In this document: one piece after another, positions 1 through 64,000 of the stretch
How the letters are laid out: each line of letters begins with the position of its first letter
How positions within the stretch are numbered: the stretch's first letter is position 1
Source of the DNA: Chitinophagales bacterium
GTDB lineage: Bacteria; Bacteroidota; Bacteroidia; Chitinophagales; Saprospiraceae
Assembly: GCA_013298845.1 (NCBI GenBank)
Contig: JAAFJN010000017.1
Coordinates: 1 to 64,000 of the forward strand
Direction: 5' to 3'
Length of the DNA stretch: 64,000 bases
The notes under the pieces: model-generated
Told to the model about the DNA's origin: nothing
What the model saw: only the letters and a program-made list of their open reading frames with translations
Database searches by the model: none
Translations under genes and position numbers: made by a program

Positions 1-10
1 TTTTTTAATT

Positions 11-46
11 TAAGAATTCCGATCTAAGATTTTTGATTTTTGAAGT
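11..46. repeat. Dispersed 36-nt repeat, copy A
   Basis: This 36-nt stretch recurs at 47596-47631 with four mismatches; the last 21 nt (26-46) are identical in both copies. It contains the periodic core GATTTTTGATTTTTGAAG. A shorter relative (TTTGATTTTTGAA) lies at 3661-3673. Both full copies are in non-coding sequence. Function unknown; it may be a short dispersed repeat typical of the genome. Confidence 0.6.
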
Positions 47-49
47 GAA

Positions 50-77
50 AATCCGGGTGTCTGGCACACCCAGGATT
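50..77 (-). terminator. Possible hairpin terminator at left edge
   Basis: Arms at 50-60 and 66-77 pair (GGGTGT with ACACCC, extended by AATCC/GGATT with one bulged base) around a 5-nt loop. Read on the minus strand the stem runs into GGATTTT, so it could end a minus-strand transcript, but the T-run is short and no minus-strand gene is visible next to it. Confidence 0.3.
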
Positions 78-269
78 CCCGATCTTGAAGGGGTTAAAAG
101 CAACAAATACGCCCGTTCGGTAGCGGAGAATGCCCGGTTCAAGCAGTTTTGTTTTTTTTCGGGCGCGGCGTTGCGTGACATTTGTTGAAAGAAATACAAC
201 GGCCATTGGTAACATTTTACAAATGGTGCGATGTATGCCAACAGTATCCCTTTACGCAACTCTACTGCT

Positions 270-1595
270 ATGCGATTACCGATTATTCAAATTTTATGTT
301 TCCTAACGCTGGGCACCGCCGGGTTTTTACCGGCGCAAGATGCCCAAACGGCGTGGCAACTGGCGTCCGATGGCCAGTACGAAGCCGCCGAAGCGCAGTA
401 CAAAACCCTGCTGGAGCAGGATCCCCGCAACCTGGAATTGCTCGTGGGGGCCGGTTACAACAATTCCTGGCACGGCAACTACAAACGGGCCGTTACCCAT
501 TTCGACGCGGCCCTGGCGCTGGAACCCAACAACCAACGCGCTTTGTTTGGTAAAGCCTATGCCCTCGCGTGGTCGGGCCGTTTGACTGCCGGTTTTGCCA
601 TTTTCCAACGCATCACCCGTACCGATCCCCAAAACGTGGATGCCCGCAAAGGAATGGGATACGTGTACCTCTGGCAGGAAAATGGCCACATGGCGCAACA
701 GTATTTCCGGCCGTTGGTGACCGAATACCCCGATAACCCGGAGTTTTCGATTGCTTTGGCGCAGGCCCAATTGCTCGAACAACAGTTCAAACAAGCCCGT
801 AAAACCTTAAACAAAGGGCTAACGGTGCATCCCGGCAACGATATGTTGCGACTATTACACCAAAATTCGCGGAACATCGCCGCGCCGCTCGAAATTGACG
901 TCAACGGCGGTTACTCGGAGGTGAACAACGAAAAAGTGTACGGCTTGCGCACCGTGGTGGTCAACGGAAAAATTGCCCCCAATACCCGCGCTTTTGGTCG
1001 TTTTGACAATTCATTGTCGCTGGATTTGGCGGCGTTGGTGCGCTCTCAACAAGATGTTCGTTCTTTTTCGGGTGGTTTAATACACCGTTGGGACAAACAA
1101 TTTATTACCCGGGCCGAATACGGCGTTCGTTTATTTCCGCAGCAAATTTTTCAAAATACGGTTGGTTTGGAGCAGGTTGTTTTGCTCCAACGCGGTTTTT
1201 CGCTCAAAGGCGGTGGTTTTTACGCCTGGGGCCGTAATTCAGTCAGCGAATGGATGACCTACGTGGGCGGGCGGATTCCGGTAACGCGTTGGTACGCATT
1301 GGAACCGTATTATTTCCGTTCGCGCACTGAAAAAGCCCTTTTACCCGAGCGCCGCATTATGTTGAACCAACAATTTTTGTTCAAAGGTGGTTACGAATTT
1401 CACGCTGGTGGCTTTTACGGCCAATTGGCACAACCTTCCGAATTGGGCGACCAAACGATCAAAGGGGCTTTGGTTCACGTATTGATTCCGGTTACCCGCA
1501 TGTTGATGTTACAAGGTGGCATTCGCTACGAAACGACGCCCTTTGACCAACTTTTGTCCGCCACTTTGGGCGTGCGCGTTCGGATAGATTATTAG
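270..1595 (+). CDS. TPR protein with YaiO-type outer-membrane beta-barrel
   Basis: A 441-residue envelope protein. The ATG at 270 is preferred over the upstream in-frame ATG at 231 because it places a signal peptide (MRLPIIQILCFLTLGTAG) at the N-terminus. Residues about 23-190 are TPR-like helical hairpins (repeated A...A...Y/L...P patterns); from about 205 to the end are alternating amphipathic beta strands finishing in the aromatic terminus RVRIDY, as in outer-membrane barrels. The layout matches the YaiO family and resembles in principle BcsC/PgaA (periplasmic TPR plus export barrel). The next gene, 96 nt downstream, is a membrane GT2 synthase; yaiO in E. coli also neighbours a GT2 gene (yaiP). 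I infer a role in exporting the glycan made by that synthase. Substrate unknown. Confidence 0.8.
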   Translation: MRLPIIQILCFLTLGTAGFLPAQDAQTAWQLASDGQYEAAEAQYKTLLEQDPRNLELLVGAGYNNSWHGNYKRAVTHFDAALALEPNNQRALFGKAYALAWSGRLTAGFAIFQRITRTDPQNVDARKGMGYVYLWQENGHMAQQYFRPLVTEYPDNPEFSIALAQAQLLEQQFKQARKTLNKGLTVHPGNDMLRLLHQNSRNIAAPLEIDVNGGYSEVNNEKVYGLRTVVVNGKIAPNTRAFGRFDNSLSLDLAALVRSQQDVRSFSGGLIHRWDKQFITRAEYGVRLFPQQIFQNTVGLEQVVLLQRGFSLKGGGFYAWGRNSVSEWMTYVGGRIPVTRWYALEPYYFRSRTEKALLPERRIMLNQQFLFKGGYEFHAGGFYGQLAQPSELGDQTIKGALVHVLIPVTRMLMLQGGIRYETTPFDQLLSATLGVRVRIDY

Positions 1596-1691
1596 CATTC
1601 GCTGCCGACGCATTGAAGTAAACCGATTCATTTCCATTCTATTCATTCCATTAAATTTTTTGTCTTTGTATAAAGGCAAACTGCCATTGCC

Positions 1692-3545
1692 ATGACTACT
1701 CGAAAATTAACGCAAAGCATTTCATTCCCTTTAAATACAGAACAAACCCGGGATACTTCGCCCGCCGCCAAAAGTACAGTTTGGGCCAACCAACCCAGCG
1801 GCGCCATGTATTTTGTGATTTTTGCGGTCTGGATTGCCGCCATTATCTGGTTTCAGCCGCGTTTGCTGATGCTGCTCGATTTGGCACACAGTACAGGCGC
1901 CTGGATTTCGCTGGCCTTGTTCATTGCCTTCATTGATTTTGCCTGGTTATACGGCATTTATAACATCGCGGTGGTGGGATTTGCCATTTTTTACCGCTTT
2001 TTTTCCGTAAAAACCACCGAAATTTTGTCCGCCAAAGCCTTGGCGTATTATCCGCCGGTGGCCATTTTGTACACCACCTGCAACGATTTTGTGGAAGAAT
2101 CCGTGTTGTCGTGCGTGCACCAGGATTACCCCTTTTTTAAAGTATATATCCTCGATGATTCGTCGCAGGAAACGTATAAGGCCCGCGTGGATGCCTTTGC
2201 GGCGCAGTACCCGGAATTGGTGCAGGTGGTGCGCCGCCCCGACCGCAAAGGTTACAAAGCCGGGAACATGAACCACGGTTTGGAAAAAGTGGCCAAAGAG
2301 CCTTATTTCGCCATTGCCGATGCCGATGAGATTTTGCCGCGCGATTTTTTGTTAAAAACCGTGCCGGTGATGGAGCACGACCCGAATTGCGCTTTTGTGC
2401 AGGCCAACCACCGGGCCAATCCCAACTCGACATCCGAATTGTCCAAATCGCTGGGCGTGGGCATTGATATTCACTGGAAATGGTACCAACCCCTGCGCAA
2501 TCGCTTTGGTTTTGTGATGTTTTTGGGGCACGGTGCCCTGTTGCGCCGCAAGTGCTGGGAAGAAATTGGTGGTTTCCCCGACATTGTGAGTGAAGACCTG
2601 GGTTTTGCCATTCACGCCCGAGAAGCCGGGTACCGCGGTCGTTTTTTGGAAAATGTGGTGTGTTACGAAGATTTCCCCGATTCGGTGCGGGCGTTTCGGG
2701 TGCGCCACATGAAATGGACGCGCGGCACCTCGGAGTTTTTGAGTTTAAAAGGCAAATGGCTGCTCAAGGCCAAAAACATTCCGTGGATGGAAAAATGCGA
2801 TATTTTATTCCCCACCATGAATTTGCCGCTTACCCTCGTTTATTTTTTGTTTATGATCAATGCCAACCTGATTCTGCCCGCGTTTTTGGGTTTTTCGCAG
2901 GATGTAACGGTGGTATTGGGCGGTAAAGAATTTATTTTCCCGATGGTGGCCTTGGACCCCGGTTTTCAGGTCATTTACGATTGGGATTTTTACGCCATTA
3001 CCCTGATGACGTTTTTTGCCCCGGTGTTGTCGTTTATCATTGCGTTGTTCACCCGCCCTTGGAAATTATTTAAGTTTTTAAGCCACAGTACCGCTTTGTA
3101 CGCGGCATTAACGCCGTTGTCGAGTGTGGGGGTGTTGGCCTATTTAATTTCGGGCAAAGCCGTGTTTTTGGTAACCGGCGATACCCGCCAACAAGTCGCC
3201 GATGAAGGTTCCGGCAGTTCCAAAAACTGGCGGCAACGCTGGAGTGAAGGTTGGCAAAATTTGATTGGAAAAAGCCATCCTGATACCAAATTGGTGCAAC
3301 GGATTGAAATAGCCACCGGTTTACTCTTTGGTCTTGCCGCCGTGGTATTGTTCCAGTTATCCTTTTTGGGGTTGTGTTTGGCCTTTGTAATGTTGCCCAT
3401 TTTGCACCATTTCCGCTGGGACCATCCCGTAGTACGCCGATTCGTTTACGTACCATTTTTGCTCATTCTCGCTGGGGTATTGACCTCCGGATTGAGCGCA
3501 TTTGGCATGAAATCCGTCTTTTTTGGGTACGGATTTCACTTTTAG
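1692..3545 (+). CDS. Membrane-bound processive family 2 glycosyltransferase (cellulose synthase-like)
   Basis: 617 residues. Two hydrophobic segments (about 40-62 and 70-100) precede a cytosolic GT2 domain with the expected catalytic signature: DDS at 155-157, DAD at 210-212, ED at 301-302 and a KWTRG box at 341-345 corresponding to the (Q/R)xxRW motif. Several hydrophobic segments follow (about 375-600), as in BcsA/NdvC/hyaluronan-type synthases that polymerise and translocate a glycan. No PilZ (RxxxR...D/NxSxxG) domain is visible at the C-terminus, so c-di-GMP control is not indicated. Located directly downstream of the YaiO-like outer-membrane barrel, making a two-gene synthesis/export unit likely. 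Sugar specificity cannot be read from the sequence. Confidence 0.85.
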   Translation: MTTRKLTQSISFPLNTEQTRDTSPAAKSTVWANQPSGAMYFVIFAVWIAAIIWFQPRLLMLLDLAHSTGAWISLALFIAFIDFAWLYGIYNIAVVGFAIFYRFFSVKTTEILSAKALAYYPPVAILYTTCNDFVEESVLSCVHQDYPFFKVYILDDSSQETYKARVDAFAAQYPELVQVVRRPDRKGYKAGNMNHGLEKVAKEPYFAIADADEILPRDFLLKTVPVMEHDPNCAFVQANHRANPNSTSELSKSLGVGIDIHWKWYQPLRNRFGFVMFLGHGALLRRKCWEEIGGFPDIVSEDLGFAIHAREAGYRGRFLENVVCYEDFPDSVRAFRVRHMKWTRGTSEFLSLKGKWLLKAKNIPWMEKCDILFPTMNLPLTLVYFLFMINANLILPAFLGFSQDVTVVLGGKEFIFPMVALDPGFQVIYDWDFYAITLMTFFAPVLSFIIALFTRPWKLFKFLSHSTALYAALTPLSSVGVLAYLISGKAVFLVTGDTRQQVADEGSGSSKNWRQRWSEGWQNLIGKSHPDTKLVQRIEIATGLLFGLAAVVLFQLSFLGLCLAFVMLPILHHFRWDHPVVRRFVYVPFLLILAGVLTSGLSAFGMKSVFFGYGFHF

Positions 3546-3606
3546 ACAACAGTTTTTAAGTTCCAGATAACAAGTACAAGTCTAATTCTCTGACGTTACA
3601 CGTTTG

Positions 3607-3643
3607 CCACAATGTTTATGTAAATCGACATTGTGGTTTTTTT
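3607..3643 (+). terminator. Rho-independent terminator after the GT2 gene
   Basis: Perfect 9-bp inverted repeat CCACAATGT (3607-3615) / ACATTGTGG (3628-3636) followed immediately by seven T residues (3637-3643). It ends the barrel/GT2 unit before the CMD-family gene. Confidence 0.85.
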
Positions 3644-3660
3644 GTGGGTAAAACGAGGGA

Positions 3661-3692
3661 TTTGATTTTTGAAAAAGTAAACCCTACTTTTG
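3661..3692 (+). promoter_or_regulatory. Bacteroidota-type promoter for the CMD-family gene
   Basis: TTTG at 3661-3664 and TACTTTTG (TAnnTTTG) at 3685-3692, separated by 20 nt, fit the Bacteroidota -33/-7 consensus. The start codon of the next gene is 17 nt downstream at 3709. Assigned by motif only. Confidence 0.55.
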
Positions 3693-3708
3693 CCCAAAAA
3701 TATTCACC

Positions 3709-4296
3709 ATGCTCGTAACTCCTTTGCCCGCCGACCACAACGAAGAAGTGGCAGAACTGGCGCGTTTTTTTAACAAAACCCTGGGTTTTTGCCCCAATTC
3801 GGTGCTCACCATGCAACGCCGCCCCGCCATTGCAAAAGCCTTTATTCAACTCAATATGGCGGTTATGGCCAACGAAGGCCGCGTGACCAGCGCCCTGAAA
3901 CGCCTCATTGGGTACGTGTCCAGTCTTTCGGCGGGTTGCCGCTATTGCCAGGCCCATACCATTCGGGCGGCGGAGCGATACGGGGCAGAAACCGAACAAA
4001 TGATGCACATCTGGGAATACAAAAACCACCCGGCTTTTAACGCTGCCGAACGCGCTGCTTTGGATTTTGCCGTGGCCGCTTCGTCCATTCCCAATGGCGT
4101 GGACGATGAGATTTCCGCAGCCTTGCACCAGCACTGGGACGACGGAGAAATCGTGGAAATACTGGGCGTTATTGCCTTGTTTGGTTACCTGAACCGCTGG
4201 AACGACAGCATGGGCACTCAATTGGAAGAACCCGCCGCCGAAAGTGGCGCGCAATGGTTAGGCAGTGCGGGCTGGAACCGGGGCAAACACGTGTAG
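3709..4296 (+). CDS. Carboxymuconolactone decarboxylase / AhpD-like family protein
   Basis: 195 residues, all-helical appearance. The AhpD/CMD signature is visible as CRYCQAHT, giving a CxxC pair at C77 and C80 and the following H83; in AhpD-type proteins this pair does thiol-disulfide peroxidase-linked chemistry. Length agrees with peroxidase-related CMD proteins rather than the roughly 120-residue decarboxylases. No signal peptide, so probably cytoplasmic. It has its own predicted promoter and lies 13 nt upstream of a VOC gene and then a YdeI-like gene, so the three are probably co-transcribed. Substrate unknown. Confidence 0.8.
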   Translation: MLVTPLPADHNEEVAELARFFNKTLGFCPNSVLTMQRRPAIAKAFIQLNMAVMANEGRVTSALKRLIGYVSSLSAGCRYCQAHTIRAAERYGAETEQMMHIWEYKNHPAFNAAERAALDFAVAASSIPNGVDDEISAALHQHWDDGEIVEILGVIALFGYLNRWNDSMGTQLEEPAAESGAQWLGSAGWNRGKHV

Positions 4297-4309
4297 TAAA
4301 TATAAAGTT

Positions 4310-4684
4310 ATGATAACAGATATTCACCCCAAGTTACCCATGCGCGACAAGCAGTTGACGCGCGATTATTACGTCAATCAATTGGGTTTTGAACCCTTTG
4401 GCAGCGCCGATTTTGACGGCTACCTGATGGTACAAAAGGACAAAGTGCAAATTCATTTTTTTGAATTTAAAGACTTGAATCCGTTGGACAATTACGGACA
4501 AATTTATCTCCGCACCGATGATATTGAGGCTTTGTACCAATCCTTTTTGGACAACGGCGTGGCGATACATCCGGCAGGGCATTTGCAAACCAAACCGTGG
4601 GGACAAAAGGAGTTTTCGTTACTCGATCCTGACCATAATTTATTGACTTTTGGCCAAAAAATTGAACAATATGCACAAAATTAA
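4310..4684 (+). CDS. VOC (glyoxalase/bleomycin-resistance) family protein
   Basis: 124 residues. Start chosen at 4310 (MITDIHPKLP), since the longer frame from 4265 overlaps the upstream gene and adds non-family residues. The pattern PKLPMRDKQLTRDYYVNQLG... HFFEFKDL... LRTDDIEALY... FSLLDPDHNLLTFGQ is the usual beta-alpha-beta-beta-beta VOC fold, closest to single-domain bleomycin-binding/glyoxalase-like proteins. Conserved metal-site positions are plausible (H in IHFFEF, D/E near SLLDPDHN), but the reaction cannot be assigned. The last 14 nt overlap the start of the next gene, suggesting translational coupling. Confidence 0.8.
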   Translation: MITDIHPKLPMRDKQLTRDYYVNQLGFEPFGSADFDGYLMVQKDKVQIHFFEFKDLNPLDNYGQIYLRTDDIEALYQSFLDNGVAIHPAGHLQTKPWGQKEFSLLDPDHNLLTFGQKIEQYAQN

Positions 4685-5330
4685 CCCTCAGGTGGACGAA
4701 TATATCCTCCGGTCTCCATGGTCGGCGGAATTGGAAATTTTACGGGCAATCATGCTCGACTGCGGCCTCGCGGAAGTCTTCAAATGGGGCGTCCCCTGTT
4801 ACACGTTTCAGGACAGTAATGTTATTTTGTTGGGCGAATTAAAAGGTTGCTGCACCCTGAGTTTTGTCAAAGGCGCGTTGTTGCGCGACGAAAAAGGCAT
4901 TTTAGCAAAACCCGGTGAAAACTCACAATCGGCACGCTACCTGCGTTTTACCCATCAGCAAGAAATTATTGCATTGGAACCAACGATAAAAGCCTATATT
5001 TTGGAAGCCATGGAAGCCGAAAAAGCCGGGTTAAAAGTGGCCCTTAAAAGCAACGATGATCTGGAGTTCACCCCGGAATTATTGCAAAGAATGGCCGAAA
5101 ATCCCGACCTGAAAGCCGCTTTTTACGCCCTTACGCCCGGGCGGCGGCGCGGATATCACCTCCATTTTTCCGATTCCAAAGACCCGAAAACGCGCTTGGC
5201 CCGCATTGACAAATACACACCGCGTATTTTGAACGGAAAAGGTTTTCACGATTGCGTGTGCGGATTGTCCAAAAAAATGCCAACCTGCGACGGTTCGCAT
5301 AAATTTAAACAAGAACTGACCGAGTTGTAA
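4671..5330 (+). CDS. YdeI/OmdA-like (DUF1801-type) protein with C-terminal CDGSH motif
   Basis: 219 residues; start at 4671 (MHKINPQVDEYI) overlaps the VOC gene by 14 nt. Residues about 10-120 resemble the DUF1801/YdhG fold (WSAELEILRAIML... FKWGVPCYTF), and 120-190 resemble the YdeI/OmdA extension (ALTPGRRRGYHLHFSDSK... RIDKYTPRILNGKGFHD). The last 25 residues contain an exact CDGSH [2Fe-2S] signature, CxCx2Sx3PxCDGSH, with C195, C197, C206 and H210 as the predicted three-Cys-one-His ligands. In the standard family the chain ends near GKGF. Possibly a redox or iron-linked version of the family; function unproven. Confidence 0.75.
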   Translation: MHKINPQVDEYILRSPWSAELEILRAIMLDCGLAEVFKWGVPCYTFQDSNVILLGELKGCCTLSFVKGALLRDEKGILAKPGENSQSARYLRFTHQQEIIALEPTIKAYILEAMEAEKAGLKVALKSNDDLEFTPELLQRMAENPDLKAAFYALTPGRRRGYHLHFSDSKDPKTRLARIDKYTPRILNGKGFHDCVCGLSKKMPTCDGSHKFKQELTEL

Positions 5331-5334
5331 CGGA

Positions 5335-5601
5335 CTACTTCGATGGCACCACACTGAGGCCCACTTCGGCCATCATGGCGGCAGCGTCGCTGTAATCAAC
5401 CAAAACTTTGGCGCCGTAACCCGCAAATTGATATATTTTACCCGTCGCTGTACCTTTTACGCTGCGCAAACCCGATCCGGTGTACACAAATACCAGGTGG
5501 GTGGGAGTTGACGAAGGCACTACCGTTGGTGGTACAGGAGCCGTTGTTGTTGGGCGGGTATTGGCGGTGAGCGCCGCTCTTTTTGAATTGCAACAAGACA
5601 T
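5335..5601 (-). CDS. Small protein of unknown function, phage-structural-gene-like C-terminus
   Basis: 88 residues. N-terminal third is a Thr/Pro/Val-rich linker after MSCCNSKRAA (two adjacent Cys but no hydrophobic signal sequence, so not a lipoprotein). The C-terminal 50 residues (YTGSGLRSVKGTATGKIYQF ... VLVDYSDAAAMM) resemble in pattern small phage-associated proteins of the 'VTGPVTGKxYxFxPG...VDxRDAxxL' type; this is a pattern recollection, not a search result. It ends a tightly packed minus-strand trio (gaps of 2 and 4 nt), so it is expected to share an mRNA with the DUF1360-like gene and the 763-residue protein upstream. Confidence 0.55.
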   Translation of the reverse strand: MSCCNSKRAALTANTRPTTTAPVPPTVVPSSTPTHLVFVYTGSGLRSVKGTATGKIYQFAGYGAKVLVDYSDAAAMMAEVGLSVVPSK

Positions 5602-5603
5602 GA

Positions 5604-5891
5604 TTACAAGGATGTTGGTTGGTGAAATTGTTGAAGAATACAGGCAAAACCCGATAAAGCCAAGGTGTACAGGACAAACATAAATCCATTACCGGCGGCA
5701 AAGTACCAGCCGGGAGCCACAGCCGCCCAAATACTGGTGCAATAAAAGCAATCGAGTAATTTCCCGAAAAAACCTTCTCCGGCTGCTTTGCGAAGCCGAA
5801 AAACCAGGTCAAAAGGACCATCTTCGAGGGATAAAAGGTGGCTGACCCGCCAAACAGCAAGGCCAGCCACTATAAATTCAAATGGACTCAT
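5604..5891 (-). CDS. DUF1360-like small membrane protein
   Basis: 95 residues from the ATG at 5891 (MSPFEFIVAG), chosen because the longer frame runs into the upstream gene. The sequence has an N-terminal hydrophobic segment with AVWRVSHLLSLEDGPFDLVF, a central LLDCFYCTSIWAA motif with the CxxC pair typical of DUF1360 proteins, and a C-terminal hydrophobic helix, so it is probably an inner-membrane protein with two or three helices. DUF1360 is an uncharacterised family found in phages and bacterial chromosomes. It sits 4 nt after a 763-residue protein and 2 nt before an 88-residue protein. Confidence 0.7.
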   Translation of the reverse strand: MSPFEFIVAGLAVWRVSHLLSLEDGPFDLVFRLRKAAGEGFFGKLLDCFYCTSIWAAVAPGWYFAAGNGFMFVLYTLALSGFACILQQFHQPTSL

Positions 5892-5895
5892 TGGA

Positions 5896-8187
5896 TTATT
5901 TGCGCAAAATACCCAAAGTTGTGTTTGCGTAATACGTGCCACTTTTACCGGTATTGTAACCATTGGTAACGCGGCGTTGGGCTTCGAGCGAGAACGAGTA
6001 CACGCTGTATTCCACGCCGGGATCCAGCCATTCGGCACCCGCAACCGGCTCCACGACAGCCTCTACCAGATCGTCGCTGCTGAATTTAGCCGGAGTTCCC
6101 CGGAAATTTCCGCAATCGTTGCCAGCCGGGTCGGTCATGTTACCAAAATCAATAACACTGGTGGTGTTACCGGCAATGGCACCGGGAGCCGTTACGTTCA
6201 ATGATGCCGCAGTGGGGCACTTGCTGAACGACAGTTTGTAATAATCCACAAAACCCCTTGGGTCGGAATCTACCACCAAATAAGGCAGTTTGAACGGAGT
6301 GCGCATTTGGTTGGTTTCTCCAGCCGGGTCGCCGTCGAACAGGCGGAAAAGACCACAATTCAGGTTTTCGATGGTTTGTCCGGCCGGAACCACAAAACCC
6401 GTGTTACCAAAGCCAACTTTCAAGGCGGCATTGCTGATGTACAGGGCAATCATATCGGTTCCCACGTTGTTACCGGCACCGTCGTAGGCATCTACCCGAA
6501 AATAAACGGTTCCCGGGGCGTCGGCTTCGTAAATTGCAGTATCCAGGCGCATGATGCAACTCAATTCCTCAAATTTCCACGGAATACCATCCACAAAAGT
6601 CTCCGCCTGGATGTTTTTATAGGCCGAAACGGTTGTTTTGGCCGCCGCACCATCCACAAACAGATCCGTTGGGAAGGGGCCGGTTAACTCATTTTTATAA
6701 CCGGTGTTCGTCAAAATCGGGTTGACGTGGTGTTGAACCACGTATTGCCATTCGGCGCCCTGGCTCTTTTTATACCGAATCGTGTAATAACGGATAATCG
6801 GGTCATTCGGGTTGCGCTGCGCGTTGTACATGCAACCTTTTACGTCAACCCGGCCGGCCCAACAAGCACATTTGACGGCAAAACCGGCAATTTCGGTGTC
6901 TTTTACCGTAATAATGCCTTCGGGGCTAAGGATATTGGTACCCGAGCGCGTCAAAGCCGCATTGCTGAAACTGGCCGTAGTATTTTGTGCACCATCAATC
7001 ACTACATTGCCTAAAGTACCGATCAGGTTACCGTTAAAACACTGACGCGACGGACGAATATTACCCTTGGGAATGCAGTAGTCAATACGCTGAAGGCGAT
7101 TCACATTAAACCGTGGCGCACTTTCGTACGCCAGTTTATACACCGGAACGGTTTCTACAATTTTACCAATAATATCGGGCCGGATATACCCCACTTCGCC
7201 GCTGGTACCATCGGTGAATAATTCGTCCAGCAAACTGCCAAAATACTGCGTAAACCGGAAGATATAATTGCCAAATGCGTCGGTAGCGGCGCTGCCAAGC
7301 ATTTCGCGGTCGCCGGTACCGGTGTACGGCAAACCTGCTTTTTCGGCGGTGGTGCGGTCGTACTCTTCAAATTGCAGGTTGGTGTAAGGGGCGGCTTCTT
7401 TGCGGCAGCGGAAACGCGCAACATCGTACAATTTGACCAATTCCAGGCGGTTGTATTTGATGGTGTCCACAACACTGGCCAACTCCGTTTTTACAACACG
7501 TTCGCGTTTATAATTGGCCAATAACAAGGGTTCAACGGCATCTTTGGCCGATTTGGCCGATTTTTCGCTAATAGCCACGGCTTTGGGCGAAAGAACTTCA
7601 ATTTCCTGCGGTGGAATCTGAAAATCGTTGAGCAAATTCAGCATCAGCGGGCGGAATGGCTCCGGATCGGGTTCGGGCGGAAACGGCAACGGGATGCGCT
7701 CTTTGTACACTTTTTCAATGGCGTCGCGCAACGATTTGTTTTCCAACGCTTTAACCAGAGATTCACGGCTGTCAATCACCAACCAGTCGCGAAAACAAGG
7801 ATTCCACAGACAAGGGCCGCTGTACAAAGAAACGTTTCCGTAAATCAAATACTCGTTGGTGCGCACCGGCGTCGAACAGGTGAGAATGAGGTCGTTAAAA
7901 TCGCCGTCGTTGCCACTGTCGTCCGATTGGAGATCAAACTCGTAATTACTGCCCACGATTTGTGGGAAACGCAGCCGCAAGTTGGAGGTTTGGAAACCCG
8001 AGCCGTTGTTGTGCTGAATGGCGATGGACCAATTGGCCCCCGTGGCAGAAACCGTGGGGAAATTGGGGCCGTTGGCGGCGTAAATTCCGTTGCCGGTCGC
8101 AGCACCCGAAATTTTGAACTGTTGGGGAAAACTGGCTGATTTGGACTTCACACGGATCGTCCAATCGCCCTGCATGGGGATAAACAT
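5896..8187 (-). CDS. Large protein of unknown function without signal peptide
   Basis: 763 residues (in-frame ATGs at 8187 and 8175). I do not recognise the family. The N-terminus (MFIPMQGDWTIRVKSKSA) has no signal sequence, unlike nearly all other large proteins here. Residues about 10-95 are beta-rich and end in an acidic motif, SDDSGNDGDFNDLILTC, reminiscent of Ca-binding DxDxND-L elements. Around 175-240 is a helical, charged stretch; about 300-315 (AATDAFGNYIFRFT) resembles a carboxypeptidase-regulatory/Cna-B turn; the remainder is beta-rich with paired cysteines (CIPKGN, CACWAG, CMYNAQ). No T9SS tail: it ends in NTTLGILRK. Heads the minus-strand trio with the DUF1360-like and 88-residue genes. 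Could be a structural or tail-like protein; no function assigned. Confidence 0.6.
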   Translation of the reverse strand: MFIPMQGDWTIRVKSKSASFPQQFKISGAATGNGIYAANGPNFPTVSATGANWSIAIQHNNGSGFQTSNLRLRFPQIVGSNYEFDLQSDDSGNDGDFNDLILTCSTPVRTNEYLIYGNVSLYSGPCLWNPCFRDWLVIDSRESLVKALENKSLRDAIEKVYKERIPLPFPPEPDPEPFRPLMLNLLNDFQIPPQEIEVLSPKAVAISEKSAKSAKDAVEPLLLANYKRERVVKTELASVVDTIKYNRLELVKLYDVARFRCRKEAAPYTNLQFEEYDRTTAEKAGLPYTGTGDREMLGSAATDAFGNYIFRFTQYFGSLLDELFTDGTSGEVGYIRPDIIGKIVETVPVYKLAYESAPRFNVNRLQRIDYCIPKGNIRPSRQCFNGNLIGTLGNVVIDGAQNTTASFSNAALTRSGTNILSPEGIITVKDTEIAGFAVKCACWAGRVDVKGCMYNAQRNPNDPIIRYYTIRYKKSQGAEWQYVVQHHVNPILTNTGYKNELTGPFPTDLFVDGAAAKTTVSAYKNIQAETFVDGIPWKFEELSCIMRLDTAIYEADAPGTVYFRVDAYDGAGNNVGTDMIALYISNAALKVGFGNTGFVVPAGQTIENLNCGLFRLFDGDPAGETNQMRTPFKLPYLVVDSDPRGFVDYYKLSFSKCPTAASLNVTAPGAIAGNTTSVIDFGNMTDPAGNDCGNFRGTPAKFSSDDLVEAVVEPVAGAEWLDPGVEYSVYSFSLEAQRRVTNGYNTGKSGTYYANTTLGILRK

Positions 8188-8304
8188 AATTCAATTTGAT
8201 TTAATGAAAAAAAACTGGGGTAATAATTATACGACTTTAATGGCCAAAAAACTTTCGCGTGTGAACTGCGCACTTTAGAAAAATTCTAAAAAAACACCGC
8301 CCCT

Positions 8305-8336
8305 ATTTTTACAACCCTAAACAATAGTTACTTTTG
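8305..8336 (+). promoter_or_regulatory. Candidate gcvP promoter
   Basis: TACTTTTG (TAnnTTTG) at 8329-8336, with a T-rich block (8306-8310) 18 nt upstream in the -33 position. It leaves a leader of about 125 nt before the gcvP ATG at 8468. I saw no convincing glycine-riboswitch architecture in that leader. The rest of the 280-nt divergent gap (8188-8467) contains nothing else I can name. Confidence 0.45.
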
Positions 8337-8467
8337 CGGCGTTTTTATGCTGAGCGTCGCTTGGTTTTGTGTACCACATCAGAGGACCGTCTGGTATCTT
8401 TATGCACAAAACCTGCCGTGTCGAAGTATAGAAAAGTACCGAACCATTGTACCTGATCAAATAAATT

Positions 8468-11326
8468 ATGTCACAGTTCTCACATTACGATGCTTTTCAG
8501 CGTCGTCATATTGGCCCCGGAGAAAACGAAACGAAGGAAATGCTCAAAGCGCTCAATGTCAATACATTAGACGAGTTAATTGACCAAACTGTCCCTGATT
8601 CCATCCGAATGAAACACGAACTCAGGTTGCCTGCTCCGCTTAACGAACAGGAATACCTGCGGGAACTAAAATCCATCGCCGTAAAAAACAAGGTCTTCCG
8701 TTCTTATATCGGTATGGGATATCATGGTACTGTGACGCCGAATGTGATTTTGCGCAATGTTTTTCAAAACCCCGGATGGTACACCCAATACACGCCTTAC
8801 CAGGCCGAAATCGCGCAAGGACGCCTCGAAAGCCTGCTCAATTTCCAAACCCTCGTTAGTGACCTCACCGGATTGCCCATCGCCAACGCCAGCCTCCTCG
8901 ATGAAGGCACCGCTGCCGCCGAAGCGATGCACATGTTTTACGCCGAAAAAAACAAACGCGCCAAAGCCGGTGAAGAGGCCAACGTGTTTTTTGTTTCCAA
9001 CCAAGTGCTGCCCCAAACCCTCGATGTACTCAAAACCCGCGCTATTCCGCAAGGTATTGAGTTGGTAGTAGACAGCCCTTCCAATTTTGAATTTAGCCCC
9101 AAAACATTCGGGGTAATGTTGCAATATCCCGCTAGCACGGGTTCCGCCGACGACAACCGCGCTTTTGTAGAAAAAGCCAAAGCCCACGGCGTTTACGTAT
9201 GTGTAGCCGCTGACTTGCTTAGTTTGGCCCTGCTCAAACCACCCGGTGAATGGGGTGCCGACGTTGCCGTAGGTAATACCCAACGTTTTGGGGTGCCAAT
9301 GGGTTACGGTGGTCCACACGCCGCATTTTTTGCCTGCACCGAAGATTTTAAACGTCAAATTCCCGGTCGTATCATTGGTTTATCGGTAGATGTTCACGGC
9401 AAACCCGCCTTGCGCATGGCCTTGCAAACCCGCGAACAACACATTCGCCGCGAAAAAGCCACGTCCAATATTTGCACGGCGCAGGCTTTATTGGCCAATA
9501 TGGCGGCCATGTACGCGGTGTATCACGGCCCGGAAGGGATCAAAGCCATCGCCAGCGGTATCCATCAAATGGCCGTTGGCTTGTCAAATGCCCTCACCGC
9601 CGCCGGATTTAAACAAACCAACGCGCATTACTTCGATACCTTGCGCATCGAAATGAGTGCCGACCAGGTGGCCGATATTCGCACCAAAGCAGAAGCCCAC
9701 GGCATTAATTTCTTTTACACGAATAACGCCGTTCAAATTACCCTCGATGAAACCGTTATTGAGAGCGATTTGAACGATGTTTTGGCGGTCTTTGGGGTAA
9801 ATACAACGTTAACCAACACCAAAACCGCCGCTATTCCGGCAAATTTGGTGCGCGAAACGGAATACCTGACACATCCCATTTTTAACAGTTACCACACCGA
9901 AAGCGAAATGATGCGCTATATCAAGCGCCTCGAAAACCGCGATTTGTCGCTCATGCACTCCATGATTTCGTTGGGTTCCTGCACGATGAAACTCAACGCG
10001 GCGACCGAAATGATTCCGGTGTCTTGGGAGTCTTTCTCCAATATTCACCCGTTTGCACCCGCCAGCCAAACGGAAGGTTACGCGCAAATTATCCGCGAAT
10101 TGGAAGAATACCTTTGCGAAATTACGGGCTTCACGGCTTGTTCTTTGCAACCCAATTCCGGGGCGCAGGGCGAATACGCCGGTCTGATGGCCATTCGCGC
10201 TTATCACCTCGACCGGGGCGATACCCACCGCAACGTGGCCATTATTCCATCTTCGGCGCACGGTACCAACCCCGCCAGCGCCGTTATGGCCGGTATGGAA
10301 GTGGTGGTGGTGAACTGCGATGAACGCGGCAACATTGACGTGGAAGATTTAAAAACCAAAACCCTGCAATACGCCGACCGCCTGTCGTGCCTGATGGTGA
10401 CGTATCCATCTACCCACGGGGTGTTTGAAACGGCGATTTCGGAAATTTGTGCGTTGATTCACGAGCACGGCGGCCGCGTTTACATGGACGGCGCCAACAT
10501 GAACGCGCAGGTGGGCTTGACCAGTCCGGCCCTAATTGGCGCGGATGTATGCCACCTGAACCTGCACAAAACATTTGCCATTCCGCACGGTGGTGGTGGT
10601 CCGGGCATGGGGCCGATTTGCTGCAACGACAGCCTCGCGCCGTATTTGCCCAAACACGTATTTGCCGAAACGGGGGGCGAAAAAGGCACCACGGCCATTA
10701 GTGCCGCGCCTTGGGGCAGTGCCAGCATCCTGCTTATTTCTTACGCTTATATTCGCATGTTGGGCGCTCAGGGCGTTACCGACGCGACAAAATACGCTAT
10801 TCTGAACGCGAACTACATCAAAGCCCGTTTGGAAGGCCGTTACGATGTGTTGTACACCGGCGAAAAAGGCCGCGCCGCGCACGAATTGATCATTGATATG
10901 CGTCCGTTTAAAGCCTTCGTAAGTGCCGAAGACGTGGCCAAGCGCCTGATTGACTACGGTTTCCACGCGCCCACGTTGTCGTTCCCGGTGGCGGGTACCA
11001 TCATGATTGAACCCACGGAAAGCGAAAGTCTCGCCGAATTGGACCGCTTCTGCGATGCGTTGTTGGCCATTCGGGCGGAAATTGACGAAATTGCCGCCGG
11101 TGATTATACCCACGACAACAACGTATTGCACAACGCACCACACACGCAGGACATTATTACCGCCGATGCGTGGGATTTGCCTTATACCCGCGCCAAAGCC
11201 GCGTGGCCGCTCCCATACCTGAAACATGGTTACAAGTTTTGGGCGACGGTGGGCCGCATTGATCAGGCTTATGGTGATAAAAACCTGGTGTGTACCTGCC
11301 CACCGGTGGAAGAATACGCCAACTAA
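8468..11326 (+). CDS. gcvP: Glycine dehydrogenase (decarboxylating), P protein of glycine cleavage system
   Basis: 952 residues, the length of the fused (homodimeric) P protein. N-terminus shows the family start F..RHIGP; the first half carries the [14 protein letters not shown] and [12 protein letters not shown] blocks and the second half [15 protein letters not shown] and [18 protein letters not shown], where K701 is the PLP-binding lysine. It decarboxylates glycine and transfers the aminomethyl group to the lipoyl H protein in the cytoplasm. Next to it is a dihydrolipoyl dehydrogenase (L protein), fitting the same complex; gcvT and gcvH are not in the window. Followed by its own terminator, so the two genes are probably separate or only partly linked transcripts. 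Confidence 0.97.
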
Positions 11327-11330
11327 TGAA

Positions 11331-11375
11331 GGTTGGGTAAAATGCCTTGTTGAGCCTTTTTACCCAACCCTTTTT
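11331..11375 (+). terminator. Rho-independent terminator after gcvP
   Basis: Perfect 12-bp inverted repeat: GGTTGGGTAAAA at 11331-11342 and TTTTACCCAACC at 11358-11369, followed by CTTTTT. It begins 4 nt after the gcvP stop codon and lies 30 nt upstream of the dihydrolipoyl dehydrogenase start. Confidence 0.85.
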
Positions 11376-11406
11376 ACCATTTTTTTAAAAAATTATTTTC
11401 TAAAAC

Positions 11407-12804
11407 ATGAATTTCGACTTAATAGTTATCGGCAGCGGGCCGGGTGGTTACGTGGCTGCCATCCGCGCTTCACAGTTGGGTTTGAATACTGCTGTTATCG
11501 AACGCGAAAGCCTAGGCGGTATTTGCCTGAACTGGGGTTGTATTCCCACCAAAGCACTCCTGAAAAGTGCGCAGGTGTTCGAGTACCTCCATCACGCCGA
11601 AGACTACGGTATCAAAGTGGGTAAAGCCACCGCCGACTTCGACGCGGTAGTAAAGCGCAGCCGGGGCGTTGCCGATGGTATGAGTAAAGGGGTGCAGTTT
11701 TTGATGAAAAAAAATAAAATCACGGTGATTAATGGCAATGGCAAACTCGTCAGTGGCCCCAAAGTTGCCGTTACCGATGCCGAAGGTAAAGTAACGGAAT
11801 ACACCGCGAAACATATCATAGTTGCCACTGGTGGTCGGGCCAAACAATTGCCTAACCTGCCCATCGACGGCGAAAAAATCATCGAGTACCGCAAAGCCAT
11901 GTCGTTGGCCAAACAGCCGAAACGCATGGTTGTAGTAGGTGCCGGTGCCATTGGGGTTGAATTTGGTTATTTTTACCATACCATGGGCACCGAAGTCTCT
12001 ATCGTTGAGTTTATGGAACAGGGCCTTGTTCCCCGCGAAGACGCCGATATTTCCAAAGAATTGGCGAAATTGTACACCAAAAAAGGTATGAAAGTTTATG
12101 GTGGCTGGGCCGTTGAATCGGTAGACACGAGCGGTAAGGAAATTAAAGTACACATGAAAAACCGCAAAGACGGTGCCACTGAAACCATCGTTTGTGACGT
12201 GGTACTCAGTGCCGCCGGGGTAACGCCGAACACCGAAAATATCGGTCTGGAAGACTTAGGTATTGTGGTAGATCGCGGCTTTATCAAAGTGGACGACTAT
12301 TACCAAACTAACGTTCCGGGCGTGTACGCCATCGGTGATGTATTGGCTACGCAGGCACTCGCGCACGTTGCCAGCGCCGAGGGCATTACGTGCGTGGAAA
12401 AAATTGCGGGTCACCACCCCGAAAAAATTGACTACAACAATATCCCGGGTTGCACATATTGCGTTCCCGAAATTGCTTCCGTGGGCTACACCGAACAGGC
12501 AGCCAAAGAAGCAGGTTACGAGGTATTGGTGGGTAAGTTTCCGTTTACGGCCAGCGGCAAAGCCAAGGCATCCGGCCATTCGGAGGGTTTTGTAAAGGTT
12601 ATTTTTGACAAAAAATACGGCGAATGGCTCGGTGCGCACATGATCGGTGCCAACGTAACCGAAATGATCGCCGAAGTGGTGGTAGCGCGTAAACTCGAAA
12701 CCACGGGCCACGAAATTATCAAATCCATTCACCCCCACCCTACCATGAGCGAAGCCGTGATGGAAGCGGCGGCAGCGGCGTACGGTGAGGTGATTCACTT
12801 GTAG
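11407..12804 (+). CDS. lpdA: Dihydrolipoyl dehydrogenase (E3 / L protein)
   Basis: 465 residues. FAD-binding GSGPGGYVAAIRA at the N-terminus, redox-active disulfide in GGICLNWGCIPTK (C40, C45), a second dinucleotide motif GAGAIGVEFGYFY for NAD, the FAD-contacting AIGDV box, and the C-terminal dimer-interface catalytic pair in HPHPTMSE (H444, E449). It reoxidises dihydrolipoamide on the glycine cleavage H protein and 2-oxoacid dehydrogenase complexes. Adjacency to gcvP points to glycine cleavage as at least one use. Flanked on both sides by strong terminators. Confidence 0.96.
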   Translation: MNFDLIVIGSGPGGYVAAIRASQLGLNTAVIERESLGGICLNWGCIPTKALLKSAQVFEYLHHAEDYGIKVGKATADFDAVVKRSRGVADGMSKGVQFLMKKNKITVINGNGKLVSGPKVAVTDAEGKVTEYTAKHIIVATGGRAKQLPNLPIDGEKIIEYRKAMSLAKQPKRMVVVGAGAIGVEFGYFYHTMGTEVSIVEFMEQGLVPREDADISKELAKLYTKKGMKVYGGWAVESVDTSGKEIKVHMKNRKDGATETIVCDVVLSAAGVTPNTENIGLEDLGIVVDRGFIKVDDYYQTNVPGVYAIGDVLATQALAHVASAEGITCVEKIAGHHPEKIDYNNIPGCTYCVPEIASVGYTEQAAKEAGYEVLVGKFPFTASGKAKASGHSEGFVKVIFDKKYGEWLGAHMIGANVTEMIAEVVVARKLETTGHEIIKSIHPHPTMSEAVMEAAAAAYGEVIHL

Positions 12805-12822
12805 GGATTTAATTTATATGGG

Positions 12823-12860
12823 AAAGGGCATCGTTCTTTAGGGAGCGATGCCCTTTTTTT
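12823..12860 (+). terminator. Rho-independent terminator after lpdA
   Basis: 11-bp stem AAAGGGCATCG (12823-12833) / CGATGCCCTTT (12846-12856), running into a continuous T-run to 12860. Located between the convergent lpdA and VOC genes; the A-run on the other side may also allow use from the minus strand. Confidence 0.9.
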
Positions 12861-12873
12861 GTTTTGGGACTAA

Positions 12874-13239
12874 TTATCCCATTGAATGGAACCCCACCTT
12901 GTTTCCTTCTGTGTCGATAAAAAGTGCAATAAAGCCGTTGCCACCAATAGCCGTTTTCGGCAGAATAACTGTTCCACCGGCACTTTCTACTCTGCCCAAT
13001 GGAACAGAAAGGTCGTTTCCGCCATCTAAGTAAACAGTGGTGCCGGTCGTTGCAGGAACAAAATTTTCACCGATAGCAATTGCTCCGCCAAATGCGCCAT
13101 TTTCTGAATCAGACGGTAGGTATGCATATTGCCTATTTGGGTCGTCATGAATTTGAGCGTTTAACACTGTGGCATAAAATGCTTTTGCTCTAGCGAAATC
13201 TGTTGCAGGGATTTCGAACCAATTTAGAGTACTTACCAT
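12874..13239 (-). CDS. VOC family protein (glyoxalase-like)
   Basis: 121 residues. The sequence follows the single-domain VOC pattern: NWFEIPATDFARAKAFYATV at the N-terminus, YLPSDSENGAFGGAIA, a strand TTVYLDGG, and a C-terminal metal-side strand IALFIDTEGNKVGFHSMG. Probably a cytoplasmic small-molecule-binding or glyoxalase-like enzyme; substrate not evident. Divergently transcribed from an HxlR-type regulator across a 99-nt intergenic region, the classic arrangement for an HxlR regulator controlling its neighbour. Confidence 0.85.
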   Translation of the reverse strand: MVSTLNWFEIPATDFARAKAFYATVLNAQIHDDPNRQYAYLPSDSENGAFGGAIAIGENFVPATTGTTVYLDGGNDLSVPLGRVESAGGTVILPKTAIGGNGFIALFIDTEGNKVGFHSMG

Positions 13240-13270
13240 GTTTGTTGAGATTTTTGTGAATAGTATTGTT

Positions 13271-13278
13271 TAACTTTG
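13271..13278 (+). promoter_or_regulatory. -7 element in the VOC/HxlR divergent region
   Basis: TAACTTTG matches TAnnTTTG and points toward the HxlR gene (ATG at 13339). A clean -33 TTTG at the standard spacing is lacking (nearest TTTG at 13253-13256, 14 nt away), so this is a weak promoter or one needing an activator. Confidence 0.4.
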
Positions 13279-13338
13279 TACCGCAAAAGTCCCATGTAAT
13301 ATTGAAACAAGCAAGTAGGACATTTAAACAAAGTAAGT

Positions 13339-13728
13339 ATGAAAAACAATACTAAAATTGATAATCAAGAAGTTAGAAACAAAAAAAGTTTTGTTTTTGA
13401 TGAAGAATCCTGCCCGGTAACTGCAACCATGCAAGTTTTAGGTGGGAAATGGAAAGTAATTTTAATTAATGCTATCTACCATACCTCTCCGGCAAGGTTT
13501 GGGGAATTGAAAAGAAGTGTAGTAGGCATTACTCAATCAATGCTGACTCAGCAGTTGAGAGAATTAGAAGATGATGGGTTAATCAGCCGGAAAATTTACG
13601 CTGAAATCCCACCAAGGGTTGAATACACATTAACCGAGTTTGGGCTTACGTTGGCGCCAATAATGCAATCTATGGCTAAGTGGGGAGAAGAGTATAGAAT
13701 AAAAAAGCAAAAGGTATCCATTTATTGA
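13339..13728 (+). CDS. HxlR-family winged-helix transcriptional regulator
   Basis: 129 residues. The HxlR core is clear: CPVTATMQVLGGKWKVILIN (with the characteristic cysteine, here C25, before helix 1), ARFGELKRSVVGITQSMLTQ (recognition region), REL..DGLI.R..Y.E.PPRVEYTLTEFG (wing) and a C-terminal dimerisation helix. HxlR regulators often sense electrophiles or oxidants through the conserved Cys. Divergent from a VOC gene that it probably regulates. More AT-rich than the gcvP-lpdA block upstream. The 3' end overlaps the tail of the convergent LamG lipoprotein gene by 7 nt. Confidence 0.9.
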   Translation: MKNNTKIDNQEVRNKKSFVFDEESCPVTATMQVLGGKWKVILINAIYHTSPARFGELKRSVVGITQSMLTQQLRELEDDGLISRKIYAEIPPRVEYTLTEFGLTLAPIMQSMAKWGEEYRIKKQKVSIY

Positions 13729-14492
13729 CAACATGCTTCTAACTTAAACAATTCGGTGATTTCCGATGGCGACAACGCTCTCTTATAAATCAAAATATCG
13801 TCAATTTTTCCGGTGTAATAGCGCCCAATAAACATATCTCCAATATCTTGAGCAATGTGCAGATTGGAACAATTAGCGTCCCCGGTTGCTTCTTCATCCA
13901 AATTTCCGTTGAAATAGATTTTATAATTATCGCCACTTTTGGTTGCTACAACGTGGTACCAAGTGCCTATTGCGCCCCCGCCAGCACATCCAATCCCCGA
14001 TGCCGGGTTGGCCCAAACGGAGTTATTGTGCCCAAAAACGGCTCTTCTACAGTCGTATAAACCAACTGACCACTCTCCCCTTCGGTCGGGGCATCTTCTG
14101 GTATCTCCTCGACCAAGTAAAACTTCTACGCCCCCTCCACTGATGGTTGAATCCATTGGTTGATACCAAAGGGATACTGAAAATTCATCTAGACCATTTA
14201 AGAAATTAGAATTAGTGGTGGTTAGAAATTCTTCGTTGGTTTGCGAATTATCAAATTGGAAGGCACAATTGGGGTTTCCGTTTCTATCGGTTGATGGAAT
14301 AGCACTCGTTGGATTTGTAACGTTATTCAAATTTGAAGACTCATCATTAAGGCTCCCGCCGTTGAATGGATAAAAGGCGATTACACCATTTTGAAGATTT
14401 GTTGGTAAGCAATCAACTTTGAATTTGTCTTTATCTTGGCAACTGAAGATCCCGATGGCCAAGGTTAAAAAGAGGAGTTTTTTGATTTTCAT
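13722..14492 (-). CDS. LamG/concanavalin-like domain lipoprotein
   Basis: 256 residues from the ATG at 14492 (MKIKKLLFLTLAIG); the longer frame to 14570 adds a second hydrophobic run before this Met and is unlikely. The signal peptide ends in a lipobox (IGIFSC), so it should be a lipoprotein. Residues about 35-240 form a LamG jelly roll: GVIAFYPFNGGSLNDESSNL, FSVSLWYQPMDS, WYHVVATKSGDNYKIYFNG and DDILIYKRALSPSEITELF are hallmarks of the LamG_3 group. Ligand unknown, probably carbohydrate or surface contact. Overlaps the convergent HxlR gene by 7 nt. Locally AT-rich. Confidence 0.8.
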   Translation of the reverse strand: MKIKKLLFLTLAIGIFSCQDKDKFKVDCLPTNLQNGVIAFYPFNGGSLNDESSNLNNVTNPTSAIPSTDRNGNPNCAFQFDNSQTNEEFLTTTNSNFLNGLDEFSVSLWYQPMDSTISGGGVEVLLGRGDTRRCPDRRGEWSVGLYDCRRAVFGHNNSVWANPASGIGCAGGGAIGTWYHVVATKSGDNYKIYFNGNLDEEATGDANCSNLHIAQDIGDMFIGRYYTGKIDDILIYKRALSPSEITELFKLEACCQ

Positions 14493-14617
14493 ATTTTGAT
14501 ATTTTATTTTCTTGTGAAGGAGGGTTACACCAACCGGCATTACAAATAGCAAATAATTTTTGATGTGCAAATATACCGGATGTTTTTAAATTTCCCAAAG
14601 GGTTATCATCAACTATT

Positions 14618-15266
14618 TCATTTAATCTCTATTTTTTGACCAAGAAATATCGGTTCTTTATGCAGTATAAAATCAATAAACATGTTGACGCGTGCAAAAC
14701 GCTCCCGGAGTTTTGTTTTAAAGCCCATGTACGCATCGACGTCTTTTGCGTTAAATCCGATGGCGTTTAACCCTAATCTATTCGCAATGAAAATGGCGCG
14801 TTTATTGTGGAATTCTTGCGAAATAATGGTAAAATTATCCTGTCCGAAAATTTGCTTCAATCTTATTACCGAGTCATAAGTCCTAAAACCGGCATAATCC
14901 AAAATGATTAAACTATCCGGAATACCTAACTTTACCAATTCCGTTTTTCATATCGAGTGGCTCATTGTAATCGTCGCTACTATGATCGCCGCTAATCACA
15001 ATATACCTGATTTTTTGTGCACTCAACAACTCAACCGCTGCGGAAATTCGATGGTAAAAATACCCATTTAATTCACCAGACCTCAATAGTTTAGAGGTGC
15101 CTAACAACAATCCAACTTTATTATATGGAATGGCACGCACGTCATTATACACCAGATTTTCGGTCGTTTTTTCAACTTTGGAATGGGCAAACCAAATCGA
15201 AAAAATCAGCATCGCGGAAAAGGTAAACCAAACCACCCTTTTTAGTTTTGTAAGTTTGTAAATCAT
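14618..15266 (-). pseudogene. SanA/YdcF-like (DUF218) membrane protein, frameshifted
   Basis: Two overlapping frames together make one SanA/YdcF-like protein. The 5' frame (15266 to 14913) has a membrane anchor, VGLLLGTSK, HRISAAVELLSAQKIRYIVI, SGDHSSDDYNEPLDMKNG; the 3' frame (from about 14938 to 14618) continues with LVKLGIPDSLIILDYAGFRT, YDSVIRLKQIFGQ, IANRLGLNAIGFNAKDV. Family members have these as one chain (GD.S...YNEP..MK..L...G.P...I..DYAGFRT..S). Removing one base from the A5 run (T5 at 14944-14948 on the plus strand) would restore ...DMKTELVKLGIPD... . Either a real +1 mutation or a homopolymer sequencing error. SanA-type proteins are linked to envelope barrier functions. Confidence 0.8.
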
Positions 15267-15298
15267 TTGTTTTGCGTGGTGTTTTATGCTACTATTTT

Positions 15299-16198
15299 TT
15301 AACCAATATTTTTATTGTTTTCATACTCGTTGTGAATACGCATAATGAAATAACTAAACAAAACCGCGCCCAAAATTAAGGCATTATTTACAATTCCGTC
15401 CACCGAAAAGGAGATTTTGATTAAGATTGTAGAAATAATGAACCCCGAATTTCGGATAATTTTATGAAATTCATCCGAGTAGAAAAACGAAAACAAGAGT
15501 AATAGTACATCCACGGTGATCAAAACCGTGAAAAACTCATCAAAAAACACGTTGTTGATGTTTTTAAAGGCAATAATGCCATTTCGATAATCCCGGATGG
15601 TTTCGGTAGTCCAGTGAAAAAAGGAATAAAATGCCAACGCCACTAATACGGGTACCAACACAACGGCAATCGCTTTTTTTAAGCGCACAAACCGAACGAT
15701 TTTTTTCAGTTCGTGATCGGGCAGTTTTTTTTCGGAATGGTCGTCGCTAACACTGTTTTTGTAAAATAAATAAATGAGCAAAAACAAAATGAGCGAAGTG
15801 GCAACATCGTACGTGAACTGAAGATCGTTGGGGTTTTGAAACCAGTTGGTATTTAACTCAAGGTTGGCAATATCCTTGAATATTCGACGGATCACAATCA
15901 GGGTGATGATTTCAAATTGTTTGCCGATATACGTCGTGATTGACTTTGGCAAAAAATACACCAACAAATACACCTCGTACACCAGGATAAACGAAAATGG
16001 GGTGTAAATGGCCGCAATTGGGTTTTTGACCAATTTGGAATCTACCTGCAAGACACCTTGATGCACCAAAACGATGACCAATAAATGAAGGATATAACTG
16101 ACAATGGCGACGCCCAAGATAATCCTTTCGCTTCGCTCCTTGGTTTTGCCGGACAGCAAATATTCCGAAATCGCGCTGACTACATTTTTTATGTTCAA
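15299..16198 (-). CDS. Multi-pass membrane protein of unknown function
   Basis: 299 residues with about seven hydrophobic segments (roughly 27-47, 62-82, 92-108, 130-147, 173-193, 217-237 and 250-285) separated by charged loops, including a Lys/Asp-rich cytoplasmic loop around 150-175. I do not recognise the family and see no catalytic motif. It lies 32 nt upstream of the frameshifted SanA/YdcF-like gene on the same strand, so the two were probably co-transcribed. The region is AT-richer than the gcvP and gcvP-like housekeeping segments. Confidence 0.65.
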   Translation of the reverse strand: MNIKNVVSAISEYLLSGKTKERSERIILGVAIVSYILHLLVIVLVHQGVLQVDSKLVKNPIAAIYTPFSFILVYEVYLLVYFLPKSITTYIGKQFEIITLIVIRRIFKDIANLELNTNWFQNPNDLQFTYDVATSLILFLLIYLFYKNSVSDDHSEKKLPDHELKKIVRFVRLKKAIAVVLVPVLVALAFYSFFHWTTETIRDYRNGIIAFKNINNVFFDEFFTVLITVDVLLLLFSFFYSDEFHKIIRNSGFIISTILIKISFSVDGIVNNALILGAVLFSYFIMRIHNEYENNKNIG

Positions 16199-16199
16199 T

Positions 16200-16581
16200 G
16201 GTGGACCCGTTTAAAAAAAGTTTCAAAATGCGCACCCCGAATTCGTGAACTGCTTTGGCTATTTCAAAGTGGTTATCACCGATCAACGTTAAGTACTTAT
16301 TTCAAACCAATAAATTCGGTACATAGTTTAGTTTTGGTTAAAGAATAACTTTGCGCAAAAGCAATTTCCTCTTTTTTGGGGTCGCCGTTTTGAGCGATAA
16401 GGTAACAGGCGTAACGGGTAAGCATATAATCCTCGACTTCGCGCTTAGCCCCACTGCCTAGTTTGACCATTTTCGTGACCTCACGAAAATGGTCATCCAC
16501 ATTGAGCCGCTGTGTTTTACACGATTCCACCGCACGGTTTATAGCAACCACGAAGTTTTCCCACCTACAAAACTTTATCAC
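16200..16581 (-). pseudogene. dinD-like (BRO/KilA-type) gene remnant
   Basis: The frame 16581-16297 encodes RWENFVVAINRAVESC, VDDHFREVTKMVKLGSGAKR and MLTRYACYLIAQNGDPKKEE followed by IAFAQSY, which is the conserved core of DNA-damage-inducible protein D. It begins at a GTG right after an in-frame TAG (N-terminus missing) and loses family similarity after FAQSY. A neighbouring frame downstream (about 16286-16200) reads LIGDNHFEIAKAVHEF, which may be a displaced C-terminal piece. The family is usually around 270-290 residues, so only about one third survives. A decayed SOS-linked or mobile-element-borne gene, overlapping the 5' region of the deacetylase locus. Confidence 0.7.
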
Positions 16582-16582
16582 C

Positions 16583-16590
16583 TACATTTG
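16583..16590 (+). promoter_or_regulatory. -7 element directly before the deacetylase start
   Basis: TACATTTG matches TAnnTTTG and ends only 4 nt before the ATG at 16595. If used, the transcript would be leaderless or start inside the first codons. No good -33 TTTG is present. Low confidence. Confidence 0.3.
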
Positions 16591-16594
16591 CCCC

Positions 16595-17608
16595 ATGTTC
16601 ACCTGGTCCAGCCTTTCCGCCAAAATCGCCCAACGCGTCTCGCTGTGGTCCAACGATGCCTTTTTTGCCCTGGGCTGGCGGCAAATGCGTTCGGTGTTGT
16701 CGGGGCCGGGGCAACGGATTTTGGTTTATCACGGTTTGGATCAACGGGGCGAAACGGCCCTAAACGGTCGGTTCCTTTCCGCCGCCCGCTTTGAGGAACA
16801 GGTGCGTTTTTTGTCCGAAAATGCGCAAATTGTTGCTTTGTCCGATTATTTTTCCGGGAATTTTGATCAAAACCAGTTTGCCGTGGCCATTACCTTCGAC
16901 GATGGCCACCGGAACAACCGGCAATACGCGGTGCCGATTTTGGACAAATACGCGGCTCCCGCTACCTTTTTCCTGACTTCCGCCGCTGGGCGCGGTGCCG
17001 AATGGCTTTGGATGGATTTTTTGGACGTGGCCACTCGGCTGGCACCGGCAACGATTGAAATTGGTGGTCGGCAGTTTACCAAAAAAACGTGGCGGCATAC
17101 TCAGTATTTCGCGGACGGAAATGGCCGCAAACTGGTGGATTGGGCGCGGTACTCACCCTGGTCGTTTGTGCAGGCGATGGAAACGGCTTTGCTTGACGCG
17201 GGTGCCTGGAGCGGTGCCGAACACTGGGCGACGTATTGGCAATTGCTGGCCCCCGCCGAAATCCGGGAAATGGCCGCCAATCCGCGGGTGACCATTGGCG
17301 CGCACGGGCATACCCACCAGGATTTGGCGTACCTTTCACCCGAAGCCGCTGGTCTTGAATTGCAGCATTGCAAAGATTTTTTGGAAAAAACCACCGGGCA
17401 ACCCGTATCAGCACTCGCCTATCCGTTTGGTACGTACACGCGGCAATTGGTGGAAACGGCCGCGCAAATGGGCTTTTCGCAACAATTGGCCCTCGATTTT
17501 TTATTTCCCGAAGACCATACTGATCATCGTTTGCGCGAACGCATGTGCATGAACCCCTTTATTTCCGACGGAAACCAGTGGTTGGCCGTTAAAAAAGGAC
17601 AATACTAA
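16595..17608 (+). CDS. Polysaccharide deacetylase (NodB-type, CE4) family protein
   Basis: 337 residues; start at 16595 (MFTWSSLSAK), since the longer frame from 16463 covers the dinD remnant. The NodB core is visible: ILVYHGLD, AITFDDGHRNN (catalytic/metal Asp at D102-D103), APATFFLTS and GAHGHTHQDL with the HxxxH metal pair (H237, H241), then YPFGTY. No signal peptide is obvious, so it may act on a cytoplasmic or lipid-linked glycan precursor. Followed 30 nt later by a GNAT-like gene and, convergently, a GT9 gene, consistent with surface glycan assembly. Confidence 0.88.
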   Translation: MFTWSSLSAKIAQRVSLWSNDAFFALGWRQMRSVLSGPGQRILVYHGLDQRGETALNGRFLSAARFEEQVRFLSENAQIVALSDYFSGNFDQNQFAVAITFDDGHRNNRQYAVPILDKYAAPATFFLTSAAGRGAEWLWMDFLDVATRLAPATIEIGGRQFTKKTWRHTQYFADGNGRKLVDWARYSPWSFVQAMETALLDAGAWSGAEHWATYWQLLAPAEIREMAANPRVTIGAHGHTHQDLAYLSPEAAGLELQHCKDFLEKTTGQPVSALAYPFGTYTRQLVETAAQMGFSQQLALDFLFPEDHTDHRLRERMCMNPFISDGNQWLAVKKGQY

Positions 17609-17638
17609 ACTTCGACTCGCACCAGTATAAACAGAGCA

Positions 17639-18598
17639 ATGGACGCGTATATTTTTAAACGAATTGAACCGGGTAATTTGGCTGATCTTGTGTTTTTGGT
17701 CAAAAAAGTGGCCCAAAAGCGGCTGACAACGGCGTATTACCAAAAAAAATACACCACCCCGTGGGCCAATGGCCAATACCACGGCTGGTTGGCTTACGAT
17801 AAACGGAGCGGACAGGTGGTTTCGGTGGCGGCTTCTTTGCCCCTCCGCGCCGAGTTACCCGATGGCCGTCAGGTGCCGGTTACGCAAATGATTGAAACGT
17901 TCACCCTGCCCGAACACCGGGGGCGCGGGCTGATGACGGTTATGGTCAAAAAAATCCTGGAGGAACACCAAAACAACGGCACGCGTTTGTTTTTTGGGCT
18001 TTTAAACCAAAACAATGTCCACGGTTTTGTCAAAAAACTGGGTTTTACGCACACCGGTACGATGGTCTTTTTTAAAATCAACGTCCGCACGTTCCCGTTG
18101 GAGGCTTTGTGTCGGCGGTGTCGGGTGCCGGGTTTGTTTCGTTGGTGGGCCGGGCGCGTAGTTCGTCCCTTTGTTGCCCCTGCCGATGCGCCGCCGTTGC
18201 AAAATTCCGTGGTGCAGGAAGGCAACGCGGGTATCTTGCACGATGCGGCGTTTTTTCAATATAAATCCTTTACGTTCAATGGATTATACCGTTTTTCGGG
18301 AATTGATTCGTGGCTCAAATTGGAATCGGGTTTATTGGTGGGCGACGTCAATTTGCCCCTCCCCTGCCCCGATGCGCAATTGGACGAATGGCTGTTGACT
18401 TTGCAAAAAATAGCCCGGCGAGCGGGTGTACGGCAAGTTGTTTTCCAAACGCACCCGCAGTCGCGCTTGGGCCAAATGTTGTCGGCGCGCTTGAATCCGC
18501 ATCCATCCTGGTCGGTTTGTTGTTTGGCGGCAGACGATGAAATGCAGCCTTTTTTGGAAAAAATGCGGTTTGGTTACGGGGATTTTGAAACGTTTTAG
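17639..18598 (+). CDS. GNAT-fold acyltransferase
   Basis: 319 residues. The first 150 carry a GNAT domain: VTQMIETFTLPEHRGRGLMT is the beta4/P-loop acyl-CoA motif (RxxGxG/A as HRGRGLM), followed by FFGLLNQNNVHGFVKKLGFT. The second half (about 185-319) looks like a further acyltransferase-like lobe, as in double-GNAT or FemAB-like proteins; no other motif is recognised. Thirty nt downstream of the polysaccharide deacetylase and probably co-transcribed, suggesting modification of a sugar amino group freed by the deacetylase. That pairing is inference. Confidence 0.78.
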   Translation: MDAYIFKRIEPGNLADLVFLVKKVAQKRLTTAYYQKKYTTPWANGQYHGWLAYDKRSGQVVSVAASLPLRAELPDGRQVPVTQMIETFTLPEHRGRGLMTVMVKKILEEHQNNGTRLFFGLLNQNNVHGFVKKLGFTHTGTMVFFKINVRTFPLEALCRRCRVPGLFRWWAGRVVRPFVAPADAPPLQNSVVQEGNAGILHDAAFFQYKSFTFNGLYRFSGIDSWLKLESGLLVGDVNLPLPCPDAQLDEWLLTLQKIARRAGVRQVVFQTHPQSRLGQMLSARLNPHPSWSVCCLAADDEMQPFLEKMRFGYGDFETF

Positions 18599-18606
18599 AC
18601 GTGTTC

Positions 18607-19647
18607 TTACAATTCCAACAGTATTTTCGCCCGCTCCACGGCCATTTCGGGTGTGACGCGGGTGAGGCAACGGTTATCGCCCCAAATACATTGCGTGCGG
18701 TGACAATTGCCGCAGGGCAGATCATCGGAGGTAAACCCAAACGATTTTTCCCCCAGCGGTCGGCCCCAATAACTGGGCGATGCCCCCAAAAAGGCAATGG
18801 TAGGCACCTGATTCACCCAACTGGCGTGCAACAAAGCCCCGTCGTCGGAGAGGGCCAGGTCCATGCGCCGAACGAGATTAAACACTTCTTGGGTGGATGT
18901 TTCGCCAATTAAATCGAGGCAATGATCGCCCAGTTCCCGCGCCAATATTCGGGTTCTTTCCCGCAGCGCCGGGTAACCCACAAACACAAATTTGGCCGTT
19001 GGTTGCACCGCCTCAATCCACAATTGTGCAAAAGCCAGGTATTGCGTTTCGCCCCATTGCCGGGATGCAAATGCGCCGCAGGGATTGAGCAATACCAGCG
19101 GGTCGCGGCCATTCCAACCCTTTTCACGGAGTTTTTCAAGACCGCTGTGTTCATCGCGCAGGGCCATTTTTTGTTCGGCGTTAATGGGGGCAAAACCGAG
19201 CGCGTTCACGGTATTTTCGTAACGCCGCAGCACGTGAATTTTTGAAAACCGGTCAAATTGCGTCCACGCCGTGGGAAACAAGGCCCGTCGCGCCAGCCTG
19301 GAGAGCCGGTTGTTTTGCAGGTCAACCACTACATCGTAACGTTCTTTCAGCAAAGCGGGATACGCCTTTAACAAGTCCAGCGCCATGGGCCAGCCGCCCC
19401 GTGCGTGCGGCAGGGCGTGAATTTTGTCAAAAACGGGCATGTTTTGTGGCAGTTCGGCGTATGCGCCGCCCACCAGTAAGTGAAACTCCGCGTCTGGCAA
19501 TTGTGCTTTTAGGGCCTGCGCCGCCAACAGCGACACCAATACATCCCCAAAAGCGTGGTACCGGATAAACAACACTTTCTGGGGCAAATGCGGTTTCGTC
19601 CAGGGGCGCGATTGAATGGGTTCGGCGTCGGGGAATTGGAATTGCAT
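18607..19647 (-). CDS. Glycosyltransferase family 9 (heptosyltransferase-like)
   Basis: 346 residues. GT9 signatures: KVLFIRYHAFGDVLVSLLAA at the N-terminal Rossmann start, DVVVDLQNNRLS, LLNPCGAFASRQWGETQY and the donor-binding LALSDDGALLHASWVNQVPT followed by IAFLGASPSYWGRP. The C-terminus carries a C-x2-C...C cluster (DLPCGNCHRTQCIWGDNRCL) typical of ADP-heptose:LPS transferases. Predicted to add a sugar to LPS core or another envelope glycan at the cytoplasmic face. Converges with the GNAT gene (8-nt gap) and is followed upstream by the cytochrome lipoprotein gene, 6 nt away. Confidence 0.88.
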   Translation of the reverse strand: MQFQFPDAEPIQSRPWTKPHLPQKVLFIRYHAFGDVLVSLLAAQALKAQLPDAEFHLLVGGAYAELPQNMPVFDKIHALPHARGGWPMALDLLKAYPALLKERYDVVVDLQNNRLSRLARRALFPTAWTQFDRFSKIHVLRRYENTVNALGFAPINAEQKMALRDEHSGLEKLREKGWNGRDPLVLLNPCGAFASRQWGETQYLAFAQLWIEAVQPTAKFVFVGYPALRERTRILARELGDHCLDLIGETSTQEVFNLVRRMDLALSDDGALLHASWVNQVPTIAFLGASPSYWGRPLGEKSFGFTSDDLPCGNCHRTQCIWGDNRCLTRVTPEMAVERAKILLEL

Positions 19648-19653
19648 GCTGGA

Positions 19654-20919
19654 TTATTGGTAAGATTTCAATATTTTGCGAAATTCATCGGCGGTGATGG
19701 AGGTGAGTTCCAAACTGAAACTATTGACCGGTTTTATGGTAGTTTTGTACTCGATGAATTTTCGATGCCCATTTTCTTCGCGGGTAAATGCAATGATGGT
19801 AACGGGTTCGTTGAGCGGTAAATTCACCTTTTCTCCGTAAATATTATACATAGTGTAGTATTCGCCAAATTTGACAAAAGAAACAATGGATTTATAACGG
19901 TCAAAAATCATATGCATTTCAACGTCTTCGTTAATCTTAACTTTGAAATTCTCAACTACATCCTCTGTATTGATAAAATAAGACCATTTAAGCCACTCAC
20001 ATTTATGCGTGCTGAACTCGTAATAAAAGGTGTGGTTAAATGGAAAGTTAATTGAATCACTTGAATACTTAAACGTGCTGTCCGTGACACTTTGATAACA
20101 TTCTTGTAGTCCGATCCGACCCAAATCAAAGTCTTTGTTGCAAATTTCGGTTCGGAGACTTTCGCTACTGATATAGTCAAATATTTGATTAATTTCCTCA
20201 TCCGATAAAAACTGAAAACTATTCATGAGCACGGGTTTATACGCATTCCAATTACAAACGGCTAAAGTATCGCCATCAGCGATCATTTTTTGCGAATTTC
20301 GGGTAAATTTAATCAGCCATTCCCGTGTTCTTCGGTTTTCCCCCATTTCAATGCACCCTAAAGCCGGACCGGTAAACCTTTGGTCTATATAGTGGCAAGG
20401 TTGACAATATTTCACGTACAACTGTTCCCCGGTTTTTAGACTTTCCAATGTTTTAGGGCTAAGCAGCGGGGCTTGGTACTTCCAACTCGTTTCGCCATTA
20501 TTTACATTCATGGTGAATAAACTCATGTTGGGATGAAGGCCATTGGTGGGTACCTTTACCGAGATGGGACATTCCGGGTTAATCTCTAAAATCGGGTTGG
20601 TAATGATGTTGATCATGCCCGCCGATTCCAGCAATTTGCCCTCCTGATCCACGGTGGGCAGTCCTGACATAAGAATATCACTTTTGGTTAATGCTTCCTG
20701 TACCACCAGTTCAAATGTAGTACCGTTGGCCGTGGCAAAGGTATTGGCGCAAATATGAATCAGAACGCCCGATTGGGTTCTTACCGTAGTATCTGCACCG
20801 CTGGTTAGCACAAACTTTTGTTGGGCGATATTATCCGGGTTGAGTTCCCCAAACGAAGTTGGAGTAGCATTTTTACAGCAAACAAGCAGTAAAAATGGGA
20901 TGAAGAGGAGGTATCTCAT
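19654..20919 (-). CDS. Lipoprotein with monohaem cytochrome c domain
   Basis: 421 residues. Signal peptide with lipobox-like LLLVCC (acylated Cys 14 or 15). Residues about 25-150 are a beta domain of unknown type. A class-I cytochrome c domain follows (about 162-250): YVKYCQPCHYIDQRFTGPAL gives haem ligation at C172/C175/H176, with M232 in PVLMNSFQF as candidate sixth ligand and FLSDEEINQIFDYI as the C-terminal helix. The last 160 residues are unassigned. The start codon overlaps the stop of the upstream T9SS propeller gene as ATGA, so translation is probably coupled. Likely anchored in the outer membrane and possibly handles electrons at the surface. Confidence 0.82.
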   Translation of the reverse strand: MRYLLFIPFLLLVCCKNATPTSFGELNPDNIAQQKFVLTSGADTTVRTQSGVLIHICANTFATANGTTFELVVQEALTKSDILMSGLPTVDQEGKLLESAGMINIITNPILEINPECPISVKVPTNGLHPNMSLFTMNVNNGETSWKYQAPLLSPKTLESLKTGEQLYVKYCQPCHYIDQRFTGPALGCIEMGENRRTREWLIKFTRNSQKMIADGDTLAVCNWNAYKPVLMNSFQFLSDEEINQIFDYISSESLRTEICNKDFDLGRIGLQECYQSVTDSTFKYSSDSINFPFNHTFYYEFSTHKCEWLKWSYFINTEDVVENFKVKINEDVEMHMIFDRYKSIVSFVKFGEYYTMYNIYGEKVNLPLNEPVTIIAFTREENGHRKFIEYKTTIKPVNSFSLELTSITADEFRKILKSYQ

Positions 20920-22856
20920 TGCTTGATAATTTGGGCGGAATAAACCTTGTTAACAGAAGTGATTTTTAAAAAATAAATGCCAACTGGTAAGGATGAAATA
21001 TCCAACTCAGCGGTAGCGGGTATGGCTTCCAGGGCGAGTTGTCCGGTTTGGTTAAATACCTGTACCTGATCGGCCCTGAGATTTTCCCACTGAATGTACC
21101 CATTGGTAGGATTGGGGAATATTTGGGCGTTTTTGGGGAGTGCAATGGGATCAACGGAAACGGTGAAATTTTGATTTTGCGAATACAAAAGTGCCCCACC
21201 TACAGCCCAGATATTTTTGGCGTCGCTGCCCCATATTTTGGTCAGCAGCGCTGGTGTTGTTATGATTTGGGGAGACCAGGTTTGACCGTCCCACTTAGAA
21301 ACTATATTTCCGCCCACGGCCCAAACGTTGTTTTCGTCAATGCCCCAAATATCATCTACCTGCGCGGTGATTCCCGTTGTGAATTCGGTCCATTCAGTGC
21401 CATCCCATTTGATGATTTTACCACCGGTACCTCCAATCCAAATGTGTTGGGCATCGATACCCCAAATGCTGCGGTGGTGAATGGCAGTACCGGCGGAAAT
21501 TTGGGTCCAAGTATTTCCGTCCCAATGGCGAATTGTTGACTCGTGTCCTACTACCCAAATATTATTAGGATCGGTGCCCCAAACACCCATGAGAAAATCA
21601 TTGTTATCAATTACTTCTTGCTGCCAAGTTGTTCCATTCCAACGCAAGATTCGATTATTACCGACGGCCCATACATTATTGGTATCAATACCCCAAATTC
21701 TTCGGAGTATCCCCGTTGAAATGGGTTGCAGTTGCCAGGAAGTCCCATTCCAGCGTTGGAGATTGGTGCCTGCGGTCCAAATATGGTTAGAGTCGGTGCC
21801 CCAAATATCCTGAATGAAACTGCTGTTTATTTCACTGGCCAACCATTTGGTGCCATCCCATCGGCCCAGGCGCCGATCCTCACCCACGCTCCAAACATTA
21901 TTGGCATCGGTGCCCCAGATACTCAAAATGGCTTTACTCGTACCCGATTGCTGTTTATTCCAGTTTGTGCCATTCCAGCGCAAAATTGTGCCATTGCTGC
22001 CTACGACACAAATATCGTTTACGTTGTTGCCCCAAATACCGTTCAACGCATGAACACTACCGGATACTTCGGGTGCCCAAAGGGTACCATTCCACCGCAA
22101 GATGCGCCCATCGGCCCCAACTGCCCATATATTATTGGCATCAATACCCCAAATATTATTCAAACCACCACCGGTACCCGTCAATTGCGGGGACCAAGAG
22201 GCTCCATCCCATTTCCAGACCGATCCCAAAAGACCCGATGCCCAAATATTATTACTATCGCTCCCCCAAACGCCGCTCAATCCTTCCGTTGTTCCAATTT
22301 CTATCTTTTCCCAGGTGGAGCCATCGTAGTGCCAAATATTACCGTTGGAGGCGGTTGCCCAAAAATTATCCGGGGCATTTCCCCAAACAGCCAATAAATT
22401 GTCAAAATTATCGCTTGATGTTCTGGTGATCCAAGACGTTCCATCCCACTGTACCAATGCTCCGGCGGTACCGACTGCCCAAATGTGATTGGCATCTGCG
22501 CCCCAAATATCCCAGAGGGACAACGTATTACCCGATGGTTGTTCCGCCCAGGTTGCGCCATCCCATTTCAGTATAGTAGTACCCGCTACCGCCCAAATAT
22601 TGCTGGTATCAATCCCCCAAATACCCCGTACAGGTTGACTGCTACCAGATACCTGAGATTTCCAGGCATTGCCATTCCAGCGCCAAATATCCCCCTTATG
22701 CCCCACGGCCCACCCGTTATTGCCATCGAAAAACCAAGTATCCAAAAAGATTTCTCTGGGTATCTGTTGGGTCCAAGTTTGCGCATTGCCCAATATTGGA
22801 TACGTAAAGATTGCCGCAAAAAAGCAGAAGATTTGTAATTTAAGTTTTGATTTCAT
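20916..22856 (-). CDS. T9SS-secreted beta-propeller protein with 14 WG-D-NNIWAVG repeats
   Basis: 646 residues. Signal peptide (KLQIFCFFAAIFTYPILGNA), then 14 tandem repeats of about 38-42 residues of the form IWG.D.NNIWAVG..G.I.RWNGT.W, the first degenerate (WFFDGNNGWAVG). Fourteen repeats would fit two seven-bladed propellers. From about residue 575 a type A T9SS sorting domain follows: IFPNPTNGYIQWENL, VQVFNQTGQLALEAIP, DISSLPVGIYFLKI, ending AQIIKQ. Predicted secreted and attached to the cell surface. Its stop overlaps the start of the cytochrome c lipoprotein by 4 nt. Binding partner unknown. Confidence 0.88.
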   Translation of the reverse strand: MKSKLKLQIFCFFAAIFTYPILGNAQTWTQQIPREIFLDTWFFDGNNGWAVGHKGDIWRWNGNAWKSQVSGSSQPVRGIWGIDTSNIWAVAGTTILKWDGATWAEQPSGNTLSLWDIWGADANHIWAVGTAGALVQWDGTSWITRTSSDNFDNLLAVWGNAPDNFWATASNGNIWHYDGSTWEKIEIGTTEGLSGVWGSDSNNIWASGLLGSVWKWDGASWSPQLTGTGGGLNNIWGIDANNIWAVGADGRILRWNGTLWAPEVSGSVHALNGIWGNNVNDICVVGSNGTILRWNGTNWNKQQSGTSKAILSIWGTDANNVWSVGEDRRLGRWDGTKWLASEINSSFIQDIWGTDSNHIWTAGTNLQRWNGTSWQLQPISTGILRRIWGIDTNNVWAVGNNRILRWNGTTWQQEVIDNNDFLMGVWGTDPNNIWVVGHESTIRHWDGNTWTQISAGTAIHHRSIWGIDAQHIWIGGTGGKIIKWDGTEWTEFTTGITAQVDDIWGIDENNVWAVGGNIVSKWDGQTWSPQIITTPALLTKIWGSDAKNIWAVGGALLYSQNQNFTVSVDPIALPKNAQIFPNPTNGYIQWENLRADQVQVFNQTGQLALEAIPATAELDISSLPVGIYFLKITSVNKVYSAQIIKQ

Positions 22857-22920
22857 TGTGTAGTATATGTTTTAATTAAAAAAATGTAGTCAGATACAAA
22901 ATCAATACCCACAACTCATA

Positions 22921-24117
22921 CTACCGCCCCGAACGTCCGCCACCGCCCCTGCGTCCGCCACCACCGCCGGAGGGTGGTTTGGGTTTGCCACTGCTGCGGT
23001 TGCCGCCGGGGCCTTTGGGTTTTGCACCACCGGGGCCTTTGGAAGGTGCAAAACCGGCACTTTTGGGTTTTGCGCCACCGGCTGCTCGTTTGTCGGGCCG
23101 ATCGGAAAAGGGGTTATCGCCACCAGCACCTTTAGGTTTTGCGCCACCGGCGGCTCGTTTGCCGGGCCGATCAGAAAAGGGTTTGTCGGCACCAGCACCT
23201 CTGGGTTTTGCACCACCGGACGCTCGTTTGCCGGGCCGATCAGAAAAGGGTTTATCGGCACTAAAACCCGGCCGTCCACCGCTCGATTTCCAGACCGGAG
23301 TTGGTTCGGGGATATAGGGGTCAATATCGTATTTCTTTTTAGCCGCCGGGGCTGCTGCGGGCGCAGTAGCGGATTTCTTTTTGGGCGTGGCCTCGGAAGA
23401 AGATTCTTTGGTGAGCCGGTAAATGCCCTCCATTTCGCTTTCGGTCAGGTCGCGCCAATGCCCCTGCGGAATACCCGCGAGGGTAATGTTCATGATGCGA
23501 ATGCGTTCCAGTTTGGTGACTTCGTAGCCAAAATATTCGCACATGCGCCGAATTTGGCGGTTCATGCCCTGTTTCAGCACAATTCTGAACATGGTGGCTG
23601 TTTCGGCGGTGATTTTACATTTTTTGGTCATTACCCCCAATATCGGCACCCCGCTGGCCATACCTTCGATAAAGGCATCGTTCATGGGTTTATTGACTGT
23701 TACGAGGTATTCTTTTTCGTGGTTGTTGCCCGCACGAAGGATTTTATTCACCAAATCGCCGTTGTTGGTCAAAAATATCAGCCCTTGCGAGTCTTTGTCC
23801 AAGCGGCCAATGGGGAAAATCCGGACGCTGTGGTTCACAAAATCAACGATATTATCAACGGTATTTTTTTCGGTGGTGGATACAATGCCCACCGGTTTGT
23901 TTAAGGCAATAAACACCAAATCTTCGCTGGCACGCGGCTCCAATTCCTGCCCGTTGACCTTTACGCGGTCGCCATTGTACACCTGATCGCCTTTCTGGGC
24001 GCGTTTGCCATTGATCAGGACGTGGCCTTGTTCTATGTATTTATCGGCTTCCCGGCGGGAGCAAATACCACTCTCGCTGATAAATTTATTCAGCCAAATC
24101 CCATTGTCTTTTTGCAT
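22921..24117 (-). CDS. 23S rRNA pseudouridine synthase (RluF/RsuA type) with repetitive basic tail
   Basis: 398 residues. N-terminal S4 RNA-binding domain ([20 protein letters not shown]), then the RsuA-type catalytic domain with [11 protein letters not shown], the nucleophile D107 in [24 protein letters not shown] and [18 protein letters not shown], all closest to RluF. The family core ends near residue 240. The remaining 155 residues are a low-complexity Lys/Gly/Pro/Arg tail with three near-identical 23-residue units around [17 protein letters not shown]. Basic repeat tails on RNA enzymes are common in Bacteroidota and probably help RNA binding. Confidence 0.9.
23046..23253 (-). repeat. Tandem 69-bp coding repeat in the pseudouridine synthase tail
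   Basis: Three consecutive units of about 69 bp encode the 23-residue motif beginning (K/N)PFSDRP(G/D)KRA. Because the unit length is a multiple of three, copy number can change without a frameshift. The antisense and alternative frames across it are also open, explaining spurious overlapping ORFs here. Confidence 0.75.
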
Positions 24118-24132
24118 AGTTACGTTTGTTTA

Positions 24133-24192
24133 TTTGCCCGTTTTTAAAGCAAAACAAGTTGCAAATATCAGCATAAGCAACGAACGGGCAAA
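24133..24192. repeat. 10-bp inverted repeat with 40-nt spacer
   Basis: TTTGCCCGTT at 24133-24142 pairs exactly with AACGGGCAAA at 24183-24192, in the gap between the pseudouridine synthase and the PH-like membrane protein genes. No T-run follows directly; may be a weak terminator or chance. Confidence 0.3.
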
Positions 24193-24250
24193 ACTTGCGC
24201 CCAGAAAGTTCAAATCAGGTTACGCTGGGGCTTTCAGTAGTAATCCACAT

Positions 24251-24799
24251 TTACCCCAAATATTCCCCCTCTACTTCCTGTCGCTCAATCCGCAACACTT
24301 TTTCAATTTCGTGGCGGATAAACAAGGCCTGTTCGGGATCGTCGCTACTAAACGGCAAAACCCGTGAGCGGCCGTTGTGTTCGAGGAGGTGTAATTTATA
24401 CTGATAAGTCAGGCCATTTTTACCGCGTTTTTTGTGTTCGCGTACGTAAATCTGCGTAAAATCACCCCGATTAATGGTCTCATCCCGGTACCCAAACGCA
24501 AAAATAGGTTTGGTGCTCAGGCTAAAATCTCTGGGTGTAATAACGATGGTTGTTTTGTTCAAAAAAAGACACAACGTGTACCAGCCAATGGCAACGCCCG
24601 CTGCCAGGTGAAAACCGAGCGCAAGTTTTGCGGGAAAAGGAACCATAACAAGAAATACAGCCAGGATACTGTTCCAAAACAAGGAAAAAAAGAGCAAAAA
24701 CCAGGCCATGGGCATGTACCACGGCGCAGTGATGGTTGTTTGATCTAAAAATTGTTCGATTTGGATTTTTTTGGGAATGGGAACGAGTTTATTGGCCAT
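24251..24799 (-). CDS. Membrane protein with two TM helices and PH-like domain
   Basis: 182 residues. Two closely spaced hydrophobic helices (about 28-50 and 55-82, WYMPMAWFLLFFSLFWNSIL and AGVAIGWYTLCLFL) are followed by a beta-rich domain: TTIVITPRDFSLSTKPIFAF, FTQIYVREHKK, TYQYKLHLLEHNGRSRVLPF, then a C-terminal helix ALFIRHEIEKVLRIERQ. This two-helix plus cytoplasmic bacterial PH-like layout is common among uncharacterised membrane proteins. No catalytic residues seen. Confidence 0.65.
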   Translation of the reverse strand: MANKLVPIPKKIQIEQFLDQTTITAPWYMPMAWFLLFFSLFWNSILAVFLVMVPFPAKLALGFHLAAGVAIGWYTLCLFLNKTTIVITPRDFSLSTKPIFAFGYRDETINRGDFTQIYVREHKKRGKNGLTYQYKLHLLEHNGRSRVLPFSSDDPEQALFIRHEIEKVLRIERQEVEGEYLG

Positions 24800-24854
24800 T
24801 GCAGTTGATTTTATATTGTTCGTTTAAAAACGTATTATTAGCAAAAAATTCAAA

Positions 24855-25376
24855 TCAGGTCCGGGTGCGCAAGGTATATACACAACAATCGGGAACATTG
24901 GCATCGGGTTCTTTGGTGCGCGAAAAGCCAATTTTTTCCAAAAGTTGAATGGATCTTTGGTTATTTACGTGGGTAAATGCCTCGATTGTAGATACGGGCA
25001 GAGTATCAGTGACAAAGGCCACTACCCTATTGGCGGCCTCTTGCATGATGCCTTTGCCTTGAAAATCACGCAACAGTTCAAACCCTATTTCGCAGGTAGC
25101 ACCGTTGTTTGTTCCGTTAAAAACACAAATTGTCCCCACAAAAGTATCGTCGTCCGTTTGGGTAATTGCCCAATACAAAGACTGCTTATGGTGTATGTTT
25201 TCCGTGACGGCGTTAATAAAACGTAGCGCATCATCCAGGGTTTTGCTGGGTTTTCGATCTAAATACTGGTTGATTTCCGCATCGGAGCGCAGGGCCAATA
25301 CAGAGGGAGCATCGTCCACCGATAATGGCCGGAGCGTTAGTCGGTCGGTGGTTAGGATTAGGAAAGGTTCGATCAT
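24855..25376 (-). CDS. GNAT N-acetyltransferase (RimJ/RimL type)
   Basis: 173 residues. Begins with the RimJ/RimL-like ILTTDRLTLRPLSVDDAPSV, has the central strand YWAITQTDDDTFVGTICVFN, an acetyl-CoA loop in a somewhat divergent form (ELLRDFQGKGIMQEAA) and the C-terminal EAFTHVNNQRSIQLLEKIGF. Predicted cytoplasmic acetyltransferase acting on protein N-termini or small amines; substrate unknown. It stands alone between the PH-like gene and a convergently placed T9SS beta-helix gene. Confidence 0.88.
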   Translation of the reverse strand: MIEPFLILTTDRLTLRPLSVDDAPSVLALRSDAEINQYLDRKPSKTLDDALRFINAVTENIHHKQSLYWAITQTDDDTFVGTICVFNGTNNGATCEIGFELLRDFQGKGIMQEAANRVVAFVTDTLPVSTIEAFTHVNNQRSIQLLEKIGFSRTKEPDANVPDCCVYTLRTRT

Positions 25377-25415
25377 GTGTATTTAGAAAAATAAAGGGTC
25401 TGTTTCTTTCCGGAT

Positions 25416-27878
25416 TTACAACTTTTTAACAACCCGAACCACCACCGGAACCTCGGCGCCGGGTTCAAAAATTTCCAATGAATACACCCCAACCGGCTGC
25501 CCCGCCAAGGTTGTTTGATCCGTCGCCAGGAAGGTTTGTACGACCTGGCCCAACGCATTACGCAGGTGAGCGCGCTCCCAACCTAAACCCGCATTTATGA
25601 CAAAATTATCGGTGGTTGGATTCGGGAAAACGCTGATTTCACCCGATTTCCAGTCAGCGCGCACCATATTGCTAAAGGCAAATTGTTCGTCAACGTCAAC
25701 TTGCCGAAGCCGGTAATAATTGCGCCCCGAAGCCGGGTTTTTATCCCAAAACTGGTAATCCTGCCGCTGCGTACTGTTTCCGGCGGCGGTTAATTCACCC
25801 AATTTTTCAAATACAATGCCGTCGGTGCTGCGCTCCACCTCAAAACGGGCCGCGTGCCGCTCTACCGCCGTAGCCCAGGTCAATTCGATGCCGATATGCG
25901 CCACCGCCCTGCTTTGCAACGCCACCGCGTAAGTAACGGGCAAAGGGGTGGTGCTAATCAATACTTTGCTCGTAAATGGGGCTAAAGTAAGGTTGGTAAC
26001 GCTTTGGTTGTCTAAATTTACAACGTTCGAAAATGTGTACGATGCCGCCGCATTGGTGTTGTTCACCACCAAAAAAGACTGGTCGGTTGGCCAAATCCAA
26101 GTGTAATAACTGCCCACCGAAGCAGCGTCGTAACCAGTCGTGGTGCGCCATTGGGCCATGGTAAACGTTTGGGCATTTGTCCAGAGGTAACGCCCAACTA
26201 ATGGCCCGTAAGGGCTGCACAAATAGTTATTATTGGCGGCAGATAACACATTGTGGTTGTTGTCGTTGGAGGCAATTTCAACTGGAATGGCATCCGGGAG
26301 ATTGGCGTAATACGTGTTGCCCGAGGCCGTATTATCGTAAATGCTTTGGCCCGTCTGCCAATCATAAAAACCCAATCCCTGCTTGCACCGGTAAGTTACA
26401 TTGCCGGTAATGGGACAATTGTGCGCCCCGGCGTTGATAATAATACCGCTGCCCGCCGGAATGTCGTGAACGGTGTTGTTTTCGACCGTGATATTGTACG
26501 CAAAATTGTCAATGTAAATCCCGTTAATGATATTGCCGGGAACGGTGCCGTTGTGGCTGCCCGTCAGGGTGCGGATAATATTGTGTCGAATGATGTTGTT
26601 GTACGACGAATTGTTGCCGCCCCAGGTGTAAATACCGCCGCCATCGTCCATGTTTACCATCGTATTTTCCACCTGATTGCGCTCGATGATGATGCCCGTG
26701 CCGTTAAAACGAATACCCATATTGCCGATATTCGTAATGGTATTATTGCCAATGACACAACCCGCGTTTCCGTTAATCAGCCAAACCCCGCCGGAATAAA
26801 AACTACCCGAAAAACCGGGACGGTGCTGCCCAAACGTCATACCCGCATTCGTGATGCTGTTGTTGGAAAACGTGCTGTTTGCCATATTGGCCAATACCGC
26901 GCCCTGGTAATAACAATCCTTAATGGTGTTGTTTTGGATATAGTTGCCGCTTCCGCTGACAAACAACGCCTGTAAATTGTGTTTAAACACGCAATTTTGG
27001 ATCGTATTGTTGTTCGCCGCACCCATCAGCCGGATGCCTTCTTGCGCGTAATGCTGAAATTCGAGGTTTTGGAAAAGGTTATCCGACCGGTTGTCGTTGC
27101 CCCCAATCCCCAACAAATGTACCGATGCCTCGATATTGCGGTTGTTGGGGTCGGTGCTGCTCATAAAGTACAGGAATTGGGTATTGGCATCGTAAAACCA
27201 TTCGCCCTCGGTATCCAGCAATTCGAGTTTATTGTCGAAATAAAAATTAGCGTTTGCGCCCGCGGCGGCCATTGCCGTGGCCCACTGGACAGTATTTCCC
27301 GATTGCGCGGTGACGATTTGCCGGTTAAGTTGCCAGTCGTACTCCCGCACGCAAACATTGGCGCCCACAAAATTATTACCCGAATTACCAACGGCGGCGC
27401 TGGTCAAACTATTGGTGGTGGCCGCACTCAGGTTCCAGGTGCCCGTGTTCGGGGTTCTCGACAACGTTTGTACTGCGCCGTCGGCGTACAAAAAGTGGAC
27501 CGGATTGGCGACCGTTGTTTTCCAAATATTACCGCTGTGCACCGTCCAGTTGGCAACCGGTTGCGAACCTTTGAGGACCGGCAAGGCGCCTGTACCGTAG
27601 CAATCAAACGTAATACCGTTGTTGTTATACGCGGCAAAAGCAATGGTTCCCCGGAACGTATCACCCCGGCGGAAATACACCCGATCCCCGTCGCTGATGG
27701 TTCCCCAGGTGCCCGACACCCCACCCAGTTGGGCGCTCAGGTGCGCGAGGGTACGCCAGGGTGTGGCCGCCGAAGTGCCGTTATTGCTGTCGTCACCGGC
27801 GTTGGAGAGGTAATAATCAACGGCCCGAACGGGGCTGTACACGAGTAAAAAAGAAACACAGAGGATAAGGAACTTCAT
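25416..27878 (-). CDS. T9SS-secreted right-handed parallel beta-helix protein
   Basis: 820 residues from the ATG at 27878 (MKFLILCVSFLLVYSPVRA), chosen for its signal peptide. Residues about 20-70 match the start seen in many polysaccharide-active beta-helix proteins (YYLSNAGDDSNNGTSAATPW). From about 240 to 560 there are many short NxI/V-type rungs (NTIQNC, NYIQNNTIKDC, CVIGNNTITNIG, NGTGIIIERNQVENT, NITVENNTVHDI), the sign of a parallel beta-helix. A fibronectin-like linker (LTWATAVERHAARFEVERST) precedes the T9SS tail: SVFPNPTTDNFVINAG, LGQVVQTF, VGVYSLEIF, RVVKKL. Possibly a polysaccharide lyase or adhesin; no catalytic residues identified. Confidence 0.85.
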   Translation of the reverse strand: MKFLILCVSFLLVYSPVRAVDYYLSNAGDDSNNGTSAATPWRTLAHLSAQLGGVSGTWGTISDGDRVYFRRGDTFRGTIAFAAYNNNGITFDCYGTGALPVLKGSQPVANWTVHSGNIWKTTVANPVHFLYADGAVQTLSRTPNTGTWNLSAATTNSLTSAAVGNSGNNFVGANVCVREYDWQLNRQIVTAQSGNTVQWATAMAAAGANANFYFDNKLELLDTEGEWFYDANTQFLYFMSSTDPNNRNIEASVHLLGIGGNDNRSDNLFQNLEFQHYAQEGIRLMGAANNNTIQNCVFKHNLQALFVSGSGNYIQNNTIKDCYYQGAVLANMANSTFSNNSITNAGMTFGQHRPGFSGSFYSGGVWLINGNAGCVIGNNTITNIGNMGIRFNGTGIIIERNQVENTMVNMDDGGGIYTWGGNNSSYNNIIRHNIIRTLTGSHNGTVPGNIINGIYIDNFAYNITVENNTVHDIPAGSGIIINAGAHNCPITGNVTYRCKQGLGFYDWQTGQSIYDNTASGNTYYANLPDAIPVEIASNDNNHNVLSAANNNYLCSPYGPLVGRYLWTNAQTFTMAQWRTTTGYDAASVGSYYTWIWPTDQSFLVVNNTNAAASYTFSNVVNLDNQSVTNLTLAPFTSKVLISTTPLPVTYAVALQSRAVAHIGIELTWATAVERHAARFEVERSTDGIVFEKLGELTAAGNSTQRQDYQFWDKNPASGRNYYRLRQVDVDEQFAFSNMVRADWKSGEISVFPNPTTDNFVINAGLGWERAHLRNALGQVVQTFLATDQTTLAGQPVGVYSLEIFEPGAEVPVVVRVVKKL

Positions 27879-27917
27879 GGTTATATAATGATTTGAATGA
27901 TTTTTTGGCAAAGTTAA

Positions 27918-28232
27918 TTACCGTCGCTGATAATCGTACATGGGTTCATAATTAGCCTTTATCGGTCTAAATTGATGGACGACCTTTTCGTATTTGGGTT
28001 TTAATACAAAATCCCCATTTGCGTTAATAAAACCCCATTTGTCATTTATTTTTACGGCTGCAAGGCCATATTTAAACCCATCGGCGTCCTGAAACTGAAA
28101 ATCAGCTGCGACACTGCAATCTTTTTTGATGAATCCAAATTTCCCTTGGTACTTTACCAGAGAGACTACTTTATTCTGGCTTCGACAACCGATAACCAAT
28201 AAAATTACTGTTGTGTAGAATAGTATTTTCAT
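27918..28232 (-). CDS. WG-repeat lipoprotein
   Basis: 104 residues. Signal peptide with lipobox VIGC (C16). Two to three WG-type repeats are recognisable: KYQGKFGFIKKDCSVA, GLAAVKINDKWGFINANGDF and VLKPKYEKVV. Short compared with typical WG-repeat proteins, possibly shortened. Membrane-anchored; role unknown. Upstream of it on the same strand is an orphan T9SS tail fragment. Confidence 0.75.
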   Translation of the reverse strand: MKILFYTTVILLVIGCRSQNKVVSLVKYQGKFGFIKKDCSVAADFQFQDADGFKYGLAAVKINDKWGFINANGDFVLKPKYEKVVHQFRPIKANYEPMYDYQRR

Positions 28233-28258
28233 AATTTTAAGTAATCATTGTGCGGTCC

Positions 28259-28368
28259 CTACCGCTTCACCAATCCCCCCACCAACAACTGGCCATCGGC
28301 CGTTTCCAGCACGATTTGGTAATGACCGTTGGGCCAATTGGAAAGCAACTCAAGCCAGGTACCGGTTT
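28259..28368 (-). pseudogene. Orphan C-terminal T9SS tail fragment
   Basis: Reading the minus strand from 28368 to the stop at 28259-28261 gives KTGTWLELLSNWPNGHYQIV followed by LETADGQLLVGGLVKR and a stop. That is the last half of a type A T9SS sorting domain (W.NG.Y.I.........LVKR) with no gene body attached. The upstream end runs into the 3' end of the DinB-like gene in a different frame. It looks like the leftover terminus of a surface protein removed by deletion. Confidence 0.65.
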
Positions 28369-28871
28369 TTTATAACGTTGATATGGTGCAATATATGCCC
28401 CATCATAATATAACCCAATGCGCGGGCGCTGAAATGATGCGTTACGCCATTGCCTAAAAACTGGCTTTGTTCTTCCGTAACATTTTCAAAAAGCAGCGCG
28501 GAATTACCTCTGACAACGTTAAACTCTTCTAATAAACTATCCATCGTTCGGTGGGTAACATCTATGTTGGCCGCGTACAGATTGTCGTCCATGCTGTACA
28601 AAGGCGTTGTGTTGTCGCCCCGTAAACAAACCAAAGTCCGATAGGCAAATACCCGTTCGGTGTCAATAATGTGCATCAACACTTCTTTGATGGTCCACTT
28701 GTCCAATCCGTATTTATAATTGTGTTTATCCGCCGGGATATGTTTAAAAAACGCGATGGTATCATTGGTGTTTTCCGCGAAAACACTTTTGAAATCGCCG
28801 GATTTAACCAGGTCAATGTAGTTTTGGAAATAGGGGTTATACTCTATTTGTTCCGGTCTTTGCATATTCAT
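28350..28871 (-). CDS. DinB-family protein
   Basis: 173 residues (alternative start at the third codon). Four-helix-bundle DinB/YfiT pattern: KWTIKEVLMHIIDTERVFAY supplies the first metal-ligand His, and GHILHHINVIKNRYL the last His pair, with NTTPLYSMDDNLYAAN between. DinB-like proteins are metal-binding thiol-dependent transferases of varied or unknown substrate, not DNA polymerase IV. The 3' end abuts and slightly overlaps, out of frame, the orphan T9SS tail fragment, marking a probable deletion junction. Confidence 0.88.
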   Translation of the reverse strand: MNMQRPEQIEYNPYFQNYIDLVKSGDFKSVFAENTNDTIAFFKHIPADKHNYKYGLDKWTIKEVLMHIIDTERVFAYRTLVCLRGDNTTPLYSMDDNLYAANIDVTHRTMDSLLEEFNVVRGNSALLFENVTEEQSQFLGNGVTHHFSARALGYIMMGHILHHINVIKNRYLA

Positions 28872-28922
28872 GATGTTGATGTATTCAAGGTAAAATTACT
28901 CTTTTTCTTATATACGCTTACC

Positions 28923-29906
28923 CTATTTCCATTCTCTTTCTTTTTCCAAAACCAAAGGTAAATAGGTAAAATACTGCACTAATCGGGGCGTTTTGCCCTT
29001 ATTCGGCGTTGCGCAATGCGGCAACGCCTGGTGCCAGATCACAAAATCGCCCGCCTTTCCCGCAATCGGAATCGCCTCCAGTATCTGGGGGGCAATAATG
29101 CGGGGGGAAACATCGGGCGCCAACGAATCCAGCCAGTTTTTTATTTCCAGGTGAAAACCAGGTACGCAGTGAAATGCACCGTCATTTTCGCCCGTATCGG
29201 TCAAATATAACAGTCCCTGAAAACGTTCGGGAATGGGTAATGCAAGACTGGTATCCCAGTGTAAACCACTGCCTTTAAAGGGGAAATCGGGCGAATTTGG
29301 TGGATTAAACCCCACTTTATCAATAACTTTATAAATGTTTTTGGTGCCGTACAATTGCTGGTACGCCCGGCGAATTCGTTTGGAAGCGCGAATGGCCCGA
29401 AACGCCCCGTGCTGATGAATCGCCAGCATAATGCCATACAGGTCGCTGTGCGGTTTGTACCAACTTTTTTCATCTTCCAAACTGGCCCCCAAATGCGCCC
29501 AAATGGCCTGGTTGGCTGCCGTAACTTCCGCCGGAGTTACCGCGTTTTTTAGCACGATATAACCGTTTTTACGCCAAAAATCCATTTCTTCGGCGTCAAA
29601 AACGTCGGGAATATTTTCTTCTCTTTCCACTTGTTCGCGCGCCAAGGCCGCCTGCACGTCGTCGGCATTGTTGAGGCCCAAATCATGCGCCATGATCCAT
29701 GCCTCGAAGTCAGCGAACGAAGGTTGCTCGACGAACAAAAACCGAATAACATCTTCCATTCCCAAGCCCAATTGGTGCAAAAAAAAGGTTTCTTCCAGCC
29801 AATTATAGATTTTTAAGGGCTGCTTTTGCACATTACGCAACCATAAATGATACAAAACGGGTGCTTTCAACCGACTTTCGGGGGGGAGTGTTAGTGTTTT
29901 TTCCAT
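28923..29906 (-). CDS. Phytanoyl-CoA dioxygenase (PhyH)-like protein
   Basis: 327 residues from the ATG at 29906 (MEKTLTLPPES); the longer frame adds an unrelated basic leader over the neighbouring gene. The double-stranded beta-helix Fe(II)/2-oxoglutarate site is complete: H216 and D218 in GLHWDTS, H297 in WHQALPHCATPNKG and R308 in TPRLVQYF for the 2-oxoglutarate carboxylate. An N-terminal helical region of about 100 residues precedes the PhyH domain (FWRKNGYIVLKNAVTPAEV). Predicted cytoplasmic oxygenase; substrate unknown. Lies 58 nt downstream of the Rpn-like nuclease gene. Confidence 0.87.
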   Translation of the reverse strand: MEKTLTLPPESRLKAPVLYHLWLRNVQKQPLKIYNWLEETFFLHQLGLGMEDVIRFLFVEQPSFADFEAWIMAHDLGLNNADDVQAALAREQVEREENIPDVFDAEEMDFWRKNGYIVLKNAVTPAEVTAANQAIWAHLGASLEDEKSWYKPHSDLYGIMLAIHQHGAFRAIRASKRIRRAYQQLYGTKNIYKVIDKVGFNPPNSPDFPFKGSGLHWDTSLALPIPERFQGLLYLTDTGENDGAFHCVPGFHLEIKNWLDSLAPDVSPRIIAPQILEAIPIAGKAGDFVIWHQALPHCATPNKGKTPRLVQYFTYLPLVLEKEREWK

Positions 29907-29964
29907 TGTTATTGATGATAAAATAGGCGGCAGGGCCTTCTTTGCCGCTACGCGACGTCGTAAT

Positions 29965-30834
29965 TTATCTATTTTTATAGTTTTCAATGATTTGTGCGAC
30001 TTCCTCCTCCCTTTTCCCGGATATTTTCGCGATTTGCGCGTTGCTAAATCCCGCTTCGTGCATCCCAATAATCATTTCTTCGATCGCCTCTTTTTTCCCT
30101 TCATTTTTTCCCTCTTCACGGGCTTTTTCAGCAACCAATAATTTCTCCTGTACTTCGTCGGCTACTTTAATTTTTATATTATCGTAAGCGATTATTTCGT
30201 CTTTTGTCCATTGATATTTATCGGCTGCTATAAAGGCCGTTTTTAGTCCTTCATCTTCGTTGGCGAACGTTGGAATAAACCGCAAGGCTGCTGCATTTTT
30301 GATAAAAAAAGTCCATTTGTCAATCGGTGTTACCAATTCACTTTCTGTTTTATTAAATTTTGGCAACTCAATAAATGAGAATTGAATATCCGTCAATAAA
30401 TGTTCTTGCGTGGCTTTATTCAATATCAGATGCCGGGTGTGATAATTCGTGTCCGATCCAAAGGGGAAATCCAAAATACCAATAAAATAGGCCGGATGGA
30501 GCAAAGTGTATTGTTCGCCCTCATCAATCTGCATGGAATATTCCCGTGACATGTAATATTGTACCCGTTTGTCAAATCCTTTTTTATCGGCGACCTGCAT
30601 CTCCACGACAAATTTACGGTTTAAATGGTCGGTTGCCCGTACATCAAGTACAGTTGCTTTTTCACCCGCTATGCGTGGGAATTGGTAAGGGTTGACCAAT
30701 GAAACACGCACCACGCGCTCGTCACCTTCCAATTGCAGGGCGGCATTCAGAAAAGAGATGAGCGGCGCCGTTTTTTGTTCGTTACCGAATATCTTGCGGA
30801 ACGCGATGTCGTTTTTAATATCTGCGAAGTCCAT
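29965..30834 (-). CDS. Rpn/PDDEXK-family nuclease (transposase-like) protein
   Basis: 289 residues. Opens with NDIAFRKIFGNEQKTAPLIS, the usual start of the PD-(D/E)XK family transposase/Rpn group. The catalytic core is LDVRATDHLNRKFVVEMQV (D...ExQ), followed by RVQYYMSREYSMQIDEGEQY and HPAYFIGILDF. The C-terminus is a charged coiled segment (EKAREEGKNEGKKEAIEEM) and a short helix-turn-helix-like end (AGFSNAQIAKISGKREEEV). Families of this type promote RecA-independent recombination or are domesticated. No inverted repeats were found around it, so it is not part of an obvious insertion sequence. Confidence 0.88.
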   Translation of the reverse strand: MDFADIKNDIAFRKIFGNEQKTAPLISFLNAALQLEGDERVVRVSLVNPYQFPRIAGEKATVLDVRATDHLNRKFVVEMQVADKKGFDKRVQYYMSREYSMQIDEGEQYTLLHPAYFIGILDFPFGSDTNYHTRHLILNKATQEHLLTDIQFSFIELPKFNKTESELVTPIDKWTFFIKNAAALRFIPTFANEDEGLKTAFIAADKYQWTKDEIIAYDNIKIKVADEVQEKLLVAEKAREEGKNEGKKEAIEEMIIGMHEAGFSNAQIAKISGKREEEVAQIIENYKNR

Positions 30835-30870
30835 AACTTAGATTTTGCCACAAAAATAGGAAAAAAATAT

Positions 30871-30944
30871 TGTCCGAATCATGATTTAGCGGATTTTAGG
30901 AGGTGCAGAATTTTTGAACGTACTCTTTGTCAGAACCAGGACTT
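30871..30944. repeat. Degenerate direct repeat pair in intergenic DNA
   Basis: Two 17-nt direct repeats, TGTCCGAATCATGATTT (30871-30887) and TGTCAGAACCAGGACTT (30928-30944), differ at four positions. They resemble the dispersed 'TGTC.GAATCA.GATT' sequences frequent in Bacteroidota intergenic DNA. This fills much of the 215-nt divergent gap between the Rpn-like gene and the CsgG-like gene; nothing else is evident there. Confidence 0.45.
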
Positions 30945-31049
30945 ACATGTAATTAAGGCATTATTTAAACTACTGAAAATTCACTAAAAAGCAGTTTCTT
31001 TTTACGGCCACTTTTGTGCCATTATTTCACACAAAAATGAATCAGCACC

Positions 31050-32165
31050 ATGAAAAAAGTACCCGTACTCTTCTTCTTACTTGCATTCAACGTATATGTT
31101 GCAAGTGCTCAAACCTTCACCGAAAACCCCAAAAGCAAGGTGGCCGTCTTGCACGTAGATACCAAAGGATTAACCCTTGATCCGGTTCAGGCCGGTGATT
31201 TAATGCGGCTTGAATTGGACAAATTAGGCTTATTTGAAGTCATGGATCGCTACGACGTTGCTTATATTATTGAAAAAGAGGCCCTGAAAATCGAAAATTG
31301 TTACGGTAAAATCTGTTTGGTCGAAACCGGCCGAAGCCTAAAAGTGGATAAAATGCTCACGGGTACCATCGAGTTGATTGGGGATAATATTATCGTTTCG
31401 ATCCGCCTGATTGACATTGGGAAGCAGGAAGTGGAAAAAAGCCAGGTCATTCAATACCTCAACCTGCGAAACCAACTTCCGCTGATGGTAGCCACGACCC
31501 TGCAAAAAATGTTTGCCCTGCCGTTCGATACCGACGTGGAGACCAAACTCACCAAACCCAATGATTATGAAAACGCCATCAATGTGCCCGAAACCGGCCG
31601 CCTCAACCTTTCCGGGCCGCGCATGGGTACCACCATATTTTCGGGCGAAAACACCCAAATCATCCGTTCGCCCCGCAGCCAGGGTGGTTTGGATGCGGAG
31701 CCGATCATGTTCCAATTTGGGTACCAATTTGAAACGGCTTACCTCAACCAAGGCGGTTTACAGGCGCTTTTTGAATTTATCCCGGTGATTACCGGACTTG
31801 ACCAAGGGTTATTTATTCCCAGCGTGAGTGTTTTGCACGGCATCCGCAGCAATCGAAACGGTTTGGAATTTGCTTTTGGCCCGGTCGTATCGGCCAGCCA
31901 ACGGGCCGAAGGTTTTTTTGATGATGCAGGTAAATGGAATAATTTATCCGTCTGGAAAACCAATAACCCGGACCAGAATCCGCCCGCCGAAACAACCATC
32001 CGGCTGGATAGTCGGGGAGATTACGCCCTGAACAGCAATTTTGTATTTGCCGCCGGTAAATCCTTCAAAAGCGGCCGGATGAACATTCCCGTGAACGTAT
32101 TTTATATCCCTGGGCGCGGCGGTGCGCGGTTTGGGGTGTCGGTGGGGTTTAATGGGAGAGGATAG
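31050..32165 (+). CDS. Periplasmic/outer-membrane protein with CsgG/DUF2380-like N-terminal domain
   Basis: 371 residues. Signal peptide MKKVPVLFFLLAFNVYVASA. Residues about 28-155 follow the CsgG-like/DUF2380-like pattern: KVAVLHVDTKGL, LMRLELDKLGLFEVMDRYDV, the paired-Cys element NCYGKICLVETGRSLKVDKM and LTGTIELIGDNIIVSIRLID. In this group the domain builds periplasmic or pore-lining assemblies. From about 215 the chain is beta-rich with aromatic girdles (FQFGYQFETAYLNQGGLQAL, LEFAFGPVVSASQ, RFGVSVGFNGRG), resembling a small outer-membrane barrel. No lipobox. Function unknown. Confidence 0.65.
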   Translation: MKKVPVLFFLLAFNVYVASAQTFTENPKSKVAVLHVDTKGLTLDPVQAGDLMRLELDKLGLFEVMDRYDVAYIIEKEALKIENCYGKICLVETGRSLKVDKMLTGTIELIGDNIIVSIRLIDIGKQEVEKSQVIQYLNLRNQLPLMVATTLQKMFALPFDTDVETKLTKPNDYENAINVPETGRLNLSGPRMGTTIFSGENTQIIRSPRSQGGLDAEPIMFQFGYQFETAYLNQGGLQALFEFIPVITGLDQGLFIPSVSVLHGIRSNRNGLEFAFGPVVSASQRAEGFFDDAGKWNNLSVWKTNNPDQNPPAETTIRLDSRGDYALNSNFVFAAGKSFKSGRMNIPVNVFYIPGRGGARFGVSVGFNGRG

Positions 32166-32176
32166 GCAGTAACAGG

Positions 32177-32232
32177 AGGCTGTCTCATAAGCCAGATTTC
32201 GAACACCGAAGTATCTGTTTGTGAGACAGCCT
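32177..32232. repeat. Perfect 11-bp inverted repeat between convergent genes (terminator or MITE-like)
   Basis: AGGCTGTCTCA (32177-32187) and TGAGACAGCCT (32222-32232) are exact reverse complements with a 34-nt loop. The arm sequence resembles terminal repeats of some insertion sequences (GGCTGTCTCATAA-type ends), and there is no T-run on either side, so a mini-transposon remnant is as likely as a bidirectional terminator. Confidence 0.5.
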
Positions 32233-32260
32233 TAATGTTGTTTTATGCCGACCCGCGATT

Positions 32261-33868
32261 TTATGAAGTCTGCTGGTTGGATATTTTAATGGCTTTTAAT
32301 AGCAGCGCAATTTTCATGTACTTTGAGTTTGGGATGTCAAAATATTCGTACATGCGCCGGAGGGAAGACCCAATACCATCTACGCTCATATAGGCTCTTT
32401 CGGCCAGGTCCTTGTTTGAAATAACGGGGTCATCAAGCAATATATTCAAGACATTCCAGTCGGTTTCGTTTATTTTTTTTTCAATGGCCGTTTCTAATTT
32501 TTCTTTGTTTAAATCGCCGTTTTTGTCCATACCCACTACTTTTCCGGCCTGTTTTTTTAGCGCATCCAACTCGTTCAGCAATTCTTCGGTTTTTAGTTGT
32601 TCACGGGTGATTTTCGTCCTGCTGTAATACATCAAAGCGCCAATCAGGATAATACTCAGAAGCAGTATGCCCACCAGTTTATTTCGATGGTTGGCCCGTA
32701 ATACGGATTGGTTTATTGTACTTTCGACCTCTTTTTTTAGCAGTTTGTCGTTATACTCTTTTTCGATAACCTGGCGCATGACATCAATTTTAAGTTTTTG
32801 GGTCGCCGCACTATCCGAATACATTTTGTGCTTTTCGTACATTTCCAAGGACTTATCGTACTTGCCCTGACTTTTATAACAATTGTACAATAGTTCAAAC
32901 AAGTCAGATTTTATGGAATGCGGAATCTCTTCCTTCAATTGTACGAGTAAATTTTCCGCTTTTTGCGCGGCCGCATTTACGTCATCATCCAGACTCAGTT
33001 TGGCATCAAAAATTAATCGTTCGAAGATGAATGCCTGGTTATTTAAGGCTCTACTTATTTGCAGGCTTTCATCTAAATACAATTTTGAATTGTATTGATC
33101 GCCTTTTTTCAGGCACGTTTTGGCCAATACAAAAAGAGCGTCGGCTTTTGTGGATTGATTATTATCTTTTTCAAGCAAGATGATGGATTCCTTGCCACTA
33201 CTCAAGGCTAAATCTAATTTATCCTGATGATAATACGCAAGGCTCATGCCCGCCAAAGGAGGCCCGGCGGCATTCAACTTATCAATGGATTCGTATATCG
33301 CCAGGGATTGTTGGAAGTGGTTCAATGCCAAATCATAACCTTCTAAATTGAGTAATTGGATGCCAATATTGTTCAGTGCCAGCGCTTCATATTCGCGGTT
33401 GCCGGTTTTTCTAAACAGATCCAAACCCTTATGGTAATAATTGATGGCATCCTTGTACTGGCCTTCCGCACTCAAAATATTGGCCAGATTGACGTAATAG
33501 GTAACGAGGTTGATCTCATCGTGCAGACTTTCTAACACTGTAATAGCCCGCTTCAGCGCTTGCATGGAGTTTTTAATGTCTCCCGTTAGAAAATAGGCAT
33601 AAGATCTTTCGTTTAATGCATGGGCAATCTCTTTTGGGTTGTTGATGTTGACCGCCAATTGTTCATGCAAAAATGTCAGTTTCAGCACATCTTCAGGTTT
33701 TGCATACGTCTGGTTCTTGTAATAGGCATTGATTGCTTTTAATCGAATAGAATCTGATAATAATTCATTCTTCCATAGTGAGGTCAACGTATCTTGTCCT
33801 GGGCTGCTGGAGGGCAAGAGCATGATAACTGCTGCTATTAAAATCAGCCTCAAGGCTATCTGTCTCAT
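32261..33868 (-). CDS. TPR-transmembrane-HTH regulatory protein
   Basis: 535 residues from the ATG at 33868 (MRQIALRLILIAAVIMLLPS). After the signal/anchor sequence come about eight TPR-like repeats (for example NEYEALALNN-type units: EALALNNIGIQLLNLEGYDL, NHFQQSLAIYESI), a coiled segment, one transmembrane helix (LVGILLLSIILIGALMYYS, about 410-430), a cytoplasmic coiled coil and a C-terminal helix-turn-helix (DPVISNKDLAERAYMSVDGI). This periplasmic-sensor/one-TM/cytosolic-DNA-binding plan is typical of Bacteroidota one-component regulators with LuxR-like ends. Divergent from the FG-GAP surface-protein gene, which it may control. Confidence 0.82.
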   Translation of the reverse strand: MRQIALRLILIAAVIMLLPSSSPGQDTLTSLWKNELLSDSIRLKAINAYYKNQTYAKPEDVLKLTFLHEQLAVNINNPKEIAHALNERSYAYFLTGDIKNSMQALKRAITVLESLHDEINLVTYYVNLANILSAEGQYKDAINYYHKGLDLFRKTGNREYEALALNNIGIQLLNLEGYDLALNHFQQSLAIYESIDKLNAAGPPLAGMSLAYYHQDKLDLALSSGKESIILLEKDNNQSTKADALFVLAKTCLKKGDQYNSKLYLDESLQISRALNNQAFIFERLIFDAKLSLDDDVNAAAQKAENLLVQLKEEIPHSIKSDLFELLYNCYKSQGKYDKSLEMYEKHKMYSDSAATQKLKIDVMRQVIEKEYNDKLLKKEVESTINQSVLRANHRNKLVGILLLSIILIGALMYYSRTKITREQLKTEELLNELDALKKQAGKVVGMDKNGDLNKEKLETAIEKKINETDWNVLNILLDDPVISNKDLAERAYMSVDGIGSSLRRMYEYFDIPNSKYMKIALLLKAIKISNQQTS

Positions 33869-33992
33869 TTGTATAGACTTAATGTTGAAAATTTTTTGAT
33901 GCACTTCCTGGCCTGCGTTTGAACGTTAGGACAAAGTTATGAAATAATCCGAACACCAAATAAGGATCAAGGGCAAAAGGGATGCTGATGGC

Positions 33993-34010
33993 TTCACGCC
34001 TACGCGTGAA
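33993..34010. promoter_or_regulatory. Palindrome in divergent promoter region (candidate operator)
   Basis: TTCACGC (33993-33999) and GCGTGAA (34004-34010) form a perfect 7-bp palindrome around CTAC; a third half-site TTCACG occurs shortly after (34020-34025). It lies between the TPR-HTH regulator start (33868) and the FG-GAP gene start (34110), a reasonable operator position. It could also just be a small hairpin. Confidence 0.45.
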
Positions 34011-34058
34011 AATGCTTGTTTCACGATTATGAGTGATGATACATCCGGCTCCGGGCGA

Positions 34059-34066
34059 TAGTTTTG
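34059..34066 (+). promoter_or_regulatory. -7 element for the FG-GAP gene
   Basis: TAGTTTTG matches TAnnTTTG, 43 nt before the ATG at 34110 and about 50 nt after the palindrome at 33993-34010. No TTTG at the standard -33 spacing, which would fit an activator-dependent promoter. Confidence 0.4.
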
Positions 34067-34109
34067 TATCAACATGTTATTTAAACAAAAATTGCCATCG
34101 GGTGAAGAA

Positions 34110-35762
34110 ATGAAAAAAGCACTATTATTAACATTAAGCATTTTGCTCGCCATTAGTGGTGATGCTCAAACAATAAATTTCACGTCGGCTAATCCGCAAC
34201 CCAACCTGGTAGAGGTTTATTCGGGAACATTTGCGAGTGGTGATATTGACGGTGATGGAGACATAGACTTATTCATGACCGGTATATCACCTCAACGGCA
34301 AGCAAAACTTTATTCAAATGATGGAACTGGATTTTTTACAGATATAACTCCTGCTGCTTTTCCTCGTTCATCAAGCAGTCAAGCCATTTTTAAGGACTTA
34401 GACAACGATGGTGATTTAGATCTATACTACTCCGGAAGCGCTACATCAAGTCCAAGTTCCGTATTTACCCATATTTACCGAAACGATGGTGCCGGTGGTT
34501 TCATACAAGTTACCAATACTGCCCTGCCAAATATTTTACGGAGGGGGGCTGCGATTGCCGATGTAGATAATGATGGAGATCAGGATATTGTCATGACCGG
34601 AACTGGTTCGGGTGTATCCGGGGTGTACCTCAATAATGGTAATGCTGTTTTTAGTGCCCAGGGTAATTCGCCATTTTCGGCAGTAAGCGGCCCCGTAGCA
34701 TTTATTGATATGGAGAATGATGGAGACCAAGATGTGCTTATTTCCGGTGGTTCTTCCATTAAATTGTATCAAAACAATGGTTCAGGGGTGTTTACCCTCA
34801 ACACCAATTCAACCTTCGCTGCGCTTTCCGGTGAAGATATTGACGTAGCCGATACCGACAATGATGGTGATTTAGACTTTCTTGTTAATGGAAATACGCA
34901 AAATTTATTATACCGCAACAATGGTTCGGGCGTGTTTACGCAAATTAGCACTACCCTACAACAAACGTTTGGCGGCGCAAATGCTTTTGCCGATGTAGAT
35001 AATGATGGTGACCAGGACCTACTCATTGTTGGTACGCAGGCGGGTGGATTACCTAATATTTATAACATTGTATATCGAAATACCGGCAATAATGTATTTG
35101 TCGCGGTAGATACCCTCGGCGGAGAATACATTGCGGATTGTGTAGTGGATGATTTCACGGGTGATGGCTTAAAAGATATTATTATTCAGGGTTTTGCAGA
35201 CGATACAAATGTCTATTGGAATACTTCAAACACCGTTTTGCCGCTACAACTATTAAGTTTTACAGGAGAAATAATGGATGAAAACATTGTGTTAAACTGG
35301 ACAACCAAAGACGAAGTCAACACAGATTACTTTACCGTTGAAAGAAGTACAAATGGGTTTTCGTATTCAAGCGATGGAATGGTAAAATCGCGGAATAAAC
35401 CATCCTCCATTCATCATTATCAGTACCCGGTAAAAAGCCCGGTCATTGGGAAGAATTATTTTAGATTAAAAATGGTGGATCACGACGGGAAATTTACCTA
35501 CTCTAACCTCATTACGATACAAACAAAATCATCTAACACTTTTTCTGTATTGGGCAACCCCGTTCAAGACAATTTGAATATTACGGGGCTTGCGGCCGGA
35601 GGAACACTAACCCTCTATGACAATATGGGCACTGTGTTATTACAAAAAAATGTACAAGATCAATCCCTATTAATTGATATTTCTTTTTTAAGCAGCGGTG
35701 TGTATTATTTGCAATATGCACACGACCGCTTAATTGAAAACAAAAAAATTATCAAGTACTGA
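34110..35762 (+). CDS. T9SS-secreted FG-GAP/VCBS repeat protein
   Basis: 550 residues; ATG at 34110 chosen because MKKALLLTLSILLAISGDAQ is a signal peptide. Seven FG-GAP-type calcium-binding repeats can be counted by their DxDxDGDxD loops (GDIDGDGDIDLFMTG, KDLDNDGDLDLYYSG, ADVDNDGDQDIVMTG, DMENDGDQDVLISG, ADTDNDGDLDFLVNG, ADVDNDGDQDLLIVG and the weaker DDFTGDGLKDIIIQG), which would close one seven-bladed integrin-like propeller. A fibronectin-like linker (LNWTTKDEVNTDYFTVERST) and a T9SS tail (VLGNPVQDNLNITGLAAGG ... SGVYYLQYAHD, ending KKIIKY) follow. Surface adhesin-like; ligand unknown. Confidence 0.87.
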   Translation: MKKALLLTLSILLAISGDAQTINFTSANPQPNLVEVYSGTFASGDIDGDGDIDLFMTGISPQRQAKLYSNDGTGFFTDITPAAFPRSSSSQAIFKDLDNDGDLDLYYSGSATSSPSSVFTHIYRNDGAGGFIQVTNTALPNILRRGAAIADVDNDGDQDIVMTGTGSGVSGVYLNNGNAVFSAQGNSPFSAVSGPVAFIDMENDGDQDVLISGGSSIKLYQNNGSGVFTLNTNSTFAALSGEDIDVADTDNDGDLDFLVNGNTQNLLYRNNGSGVFTQISTTLQQTFGGANAFADVDNDGDQDLLIVGTQAGGLPNIYNIVYRNTGNNVFVAVDTLGGEYIADCVVDDFTGDGLKDIIIQGFADDTNVYWNTSNTVLPLQLLSFTGEIMDENIVLNWTTKDEVNTDYFTVERSTNGFSYSSDGMVKSRNKPSSIHHYQYPVKSPVIGKNYFRLKMVDHDGKFTYSNLITIQTKSSNTFSVLGNPVQDNLNITGLAAGGTLTLYDNMGTVLLQKNVQDQSLLIDISFLSSGVYYLQYAHDRLIENKKIIKY

Positions 35763-35795
35763 TAAACAGACCATTCCGAGTCCATTCCTAAACAT

Positions 35796-36106
35796 ATGGA
35801 AAAAATATCTTACTCCTCTGCTTCACCGCCTCTTTTTGCACTTACGCACAGGCTCAATGTTGGCAAAGCATGACTGGTGGTGATGGATACTCCCTTGCGA
35901 TAAAAACCGACGGCTCCCTCTGGGCTTGGGGAAGGAATGGCGATTGGTCGGGTTACATCAAAGGCACGCCAACTTTGCTGACCTGCCCGACCTCCCCGGT
36001 AAATACGATAGGCAGTATTGATATTTCAACGGCTCCGGCGGGCATTTTTTTGATCAAATTTTTTGAAAAAGGCAAAACGCATTCGGTGCGTGTTGTGAAG
36101 GAATAA
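35796..36106 (+). pseudogene. Decayed RCC1-repeat T9SS protein gene
   Basis: The ATG at 35796 starts MEK, then the frame is lost; shifting by one base gives NILLLCFTASFCTYAQAQCW, a signal peptide, running in frame into MTGGDGYSLAIKTDGSLWAW (one RCC1-type repeat) and then abruptly into a T9SS tail (GSIDISTAPAGIFLIKF ... KTHSVRVVKE). Inserting one A in the A6 run at 35800-35805 restores ATG-GAA-AAA-AAT-ATC. So the gene has both a frameshift and an internal deletion of most repeats and half the tail. Confidence 0.75.
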
Positions 36107-36195
36107 TATGCCCCATATATCCCGCTTTGGGTAAGGAATAGCAACAAATGTCAACAAGTTCAAAAGTTACTTTACACGCTAATTTGTAGGTACGG

Positions 36196-36231
36196 AGGCT
36201 GGGGTTTGGAAAAACCTCAGCCTGTTTTTTT
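36196..36231 (+). terminator. Rho-independent terminator after the RCC1 pseudogene
   Basis: AGGCTG...GGTTT (36196-36207) pairs with AAACC...CAGCCT (36212-36223), one opposed mismatch, followed by seven T residues from 36225. Confidence 0.75.
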
Positions 36232-36305
36232 GGGGTAGTCATGATAAAAATTTAAAAGCACCGTGCTTTTAAAATAAAAAAGCAAAGACTTTTGTTAAAC
36301 TCTAG

Positions 36306-36313
36306 TAACTTTG
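36306..36313 (+). promoter_or_regulatory. -7 element before the 195-residue secreted protein
   Basis: TAACTTTG matches TAnnTTTG, with 16 nt between it and the ATG at 36330. The TTTG at 36291-36294 is too close (11 nt) for the usual -33 spacing. Confidence 0.45.
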
Positions 36314-36329
36314 CAAAAAAATATACAAT

Positions 36330-36917
36330 ATGAGAATATCAACAACGATTTTTTTATTGCTCTCATTAACAGTGAGATGTATAGGGCAAAATGCTGACAA
36401 TGTTGAAGTAGTTAAACCTTTATTTGATTACCAAACATGTGGCTTAAAAACAATTAAAAAACGGACATTTACAATCACATCTTTACAATACGATTCATCA
36501 GGGCAAATTGAAAATAAATATTCAAGAACAGAGACTGATACGGATCTGTATAAATCATCAATGAGCAATGAATTAATAGGCGTAACAACATTCCCATTTT
36601 TCTCTTCAACTGATAAAACGGAGATTATTGATGGTAAAATAAAAGTTATAAGTTCGCTTGAAAATATAAAATACTATTTAAAAGACATAGTTGTTACTCA
36701 AAAACCAGACACACAACATATTGCAAAGATAGAGGCAAAGTTGCTTATTCATGGCGTCACAATTTATGGGGAAACAACTCATGAGGAATTGTACATAGCA
36801 GAATTTGCAAAGTTTGGTGATTGCTATTTCCCTAAAACCATAAAATATTGTCCCTTAAATGACACAAACTACACAAGACCCCGATTTATAATAGACATAA
36901 AATACAAATTAAAATAA
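36330..36917 (+). CDS. Secreted protein of unknown function, AT-rich
   Basis: 195 residues with a signal peptide (MRISTTIFLLLSLTVRCIGQ). I do not recognise the fold; the sequence alternates short strands (KKRTFTITSLQYDSSGQIEN, DGKIKVISSLENIKYYL, HIAKIEAKLLIHGVTIYGET) with two cysteines near each end (C38 region and C171/C180 region), and has no T9SS tail or lipobox. Clearly more AT-rich and rich in Lys/Ile/Asn codons than the flanking coaX and GC-richer genes, so it may have been acquired. It has its own -7 element and is bounded downstream by an 83-nt interrupted palindrome. Confidence 0.65.
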   Translation: MRISTTIFLLLSLTVRCIGQNADNVEVVKPLFDYQTCGLKTIKKRTFTITSLQYDSSGQIENKYSRTETDTDLYKSSMSNELIGVTTFPFFSSTDKTEIIDGKIKVISSLENIKYYLKDIVVTQKPDTQHIAKIEAKLLIHGVTIYGETTHEELYIAEFAKFGDCYFPKTIKYCPLNDTNYTRPRFIIDIKYKLK

Positions 36918-36944
36918 ATTTTTTAAATAAAAAAACAAACATAA

Positions 36945-37027
36945 GCCATCATCTAAGTTAGTATTTTGAGAATTTTTTAATAATTTAGTTAGTCTCAAAA
37001 TCCAGAAAAACTGATTTAGATGATGGC
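36945..37027. repeat. 83-nt interrupted palindrome
   Basis: Outer arms GCCATCATCTAA (36945-36956) and TTAGATGATGGC (37016-37027) are exact reverse complements; inner arms ATTTTGAGA (36963-36971) and TCTCAAAAT (36993-37001) are too. The two nested stems imply a long cruciform or hairpin. Located between two convergent genes, without a T-run. Bidirectional terminator or a mini-element footprint. Confidence 0.6.
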
Positions 37028-37062
37028 AATGTTTTACATGAAGTTATTGGAGCAATACCTCT

Positions 37063-37233
37063 TTATCGTTTTTTTCCCCCTGAACTTTTAGTGGTAGAAA
37101 CTTGATTTGGGTTCAGTTGCTTCCCGCGATTGCCTTGGCTTTGGCTGTATTGAAGATGTGTACCGCTCGTTCCTTTGTTGGGGTTTTGTGTATTGGATTG
37201 GTTCTTGGCTGGTGTGATTTTTTTGTTTGACAT
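37063..37233 (-). CDS. Small Asn/Gln/Ser/Lys-rich protein
   Basis: 56 residues from the ATG at 37233 (MSNKKITPAKNQ). Low-complexity, basic, no hydrophobic segment, rich in N, Q, S, G and K, ending SSGGKKR. Small basic proteins of this composition are common and mostly uncharacterised in Bacteroidota; some are stress- or nucleic-acid-associated, but nothing here proves it. Could also be non-coding. It is divergent from coaX. Confidence 0.45.
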   Translation of the reverse strand: MSNKKITPAKNQSNTQNPNKGTSGTHLQYSQSQGNRGKQLNPNQVSTTKSSGGKKR

Positions 37234-37317
37234 GATGTTTGATTTGTTTAAGTTGATGAACACCCCCAAAAAATCAACCATTCTCCCTCCCCTTCTCTTC
37301 TTCTTATCATTTTTGCC

Positions 37318-37325
37318 TACCTTTG
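37318..37325 (+). promoter_or_regulatory. -7 element immediately before coaX
   Basis: TACCTTTG matches TAnnTTTG and ends 7 nt before the proposed TTG start of coaX at 37333, implying a leaderless or nearly leaderless transcript. No -33 TTTG at standard spacing. Confidence 0.35.
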
Positions 37326-37332
37326 CGCCGCT

Positions 37333-38082
37333 TTGAGAAAATTAGCCATTGACATCGGAAATACCCGCACCAAAATCGGGGCGTTTGAAGGACCCGCGCT
37401 GCTCGAACAATGGGCCGCTGATTCCTTTTCTGCCGCCGAAATCGCGGCCAAAGCCAACCTTTTTGGCGCAAAATACCTCATCGTCTCGTCGGTAGCCGCC
37501 CCGGATGCTGCGTTCCTGACGGATCTGCGGACCCAATGCACCGTGGTAGAACTCAACGCCGACACTACCCTGCCCTTTCGCAATGCTTACGCTACGCCGC
37601 AGACCCTCGGTAAAGACCGGTTGGCAGCGGTTGCGGGGGCCGATGCGTTATTTCGCGGCAAGGATTGTATGATTATTGACGCAGGTACCTGTCTCAAATA
37701 CGAACTGTACACCGAGGGCACGTTTCGCGGCGGCAATATTGCACCCGGCCTGCGCATGCGCACCGAAGCAATGGCGCATTATACCGCGCGACTACCGGAA
37801 GTAGACACCGATATTCCGGAGTTTTACGTGGGCAACAGTACCGTTACGGCCTTACAAAACGGCGCATTTTTGGGGGCGATTCTCGAAATAATGGGCTTTT
37901 ACCGCATGTTTAACCTCGAACGGACGCGCACCGAACCCATGCAAGTGATCCTCACGGGTGGCGATGCCGATTTTTTACTGCGGTACCTGTCCTTTGAACA
38001 ACAAATTAAAGAACCCAATCTGACGTTGATTGGACTTAATTATATCCTTGATTGGAATATCAGAAATATTGAACAACAATAA
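37333..38082 (+). CDS. coaX: Type III pantothenate kinase
   Basis: 249 residues beginning at a TTG (37333), which directly precedes RKLAIDIGNTRTKIGAFEG; no ATG fits this conserved N-terminus. The ATP-binding DIGNTR motif, GKDRLAAVAGA, the catalytic-base region IDAGTCLKYEL, GGNIAPGLRMR and the C-terminal VILTGGDADFLL match the type III (CoaX) family. It phosphorylates pantothenate as the first step of coenzyme A synthesis in the cytoplasm. Its stop codon overlaps the ATG of the next gene (TAATG), so it is translationally coupled to an outer-membrane protein gene. Confidence 0.95.
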   Translation: MRKLAIDIGNTRTKIGAFEGPALLEQWAADSFSAAEIAAKANLFGAKYLIVSSVAAPDAAFLTDLRTQCTVVELNADTTLPFRNAYATPQTLGKDRLAAVAGADALFRGKDCMIIDAGTCLKYELYTEGTFRGGNIAPGLRMRTEAMAHYTARLPEVDTDIPEFYVGNSTVTALQNGAFLGAILEIMGFYRMFNLERTRTEPMQVILTGGDADFLLRYLSFEQQIKEPNLTLIGLNYILDWNIRNIEQQ

Positions 38083-39416
38083 TGATCAAAAACTATTTTG
38101 CGGCCCTTTTTTGCCTTGTTTCCACCGCTCTACTGGCACAACCGAAACTAAACGCTCCTTATACCCGATTTGGAATTGGCAATATTGCTCCCGGCTATTT
38201 TGCCGTTCAGAGCGGTCAGGGTGGCCTGACCACGGCTTTTGCGGACCCTTATCACCTCAACCTGGCCAATCCGGCGTCCTTTGCTTACCTGCGCACTACT
38301 ACCCTCGAAACGGGGCTTTTTGCGCAAAACAGCCAGTTTCAAAGCGGCAGTTCTAACCTGAACGTGTGGAGCGGTAACCTGGCGTATTTTGCCCTCGGTT
38401 TTACGTTGCGCAGCCCCATCAACGAGGCACTGGACCGCAAACGTTCGCCCTGGCGCCACGGGATGGGTTTTTCGCTCACGCCGTACAGTGTTGTGGGTTA
38501 CGATACCGAAAGTATTGATACCCTCGCCAGTGTGGGCATCGTAAAAAGCCGTTTTGAGGGCAATGGCGGCACCTATCGCCTCGCCTGGCACGGTGCCAGC
38601 CGCTACAAAAACACGTCCCTCGGGGCCACTTTGGGTTGGATGTTTGGTACTTCACGCTACGAAAACACCACCAGTTTCGCCGATTCTTTACCCACGTTCG
38701 AAAATAACTTTTACGACCGCTATTCGGTGGGTGGATTGGTGTGGAAACTGGGCGTTCAGCACGATATTGTGTTGAAACGATTGGAAAACGACAAGGAAGT
38801 CCCCACCAAATGGATTACCCTTGGCGCTACGGCCGAAAGTCAACACCGCCTGAATGCCTCCTCCGATATCGTGCGCCTGCGCAGTCGCGGCCGATCTGTT
38901 ACCACGGGCCAATACATTGATCCCGATACCATTGAATTTTCGACCGGGGTGGACAAACGTGTAACCCTGCCCGGTTCATTTAGTTTCGGGATCGAATACG
39001 TGAGCGTGGATAAATTTAAAATTGGGGCACAAACCACCTTCGAAAACTGGAAGAACTATAAAAATGAGGTCCGCCCGGAAACCCTCAATAATACCCTTTC
39101 GGTGGCGGCCGGCGTGGAATTTATTCCCGATTATGCTTCGTACAACCGCTACCTGAAACGGGTGCGCTACCGCTTCGGTGGTTACTACCGACAGGACCCA
39201 CGCAAGGTAGCAAATCAGGATTTGACGGATTTAGGCATAACCTTTGGCCTCGGTTTTCCGTTAATATTGCCGCGCCAACAAACTTCGTTTATTAACTTTG
39301 GGGTAGAAGCGGGCCGTTTCGGCGCTAATTCGCCCATCTCCGAAACCTACGTGCGAATGACGTTGGGCTTTACCTTTAACGATAATTCCTGGTTCTTCAA
39401 ACGCAGGTTTGAATAG
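38082..39416 (+). CDS. Outer-membrane beta-barrel protein (FadL/PorV-like)
   Basis: 444 residues. Signal peptide IKNYFAALFCLVSTALLAQ. The start of the mature protein (NAPYTRFGIGNIAP... GGLTTAFADPYHLNLANPAS) is characteristic of FadL-like barrels of the Bacteroidota OmpP1/PorV-type group, and amphipathic strands continue to the end (YVRMTLGFTFNDNSWFFKRR). Overlaps the coaX stop by one base. Followed by repeat DNA and then a C25 peptidase with T9SS-like features; a PorV-like partner for that peptidase is a possibility but not proven, because this family also occurs next to coaX as an orphan. Ends at the start of the heptamer array. Confidence 0.75.
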   Translation: MIKNYFAALFCLVSTALLAQPKLNAPYTRFGIGNIAPGYFAVQSGQGGLTTAFADPYHLNLANPASFAYLRTTTLETGLFAQNSQFQSGSSNLNVWSGNLAYFALGFTLRSPINEALDRKRSPWRHGMGFSLTPYSVVGYDTESIDTLASVGIVKSRFEGNGGTYRLAWHGASRYKNTSLGATLGWMFGTSRYENTTSFADSLPTFENNFYDRYSVGGLVWKLGVQHDIVLKRLENDKEVPTKWITLGATAESQHRLNASSDIVRLRSRGRSVTTGQYIDPDTIEFSTGVDKRVTLPGSFSFGIEYVSVDKFKIGAQTTFENWKNYKNEVRPETLNNTLSVAAGVEFIPDYASYNRYLKRVRYRFGGYYRQDPRKVANQDLTDLGITFGLGFPLILPRQQTSFINFGVEAGRFGANSPISETYVRMTLGFTFNDNSWFFKRRFE

Positions 39417-39417
39417 A

Positions 39418-39510
39418 GTGAATAGTGAATAGTGAATAGTGAATAGTGAATAGTGAATAGTGAATAGTGAATAGTGAATAGTGAATAGTGAATAGTGAAT
39501 AGTGAATAGT
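39418..39510 (+). repeat. Tandem heptamer array (GTGAATA)x13
   Basis: About 13.3 perfect copies of the 7-nt unit GTGAATA start 2 nt after the stop codon of the outer-membrane protein gene. A period of seven (not three) means copy-number change in any frame would cause frameshifts, but the array is non-coding here. Inverted counterparts lie at 39606-39675 and related single units at 47483-47526. Confidence 0.95.
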
Positions 39511-39605
39511 TTGCCCGTCGTAGCGTACACATTTTCAAAACCAAGGCAGAAAGAAAAGCAAGAAACACTAAGCGTAGAGTGGTTATTTTCAATGGTTTAA
39601 AGAGT

Positions 39606-39675
39606 TTTTCACTTTTCACTCTTAACTTTTCACTCTTAACTTTTCACTATTCACTTTTCACTATTCACTTTTCAC
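39606..39675 (+). repeat. Inverted heptamer array before the C25 peptidase gene
   Basis: Ten consecutive heptamers of the kinds TTTTCAC, TCTTAAC and TATTCAC, i.e. the reverse complements of GTGAAAA, GTTAAGA and GTGAATA. It sits 17 nt upstream of the C25 gene ATG (39692) and can pair with the GTGAATA array 96 nt upstream into a long hairpin. Confidence 0.92.
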
Positions 39676-39691
39676 TAAAAAAAAGCAAATT

Positions 39692-42600
39692 ATGAAAAGA
39701 GCACTACTTACACTACTGTGGCTTTTGGGGCTGCAATTGGGTCACGCGCAAATCACAAATGGTTTAGATACCTTGTATGGCAACGAGTGGGTGCGTTATG
39801 ACCTGATCTGGTACAAAATGAACGTGGTGGAAGATGGTATCTACCGCGTTGGAACCGGTGCGCTTTCCGCTGCCGGGGTACCGGTGGCTTCGGTGCCGGG
39901 AAGTGACTGGCGACTTTTTCATAATGGCGTGCAAGTGCCCATTTTTACGTCCACCGACGGCGTTTTTGGGGCAACCGATTTTATGGAGTTTTTTGGCGAA
40001 AAAAACCGCTCGCAAATCGAACAACACTTGTTTGCCCAACCCGCCGAGGGTATGGTCAACCCCTGGTACAGTATGTTCAGCGATACGGGGGCGTATTACC
40101 TCGCCGCCATCCCTACCCTGCCCGCGCAGCGTTACGCGCCGCTGGCCAATAATTTGACCAATGTCCCGCCGGTCGAAACCTGGTGTTGGCGCACGGGTAT
40201 TCAATTTTCCAAAAACGCCTACATCAAACGCGAAATTGGCGAAGACATCATCTATTCGTGGTTCAACGGCGATGGTTTTGCTTCGGCACCCAACGTCAAT
40301 ACCACCCAAACATTTACCGCAAACGAATTATTTACCAATGGCCCCACCGACGCGCAATTACGCATTCGGTACGGCGCGAACCAAAATGAACACCGGCTTT
40401 CGCTCAAACTCAACAATGCGGAAGTGGCCAGCGATAGTTTTTTTAACTGGAAATTGTTCGACCGTAGTTTTTTGGTGCCCGTGAATAGCCTCACGTCGGG
40501 GTTGACCATTAAATTGGAAGGATTGGCCAGTCCCATTGACCGGGGTTTTATCGCGGGTTACGAACTGCGTTATCCCGCCACGTTCAATTTTTCGGGACAG
40601 GAAGCGCGTTTTTCCGTGGATGCCGATACGCAGGATAAATATTTTGAAATCAATGGTTTAAACACCAATAACGGCGCTCCGATTTTGTACGATTTGACCA
40701 ATAAAATCCGGTTACAAACCGAATTTTCGGGCAATACCGTGCGGGCGCGTTTAAATGGCAGTGGCAGCGAACGGCAAATTATCGTGGCCACGCCCAACGC
40801 GGGTATCCGGCAAATTTCGACGCTGGTTCCCGTGCAATTCCGCGATTACGCCAGCGAACCCGACGCGGATTTTATCATTATTTCGAATAAAAAACTGTTT
40901 AAAGACCCGCAAAATAACGGGGCGAATTACGTGGAAGAATACGCCAATTACCGGCGCAGTTTTGCCGGTGGCAGCCATGCCGTGGCGGTAGTGGACGTAA
41001 AGGAATTGTACGAACAATTTGGCTTTGGTTTGGCCAATAACCCGCTGGCGATGGCGAATTTTTGCCATTATATCAAAAAAGAATGGCCTTCGGCGGAATT
41101 TTTGTTGTTTGTGGGCAAAGGTTTGGAGTACCAATCGTTGCGCGCCAACGGCACTTTGCCGGTGTTCACCGATTCGCTGCACCACGTGCCCATGTATGGT
41201 TATCCGGCCACCGACCAGCCTTTTGTGATGGACAAAGGCAAGGTGAGTAACCCGCTCATGGCCATTGGGCGGTTGGCGGTAACGCGCCCGGCGCAAATCC
41301 GCGATTATTTGAACAAAGTCCGCGATTTTGAAGCCGAACAGGCCAGTGGTGGCCAAACCGCCGCCGAAAAAGCCTGGATGAAGCGGGTCATTCACGCCAG
41401 TGGCGGTACGGTCAACGACGCTGCCACCATTCGTTTTTACTCGGATGATATGGCCACCGTCATTCGCAATAACCGCTTCGGAGCCGATGTGCGCCGTTTT
41501 TACAAAATATCCAACGACCCCGTGCAAACGGCGGCTTTTGACGAAATAAAATCATTGGTCAACGAAGGCGTTTCGATGTGGATGGTTTTTGGCCACTCCG
41601 CGCCCACGGTGATTGACTACGATATTGGTACGGCGGGTAACTACAACAACCGCCCCCGCTACCCTTTCCTGATGATTATGGGTTGTTTTACGGGCACCTG
41701 CTCGTTGCCCGTGGAAAGCATCGGGGAAGATTACGTTCTGACCGCTGACCGAGGGGCCATTGCCTACACGGCTTCGGTGTATTACGGCTTTACCGATGCC
41801 CTCAATACGTATGGTAAAGGCGTGTACAACCAATTGGGCGGCGAGGCTTACGGCAAATCCTTGGGCGAGGCTATGCAAAAAAATATTGTTGGTTTAAAAA
41901 ACAGCCAAAACCCGTCACTCGTCGCGTTGATGCACCAATACACTTTGCAGGGCGACCCGGCGGTGAAAATCCAGACGGCACCCGGCCCGGATTATATCCT
42001 GGACCCGCAATCAGTGAAACACACGCCCAATCCCGTACCCACGGATGCGCCCACGTACGACCTGAAGTTTGACGTGTTAAACATCGGGGAAAATGTACCG
42101 GGCACGTTTACCGTAAAAGTGGACGAAGTAATGCCCGATAATACGGTAAAAACCATCGTTTTGGATACCGTTGCCGCTCCGGCCCTGCGCTCCACGCTGC
42201 AATACACCATCAACAACGAAAACGCCCAAACGGGGTACCACAAGTTCCTGTTTCAGGCGGATATCCACAACAATATCGCCGAATTGCCCGCGGCGGCGGA
42301 GTTGAACAATAAACTCCTCAATACCAACGGCGCGGAAGGCGTGGAAGTGTATTTTTACTCCAACGACGTTCAGCCCGCGTTCCCGCCCGATTTTGCCATT
42401 TTTCCCAAAAAAGAAATTACCCTCTCCGCTTCGGCGCTGGGTACACCCGGCAACAGCGTGCGGTATTTGTTTGAACTCGACACGATTGAAACCTTTAATT
42501 CGCCGTTCAAACGCAATACCGAGTTTGTGCAAGCCGGTGGTTTGATGCAGTGGAAACAAGACCTGGCCATTGCCGACAGCACCGTGGTGTATTGGCGCGT

Positions 42601-44722
42601 GGCCCGCGACAGCATTGTTGATGGGCAAATTCCCTGGAAAACCTCATCGTTTGTGTACATCGAAGGCAGTAATCCCGGTTGGAACCAATCGGATTTTGGC
42701 CAATACAACACCAATACCCTGGCGAACATGTCGGGCAACACCGACGAACGCGACATTGAATTTGCCGAAAACAACGGCAATTTATTAATGCGCATCAATT
42801 ACCGCGACGGCGGCACGTTCCCCGGTTTTATCAATAGTTTTAACCAGGGCGTTTTGAGTAATTTCCGCCTCTCGGAAGCCGGTTTTTCGTCCGGGATCGG
42901 TATTATGGTGATTAACCCGGAAACGGGCCGCGTGTTGTGGAACCCGCCCGGCGGTCCGTACAACCCCGCGCCATCGGACCGCCGCAAGTTTTTCTTTTAT
43001 TTTAACCCCACCGATTCCGTTAGCCGCGTTAACCTGATGGAGTTTTTGAAAAACGATGTGCCCGATCAGGCCGTTGTGGGCATGTTGGTGGCCAACCCAA
43101 GTTGGGACAGTTACGGCTACGCGCCCGAATTTTGGGCCAAGGACTCCGTTTCGTACGGCAAAAACCTGTTTCAGGTATTGGAAGAAAATGGCGCGCAACA
43201 CGTCCGCCAATTGCTCAATTACCCCAATGTGCCGCCCGCGTACGGTTTTATTTACAAAAAGAACGACGCGACGTTTGAACCTATTGATACCATTATGGAC
43301 GTGCCGGGCGAATTTGTGGAAATTCGGGGTTTGTACAAAGCCCCCTGGTACACGGGCGAAATGGCCAGTCGTAAAATCGGGCCGGCCAAAGCCTGGCGCA
43401 GTTTACATTTCCAACCCGCGCCCAAAGACGATCCTCAGGACGAACTGGAACTTTTGTTATACGGCGTTCGGGCCGACCAAAGCGATACCTTATTGATGCA
43501 GTTTTCCAGCGCGACCGATACGGCCCTCACGACAGTTTCGGTGGCTGATTTTCCGTATTTGCGGTTATCGTACCACGCTTATGATACGGCACGGCACACG
43601 GCAACGCCCCTCCGGCACGTGCGGGTGTTGTACGAACCCATTCCGGAAGGCGCTTTAAATCCGCTGGCTTTGTTTGAATTTTCGGCAGATACCCTCGAAC
43701 AAGGCGATCAAATGACGGCAAAAATTGCGTTTGCCAATATTTCCAACGCCAATTTTGACACCTTGTTGGTGCGTTATCGCGTTGAAAACCAATCGGGTAA
43801 TAATATTGTGGTGGAACAAAAACTCCAACCACTGGTACAGGGCGATACAGTGCACGCGTCGGTGCGGATCAATACGGCCAGTTTGAGCGGCGACCAACGT
43901 TTGCTGATTGACATAAACCCCGACGAACACCAGCCCGAATTGTACCATTTTAACAACGTGGCGTTCCGGCCGTTTTACGTGAGCCGCGACCGGCGCAATC
44001 CTTTGCTGGACGTGACCTTCGACGGCAACCGCCTGCTCGATGGCGATTTGATTTCGCCTAAACCGGAAATTATGATTCGTTTATCGGATGATAATCCGTT
44101 TTTGGCCATGTCCGATACGGCCTTGTTTGACATGACGTTGCGTTATCCCGACAATACCACCCGCACCATTTTTATGAATGACCCGGGAGTATTGTTTATT
44201 CCGGCCAATAACGCGAATTTGGACAAAAAGAACGAAGCGCGCATTGAATGGCGGCCCATTTTTGAACAAGACGGCGACTACGAACTCAGCGTGCAGGGCC
44301 GCGACGTTTCGGGCAATACCTCGGCGGCGGTGCGGTACAGCATCCGGTTTCGGGTGATCACCAAATCGTCCATTTCTAATTTGCTGAATTACCCCAATCC
44401 GTTCTCCACGTCGAGTTGTTTTTATTACACCATGACCGGCGCAGAAACGCCCACGCAGTTTAAACTACAAATTATGACCGTGGCGGGTAAAATCGTGCGC
44501 GAAGTAACCGAAGCGGAATTTGGGTCATTGCAGGCCGGTACCCACCAAAGTCAATTCTGCTGGGATGGTCGCGACGAATTTGGGGATCAATTGGCCAATG
44601 GTGTTTACCTTTACCGCGTTTCGGCCAAAAAGCAGGACGGCACGCCGTTTGAATTTTACGAAACCACTTCCATTGACGGCTTTTTCAAAAACGGCATTGG
44701 CAAAATGGTGTTGATGCGGTAA
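39692..44722 (+). CDS. C25-family (gingipain/PorU-like) cysteine peptidase, probable T9SS sortase homologue
   Basis: 1,676 residues. Signal peptide MKRALLTLLWLLGLQLGHAQ. Residues about 400-780 contain the C25 catalytic domain: the histidine in WMVFGHSAPTVIDYDIG (H635) and the nucleophile in MIMGCFTGTCSLPVE (C665), followed by DRGAIAYTASVYYGFTDAL and HQYTLQGDPAVKIQ. Beyond lie Ig-like beta domains and a FlgD-like terminus (LNYPNPFSTSSCFYYTM ... CWDGRDEFGDQLANGVYLYR). The plan resembles PorU, the T9SS sortase, and the larger PorU-like C25 proteins of Saprospiria, rather than a secreted gingipain. Preceded by inverted heptamer arrays that may affect its expression. Confidence 0.85.
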   Translation: MKRALLTLLWLLGLQLGHAQITNGLDTLYGNEWVRYDLIWYKMNVVEDGIYRVGTGALSAAGVPVASVPGSDWRLFHNGVQVPIFTSTDGVFGATDFMEFFGEKNRSQIEQHLFAQPAEGMVNPWYSMFSDTGAYYLAAIPTLPAQRYAPLANNLTNVPPVETWCWRTGIQFSKNAYIKREIGEDIIYSWFNGDGFASAPNVNTTQTFTANELFTNGPTDAQLRIRYGANQNEHRLSLKLNNAEVASDSFFNWKLFDRSFLVPVNSLTSGLTIKLEGLASPIDRGFIAGYELRYPATFNFSGQEARFSVDADTQDKYFEINGLNTNNGAPILYDLTNKIRLQTEFSGNTVRARLNGSGSERQIIVATPNAGIRQISTLVPVQFRDYASEPDADFIIISNKKLFKDPQNNGANYVEEYANYRRSFAGGSHAVAVVDVKELYEQFGFGLANNPLAMANFCHYIKKEWPSAEFLLFVGKGLEYQSLRANGTLPVFTDSLHHVPMYGYPATDQPFVMDKGKVSNPLMAIGRLAVTRPAQIRDYLNKVRDFEAEQASGGQTAAEKAWMKRVIHASGGTVNDAATIRFYSDDMATVIRNNRFGADVRRFYKISNDPVQTAAFDEIKSLVNEGVSMWMVFGHSAPTVIDYDIGTAGNYNNRPRYPFLMIMGCFTGTCSLPVESIGEDYVLTADRGAIAYTASVYYGFTDALNTYGKGVYNQLGGEAYGKSLGEAMQKNIVGLKNSQNPSLVALMHQYTLQGDPAVKIQTAPGPDYILDPQSVKHTPNPVPTDAPTYDLKFDVLNIGENVPGTFTVKVDEVMPDNTVKTIVLDTVAAPALRSTLQYTINNENAQTGYHKFLFQADIHNNIAELPAAAELNNKLLNTNGAEGVEVYFYSNDVQPAFPPDFAIFPKKEITLSASALGTPGNSVRYLFELDTIETFNSPFKRNTEFVQAGGLMQWKQDLAIADSTVVYWRVARDSIVDGQIPWKTSSFVYIEGSNPGWNQSDFGQYNTNTLANMSGNTDERDIEFAENNGNLLMRINYRDGGTFPGFINSFNQGVLSNFRLSEAGFSSGIGIMVINPETGRVLWNPPGGPYNPAPSDRRKFFFYFNPTDSVSRVNLMEFLKNDVPDQAVVGMLVANPSWDSYGYAPEFWAKDSVSYGKNLFQVLEENGAQHVRQLLNYPNVPPAYGFIYKKNDATFEPIDTIMDVPGEFVEIRGLYKAPWYTGEMASRKIGPAKAWRSLHFQPAPKDDPQDELELLLYGVRADQSDTLLMQFSSATDTALTTVSVADFPYLRLSYHAYDTARHTATPLRHVRVLYEPIPEGALNPLALFEFSADTLEQGDQMTAKIAFANISNANFDTLLVRYRVENQSGNNIVVEQKLQPLVQGDTVHASVRINTASLSGDQRLLIDINPDEHQPELYHFNNVAFRPFYVSRDRRNPLLDVTFDGNRLLDGDLISPKPEIMIRLSDDNPFLAMSDTALFDMTLRYPDNTTRTIFMNDPGVLFIPANNANLDKKNEARIEWRPIFEQDGDYELSVQGRDVSGNTSAAVRYSIRFRVITKSSISNLLNYPNPFSTSSCFYYTMTGAETPTQFKLQIMTVAGKIVREVTEAEFGSLQAGTHQSQFCWDGRDEFGDQLANGVYLYRVSAKKQDGTPFEFYETTSIDGFFKNGIGKMVLMR

Positions 44723-44753
44723 TTTCTACAACAACAATTTAACAAGCAATACC

Positions 44754-46238
44754 TTGAAGATTAAACTCTTATACGCAACCCTATTGGTATTGGCGGTGCT
44801 CGGTGCCTGCCAGAAAGAACGATTTACAACTTCGGCGGAGGATAAAATTACATTTTCGACGGATACCCTGCGTTTCGACACGGTTTTTACCCAATTGGGG
44901 TCGGCTACGCGCATTTTAAAAATATACAATCCGCACAAGGAGAGCATCAAAATTTCGAAAATACACCTCGAAAACGGCTCCCAATCGCGGTTTAACATCA
45001 ACGTGGACGGATTGCCCGGCCCCCTGCACGAAGACTTAGAAATTGCGCCCAAAGACAGCATGTACATCTTTGCGGAAGTGACCATTAACCCCGATTTGCC
45101 GCCGTCGTTTAGTCCGTTTGTGATTGACGAAAACCTGGTGTTTGAAACCAACGGCAACGTGCAAAAAGTGGTATTGGAGGCTTGGGGCCAAAACGCTAAT
45201 TATATCCCTTCGCGGTTTTACGCCGACAGTGTGGTGGTGTTTGGTTGCGATAACGGCGAACTGGTGTGGGACGATCCGCGCCCTTACGTGATTTACGGCG
45301 TGGTGGCTTTTGACGAATGCACCGTGCGCGTTCCCGCCGGTACGCACGTCTACATACACGGGGGCCTGACGAAGTTTTTTAACGAAAACAACGAAGTCGG
45401 GTATTACAACGACGGTATTTTGTTGTTTACGGGCAACGGCAAACTCATCGTGGAAGGCACCAAAGAAAACCCCGTTATTTTTGAAGGCGACCGCTTAGAG
45501 GATGCTTTTGAGGATGAACCGGGGCAGTGGACCGGCATTTGGCTGCAAAGCGGCACCCGGGGCCACAAAATAGAACATTGCATTATTCGCAACAGCATCA
45601 TCGGGGTACGCGTGGATTCGGCGGCGGATTTGAGCATCAAAAACAGCCAGATCTACAACACGGCCGGTAGCGGCATTATCGGGTTTCACGCCACGATCAA
45701 CGCCGAAAATTGCCTGTTCCGCGACAACACGGGGTACGCCATTCAATTGGAATTTGGTGGCGATTACAATTTTAGTTATTGCACGGCGGCCACCTACGGC
45801 GTGGATGCCGAAGCCGTAAAACTGGGCAATACCCTTTGCCGCGACATTACCTGCGAAAACTACTCTTTGTACCGACTAAATGCCTTGTTTAAAAACTGCA
45901 TTTTGTTTGGCAGTCAGGCCGATCAGTTCTCATTGTTCGACCGCGAAGACAATCCGGCGAATTTCAACTACAAGTTTGAAAATTGCATTATCCGCGTAAA
46001 AGACTTGTTAAAACCCACGGCCTGGCCCGACTTTTTGGACCATTGTCAACCCTGTTTAAACCTCGAAAACAAAGATACCATTTTTGTGGACCCCAACCGC
46101 GACGTGTATTATCTGGATACATTACACTCCCGCGCCAGCGGTTACGGGGTGCCGATTCCGGGTATTTTGTACGATTTGGAAAACCGCGAGCGCGACCTGA
46201 CCGCGCCCGACATTGGTTGTTTTGAACTAAAACTCTAA
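44754..46238 (+). CDS. Lipoprotein with right-handed parallel beta-helix
   Basis: 494 residues. Start is a TTG at 44754 reading KIKLLYATLLVLAVLGACQK, which gives a signal peptide with lipobox LGAC (C19); no ATG lies in a suitable place. Residues about 30-140 form a beta domain (RFDTVFTQLGSATRILKIYN, SMYIFAEVTINPD) of the kind seen in surface lipoproteins, and from about 185 the rungs of a parallel beta-helix are seen (IYGVVAFDECTVRVPAGTHV, NGKLIVEGTKENPVIFEGDR, HKIEHCIIRNSIIGVRVDSA, DLSIKNSQIYNTAGSGIIGF). The family often sits near C25 peptidases in Bacteroidota. It follows the C25 gene by 31 nt; probably co-transcribed. Confidence 0.75.
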   Translation: MKIKLLYATLLVLAVLGACQKERFTTSAEDKITFSTDTLRFDTVFTQLGSATRILKIYNPHKESIKISKIHLENGSQSRFNINVDGLPGPLHEDLEIAPKDSMYIFAEVTINPDLPPSFSPFVIDENLVFETNGNVQKVVLEAWGQNANYIPSRFYADSVVVFGCDNGELVWDDPRPYVIYGVVAFDECTVRVPAGTHVYIHGGLTKFFNENNEVGYYNDGILLFTGNGKLIVEGTKENPVIFEGDRLEDAFEDEPGQWTGIWLQSGTRGHKIEHCIIRNSIIGVRVDSAADLSIKNSQIYNTAGSGIIGFHATINAENCLFRDNTGYAIQLEFGGDYNFSYCTAATYGVDAEAVKLGNTLCRDITCENYSLYRLNALFKNCILFGSQADQFSLFDREDNPANFNYKFENCIIRVKDLLKPTAWPDFLDHCQPCLNLENKDTIFVDPNRDVYYLDTLHSRASGYGVPIPGILYDLENRERDLTAPDIGCFELKL

Positions 46239-46241
46239 TAC

Positions 46242-47483
46242 ATGAAAGTAGTAGTGATCGGGGGCGGTGTCATTGGTTTGTGCAGCGCCTGGTACCTCCA
46301 ACAAGAAGGCCACGAGGTACACGTTATGGAATCCGGTGACCTCACCGATGGTTGTTCATTTGGCAATATGGGTTACGTTTCGCCCTCGCATTTTATTCCG
46401 TTGGCCACGCCCGGTATTGTGGCGCAGGGTTTAAAATGGATGTTGAGTTCGTCGTCGCCGTTTTACATTAAGCCCCGCCTCAACCTCGATATGGTGCGCT
46501 GGGGTATGGCATTTTGGACCAAAGCCAACGCCCGCAACGTGGAAAATAGCGCGGCCCACCTGAATAATTTATTACAACTGAGCCGCGGCCTCACCGCCGA
46601 TTTACAACGCGACCTGCCCGATGGTTTTGACCTGATTGAACGGGGCGTTTTTATGTTATATAAATCGGCCAAAACGGGGGAACACGAACGGGAAATGGCC
46701 GAACAAGCCCACGGATTCGGCCTAAAAACGGTGATTTGTACCGCCAGCGAAGTACAAGCCTACGAACCGGAAGTCGCCGTGGATGTTACCGGTGGCGTTT
46801 TGTACACCGATGATTGTCACCTGCATCCCGCCCGGTTTATGCGGGCCATGCACCAGACCTTGACGAACCGGGGCGTGCAATTTCACCTCAACACCACCGT
46901 AAACGGCTTTGAACGCAACAACGGCGTTATCCGTCAAGTATTGACCAACAACGGTCCGCTCCCTTGCGACGAAGTGGTGATTGCCAACGGTTCGCGCATG
47001 GGCGATATTTCCAAATTGCTTGATATTTCGCTGCTCATGCAACCCGGCAAAGGGTACAGCATGGAGTACGACCATTTAAAAAACAACCTGCGCATCCCGT
47101 CCATTTTGGTGGATGACCGCGTGGCGACAACGCCCATCGGGCCGTGGTTGCGCATTGGTGGCACGATGGAACTCAGCGGCCACAGCACCCATATTTTACC
47201 CAAGCGGGTACAGGCCATTTACAACGCATTCCGGCGCTATTATCCCGATTTGGACATTGCCCCACCCGATCCGGCCAAAGCCTGGTACGGTTACCGGCCG
47301 GTTACGCCCGACGGGGTGCCCTACATCGGTCACCACGGCCAATACCGCAACCTGAGTTACGCGGGCGGACACGCCATGTTGGGCATCAGCGCGGCGGCGG
47401 GTACCGGTAAACTCATCGCGGAATTATTAAGCGGCCAGCGGACGAGTATTGATGTGGCGCGTTTTTCGCCGGAACGAAAGTAG
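46242..47483 (+). CDS. FAD-dependent amino-acid oxidoreductase (DadA-like)
   Basis: 413 residues. N-terminal Rossmann motif VVVIGGGVIGLCSAWYLQQE (GxGxxG) for FAD, then SFGNMGYVSPSHFIPLATPG, a block specific to DadA/hydroxyproline-dehydrogenase-like enzymes, and a C-terminal substrate/FAD strand (YGYRPVTPDGVPYIG... AGGHAMLGISAAAGTGKLIAE). Predicted to oxidise a D-amino acid or a proline derivative. Only 3 nt after the lipoprotein gene, so it seems the last gene of the coaX-to-dadA-like plus-strand run. A hairpin terminator lies 239 nt downstream. Confidence 0.87.
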   Translation: MKVVVIGGGVIGLCSAWYLQQEGHEVHVMESGDLTDGCSFGNMGYVSPSHFIPLATPGIVAQGLKWMLSSSSPFYIKPRLNLDMVRWGMAFWTKANARNVENSAAHLNNLLQLSRGLTADLQRDLPDGFDLIERGVFMLYKSAKTGEHEREMAEQAHGFGLKTVICTASEVQAYEPEVAVDVTGGVLYTDDCHLHPARFMRAMHQTLTNRGVQFHLNTTVNGFERNNGVIRQVLTNNGPLPCDEVVIANGSRMGDISKLLDISLLMQPGKGYSMEYDHLKNNLRIPSILVDDRVATTPIGPWLRIGGTMELSGHSTHILPKRVQAIYNAFRRYYPDLDIAPPDPAKAWYGYRPVTPDGVPYIGHHGQYRNLSYAGGHAMLGISAAAGTGKLIAELLSGQRTSIDVARFSPERK

Positions 47484-47526
47484 TGAAGAGTGAATAGTGA
47501 AAATGGCTGTGCCCGAAAAGTGAAGA
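47483..47526 (+). repeat. Scattered heptamer units after the DadA-like gene
   Basis: GTGAAGA-GTGAATA-GTGAAAA at 47483-47503, beginning on the last base of the stop codon, and one more GTGAAGA at 47520-47526. These are the same 7-mers as the arrays at 39418-39675 and again start right behind a stop codon. Confidence 0.75.
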
Positions 47527-47595
47527 GTACTGTGCGCTCGCAGATGATTTTTAGACATTAGACAGAAGACATCGGACCTTAAACGTTTTTTGATA

Positions 47596-47631
47596 TAAGA
47601 ACGCCGATACAAGATTTTTGATTTTTGAAGT
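47596..47631. repeat. Dispersed 36-nt repeat, copy B
   Basis: Matches positions 11-46 with four mismatches, the final 21 nt being identical. See copy A. Confidence 0.6.
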
Positions 47632-47657
47632 TTTTCCCGTCGTAGTGTGTGCAGCGG

Positions 47658-47691
47658 CGAGATGTGCATCCCGGAGGTACGGAGTGGATGA
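47658..47691 (+). repeat. REP-like 34-nt element, copy 1
   Basis: Starts CGAGATGTGCATCCCGGAGG and ends GGATGA; recurs at 47861-47894 with one mismatch. Internal near-palindrome: GATGTGCATCC pairs with GGATG-ACATC just past the end (one missing base), so a single copy can fold into a hairpin, like REP elements. Confidence 0.7.
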
Positions 47692-47721
47692 CATCTCAGA
47701 GCAATACGGATTCTATGTGAG

Positions 47722-47761
47722 CGCCATTTCCCACGGAGAACCTGAAAATGGCGGCTTTTTT
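47722..47761 (+). terminator. Rho-independent terminator downstream of the DadA-like gene
   Basis: 8-bp stem CGCCATTT (47722-47729) / AAATGGCG (47746-47753) followed by GC and six T residues (47756-47761). Confidence 0.7.
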
Positions 47762-47860
47762 AGCGTATTTTGTGGGTTACGCCAAAATGTTTTTTGATAT
47801 GTGATTGATGATGTATGATAGCAGATAGCAGAAGTAATTCGGCGATAAAGCGTTCTACGT

Positions 47861-47894
47861 CGAGATGTGCATCCCAGAGGTACGGAGTGGATGA
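47861..47894 (+). repeat. REP-like 34-nt element, copy 2
   Basis: Same orientation as copy 1, 203 nt further on, with a single G-to-A difference. The right arm of the hairpin is less complete in this copy because the flank differs. Confidence 0.7.
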
Positions 47895-48008
47895 GAACCG
47901 ATGTCCAACAAAAGACATTTTCGAAAAGTGTCAGCACCACACCACACCCTCAAAAAAAGGTCTTCATTACTAATATAGGTCTTTTTTTTTGAAACAATTA
48001 ACCTGATA

Positions 48009-48030
48009 AGAAAATTTTAGAAAAGTAAAA
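48009..48030 (+). promoter_or_regulatory. Shared upstream box, copy 1 (before the Vgb-like unit)
   Basis: A 22-nt AT-rich box, AGAAAATTTT followed by one variable purine and GAAAAGTAAAA, that also occurs at 51501-51522. In both places an identical TATATTTG -7 element follows at almost the same distance (61 and 59 intervening nt). Candidate activator-binding site or UP-like element. Confidence 0.6.
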
Positions 48031-48091
48031 TAATTTTTCAAAATTTAAAGACCATTCTTCCCGGCAATGAACATCGCCGAAAAACTCGTTT

Positions 48092-48099
48092 TATATTTG
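48092..48099 (+). promoter_or_regulatory. -7 element for the Vgb-like unit
   Basis: TATATTTG (TAnnTTTG), preceded by CTCGTTT; the whole stretch TCGTTTTATATTTG is identical upstream of the protease gene at 51576-51589. Leaves a leader of about 70 nt before the ATG at 48177. A small inverted repeat CGGC/GCCG (48062-48079 region) lies just upstream. Confidence 0.6.
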
Positions 48100-48176
48100 C
48101 CAAAAATAACGTAATCTTGCTAGTATGCGAAAAACACTAAAATTTCAACTTTCCAATATCAATCATCTTTATCATT

Positions 48177-49169
48177 ATGGTTAATATTCCTGTATTTCAT
48201 TTACCCTGGCCCAACGGCCCTAAAATGTCCACCCACGAACTGGTCATTAGTTCCGAGTTCGTTTACGTCACTGGTCAAAACAATGGCTACGTGGCCCAAA
48301 TTGACCTCGAAGGTCGGGTGCGCAATTTTTTTCCCCTGCTCGATGAGCGCGGAAAAACGCTGGGGCCACACGGTCTTTTGCTCGATCGTCAACAACAACT
48401 TTGGGTATCGCTGGAGTTTATCGGGGAGGTCGTACGTCTCGACGAAAATGGGCACATTGTGGAACGCATTGACGTAAAAATGCACGTTGCGGGCAGCGAC
48501 AAACCCATCAATCCAGCCCCACACGGCATTTGTTTAGGAGCCGACGGTCAAACGATTTGGTTCACCGGCAAACGCACCAGTACCATTGGGCGCATTAACC
48601 CAAACCGCACGGTGGAGCACTTTGAAATTGATACCCTGGCGGCCATGCCCATTTTTTTACAGGCTGGTTTGAGCGGTTTTGTGTGGGGAACCGAACTTTT
48701 GGGGAATAGCATCCTCCGCGTGGACGCGTCCGGCGTGGTACAGGAAACCCCGATTCCCACCAAAAATAGCCGCCCCATCGGTATTATCCCCGCGCCGGAT
48801 GGCCACGCCATGTGGTTCACCCAGGAAGCGGGCCGCAACGTGGGAAAGGTCACCATCGACGCCAACGGAAAAGTGCTGATTCAAGAGTATCGGGTGCCGG
48901 TACTGCACGAAAACGACTTGCTCGGCTCGCTTTCATTCGACCGCGACCGTTGTTTATGGGTGCAGGTGTACTCGCCGGTTGGTAACGATTATTTGGTACA
49001 ATTCTCCCCTGCCCTACTGTACGGGCAACCGGGCGACTCGGTACCATATGATATTCACCCATTGACGTCGCACAACGCCATGTTGCACCGGATTCGGATG
49101 GATCAGGCGGGGAATTTGTGGTTTACGACCATGATGACCGATACGTTGAGTAAGGTGCAGTTGGTCTGA
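48177..49169 (+). CDS. Vgb-type (streptogramin lyase-like) beta-propeller protein
   Basis: 330 residues with no signal peptide. Repeated blade motifs of the Vgb/NHL type: LGPHGLLLDRQQQLWVSLEF, APHGICLGADGQTIWFTGKR, RPIGIIPAPDGHAMWFTQEA followed by GRNVGKVTIDANGKV, and NAMLHRIRMDQAGNLWFTTM, consistent with a seven-bladed propeller. True virginiamycin B lyases have about 295-300 residues and a specific His/Glu set; I cannot confirm those here, so antibiotic resistance should not be assumed. First gene of a plus-strand unit with a carboxylesterase and a TauE-like permease. Confidence 0.75.
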   Translation: MVNIPVFHLPWPNGPKMSTHELVISSEFVYVTGQNNGYVAQIDLEGRVRNFFPLLDERGKTLGPHGLLLDRQQQLWVSLEFIGEVVRLDENGHIVERIDVKMHVAGSDKPINPAPHGICLGADGQTIWFTGKRTSTIGRINPNRTVEHFEIDTLAAMPIFLQAGLSGFVWGTELLGNSILRVDASGVVQETPIPTKNSRPIGIIPAPDGHAMWFTQEAGRNVGKVTIDANGKVLIQEYRVPVLHENDLLGSLSFDRDRCLWVQVYSPVGNDYLVQFSPALLYGQPGDSVPYDIHPLTSHNAMLHRIRMDQAGNLWFTTMMTDTLSKVQLV

Positions 49170-49225
49170 TTCAATATTTAAACATAACCAGTTACCCGGC
49201 GCGTTCATTCCGCGCATTTTTACCC

Positions 49226-50749
49226 ATGAAATACCCACTACTCCTTCTATTTACCCTCACTACCCTATTGCTCCCGGCGCAAGCGCTGGTGGTTAAAACC
49301 GCCCAAGGAAAAGTGCAGGGACGCACCAACGCCGACCGCAGCGTGCGGATGTTTAAAGGTATTCCGTTTGCCGCGCCGCCAGTGGGCGATTTGCGCTGGA
49401 AAGCCCCGCAACCCGCCCCAAAATGGAAGGGCGTGCGCGATTGCGCCGATTTTGCGGCCAGTCCCGTGCAAAACAAACCCCAGCCCTTTTATTGTTGGAG
49501 CGAAGAGTTTATCGCCCGCCCCGAACCACTCAGCGAAGATTGCCTCTACCTGAATGTGTGGACCAGTGCGACTTCAAAAAAGGATAAACGCCCCGTTTTG
49601 GTGTGGATTTACGGCGGCGGCTTGTCGAGTGGCTCGGCGAATTGCGCGGTGTACGACGGCGAAGAATTGGCCAAAAAAGGGGTTGTTTTTGTGAGTATCA
49701 ACTACCGCGTGGGCGTTTTGGGTTTTATGGCCCACCCCGAACTAAGTCGGGAATCGGGGGTGAATGCCTCGGGTAACTACGGTTTTTTGGACCAGATTGC
49801 CGCCTTACAGTGGCTTCAACAAAATATTGCGGCATTTGGCGGCGACCCGAACAACGTGACCATTGCCGGGCAATCGGCGGGTTCCTTTAGCGTAAACGCG
49901 TTGATTGCCTCGCCTTTGGCCAAAGGTTTATTCCACAAAGCCATTGCCCAAAGCGGTGGTTTGTTGTCGAACCGTCTTTTGCAAAATTTGCCCACTGCCG
50001 AACAACAAGGCGTGTCTTTTATGCAAAAAGCACAAGTACAATCCATCGCCGAATTGCGCAAAACACCAGCCGAAACCTTGCAGGAATGGAGTAATGATGC
50101 GGCTTTGGGGCGGTTTGGTTCTACGCTGGATGGTTACGTGTTGCCGACCAATTTGATGGAACACTTCAAAAATGGCCGCCACAACCAGGTACCTTTAATG
50201 AGCGGCTGGGTTACCGGCGACGGCGATTTTTTGGGCAACAGCGACCTGACCGTTGCCGCTTACCAACAGGAGGCCCGCACCCAATACGGCGACCGCGCCG
50301 AGGCATTTTTGCAACTTTTCCCCGCTACCACCGATGCGGAAGTGGCCACCGCCAAAAAGAAAATGACCCTGATGGGATTTGCGGCTTTTCCAGCGCATTT
50401 ATTGGCGGGTTTTAATTCCAAAAACACGTTTTTGTACCAATTTAACCACGTTCCCACCGATAAACCCGACTTCCCGAATTACGGGGCATTTCACACCTCC
50501 GAAGTGCCATTTGCCCTGCATACCCTGCACCGCTGGAACCGCCCCTGGCAACCCGCGGATCGCCAAACGGAGGATATGATGTCGTCGTATTGGGTCAATT
50601 TTGCCAAAACGGGTAACCCCAACGGCGGTGATTTGCCCCATTGGCCCGCCTATCAAAAAAACGGCGGAAGTATCATGCTGCTCAACCACCAACCCCAAGC
50701 GCAGGCGGGTTTATTTTCGCCGGAGTTCAAATTTATGGAAGTTAACTAA
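49226..50749 (+). CDS. Carboxylesterase type B
   Basis: 507 residues. Signal peptide MKYPLLLLFTLTTLLLPAQA, then GIPFAAPPVGDLRWKAPQPA (diagnostic of type B esterases), SEDCLYLNVWT, VWIYGGGLSSGSA (oxyanion-hole GGG) and the nucleophile serine in NVTIAGQSAGSFSV (S217). A catalytic His is likely in YGAFHTSEVPFAL. Predicted periplasmic or exported alpha/beta-hydrolase hydrolysing ester substrates. 56 nt after the Vgb-like gene, and one base before the TauE-like gene; likely an operon. Confidence 0.92.
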   Translation: MKYPLLLLFTLTTLLLPAQALVVKTAQGKVQGRTNADRSVRMFKGIPFAAPPVGDLRWKAPQPAPKWKGVRDCADFAASPVQNKPQPFYCWSEEFIARPEPLSEDCLYLNVWTSATSKKDKRPVLVWIYGGGLSSGSANCAVYDGEELAKKGVVFVSINYRVGVLGFMAHPELSRESGVNASGNYGFLDQIAALQWLQQNIAAFGGDPNNVTIAGQSAGSFSVNALIASPLAKGLFHKAIAQSGGLLSNRLLQNLPTAEQQGVSFMQKAQVQSIAELRKTPAETLQEWSNDAALGRFGSTLDGYVLPTNLMEHFKNGRHNQVPLMSGWVTGDGDFLGNSDLTVAAYQQEARTQYGDRAEAFLQLFPATTDAEVATAKKKMTLMGFAAFPAHLLAGFNSKNTFLYQFNHVPTDKPDFPNYGAFHTSEVPFALHTLHRWNRPWQPADRQTEDMMSSYWVNFAKTGNPNGGDLPHWPAYQKNGGSIMLLNHQPQAQAGLFSPEFKFMEVN

Positions 50750-50750
50750 A

Positions 50751-51497
50751 ATGCTATTCCCCGACTTTACCCCTGTTCAATGCCTTTGTATGTTTTTGGC
50801 GTCCTTTATTATCGGCCTGTCCAAATCGGGTGTAAAAGGGATTGATATGCTTACGGTGACCTTAATGGCGCTGGTTTTTGGTGGAAAAGCCTCGACCGGA
50901 ATTGTATTGCCGCTGCTGTGCATCGCCGACCTGGGTGCGGTTACGTATTACAACCGGCACGCCCAATGGGGCCAATTCCGGCGGCTGATGCCGTGGGTGG
51001 TGGTTGGTATTTTGGTGGGCGTGTACGTGGGAAAAACACTGGATGAGCAGGTGTTTCGCAAAGTGATGGCGGTGATTATTTTGTCCACGGTGGTCATCAT
51101 GATTGCGTTGGAACTGCGGAAAAAACCGTTGCAGCCCACCAACCGGATTTGGGCCATTGCCTTGGGGTTAACCACCGGTTTTACGAGTATGATCGGCAAT
51201 TTGGCGGGTGCCTTTTCCAATATTTATTTTATGGCCATGCGCATGCCCAAAGACCAATTTATCGGCACGGCGGCGTGGTTATTTATGATTATCAACCTGA
51301 TCAAATTACCCCTGCAAGCCTTTTATTGGCACAATATCACCGCCACTACCCTCCGCACCGATGCGGTGTTGTTGCCCACACTTGCGCTGGGGTTTTGGGC
51401 GGGGTTGCGCATTGTGCAACGTATTCGGGAAGAGGATTACCGCCGCATTGTATTGGTATTGACGCTGGTGGGTTCTTTATTTATGTTATCGGTATAG
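50751..51497 (+). CDS. TauE/SafE-family membrane permease
   Basis: 248 residues from the ATG at 50751 (MLFPDFTPVQ), immediately after the esterase stop; the longer frame from 50601 lies inside the esterase gene. About eight transmembrane segments, with the family-typical GLSKSGVKGIDMLTVTLMAL near the N-terminus and a repeat of it in the second half (LGLTTGFTSMIGNLAGAFSN). TauE/SafE proteins export sulfite, sulfoacetate or other organic anions. A short overlap-free junction with the esterase suggests co-expression; the substrate may be a product of that enzyme. Confidence 0.88.
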   Translation: MLFPDFTPVQCLCMFLASFIIGLSKSGVKGIDMLTVTLMALVFGGKASTGIVLPLLCIADLGAVTYYNRHAQWGQFRRLMPWVVVGILVGVYVGKTLDEQVFRKVMAVIILSTVVIMIALELRKKPLQPTNRIWAIALGLTTGFTSMIGNLAGAFSNIYFMAMRMPKDQFIGTAAWLFMIINLIKLPLQAFYWHNITATTLRTDAVLLPTLALGFWAGLRIVQRIREEDYRRIVLVLTLVGSLFMLSV

Positions 51498-51500
51498 GTG

Positions 51501-51522
51501 AGAAAATTTTGGAAAAGTAAAA
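51501..51522 (+). promoter_or_regulatory. Shared upstream box, copy 2 (before the protease/CBM48 unit)
   Basis: Same 22-nt box as 48009-48030 with a single A/G difference, beginning 4 nt after the TauE-like gene stop codon. Confidence 0.6.
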
Positions 51523-51581
51523 CTAAACACTGAATTAAAAAGCAACGATTTCAGGGGCTACGGTCGCTGGAAAAATCGTTT

Positions 51582-51589
51582 TATATTTG
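51582..51589 (+). promoter_or_regulatory. -7 element for the protease/CBM48 unit
   Basis: TATATTTG, embedded in TCGTTTTATATTTG exactly as at 48086-48099. 25 nt upstream of the ATG at 51615. No -33 TTTG, as in the other copy, which fits activator dependence. Confidence 0.6.
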
Positions 51590-51614
51590 TCGAACATTAC
51601 ACCATATTGCTTTC

Positions 51615-52592
51615 ATGCTCAAAACAACCGCCACTTGGCACCAACTCTTTTATGTATGCCTCTTGGCGGGGTTTGTCAGGTGGACTGGCATTGTGTCGGC
51701 CTTACTCTGGCCGGAGACAACAATTACCGAAAACCCGTGGACGCAACCCAATATCATTCGTATCCCGTTTCGACTTTCGGGTGCTTTAATTACCGTTCAG
51801 GCCAAAGTGGATACCGTCGAGGGTACGTTTATTTTTGACACGGGAGCCAGCAACCTTTTGCTAAACTATCGTTATTTTAAAAACAATGGTTTTGCCAGCG
51901 AATCGGGTGGCGTCACCGGAAAAGTAAAGGTAAAAGGCAAAATCCGGGCGGATTCGGTGATTCTGGACGAACTTGAACGGCGAAATATAACGGCGGATCT
52001 GATTGACTTATCGCACATCGAGCGGGCCAAAAAAATCAGGGTGATGGGTATTATCGGTTATTCGGTGTTTGAAGGTTATGAAATTTTATTTGATTACAGC
52101 GCCTCTGTTTTAATATTAGTGCGTCATAACGAAAAGGGGGTTTTATTGGAAAAAATACCCGATTGGGAATACGAAGCCATTGAGAATTTCCCCTTGACTG
52201 TAAAAGACCATATCGCGATGTTGACGATCCAATTTGGCAAAAAGAAAAAGGTATTTGGCCTTGATTCAGGTGCCGAACAAAATTTGTTGGACTTGCTGGT
52301 CGGAAAAACATTTTTAAAAAATAACTTTACCGTGTTGAAACGCGTAAAACTAAACGGCACTGGTCAAAACAGCGTGGAAGTCATGACGGGGAACCTTTAC
52401 AATGGGCAACTGGACACGTTCAATTTTAAACCCATGGCGACGATCTTAACCAATATGCAAGACATCAATACGATTTATGGAACCAACCTAGAAGGTATTT
52501 TGGGATACGAGTTTTTATCACAAATGCCGATGAGTATCAACTACAAAAAACGACGCATCACCTTTTACAGGCCGGCGTCGCTTAAACCTTAA
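51615..52592 (+). CDS. Aspartyl protease-like protein with two retropepsin lobes
   Basis: 325 residues. N-terminal hydrophobic signal/anchor (LFYVCLLAGFVRWTGIVSAL). First lobe: FIFDTGASNLLLNYRY (catalytic-type DTGAS at D75-S79) closing with MGIIGYSVFEGYEILFDY; second lobe: FGLDSGAEQNLLD (DSGA at D217-A220) closing with EGILGYEFLSQMPMSINY. Each lobe follows the retroviral/DUF4124-like bacterial aspartic protease plan, where two copies of the DTG loop normally make one active site by dimerisation; here they are fused, as in pepsin. The second loop has Ser in place of Thr, which is tolerated in many aspartic proteases. Exported; substrate unknown. Followed 6 nt later by the CBM48 gene. Confidence 0.78.
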   Translation: MLKTTATWHQLFYVCLLAGFVRWTGIVSALLWPETTITENPWTQPNIIRIPFRLSGALITVQAKVDTVEGTFIFDTGASNLLLNYRYFKNNGFASESGGVTGKVKVKGKIRADSVILDELERRNITADLIDLSHIERAKKIRVMGIIGYSVFEGYEILFDYSASVLILVRHNEKGVLLEKIPDWEYEAIENFPLTVKDHIAMLTIQFGKKKKVFGLDSGAEQNLLDLLVGKTFLKNNFTVLKRVKLNGTGQNSVEVMTGNLYNGQLDTFNFKPMATILTNMQDINTIYGTNLEGILGYEFLSQMPMSINYKKRRITFYRPASLKP

Positions 52593-52598
52593 AAATAT

Positions 52599-53555
52599 AT
52601 GGCTTACAAAAAATATTGTTGGTTGTTTGTTTCGCTATTCCTGTTTACCGGTGCTTCCGCCCAATTGGACTCCAGTCGGTCGGCTGTGGCCCGGTATTTT
52701 TTTGATGGCCCAAACATTACCTGCGAATTCAATGCGCAGACCTATGCCTCGGCTTTGCTGTTAAAAGATAGTATCTACGTTGAATTCACGGATTTAAATC
52801 TCCTCGAAGGCATCACCCACCCCGAAACCTGGTCCAAAGAAGGTTGGACAATGGTGCAAATCGGCCCGGAGCAATTTCAAATCAGGAAAAATATCGCAGA
52901 CTTCAAAGATAAACCCAACTGGTTGTTGCGCATGGTTTCGGCCGAAATGGGCGTTGCCGCGCCCGATTCGGTCCTGCTAAAATACAATATCGAGGCTTGG
53001 TCGGAGTTTAAAAACCCCAATATCGTTGATCCGGTTGAAACAGAAACCGGCAATGTGCTGTTTCAACTTCACGGGTTTACCCATAAAAAACAAGTAATCC
53101 TGACTGGGTCTTTCAATCATTGGAACGAAAAAGCACTAAAGATGCACAAAACGGCCGACGGTTGGACGTTGCGTTTACAACTCAATCCGGGGCTTTACCA
53201 CTACAAATTTATTGCCGACGGCGAGTGGATGCACGACCCCAACAATAAAGAATCGGTTGAAAATGAATACAATACACTCAATTCGGTCCTGGAGGTTGGG
53301 CAGTTGGTACGGTTCTATTTACCCGGATTTCCCGATGCCAAAAACGTTATTCTGGCGGGTTCTTTTAACCACTGGAATACCCAGGCCCTGCACCTGCAAA
53401 AAACCGACCTCGGTTGGGCGATTGAACTGTCCCTGTTGGGTGGCAAACACAAGTACAAATACATCGTTGATGGTAAATGGATGTTGGATCCCGGCAACCA
53501 ACGGGTTGAGCGGGATCGGGAAGGCAACGAAAACTCGGTAATTTTGGTGAAATAG
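52599..53555 (+). CDS. Exported protein with two C-terminal CBM48/AMPK-glycogen-binding-like domains
   Basis: 318 residues. Signal peptide MAYKKYCWLFVSLFLFTGAS. Residues about 25-150 are a beta domain I cannot name. Two tandem glycogen-binding-type modules follow, each with the hallmark (V/I)ILxGSFNHWN...W...L..G...YK(F/Y)IVDG.W..DP...: VILTGSFNHWNEKALKMHKT (about 167) and VILAGSFNHWNTQALHLQKT (about 252), ending YKYIVDGKWMLDPGNQRVER. Such domains bind alpha-glucans; no catalytic domain is attached. 6 nt after the double retropepsin gene, so the two should be co-expressed. Confidence 0.85.
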   Translation: MAYKKYCWLFVSLFLFTGASAQLDSSRSAVARYFFDGPNITCEFNAQTYASALLLKDSIYVEFTDLNLLEGITHPETWSKEGWTMVQIGPEQFQIRKNIADFKDKPNWLLRMVSAEMGVAAPDSVLLKYNIEAWSEFKNPNIVDPVETETGNVLFQLHGFTHKKQVILTGSFNHWNEKALKMHKTADGWTLRLQLNPGLYHYKFIADGEWMHDPNNKESVENEYNTLNSVLEVGQLVRFYLPGFPDAKNVILAGSFNHWNTQALHLQKTDLGWAIELSLLGGKHKYKYIVDGKWMLDPGNQRVERDREGNENSVILVK

Positions 53556-53572
53556 TGTTTAATGGCCTACAT

Positions 53573-53610
53573 AAAAAAATCCGCCGAACAATACGTTTAT
53601 TGCCCGGCGG
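53573..53610 (-). terminator. Rho-independent terminator of the surface-protein operon (minus strand)
   Basis: On the minus strand the RNA forms a 13-bp stem (arms 53598-53610 and 53581-53593, including two G-U pairs) with loop AACG, followed by a U-run from the A7 at 53573-53579. Ends the minus-strand unit that includes the cohesin-like gene. In the plus direction two C-A mismatches weaken the stem. Confidence 0.8.
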
Positions 53611-53673
53611 TGGATAGGAAAACCGTTAGTTGTGGTAAAACTAAGTTATAATGTTATACTGATTCTTATTTCA

Positions 53674-54756
53674 CTACTGTTTGACAAATGGCAAAGCCAC
53701 TTGCACCGACCCGGACGCCAATGCTTTTAACGTATACGAACCGGCTGGCAATTGATTCATGTCCAATTGGGTGGGTGGTTCCTCCACGTCAAAAAGGGAC
53801 AATACTACCCGGCCTGCGTGGTCGTATATTTCTATTTGGTCCGGCTTAAAGTCTTGCCAATTTACATTTAACCGACTGTTTATCAAAGGGTTAGGATAGA
53901 GAAAAGGTTGTTTGCCGGCAAAAACAGCCAACAAAATGGGCGAATACGTAAACGTGCCATCTTCATCCCGCATTTTCAACCGATAAAAATACGTGCGGCC
54001 GGTTTCAACCGCTTTATCCGTAAACAGGTACGTATTATTCGTCCAGGAACGCAAACTTTGCTGGTAACCAATTTTGGTGAAATCCACCCCGTTGGCAGAA
54101 CGTTCAACATCGTACCCTTCCACGTTTATTTCTCGTTCCGTGTGCCAGTGCAGGTCCACGTAATCGGGGCCGGTTTTCAGGTCAAAACGGGTTAAAAGTA
54201 ACGGCAGCGGTGCCGATAAAGAGTAAAAAATATCGTCTCCCGCCGACGTTTGCGAAGGATAAAAAATGTCCAATAAATTGGGATCAAACAACGGATTTCC
54301 CGCGCCGTCGTTGACCGCAAAAGCCGGATAACCGAGCACACTGGGGTAATTGGTTATCAGGTCCAACTGCGGCGTGCCGGAACCACTTAATACCACCTTA
54401 AACACCAAATACTCGGTGTCTTGCACGTACGTTTGGGACAAAATAGTATTGGTAAAATTAAAGATCTGGATATTTTGCCCGCCGTACAATGGCCCCGGCC
54501 CCGTGCTGATGGTCAAACCCGGAAAAGCGGTCGTATTGGGCGTAACAACCCCAAAGGTCAAATCGGCCGTGGGGGCGTACCGCACGTCAAATTCAAAATA
54601 ACCAATCGCCGAGGTAATATTGCCGTTCACCGGTTTAATCCAAAAACTCAGTTCTTTGGTCGTGGAGTTAAAAGAAAAACTTCCTTTCATGTATTGCGCC
54701 GCCAATACCGTTGGGGCGAAAAACACGACCAGGATTATACAAAAAATATTTTTCAT
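53674..54756 (-). CDS. T9SS-secreted protein with cohesin-like N-terminal domain
   Basis: 360 residues. Signal peptide MKNIFCIILVVFFAPTVLAA. Residues about 24-170 form a beta-sandwich-like domain, GSFSFNSTTKELSFWIKP, IGYFEFDVRYAPTADLTFGV, NTTAFPGLTISTGPGP, TEYLVFKVVLSGSG, whose strand order and G.(F/I).(F/I).(V/I).Y pattern recall cohesins and related anchoring sandwiches. Then a fibronectin-like linker (LHWHTEREINVEGYDVERS) and T9SS tail: YPNPLINSRLNVNWQDF ... AGSYTLKALASG, ending LPFVKQ. The start is 2 nt after the stop of the 1,879-residue gene that ends in dockerin-like repeats. Cohesin identity is by pattern, not search. Confidence 0.7.
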   Translation of the reverse strand: MKNIFCIILVVFFAPTVLAAQYMKGSFSFNSTTKELSFWIKPVNGNITSAIGYFEFDVRYAPTADLTFGVVTPNTTAFPGLTISTGPGPLYGGQNIQIFNFTNTILSQTYVQDTEYLVFKVVLSGSGTPQLDLITNYPSVLGYPAFAVNDGAGNPLFDPNLLDIFYPSQTSAGDDIFYSLSAPLPLLLTRFDLKTGPDYVDLHWHTEREINVEGYDVERSANGVDFTKIGYQQSLRSWTNNTYLFTDKAVETGRTYFYRLKMRDEDGTFTYSPILLAVFAGKQPFLYPNPLINSRLNVNWQDFKPDQIEIYDHAGRVVLSLFDVEEPPTQLDMNQLPAGSYTLKALASGSVQVALPFVKQ

Positions 54757-54758
54757 GT

Positions 54759-57700
54759 TTAATAGCCTTGTTGAATAATGTTGGTAGATGCCCCTAAAAT
54801 ATTGAGCAACCGTAAATAGTCGTTGTTGGTCACAAATGGCCCCGTCATTTTAAGCGTTCCATCCATGTTTAGATCTTGTTGCAAATACACGCCCGATAAC
54901 ACATTGGTCGAAGCCCCCAACACGTTGAGCAGTTTCAAATAATCGTTATTGGTCACAAATGGCCCCGTCATTTTAATTACCCCGTCGCCGTTGGTATTGC
55001 CGCCCCAAAGGGATACTTTGCCATCGGGTTGCACAAAAGCCACTTCATTGGGGTGCCCAACGGGTTTGTATAAAGCGGTCAAACTACCCGTAAAATCTAC
55101 GGAAGCAGCCGTTTCGGTGAGTGCCACCGTTGCCGCCGACCGAACGCCCAAATGGTTGCGGTGCCGAACGGCCACGTAATAGTCGTCCGCTACGGCGTTG
55201 TAAAAATGAAGGGGCGAAACGCCGTCCATATCCACTACATCGCCATCGCGTTGCAACAGGCCCGCGCGGGTGTACAGGCGCGTGGCGGCGTTGGTTTTAC
55301 TCCGCAATTCGATAAACACCCAATCAACAATCGCGTTTTGGTCGGTGGGCGTCAAAGCGGAGGGGCGCAGTGTTTCGCCGCCGCCCTGCACCACCGGGAA
55401 ACTCAACGCGGCGTACGGCTCATTCGTGGGAATTAAATTATTGACCCTAAGAGCGTCGTTCATTAAACCCGTTCCGGTGTTGTAGGCGCTTTGCAAATAC
55501 ACTTTGGGCGATACCCGAACGCCGTTGCGCACCACGATAAATTGGCTAAAATTGGTCAGCGTCAAACCGGTGCTGAACGTAATGGAACCGCTTGTTCCGG
55601 TGGTTACGGCATCGGCCTGATCCACGTACACCCATTCGGATGTTTGGTAGCCGTTGGAAATTCGTTTGTACAATTTATAACGTTCGGGTACGGTGGAATT
55701 CACCGGAATCCCCGAAAAAGTCAAACTGGTTACCCCGGAAAAAGTAGCGTTGGTGCCGTAATTGTTCACAACCCAATAGCGATTGGCCACCAATTCGTAA
55801 TTCGCGGGTACCGCAATGGGCATACTGTCAATGCGACTCACGCACAGTTCGCCCCCCGGATACGTGCCGGAACCCGGGAACGTCAGGGACATTTGGACCG
55901 TTGAAAAATTGTAATTGCCGCCAGTGGTTACCGATTGCCGTTCGCTGGCCCCTTTTTCAAACGGCCCGGTTTCAGATTCCCGCGTAGCAGTGCCCTGCAT
56001 AATGGCGTTGGCCGCGCCGACCCGGTCGTACACCAAACCCGATTCTTCGTTGAACTTGTAATACGATTTTAACGACGGGTCCACGGCTGCGTAACTGGGA
56101 TACGTCAGGTGCCGCAATTCCCTGATTTCGCTTTGGGTCAATGCCCGGTTGTACAGGCGTACTTCGTCCATTTGACCGTTTAAGGTGCGGCCGGTGTTGC
56201 CCCGGTCATTTCCCAAATAAAATACGGTACTAAAATTCACCGCCGGGTGCGTAACGCCCGTTCGGGGGGTGGGTACGCCGTTCAGGTAAATGGTGGCTTT
56301 ATTGGGTTCAATCACCAACGCCACGTGCGACCATACATCGGCGGGCAGCACGGGACCGTTGTTCCATCCCCAGAAACTGCCATTCCAGTGGTAGCCCAGT
56401 TGGTTGCCCGTTTCGAGGTTTAAACCCGATCCGCTACCGGCGTTTGACATTATCAACGCCGTGTAACTCGACTGTGCACCGTTAGGTTTTACCCAGGCCG
56501 AAAGCGTTACCGTATTCGTGGTGCCCAAATCAACGGGAGCAGCAGTGACGATATAGTTGCTGCCGTTGTTCAAACGCGCCGTTTTTTTAGGGCCATCGTT
56601 GAGGCCGCAGGGGCTTCCGGGATCAACTTCCACAAAAGCAGGTGCCATATTCGTCATGCCAATTTGGATGTCGCCGGTAATATTCACCTTGCGGTTGTAC
56701 GAAAGCGTATTACCCGACAAAGTCAATCCTTTGGCCCGGGGAAGCCAGTTGGCCGCGTCGCTGTTGACCGGCCGAGTGTGCACAATGGCGCTGGAAGCCG
56801 CGCTCAGGCCCGTAACAAAGGTACCATCGGTGGCTTTCAGATCAATACTTTCGATGGGGGCAAAACTGGTTGCAGAACCGTAGTAATTGATAAACCATTG
56901 GTTATTGGGGGTTGTGTTCACCGCCGGATTGAGGTTGGGTTTTACGTTTAACCGCGTAGCCACCAGCATACCAGACGGCACATCGCAATCCGAGAGGGTA
57001 ATATTGGTGCCCGGATCGGCAAAATTATAGGTGTATTGCCCCGAAGACAACGGAAGCAACTGCGCTACGCCGCCGCCAATGGGGGCAGTACTGGCGACCA
57101 ACGTTGCGCCGCCGTACAAAGAACCGTGGCGGGTACTGACATTATCAGAAACCAAAGCAATGTCGTTGGTGGCGTTAAACTGATAATACGCCATCAGAGC
57201 GGGATCACTGGCGATAATATCTTCGCGGGTAATATGGCGCAAGCGGCGGATTTCGTCGTCCGTTAATGCCCTTCGCCACATCGTTACTTCGTCAATATCT
57301 CCTTTATAACTTTGGCTGTAAAAGCCCCGCCCAATGGCAATTTGTTCAAAATTACCGGGGTTAAGGGTGCGATTATCCACGTATTTTTTATCGTTGAGGT
57401 ACAATGTTGCACCCGTCGGTGTTATCACCAAAGCAACGTAACTCCATTCGTTGGAAGGAATGGTTAAGCCACTAATACCGCCGTACCAAATATTCTCGTT
57501 ACCGGGCCAACGGTACCACAGTTTAGTTCCCGCGTTATCAAAAATCAATCCTTCGGCGTTGGAGCAGTGGCCGCACCATTGGCCATTGGTCAACATGCCC
57601 ACCATTCCCGTTTGGGTGCCATTGGGTTTGATCCAGCCGGTAACGGTAAAATGGGTCAAATTTCCACTGCGCGGTTCGGATACCACAAAAAAATCGCTGT

Positions 57701-60398
57701 TACTGGCCGTCCGCAAGGCTTGTCCACGAATAGTATCGGGTGCACAACCCGCCAAAACGGTAATGGTTACGCTGCTGTTTTTGGTGCCCAAAGGGGTGGT
57801 CAGCGTCATGGTTGCAGTATAGGTTCCCGGCGTTCCGTAAATGACCTTGGGATTGCGCACCGTTGTACTGCCCGTCCAGGTAGCCCCCGGGAAGTCCCAC
57901 GACCAACTTGCGCCGGTGTGGTTGACCATCGAATAATCTTCAAAATAAAACGTATCGCGCGGGCAATAGGCCGTTTTTTTATCCACGCTGGCCTGGGGTA
58001 CAAACGTGGTGGGTGTTTCGTAAAAATCGCTGCTCCACAAACCACGGTCGCCCGTTGCCATCCGAATTTGACCGGCTTTGTAAAATGGCCGCAAATAACG
58101 GTTGCCGATTCGGGCGGGTAAACCCATATTGGCCGGTTGCCAATCGCTGTGGGAATTATTTCGATAAAAAACCGTGTGTTTTACGGCCAAATAAATACCG
58201 CCATCGGTGCCACCAACGTGCATGAGCGCCATGGGCAATAAGCCGTTAAGCAGCGACGTGGTTAAGTTTGTCCACGATGCTCCGCCGTCGGTACTTTTAA
58301 ATACTTTGTAGTTCGAATTGGTTCGGTTGTAAGCAATCCAAATGTTGTCCACGTTCAGCGGATCCATGGCGATAAAAATACCATCGGCGGTGGGTGCGTT
58401 GGCCGGTTGGGCAATTTCGGTGAAAGTAAGACCGCCGTCGGTGGTTTTCCAGAGTTTCCCGGAGGTGTACGAGGAACCGGATTTAATCAACTGCCCCACA
58501 AGCATCACATTGGGGTTGGCGCGGCTAATTTCAATATCGGTTACAATATTTGCCGCACTCGAGCCAAACGTATACACCGCCGTGAATGAATTGCCGCCAT
58601 CGGTGGTTTTCCAAAGTACATTGTCGCGGCCCAATAAATGCGTATTGAGGTATTGCGGATGAATAACCAATTCGCTGCGTTCGTAGTTGCCCACGCCGTC
58701 GTTGGGGTATTTTCCGTAAAAAAACTCATCCATTTGCCCGGTAATGGTGGAAGGTAAACTCCGCCCGTCAATGATACCTTCGAACCACATTTTGGCGGGA
58801 TTTAACACACTAATGTACGCCGCCGAAGGTTCGCCGCTGCCAAAACCCAAAAACTCGTTGTTCGGATACCCTTCTCGGTACCCCGATGCCCCGTTGTGGT
58901 AATAAGAACCCGCCCGCGTATCTTCGTTCCATCCCTGGTCAAAATACCAAAAATCGGTACCGGCAACACCCCGCGCTTTGGAGGAGCGACTGGTGAGCGT
59001 CGAATTGTACAAATCAATACCGCCGTCCGACGTTACCCAAAAATCATTCGGGCCATTGAACATATACTGTTGTTGGTCTTCGTGCTGGCCCGATACCGGG
59101 TTGGTCATTACCGTGGCAAAACCGTCGGTGGTGCGGTAACTATCCAGGTTGCCACACAAAACTAAATTATCATTGGCGTCAGACACTTCGATGGAGCACA
59201 CCCGGAAATCGTAGTGGACCTGCATGCCTTTTCGGTTGTTCCAGGTTACCGGTTGCGACCAGGTAGCCCCCGCATCGGTGCTTTTGGCCACTCCTACGAA
59301 CGGATTCGCTACGTTATCGCCCGTTACCCGACCCAAAATAAAACAATAAATCAGGTTAGGATTACCCGTGGAAACGGTCATGCGGCCGCCGCCATCGTAA
59401 TCCTGCGCATTAGCAAACCAACCGGAAATACTGGCCGACCAAGTGGCGCCGCTATCGGTGCTTTTGTAAAAATCACTTTTATTGCCGTTTTTACAAATGG
59501 CAAATAACGTGGTGGGATCGTCGGTTTTCATTTTCAAATCCCACGCTTTTCCCGCTCTGATGATGGAAAAATTGGTCCCGTCGGTGGTTTTGTAAATACC
59601 CGGACCAGCCGACAAATAAATAATGTTCGGGTTAGTGGGGTGAATCGCAAAAGCCGTCGGGTCAAGGTCCATTACGGTCAGGATATTGGTCCAGGTTACG
59701 CCGCCGTCGGTGGTTTTCCAAAGTTTATTATCCGTGCCGTAGTACACAATATCCGGGTTGGTGGGGTGTACCGCCAACGCCATTTCGATGGTCGTATAAC
59801 CTTCAAAATAATAATTTTCACTGATAGGACTCCACGAATCGCCGTGGTTGGTGGTTTTGAAAAAAATGCCATTTTCCGAAACCGTGTACAAAATATCGGG
59901 AAAAGCGGCACATTGAGCAATGCGCGTTTGGCACGTGTGCGCGCTGCGGTGGGTATTGTTTTGGTTGCGGTTTTCGTAAGGGCCAATTTGTTGCCAGGTA
60001 GCCGAAACGGTTGATTTATTCGCCGTTAGTTGTGCGTCGAGCAATGCTTTTTGGGCCAACCACTCCTGCGTCGCGAGGTCGCGTTCTTCGTCGGTTTGCG
60101 CCGCGATAAAACCACTGCGCAAGACGTAATTATTGCGTTCGAGGGCTTTGCGCCAATGTTTATAATTGCGCGTATCCCGATTTTTTTCAAACGTATGTGA
60201 TTGATAATAAGCCCGATATAGCCGATCCACTTCAAATACATTAGGGGCCTCCGAATACATCAATTTTGCCCAATCGGGCGTGTTTTCGTCAATCAAAGGA
60301 TAATTGACAAATTTGATGTTTTGCAAACTGGCCTGCGCTTGTACCCCAATTGCGGCACACAGCACCCATAAGAAAAGTAAAAAAGATTTTATGTTCAT
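54759..60398 (-). CDS. Giant surface protein: BNR/sortilin-like propeller, PKD, two LamG and two C-terminal dockerin-like repeats
   Basis: 1,879 residues from the ATG at 60398 (MNIKSFLLFLWVLCAAIGVQ signal peptide). Residues about 120-800: many DGG.TW-type BNR repeats (KTTDGGVTWTNI, KSTDSGATWSAS, KTTDGGLTFTEI) of a Vps10/sialidase-like propeller. Then a PKD domain (WSWDFPGATWTGS ... TYTATMTLTT), two LamG jelly rolls (LTHFTVTGWIKPNGTQTG; TVTLSAWVKPNGAQSSY, each with DEV.L/MW.RALT...IR.LRHIT/LTY), and beta domains. The last 80 residues are two near-identical units, NTNGDGVIKMTGPFVTNNDY-LKLLNVLGAS and DLNMDGTLKMTGPFVTNNDY-LRLLNILGAS, that resemble dockerin/EF-hand calcium loops (DxNxDG) and replace a T9SS tail. 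Directly coupled (2-nt gap) to the cohesin-like gene. Confidence 0.85.
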   Translation of the reverse strand: MNIKSFLLFLWVLCAAIGVQAQASLQNIKFVNYPLIDENTPDWAKLMYSEAPNVFEVDRLYRAYYQSHTFEKNRDTRNYKHWRKALERNNYVLRSGFIAAQTDEERDLATQEWLAQKALLDAQLTANKSTVSATWQQIGPYENRNQNNTHRSAHTCQTRIAQCAAFPDILYTVSENGIFFKTTNHGDSWSPISENYYFEGYTTIEMALAVHPTNPDIVYYGTDNKLWKTTDGGVTWTNILTVMDLDPTAFAIHPTNPNIIYLSAGPGIYKTTDGTNFSIIRAGKAWDLKMKTDDPTTLFAICKNGNKSDFYKSTDSGATWSASISGWFANAQDYDGGGRMTVSTGNPNLIYCFILGRVTGDNVANPFVGVAKSTDAGATWSQPVTWNNRKGMQVHYDFRVCSIEVSDANDNLVLCGNLDSYRTTDGFATVMTNPVSGQHEDQQQYMFNGPNDFWVTSDGGIDLYNSTLTSRSSKARGVAGTDFWYFDQGWNEDTRAGSYYHNGASGYREGYPNNEFLGFGSGEPSAAYISVLNPAKMWFEGIIDGRSLPSTITGQMDEFFYGKYPNDGVGNYERSELVIHPQYLNTHLLGRDNVLWKTTDGGNSFTAVYTFGSSAANIVTDIEISRANPNVMLVGQLIKSGSSYTSGKLWKTTDGGLTFTEIAQPANAPTADGIFIAMDPLNVDNIWIAYNRTNSNYKVFKSTDGGASWTNLTTSLLNGLLPMALMHVGGTDGGIYLAVKHTVFYRNNSHSDWQPANMGLPARIGNRYLRPFYKAGQIRMATGDRGLWSSDFYETPTTFVPQASVDKKTAYCPRDTFYFEDYSMVNHTGASWSWDFPGATWTGSTTVRNPKVIYGTPGTYTATMTLTTPLGTKNSSVTITVLAGCAPDTIRGQALRTASNSDFFVVSEPRSGNLTHFTVTGWIKPNGTQTGMVGMLTNGQWCGHCSNAEGLIFDNAGTKLWYRWPGNENIWYGGISGLTIPSNEWSYVALVITPTGATLYLNDKKYVDNRTLNPGNFEQIAIGRGFYSQSYKGDIDEVTMWRRALTDDEIRRLRHITREDIIASDPALMAYYQFNATNDIALVSDNVSTRHGSLYGGATLVASTAPIGGGVAQLLPLSSGQYTYNFADPGTNITLSDCDVPSGMLVATRLNVKPNLNPAVNTTPNNQWFINYYGSATSFAPIESIDLKATDGTFVTGLSAASSAIVHTRPVNSDAANWLPRAKGLTLSGNTLSYNRKVNITGDIQIGMTNMAPAFVEVDPGSPCGLNDGPKKTARLNNGSNYIVTAAPVDLGTTNTVTLSAWVKPNGAQSSYTALIMSNAGSGSGLNLETGNQLGYHWNGSFWGWNNGPVLPADVWSHVALVIEPNKATIYLNGVPTPRTGVTHPAVNFSTVFYLGNDRGNTGRTLNGQMDEVRLYNRALTQSEIRELRHLTYPSYAAVDPSLKSYYKFNEESGLVYDRVGAANAIMQGTATRESETGPFEKGASERQSVTTGGNYNFSTVQMSLTFPGSGTYPGGELCVSRIDSMPIAVPANYELVANRYWVVNNYGTNATFSGVTSLTFSGIPVNSTVPERYKLYKRISNGYQTSEWVYVDQADAVTTGTSGSITFSTGLTLTNFSQFIVVRNGVRVSPKVYLQSAYNTGTGLMNDALRVNNLIPTNEPYAALSFPVVQGGGETLRPSALTPTDQNAIVDWVFIELRSKTNAATRLYTRAGLLQRDGDVVDMDGVSPLHFYNAVADDYYVAVRHRNHLGVRSAATVALTETAASVDFTGSLTALYKPVGHPNEVAFVQPDGKVSLWGGNTNGDGVIKMTGPFVTNNDYLKLLNVLGASTNVLSGVYLQQDLNMDGTLKMTGPFVTNNDYLRLLNILGASTNIIQQGY

Positions 60399-60404
60399 AT
60401 TTTT

Positions 60405-60455
60405 AAAAAAAACGGGCTTTTTGCCAAAACCCAAACGGATTCGGCAAAAAGCCCG
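60405..60455 (-). terminator. Strong hairpin terminator just upstream of the giant gene
   Basis: Perfect 13-bp stem (CGGGCTTTTTGCC at 60413-60425 with GGCAAAAAGCCCG at 60443-60455); in the minus direction it runs into a U-run from 60412-60405 that ends 6 nt before the giant gene's ATG at 60398. It would stop transcripts from the SdrD/Big2 gene, and leaves no room for a promoter for the giant gene between hairpin and start codon. Confidence 0.85.
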
Positions 60456-60464
60456 GTGCATGAA

Positions 60465-63400
60465 TTAATGTGGTCCGGTCACCTGAATTGTTCCGCAGGA
60501 AGGAGCCTGCATCCAAAGGGTTACCTCTTTCACCGAGGAGCAACTGCTTCCGGCACCTCCGTTACTTCTGATGTAATAGTTCGTAGCCGCCACCGGCGAT
60601 ACCACGCTGGTGGCCAACGGATTAGTACCGTTTTGGGCATCCGCCAAAGTCGTGTGGTACGTGATGGAAGTGCCCGAATTGGTCAACACCAACGTGGCCA
60701 AATTGAACGAACTGCCCGCGCAAATGGTCGCTTGCGGCGTTACCGTCAGCGTTGGTGCAACGCAACAACCAGCCAAGGGAATATTGCACAACTGAATCTC
60801 CGGATCGCCAGGGGCTAACACAAAATTGAAGGTATAAGGGTTCGCTCCGGCGGTAAAATTATCCAGCGATGTGCCGTTGGTACTTCCCGAACCCACGAAA
60901 TATGGATTGGGTTGGCCCGTTGGATCAATCGAAGCCAATGGTAAACGGGTAGTGCTCAAGGTATAACCCGCTGGCGGCGTGTACGTAAGGGTATAGGTCC
61001 CGGCGGTTCCATCGGTGAAGAACTGGTAAATCCCCGAAGCGCCGTTTTGCGTCATCAAAACCGGACTGGGGCCGCTTACCGAAATGGTTCCCCCGGCGAT
61101 AATCTGGCCCGTCTCCTGGCAGTACACATAACCCATCGGGTCAGTTGGACAAATCGCCGAAGTGCTCACCGTAACCGGATAATCGGTAAAACAAATGTTA
61201 GATCCCCCAAAAATACGGATCACATAGTTCGCAGCGGGCGTATTCGGGATATTCGCAACGATATTGCCGGGTAAAGTTCCCGGTACCGCCGTTGCACCCG
61301 CGTAATTGGGACCGGTGTACGTATTGCCGAGGCTAAAACCGAACCGGTCGGCCCCCGTGTGTGACATCAATACGATTCGACCATTGTTGCCGGGTACGGC
61401 CCCCACACAATCGCCCGGTACCGCAATGACTTTGGCCGTTGGCGGCGTGCAGCAGGCTTGCACCGTTACCGCAACGGTGGCCTGGCAGTTGTCGCTGCTG
61501 GTGTACGTAATATTGGTGGTACCCGCGCTTAATCCCGTTACTACACCGGTGTTTGACACCGTGGCAACGGCGGGATTGGAAGACACGTAAGGATTCATCG
61601 CCGCCGGTATGCCAGAACCCGTCAGGTTCAACGTCGCTCCCTCGCAGATAGTGCCACCGTTGGGGGTAATCGCGGCGTTGACGGCTACCGTAGCGGTCGT
61701 TTGGCAACCGTTATTATTGGTGTAAGTAATAATCGCTGTGCCCGCGCTTATCCCCGTTACAACCCCGGTGCTGCTAATCGTGGCTACTGCAACATCCGAT
61801 GATACGTAAGGATTGGTCGTGGCCGGGGTACCCGAACCGGTAAGGGTGATGATGTTACCAATGCACACACTGCCGCCCGATAACGTGGGCACGGCATTTA
61901 CCGTTACCGTAGCCGTGGCTTGGCAGCCGTTGTTGTCGGTATAAGTAATGGTGGTGTTGCCTGCGCTTACGCCCGTTACCAAACCCGCGTTGGTTACCGT
62001 GGCCACGGCGGGATTGGAAGACGCGTAAGGATCCATCGCTGCCGGAGTGCCGGAACCCGTGAGCGTCGTGCCGCTGCCCACGCAGATGGTACCGCCGCTC
62101 AGCGTTGCTTGGGCTTGTACCGTAACGGTGGCGGCATCTGATGCGGCCAAACAAGGGCCGCTTCCATCCGGATCCGCGATACTTGCAGACAAATTAATGA
62201 TCTGGCCCACTTCGGTTAATGCCGGTGTATAGGTAAATGTCCCGGTGCCATTGGCCAATGTACTCACCGAAAAATTACCCAATGTGCCATTGCTGGTGCT
62301 CAGTGTGGCCGGGCCATTCGATACCGTATAGTTAAAGGTCACGGCGTTGATTCCGCAGGTATTTACGTTGGTTTCCGTAATCACCACGGATGGCGGTGTC
62401 GCGCACACCGAACAGGACGCAACCGCTGGACCCATGATACTATACGTGCAAAGGGCATCCGCACTGAACATCGCCGTCAGGTTGGTGCTTGTGCCATCGG
62501 CGACTAACTGAACATTGGTAAATGTATGCGAAGTTGTGCTCCCCAATGAACCGACGGCCACGCTGTACGTCCCAATAACATCGCCGGTTAAGGTGAGTGT
62601 GCCGGTTAAAGGCGCATTGGTATAGGTTACCGTAATATTAGCAGTGTAGTAGTCATCGGTATTTTGCACGGTGCCATTGCTGTTACACGTTGAGGCATTG
62701 GCAAGGGTAATATTCGTCATCAGGCAAGCCGGGGCAAAACCAAAATCAAAGGTATGGTTGCTGCCCTGGCCGGGTGTTGTGGCGAGGTACGCCGGATAAC
62801 CATTCAGACCGGACAATCCGCCACTTAAACCGCTTAACAAGGTGCCATCGCTGTCATTTTGGTCAGGTTGCGTGCCCACTCCGTTATTTGAAGTGGTTAA
62901 AGCATACTCCATTCCGCCAATAATCAAACGATTGGTTGAGGTGTTAAACTGAGACATGTTTTTACCAACTACAACATAATATCCGGTATTGGCCGATAAC
63001 CCGGTAAACGGACCAGTGTTACTGTATGGCGCAATGGAATCCACGTTCGTTTGGTCAAAATAATATTCACCATTTGCCCCGGTTGTTGTTTGCCCTACCA
63101 ATGTTCCATCTGTTTTATACAATTCTACCTTAACTCCAGACAGCGGTATTTCACAAGGATCCTGTACGCCATCTTTATCCGTATCTACCCAGACATAATT
63201 GCCAATTTGAATAGGTACAGCATTGCATAATGCTTCTATATCTCCCATGTTACCGCCCTTACGGTTACTATCTGGGTCTCCTTCCTGAACTAATATCCAG
63301 CCTTTATTGTAGGTACCATTACTATTGAGGGTGCGCAAGCCACTCGAATTTACCAGTCCCTGGTTACGAATCGGGTCGAATGATGCAGCAACAATGCTAG

Positions 63401-64000
63401 TGGTGCCTGGCACCTTCACCAAACCACCCAAAATTGTCTCAGCATGTCCAGCCTGAGTATTGGTTTGATTAACATAGTTATCATCATAGTATTCAACAAA
63501 GTCCGGAATTGCAGGGAGATTAGTCGAACCTAAATCAGATATTGTCTGAAGACAAGGTGCCGTTGTTGACTCTTTAACAAAACCTCCGGCTGTTTTACAT
63601 AGTTTAATGATATCGCCAGCCGCTACCGGAGTAAAGTAAGTGCTACCCGTAGTCACATCATAACGACGGTTACCATAAGCAGTTTGATAAGAAAAACGGT
63701 CTCCAAAACCTAATACCATTGAACCATCAGTATCAAATTCAATATCCTGAAGCATAGGTTGAGGTTGTGATACCAGCGCGTTGGTCAGAGGGAGCACCGA
63801 CGGATTCCAGGTATTGGTCCATGCACGCCATGCCGCTGGAGAATAGGTATCATCCGAGCGAAACGTTGCGGCACTCCTTGGATAATTCATATCCATGGTT
63901 GCAATCTGGGTAAAAGATGTGCCTCCATTCCAGCGATACACATACGCATCAAGGTCTGCTACATTACCAGAGGTTTCGGCAGTACACACACCGCCAATAT
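60465..64000 (-). CDS. Giant cell-surface protein with SdrD_B and Big2-like repeats (5' end beyond window)
   Basis: Partial: at least 1,177 residues are visible and the frame is still open at 64000 (the GTG at 63989 is only an internal codon). Near the N-terminal part: NYVWVDTDKDGVQDPCEIPL followed by SGVKVELYKTDGTLVGQTTT, an SdrD B-type repeat that would carry Ca-binding residues. Three roughly 90-residue Big2/Ig-like repeats follow (TLSGGTICVGSGTTLTGSGT, TLSGGSVCIGNIITLTGSGT, TPNGGTICEGATLNLTGSGI; each ending in ...GNTTITYTDNNGCQATATVT-type strands), then a metallophore-like Cys pair region and other beta domains. The end IQVTGPH shows no T9SS tail, so attachment is unexplained. Upstream of the terminator before the dockerin-like giant gene. 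Confidence 0.78.
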   Translation of the reverse strand, partial: IGGVCTAETSGNVADLDAYVYRWNGGTSFTQIATMDMNYPRSAATFRSDDTYSPAAWRAWTNTWNPSVLPLTNALVSQPQPMLQDIEFDTDGSMVLGFGDRFSYQTAYGNRRYDVTTGSTYFTPVAAGDIIKLCKTAGGFVKESTTAPCLQTISDLGSTNLPAIPDFVEYYDDNYVNQTNTQAGHAETILGGLVKVPGTTSIVAASFDPIRNQGLVNSSGLRTLNSNGTYNKGWILVQEGDPDSNRKGGNMGDIEALCNAVPIQIGNYVWVDTDKDGVQDPCEIPLSGVKVELYKTDGTLVGQTTTGANGEYYFDQTNVDSIAPYSNTGPFTGLSANTGYYVVVGKNMSQFNTSTNRLIIGGMEYALTTSNNGVGTQPDQNDSDGTLLSGLSGGLSGLNGYPAYLATTPGQGSNHTFDFGFAPACLMTNITLANASTCNSNGTVQNTDDYYTANITVTYTNAPLTGTLTLTGDVIGTYSVAVGSLGSTTSHTFTNVQLVADGTSTNLTAMFSADALCTYSIMGPAVASCSVCATPPSVVITETNVNTCGINAVTFNYTVSNGPATLSTSNGTLGNFSVSTLANGTGTFTYTPALTEVGQIINLSASIADPDGSGPCLAASDAATVTVQAQATLSGGTICVGSGTTLTGSGTPAAMDPYASSNPAVATVTNAGLVTGVSAGNTTITYTDNNGCQATATVTVNAVPTLSGGSVCIGNIITLTGSGTPATTNPYVSSDVAVATISSTGVVTGISAGTAIITYTNNNGCQTTATVAVNAAITPNGGTICEGATLNLTGSGIPAAMNPYVSSNPAVATVSNTGVVTGLSAGTTNITYTSSDNCQATVAVTVQACCTPPTAKVIAVPGDCVGAVPGNNGRIVLMSHTGADRFGFSLGNTYTGPNYAGATAVPGTLPGNIVANIPNTPAANYVIRIFGGSNICFTDYPVTVSTSAICPTDPMGYVYCQETGQIIAGGTISVSGPSPVLMTQNGASGIYQFFTDGTAGTYTLTYTPPAGYTLSTTRLPLASIDPTGQPNPYFVGSGSTNGTSLDNFTAGANPYTFNFVLAPGDPEIQLCNIPLAGCCVAPTLTVTPQATICAGSSFNLATLVLTNSGTSITYHTTLADAQNGTNPLATSVVSPVAATNYYIRSNGGAGSSCSSVKEVTLWMQAPSCGTIQVTGPH

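Follow-up and report, generated by a model that had tools for sequence, protein, structure and literature searches.

The window, i.e. the whole stretch of 64,000 nucleotides that was analysed, contains on its minus strand a unit of two genes (Table 1), in which the stop codon of a giant gene (with an alternative in-frame start of its ORF at 60461) is separated by a gap of 2 nt from the start of a small gene, P0002. This close spacing, reported in a first-pass annotation of the locus, agrees with the ORF coordinates. The same annotation assigned a T9SS tail to the small protein and none to the giant one, and both assignments are confirmed: P0002 qualifies as a T9SS type A protein by its TIGR04183 score (30.6 bits vs a cut-off of 23), and the Pfam and NCBIfam models identify no T9SS sorting domain on the giant protein. 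With terminator-like hairpins at both ends, the giant gene and P0002 may constitute a transcription unit of their own; the region as a whole contains 16 such hairpins, compared to 14.4 in shuffled sequences (sd 4.0), i.e. no excess. Further upstream, an ORF at 60465-63998 encodes at least 1,177 aa and runs past the edge of the window; its C-terminal end, inspected by eye, shows no T9SS-like tail.

Table 1. Genes, protein domains and hairpins of the two-gene unit, with positions in the window
Feature	Position	Strand	Description
Giant tail-bearing gene	54759..60398	minus	1,879 aa ORF
Giant protein, domain order			signal-like N-terminus (by eye), sortilin/BNR-type repeats, PKD, two LamG_3, X, DOC
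X domain	55017..55541	minus	~175 aa, directly N-terminal to DOC; modelled at high confidence
DOC, dockerin-like pair	54762..55013	minus	extreme C-terminus of giant protein
DOC unit 1	54885..54998	minus	begins NTNGDGVIKMTGPFVTNNDY
DOC unit 2	54762..54875	minus	begins DLNMDGTLKMTGPFVTNNDY
P0002 partner gene	53674..54756	minus	360 aa ORF
P0002 N-terminal domain	54187..54696	minus	residues 21-190, taken as divergent COH
P0002 T9SS type A sorting domain	53680..53901	minus	TIGR04183 / PF18962, residues 286-359
Terminator-like hairpin 3' of P0002	53581..53610	minus	13 pairs, then ATTTTTTT
Terminator-like hairpin between upstream gene and giant-gene start	60413..60433	minus	

The last ~80 residues of the giant protein had been described as two near-identical units with DxNxDG loops, and the comparison bears this out: the units NTNGDGVIKMTGPFVTNNDYLKLLNVLGASTNVL and DLNMDGTLKMTGPFVTNNDYLRLLNILGASTNII share identical residues at 25 of 34 positions, and when the last 200 residues were shuffled 30 times the best self-match was 10/34. 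At the DNA level 75 of 114 bases (38 codons) are identical, which indicates that the likeness has been kept at the protein level and does not stem from a fresh duplication. The window tail thus has tandem metal-loop units of the DxNxDG type, with the first unit reading NxNxDG. Together they form the last third of a module of ~260 aa (X + DOC). The first-pass annotation had also proposed to look for the same tail elsewhere in the genome; five further proteins with X + DOC were found, which makes six copies with that of the window. The cargo of the five other tail ORFs comprises one alpha-amylase domain, three Big_9/cadherin-like regions and one TSP3.

The consensus of DOC is roughly GNxNxDxKxKYQGxxND...GDxNMDGxxKYQGxxND...EQLP, i.e. 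DxNxDG-type loops with an insertion; D and G of the second loop are invariant across the 44 DOC compared. A dockerin loop has 12 residues, and the DOC loop is longer. None of the 44 DOC matches Dockerin_1 (PF00404) at E up to 0.1, the window tail gives no match to this Pfam model at E up to 10, and EF-hand_8 matches two of the 44 (best E 0.02). Some relatives have, after the same X domain, apparent classic 12-residue dockerin loops (L060, L061, L063-L065; the loop of this sort in the L065 tail reads GDVNLDGLCDADDRSYVWNN), "classic" being our interpretation of the sequence, and the L064 tail matches Dockerin_1 with E 1.2e-4, slightly short of the curated cut-off. One relative with a 6.4-Mb genome (G005; e.g. 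L063, L192-L220) has the X domain at no fewer than 146 places at E up to 1e-10, as counted from the 150 of 218 candidates that were scored; the one tail examined in this genome (L063) ends in dockerin-type loops.

The model of the window tail, built with 75 relatives (pLDDT 81.6, pTM 0.81), is confident for the X domain and weak for DOC (block means 43-78). A search of 350,542 PDB chains with this model reported two type II X-dockerin chains (4u3s_B, 4wi0_B) as the best structure matches, and X-dockerin chains occupied ranks 1, 2, 5, 7, 9, 11 and 14 (4u3s_B, 4wi0_B, 2b59_B, 3kcp_A, 4fl4_C, 5g5d_B and 4fl4_I, respectively), with alignments spanning 217-261 columns; the 3kcp and 4fl4 chains, at ranks 7, 9 and 14, are ones that we take to hold an X-dockerin. 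These matches are weak (E 0.024-0.46; TM 0.33-0.58 by target, 0.33-0.40 by query), no structure in the PDB matches the tail model at E 0.001 or less, and ranks 3, 4 and 6 are taken by Ole e 1-type and transthyretin-like chains. The label "dockerin-like" of the first-pass annotation is hence supported by the tail model, whose two best matches are X-dockerin dyads, albeit at weak E-values. Judged from this model, the window tail resembles cellulosomal X-dockerins, which is a resemblance and not a proof.

The domain found at the N-terminus of the partner proteins, COH, is an unclassified beta domain. None of the 52 COH matches the Pfam model Cohesin (PF00963) at E up to 0.1, the comparison with PDB sequences gave nothing credible (the best E, 0.064, belongs to a cadherin), and the hhalign comparison of the COH profile with 22 Pfam-type cohesin domains from the window's genome and its relatives gave a probability of 0.4, within the range of 15 shuffles. 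On these three grounds (Pfam, PDB sequences and the hhalign profile) the identification of COH as a plain cohesin was rejected. The structure of COH from Phaeodactylibacter luteus was modelled as all-beta (pLDDT 95.9, pTM 0.90), and a Foldseek search of the PDB with this model found no chain at E 0.001 or below; the best 50 rows include 12 cohesins, 17 clathrin adaptor mu subunits and 7 CBM3 modules, with TM of 0.38 or less in every one of them. The first-pass annotation had called the N-terminal domain of P0002 cohesin-like. This description fails at the sequence level, where that domain has no Pfam match and COH no sequence match to cohesins, and it gains little from the fold, since the model of a relative's COH (that of P. 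luteus) gave weak cohesin matches only. COH is cohesin-like in its gene order and co-variation, and is not shown to be so by sequence or fold.

P0002 is an outlier among the partners. The COH model built without P0002 gives it E 0.07, a value equalled by one of 20 shuffles. In turn, the profile of the P0002, L059 and L062 domains, with the signal peptides removed, matches the COH family with a probability of 62.8% and E 7e-5 over 113 columns (best of 20 column shuffles: E 0.024). We predict that the N-terminal domain of P0002 is a divergent COH, which joins the family by profile-profile comparison alone. Two other lines of support were discarded: the identification from the first alignments was circular, since the first COH model contained P0002, and a profile comparison with the signal peptide kept (95.7% probability) was inflated by that peptide. 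Among the relatives found, P0002 is closest to the L059 partner (35% identity; E 1.5e-13 when 7 sequences were searched); the partner in L062 is similar too, at 20% identity, which in the same 7-sequence search is not significant (E 0.08). The motif R/K-x-TGP-x(3,4)-ND is common to the DOC of the window tail (KMTGPFVTNNDY) and of the tails of L059 (RATGPPTINDY) and L062 (RMTGPSTINDA). Because the L059 and L062 tails carry the DOC motif of the window, the sequences suggest that a change of tail type goes with a change of partner type. The L055 partner weakly matches P0002 (E 0.002), yet the second DOC unit of L055 is of the KYQG type, hence the correspondence between motif and partner is not exclusive.

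Analysis of the genomic neighborhood revealed that all five other tails in the window's genome are followed, on the same strand, by a gene for a secreted protein with a clear N-terminal COH, the sixth tail being that of the window pair with P0002. A DOC-only search of named genomes yielded 65 loci, many of them from metagenome bins, from Saprospiraceae, Spirosoma, Rudanella, Runella, Emticicia, Persicitalea, Fibrivirga, Flavobacterium and others; at least 8 of the 65 (L122, L130, L134, L141, L150, L151, L163, L171) overlap the set of relatives on which the models were trained. When tails are told apart by their last 120 residues alone and no less than 700 bp of sequence behind them is required, these loci contain 79 distinct ones; a COH gene comes next for 50 of them, with a median gap of 79 bp, and does not for 29. 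Viewed from the other side, 51 of the 66 distinct COH-starting genes follow a DOC gene, 2 follow a COH gene, 3 lie at an edge and 10 follow something else (6 of these 10 are later COH genes in Spirosoma-type clusters, located behind another small gene). As a background, of 157 genes without DOC or COH, 10 precede a COH gene. In a set of relatives represented by one best tail per genome, COH is next in 16 of 23 cases and not in 7, as counted with a COH model that included P0002.

Searches of whole genomes, in which only part of the first-look candidates was scored in some genomes, agree as to where the two domains occur. In 120 genomes of the family the first X + DOC model matches 60 and the first COH model 16 (among the matches listed), and all 16 are within the 60. 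Of 296 genomes sampled from the phylum, at least 8 have DOC and at least 3 have COH, the latter being among the 8; in the other 5 genomes with DOC that model detects no COH among the candidates scored. One of the 3 is the window's genome; in the other two the COH match lies ~140 and ~210 bp downstream of the DOC match. Several loci (L165, L166, L167, L170, L178) encode tandem giant X + DOC proteins, and within these loci no COH was found between or after them. One tail (L133) is on a contig filed as Gammaproteobacteria, which is possibly misbinned, as is possibly the contig of a cyanobacterial bin that gave a weak pattern match without HMM support (L181).

The gene pair recurs generally, forms chains and includes proteins with multiple COH, all of which goes beyond the first-pass annotation (the COH models behind the annotation of chains and of multi-COH proteins included P0002). 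Sixteen proteins in the 65 loci have COH at the front and X + DOC at the back, resulting in head-to-tail gene chains (e.g. in Phaeodactylibacter luteus, L122; Flavobacterium soli, L144; Runella defluvii, L147; and Emticicia aquatica, L125), and 15 non-redundant chain proteins have yet another COH gene behind them. Proteins with two COH were found in Flavobacterium, and one ORF contains three. A single genome (G062) has several chain clusters (L103, L104, L105), of which L104 and L105 are similar, lie far apart and encode COH-front/DOC-back proteins of 3,449 and 2,210 aa. At L097, on contig C54 of the window's genome (G000), a COH-fronted ORF (13808-16009) ends 22 nt before an X + DOC ORF (16032-19982); the two may be one chain protein split by a frame change or by an error in the assembly of repeats.

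The distances among DOC were compared with those among the COH of the next genes for 77 pairs (non-redundant by the last 60 residues of DOC, with the window pair included), and the two are correlated with r 0.84, the highest value in 2000 permutations being 0.16. For DOC and the X domain adjoining it in the same chain, r is 0.69; the partial correlation between DOC and COH given X is 0.72, and that between X and COH given DOC is 0.14. In the 15 chain proteins, DOC is correlated with the COH of the next gene (r 0.85) more than with the COH of its own polypeptide (0.46), with partial correlations of 0.82 and 0.24, respectively, and the same sign in 99.9% of bootstraps. Such co-variation, at the level of sequences, is what a binding pair would be expected to show. 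The joint inheritance of adjoining DNA could mimic it, and the X-domain control argues against this explanation without excluding it.

The distribution of the T9SS sorting domains follows that seen in the window. None of the 117 tails matches the T9SS type A or B models, and among the 67 tail-less COH proteins 36 match type A and 9 type B at E up to 1e-3; some ORFs are shortened by frame breaks, and the tail-less COH proteins without a match include such cases. To judge by their ends, those without a match also seem to include proteins of ~190 aa from Spirosoma, Rudanella, Fibrivirga and Emticicia. All seven partners scanned in a smaller set have their own T9SS domain.

We consider it probable, taking the reading as a whole, that the two genes encode a plug and its socket: the X + DOC of the giant protein would be the plug, bound noncovalently, and as we infer in a calcium-dependent manner, by the N-terminal COH of P0002, which in turn would be exported and fixed on the cell surface via its own T9SS type A domain and would serve as the anchor through which the giant propeller/LamG protein is displayed. 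By analogy with the two-interface dockerins, for which this is proposed in passages of PMC5141474, either of the near-identical DOC units could bind. In the relatives, a COH-front/DOC-back protein would accept the plug of the preceding gene's product and itself plug into the COH encoded by the following gene; the last protein of the chain often has a T9SS type A or B domain, and some proteins have two or three COH. The noncovalent attachment of the giant protein to a T9SS-anchored partner had been proposed in the first-pass annotation, and it now gains comparative support from gene order, co-variation and the distribution of T9SS domains, with the binding itself inferred from these; the tails that have no COH gene in the next position (29 of 79, and 7 of 23 in the set of relatives) count against the reading. 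As the first-pass annotation had hinted, the tail proteins may take a route that is not standard for T9SS: they might travel through it with their partner, bear a hidden signal or reach the surface by another path. For the sequence of assembly and the passage across the outer membrane, we can offer a tentative extension, which we hold to be conceivable and on balance doubtful: giant proteins without a T9SS signal might dock on their T9SS partner in the periplasm and be exported as hitch-hikers, the complex or chain passing the T9SS translocon to yield ordered noncovalent surface fibres, with the order of the proteins given by the order of the genes.

A different reading of the same tail is that X + DOC is itself a new T9SS sorting signal, for which the next gene supplies a helper or shuttle comparable to the PorP/SprF-like proteins for type B CTDs. 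The tail is C-terminal like T9SS signals and known T9SS domains are missing from all 117 tails; moreover, type B CTD genes frequently have a PorP/SprF-like shuttle gene linked to them (passages of PMC12618676 and PMC9143113), and signals other than A and B do exist, i.e. type C (a passage of PMC10202324). We nevertheless regard this reading as unlikely, since the partners are secreted, often with a T9SS domain of their own (7/7 of those scanned; 36 type A and 9 type B among the 67), and show no sign of outer-membrane barrels, and since the resemblance of the tail fold to X-dockerins, the multi-COH proteins and the COH-front/DOC-back chains fit a plug and a socket better.

Doubts may also be raised about the partner. 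If the N-terminal domain of P0002 were not a COH, an unrelated secreted gene would merely happen to follow the tail, which would account for the failure of the COH search that leaves P0002 out of the model. The profile-profile link to COH makes this quite improbable, as does the fact that P0002 shares its position, its signal-like start and its T9SS type A ending with the other partners, and that its closest relative (L059) itself follows a tail with the DOC motif of the window. Least probable in our view is that the gene pairs are the split halves of former single proteins, with adjacency and co-variation due to the inheritance of one block of DNA and no specific binding. The short distance from DOC to the next COH (~80 bp, and 2 bp in the window), the ability of tandem cassettes to duplicate and a Pfam-type dockerin and cohesin encoded in one open frame on another contig of the window's genome (G000:C5) are all compatible with such an origin. 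However, DOC tracks the COH of the next gene more closely than the adjoining X or the COH of its own polypeptide, and the models used here detect no single chain with DOC followed by COH in the 65 loci. The plug-and-socket reading remains the preferred one, and the recurring order of a plug gene and then a socket gene suggests that bacteria of this group build their cell-surface assemblies in a modular fashion.

If this is true, a plug-and-socket type of surface assembly that is best known from the cellulosomes of anaerobes would extend to T9SS-using Bacteroidota, including named strains of Spirosoma, Runella, Emticicia, Phaeodactylibacter and Flavobacterium. It would also account for the surface display of very large proteins that lack a known T9SS signal, and it would raise the question of whether whole complexes can be exported by T9SS. 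The many natural pairs, with a gene order that hints at who binds whom, could possibly be used as protein-coupling tools. Noncellulosomal cohesin and dockerin modules were reportedly the subject of a survey in 2009. Passages of PMC5831590 and PMC6247017 state that the Bacteroidetes cellulose degraders treated there lack cellulosomal dockerins, and for this reason a dockerin-like system in Bacteroidota would be a surprise. In the open-licence literature, searched in full text and judged by titles and the openings of abstracts, we found no description of a DOC/COH pairing with T9SS in Bacteroidota and, by title, nothing on such piggyback export through T9SS.

Of the known systems, three invite comparison. 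The proteins of the same genomes with Pfam Dockerin_1 (PF00404) and Cohesin (PF00963) domains likewise have paired DxNxDG loops and beta-domain partners, but 0/44 DOC and 0/52 COH match those models. The window's genome itself has Pfam Cohesin at 17 places (E up to 1) and Dockerin_1 at 15 places (E up to 0.001), and at G000:C5:112413-113816 a dockerin is followed by a cohesin in a single open frame, whose end looks T9SS-like by eye. The T9SS type B adhesins with their linked PorP/SprF-like anchors, as described in passages of PMC12618676 and PMC9143113, are similar in that the C-terminus of a large surface protein cooperates with a protein encoded by a linked gene; in that case, however, the T9SS signal resides on the large protein and its partner is an outer-membrane barrel, whereas here the T9SS domain is on the partner, which looks like a soluble secreted protein. 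The closest known arrangement, by analogy, appears to be the anchoring of cellulosomes by an X-dockerin and a surface cohesin, in which a large scaffold ends in an X module and a dockerin that is bound by the receptor domain of a separate cell-surface protein (passages of PMC5141474). The likeness to the cellulosomal type II XDoc and its anchoring cohesin (ScaA/CipA on surface scaffoldins) lies in an X + dockerin-like end and in a separate surface protein as the putative receptor; the system described here differs from it in the loop with an insertion (DxNxDGxxKYQGxxND), in a receptor that is not detectably a cohesin, in partners with T9SS domains, in the head-to-tail gene chains and in the cargo observed, which is mainly adhesin-like repeats.
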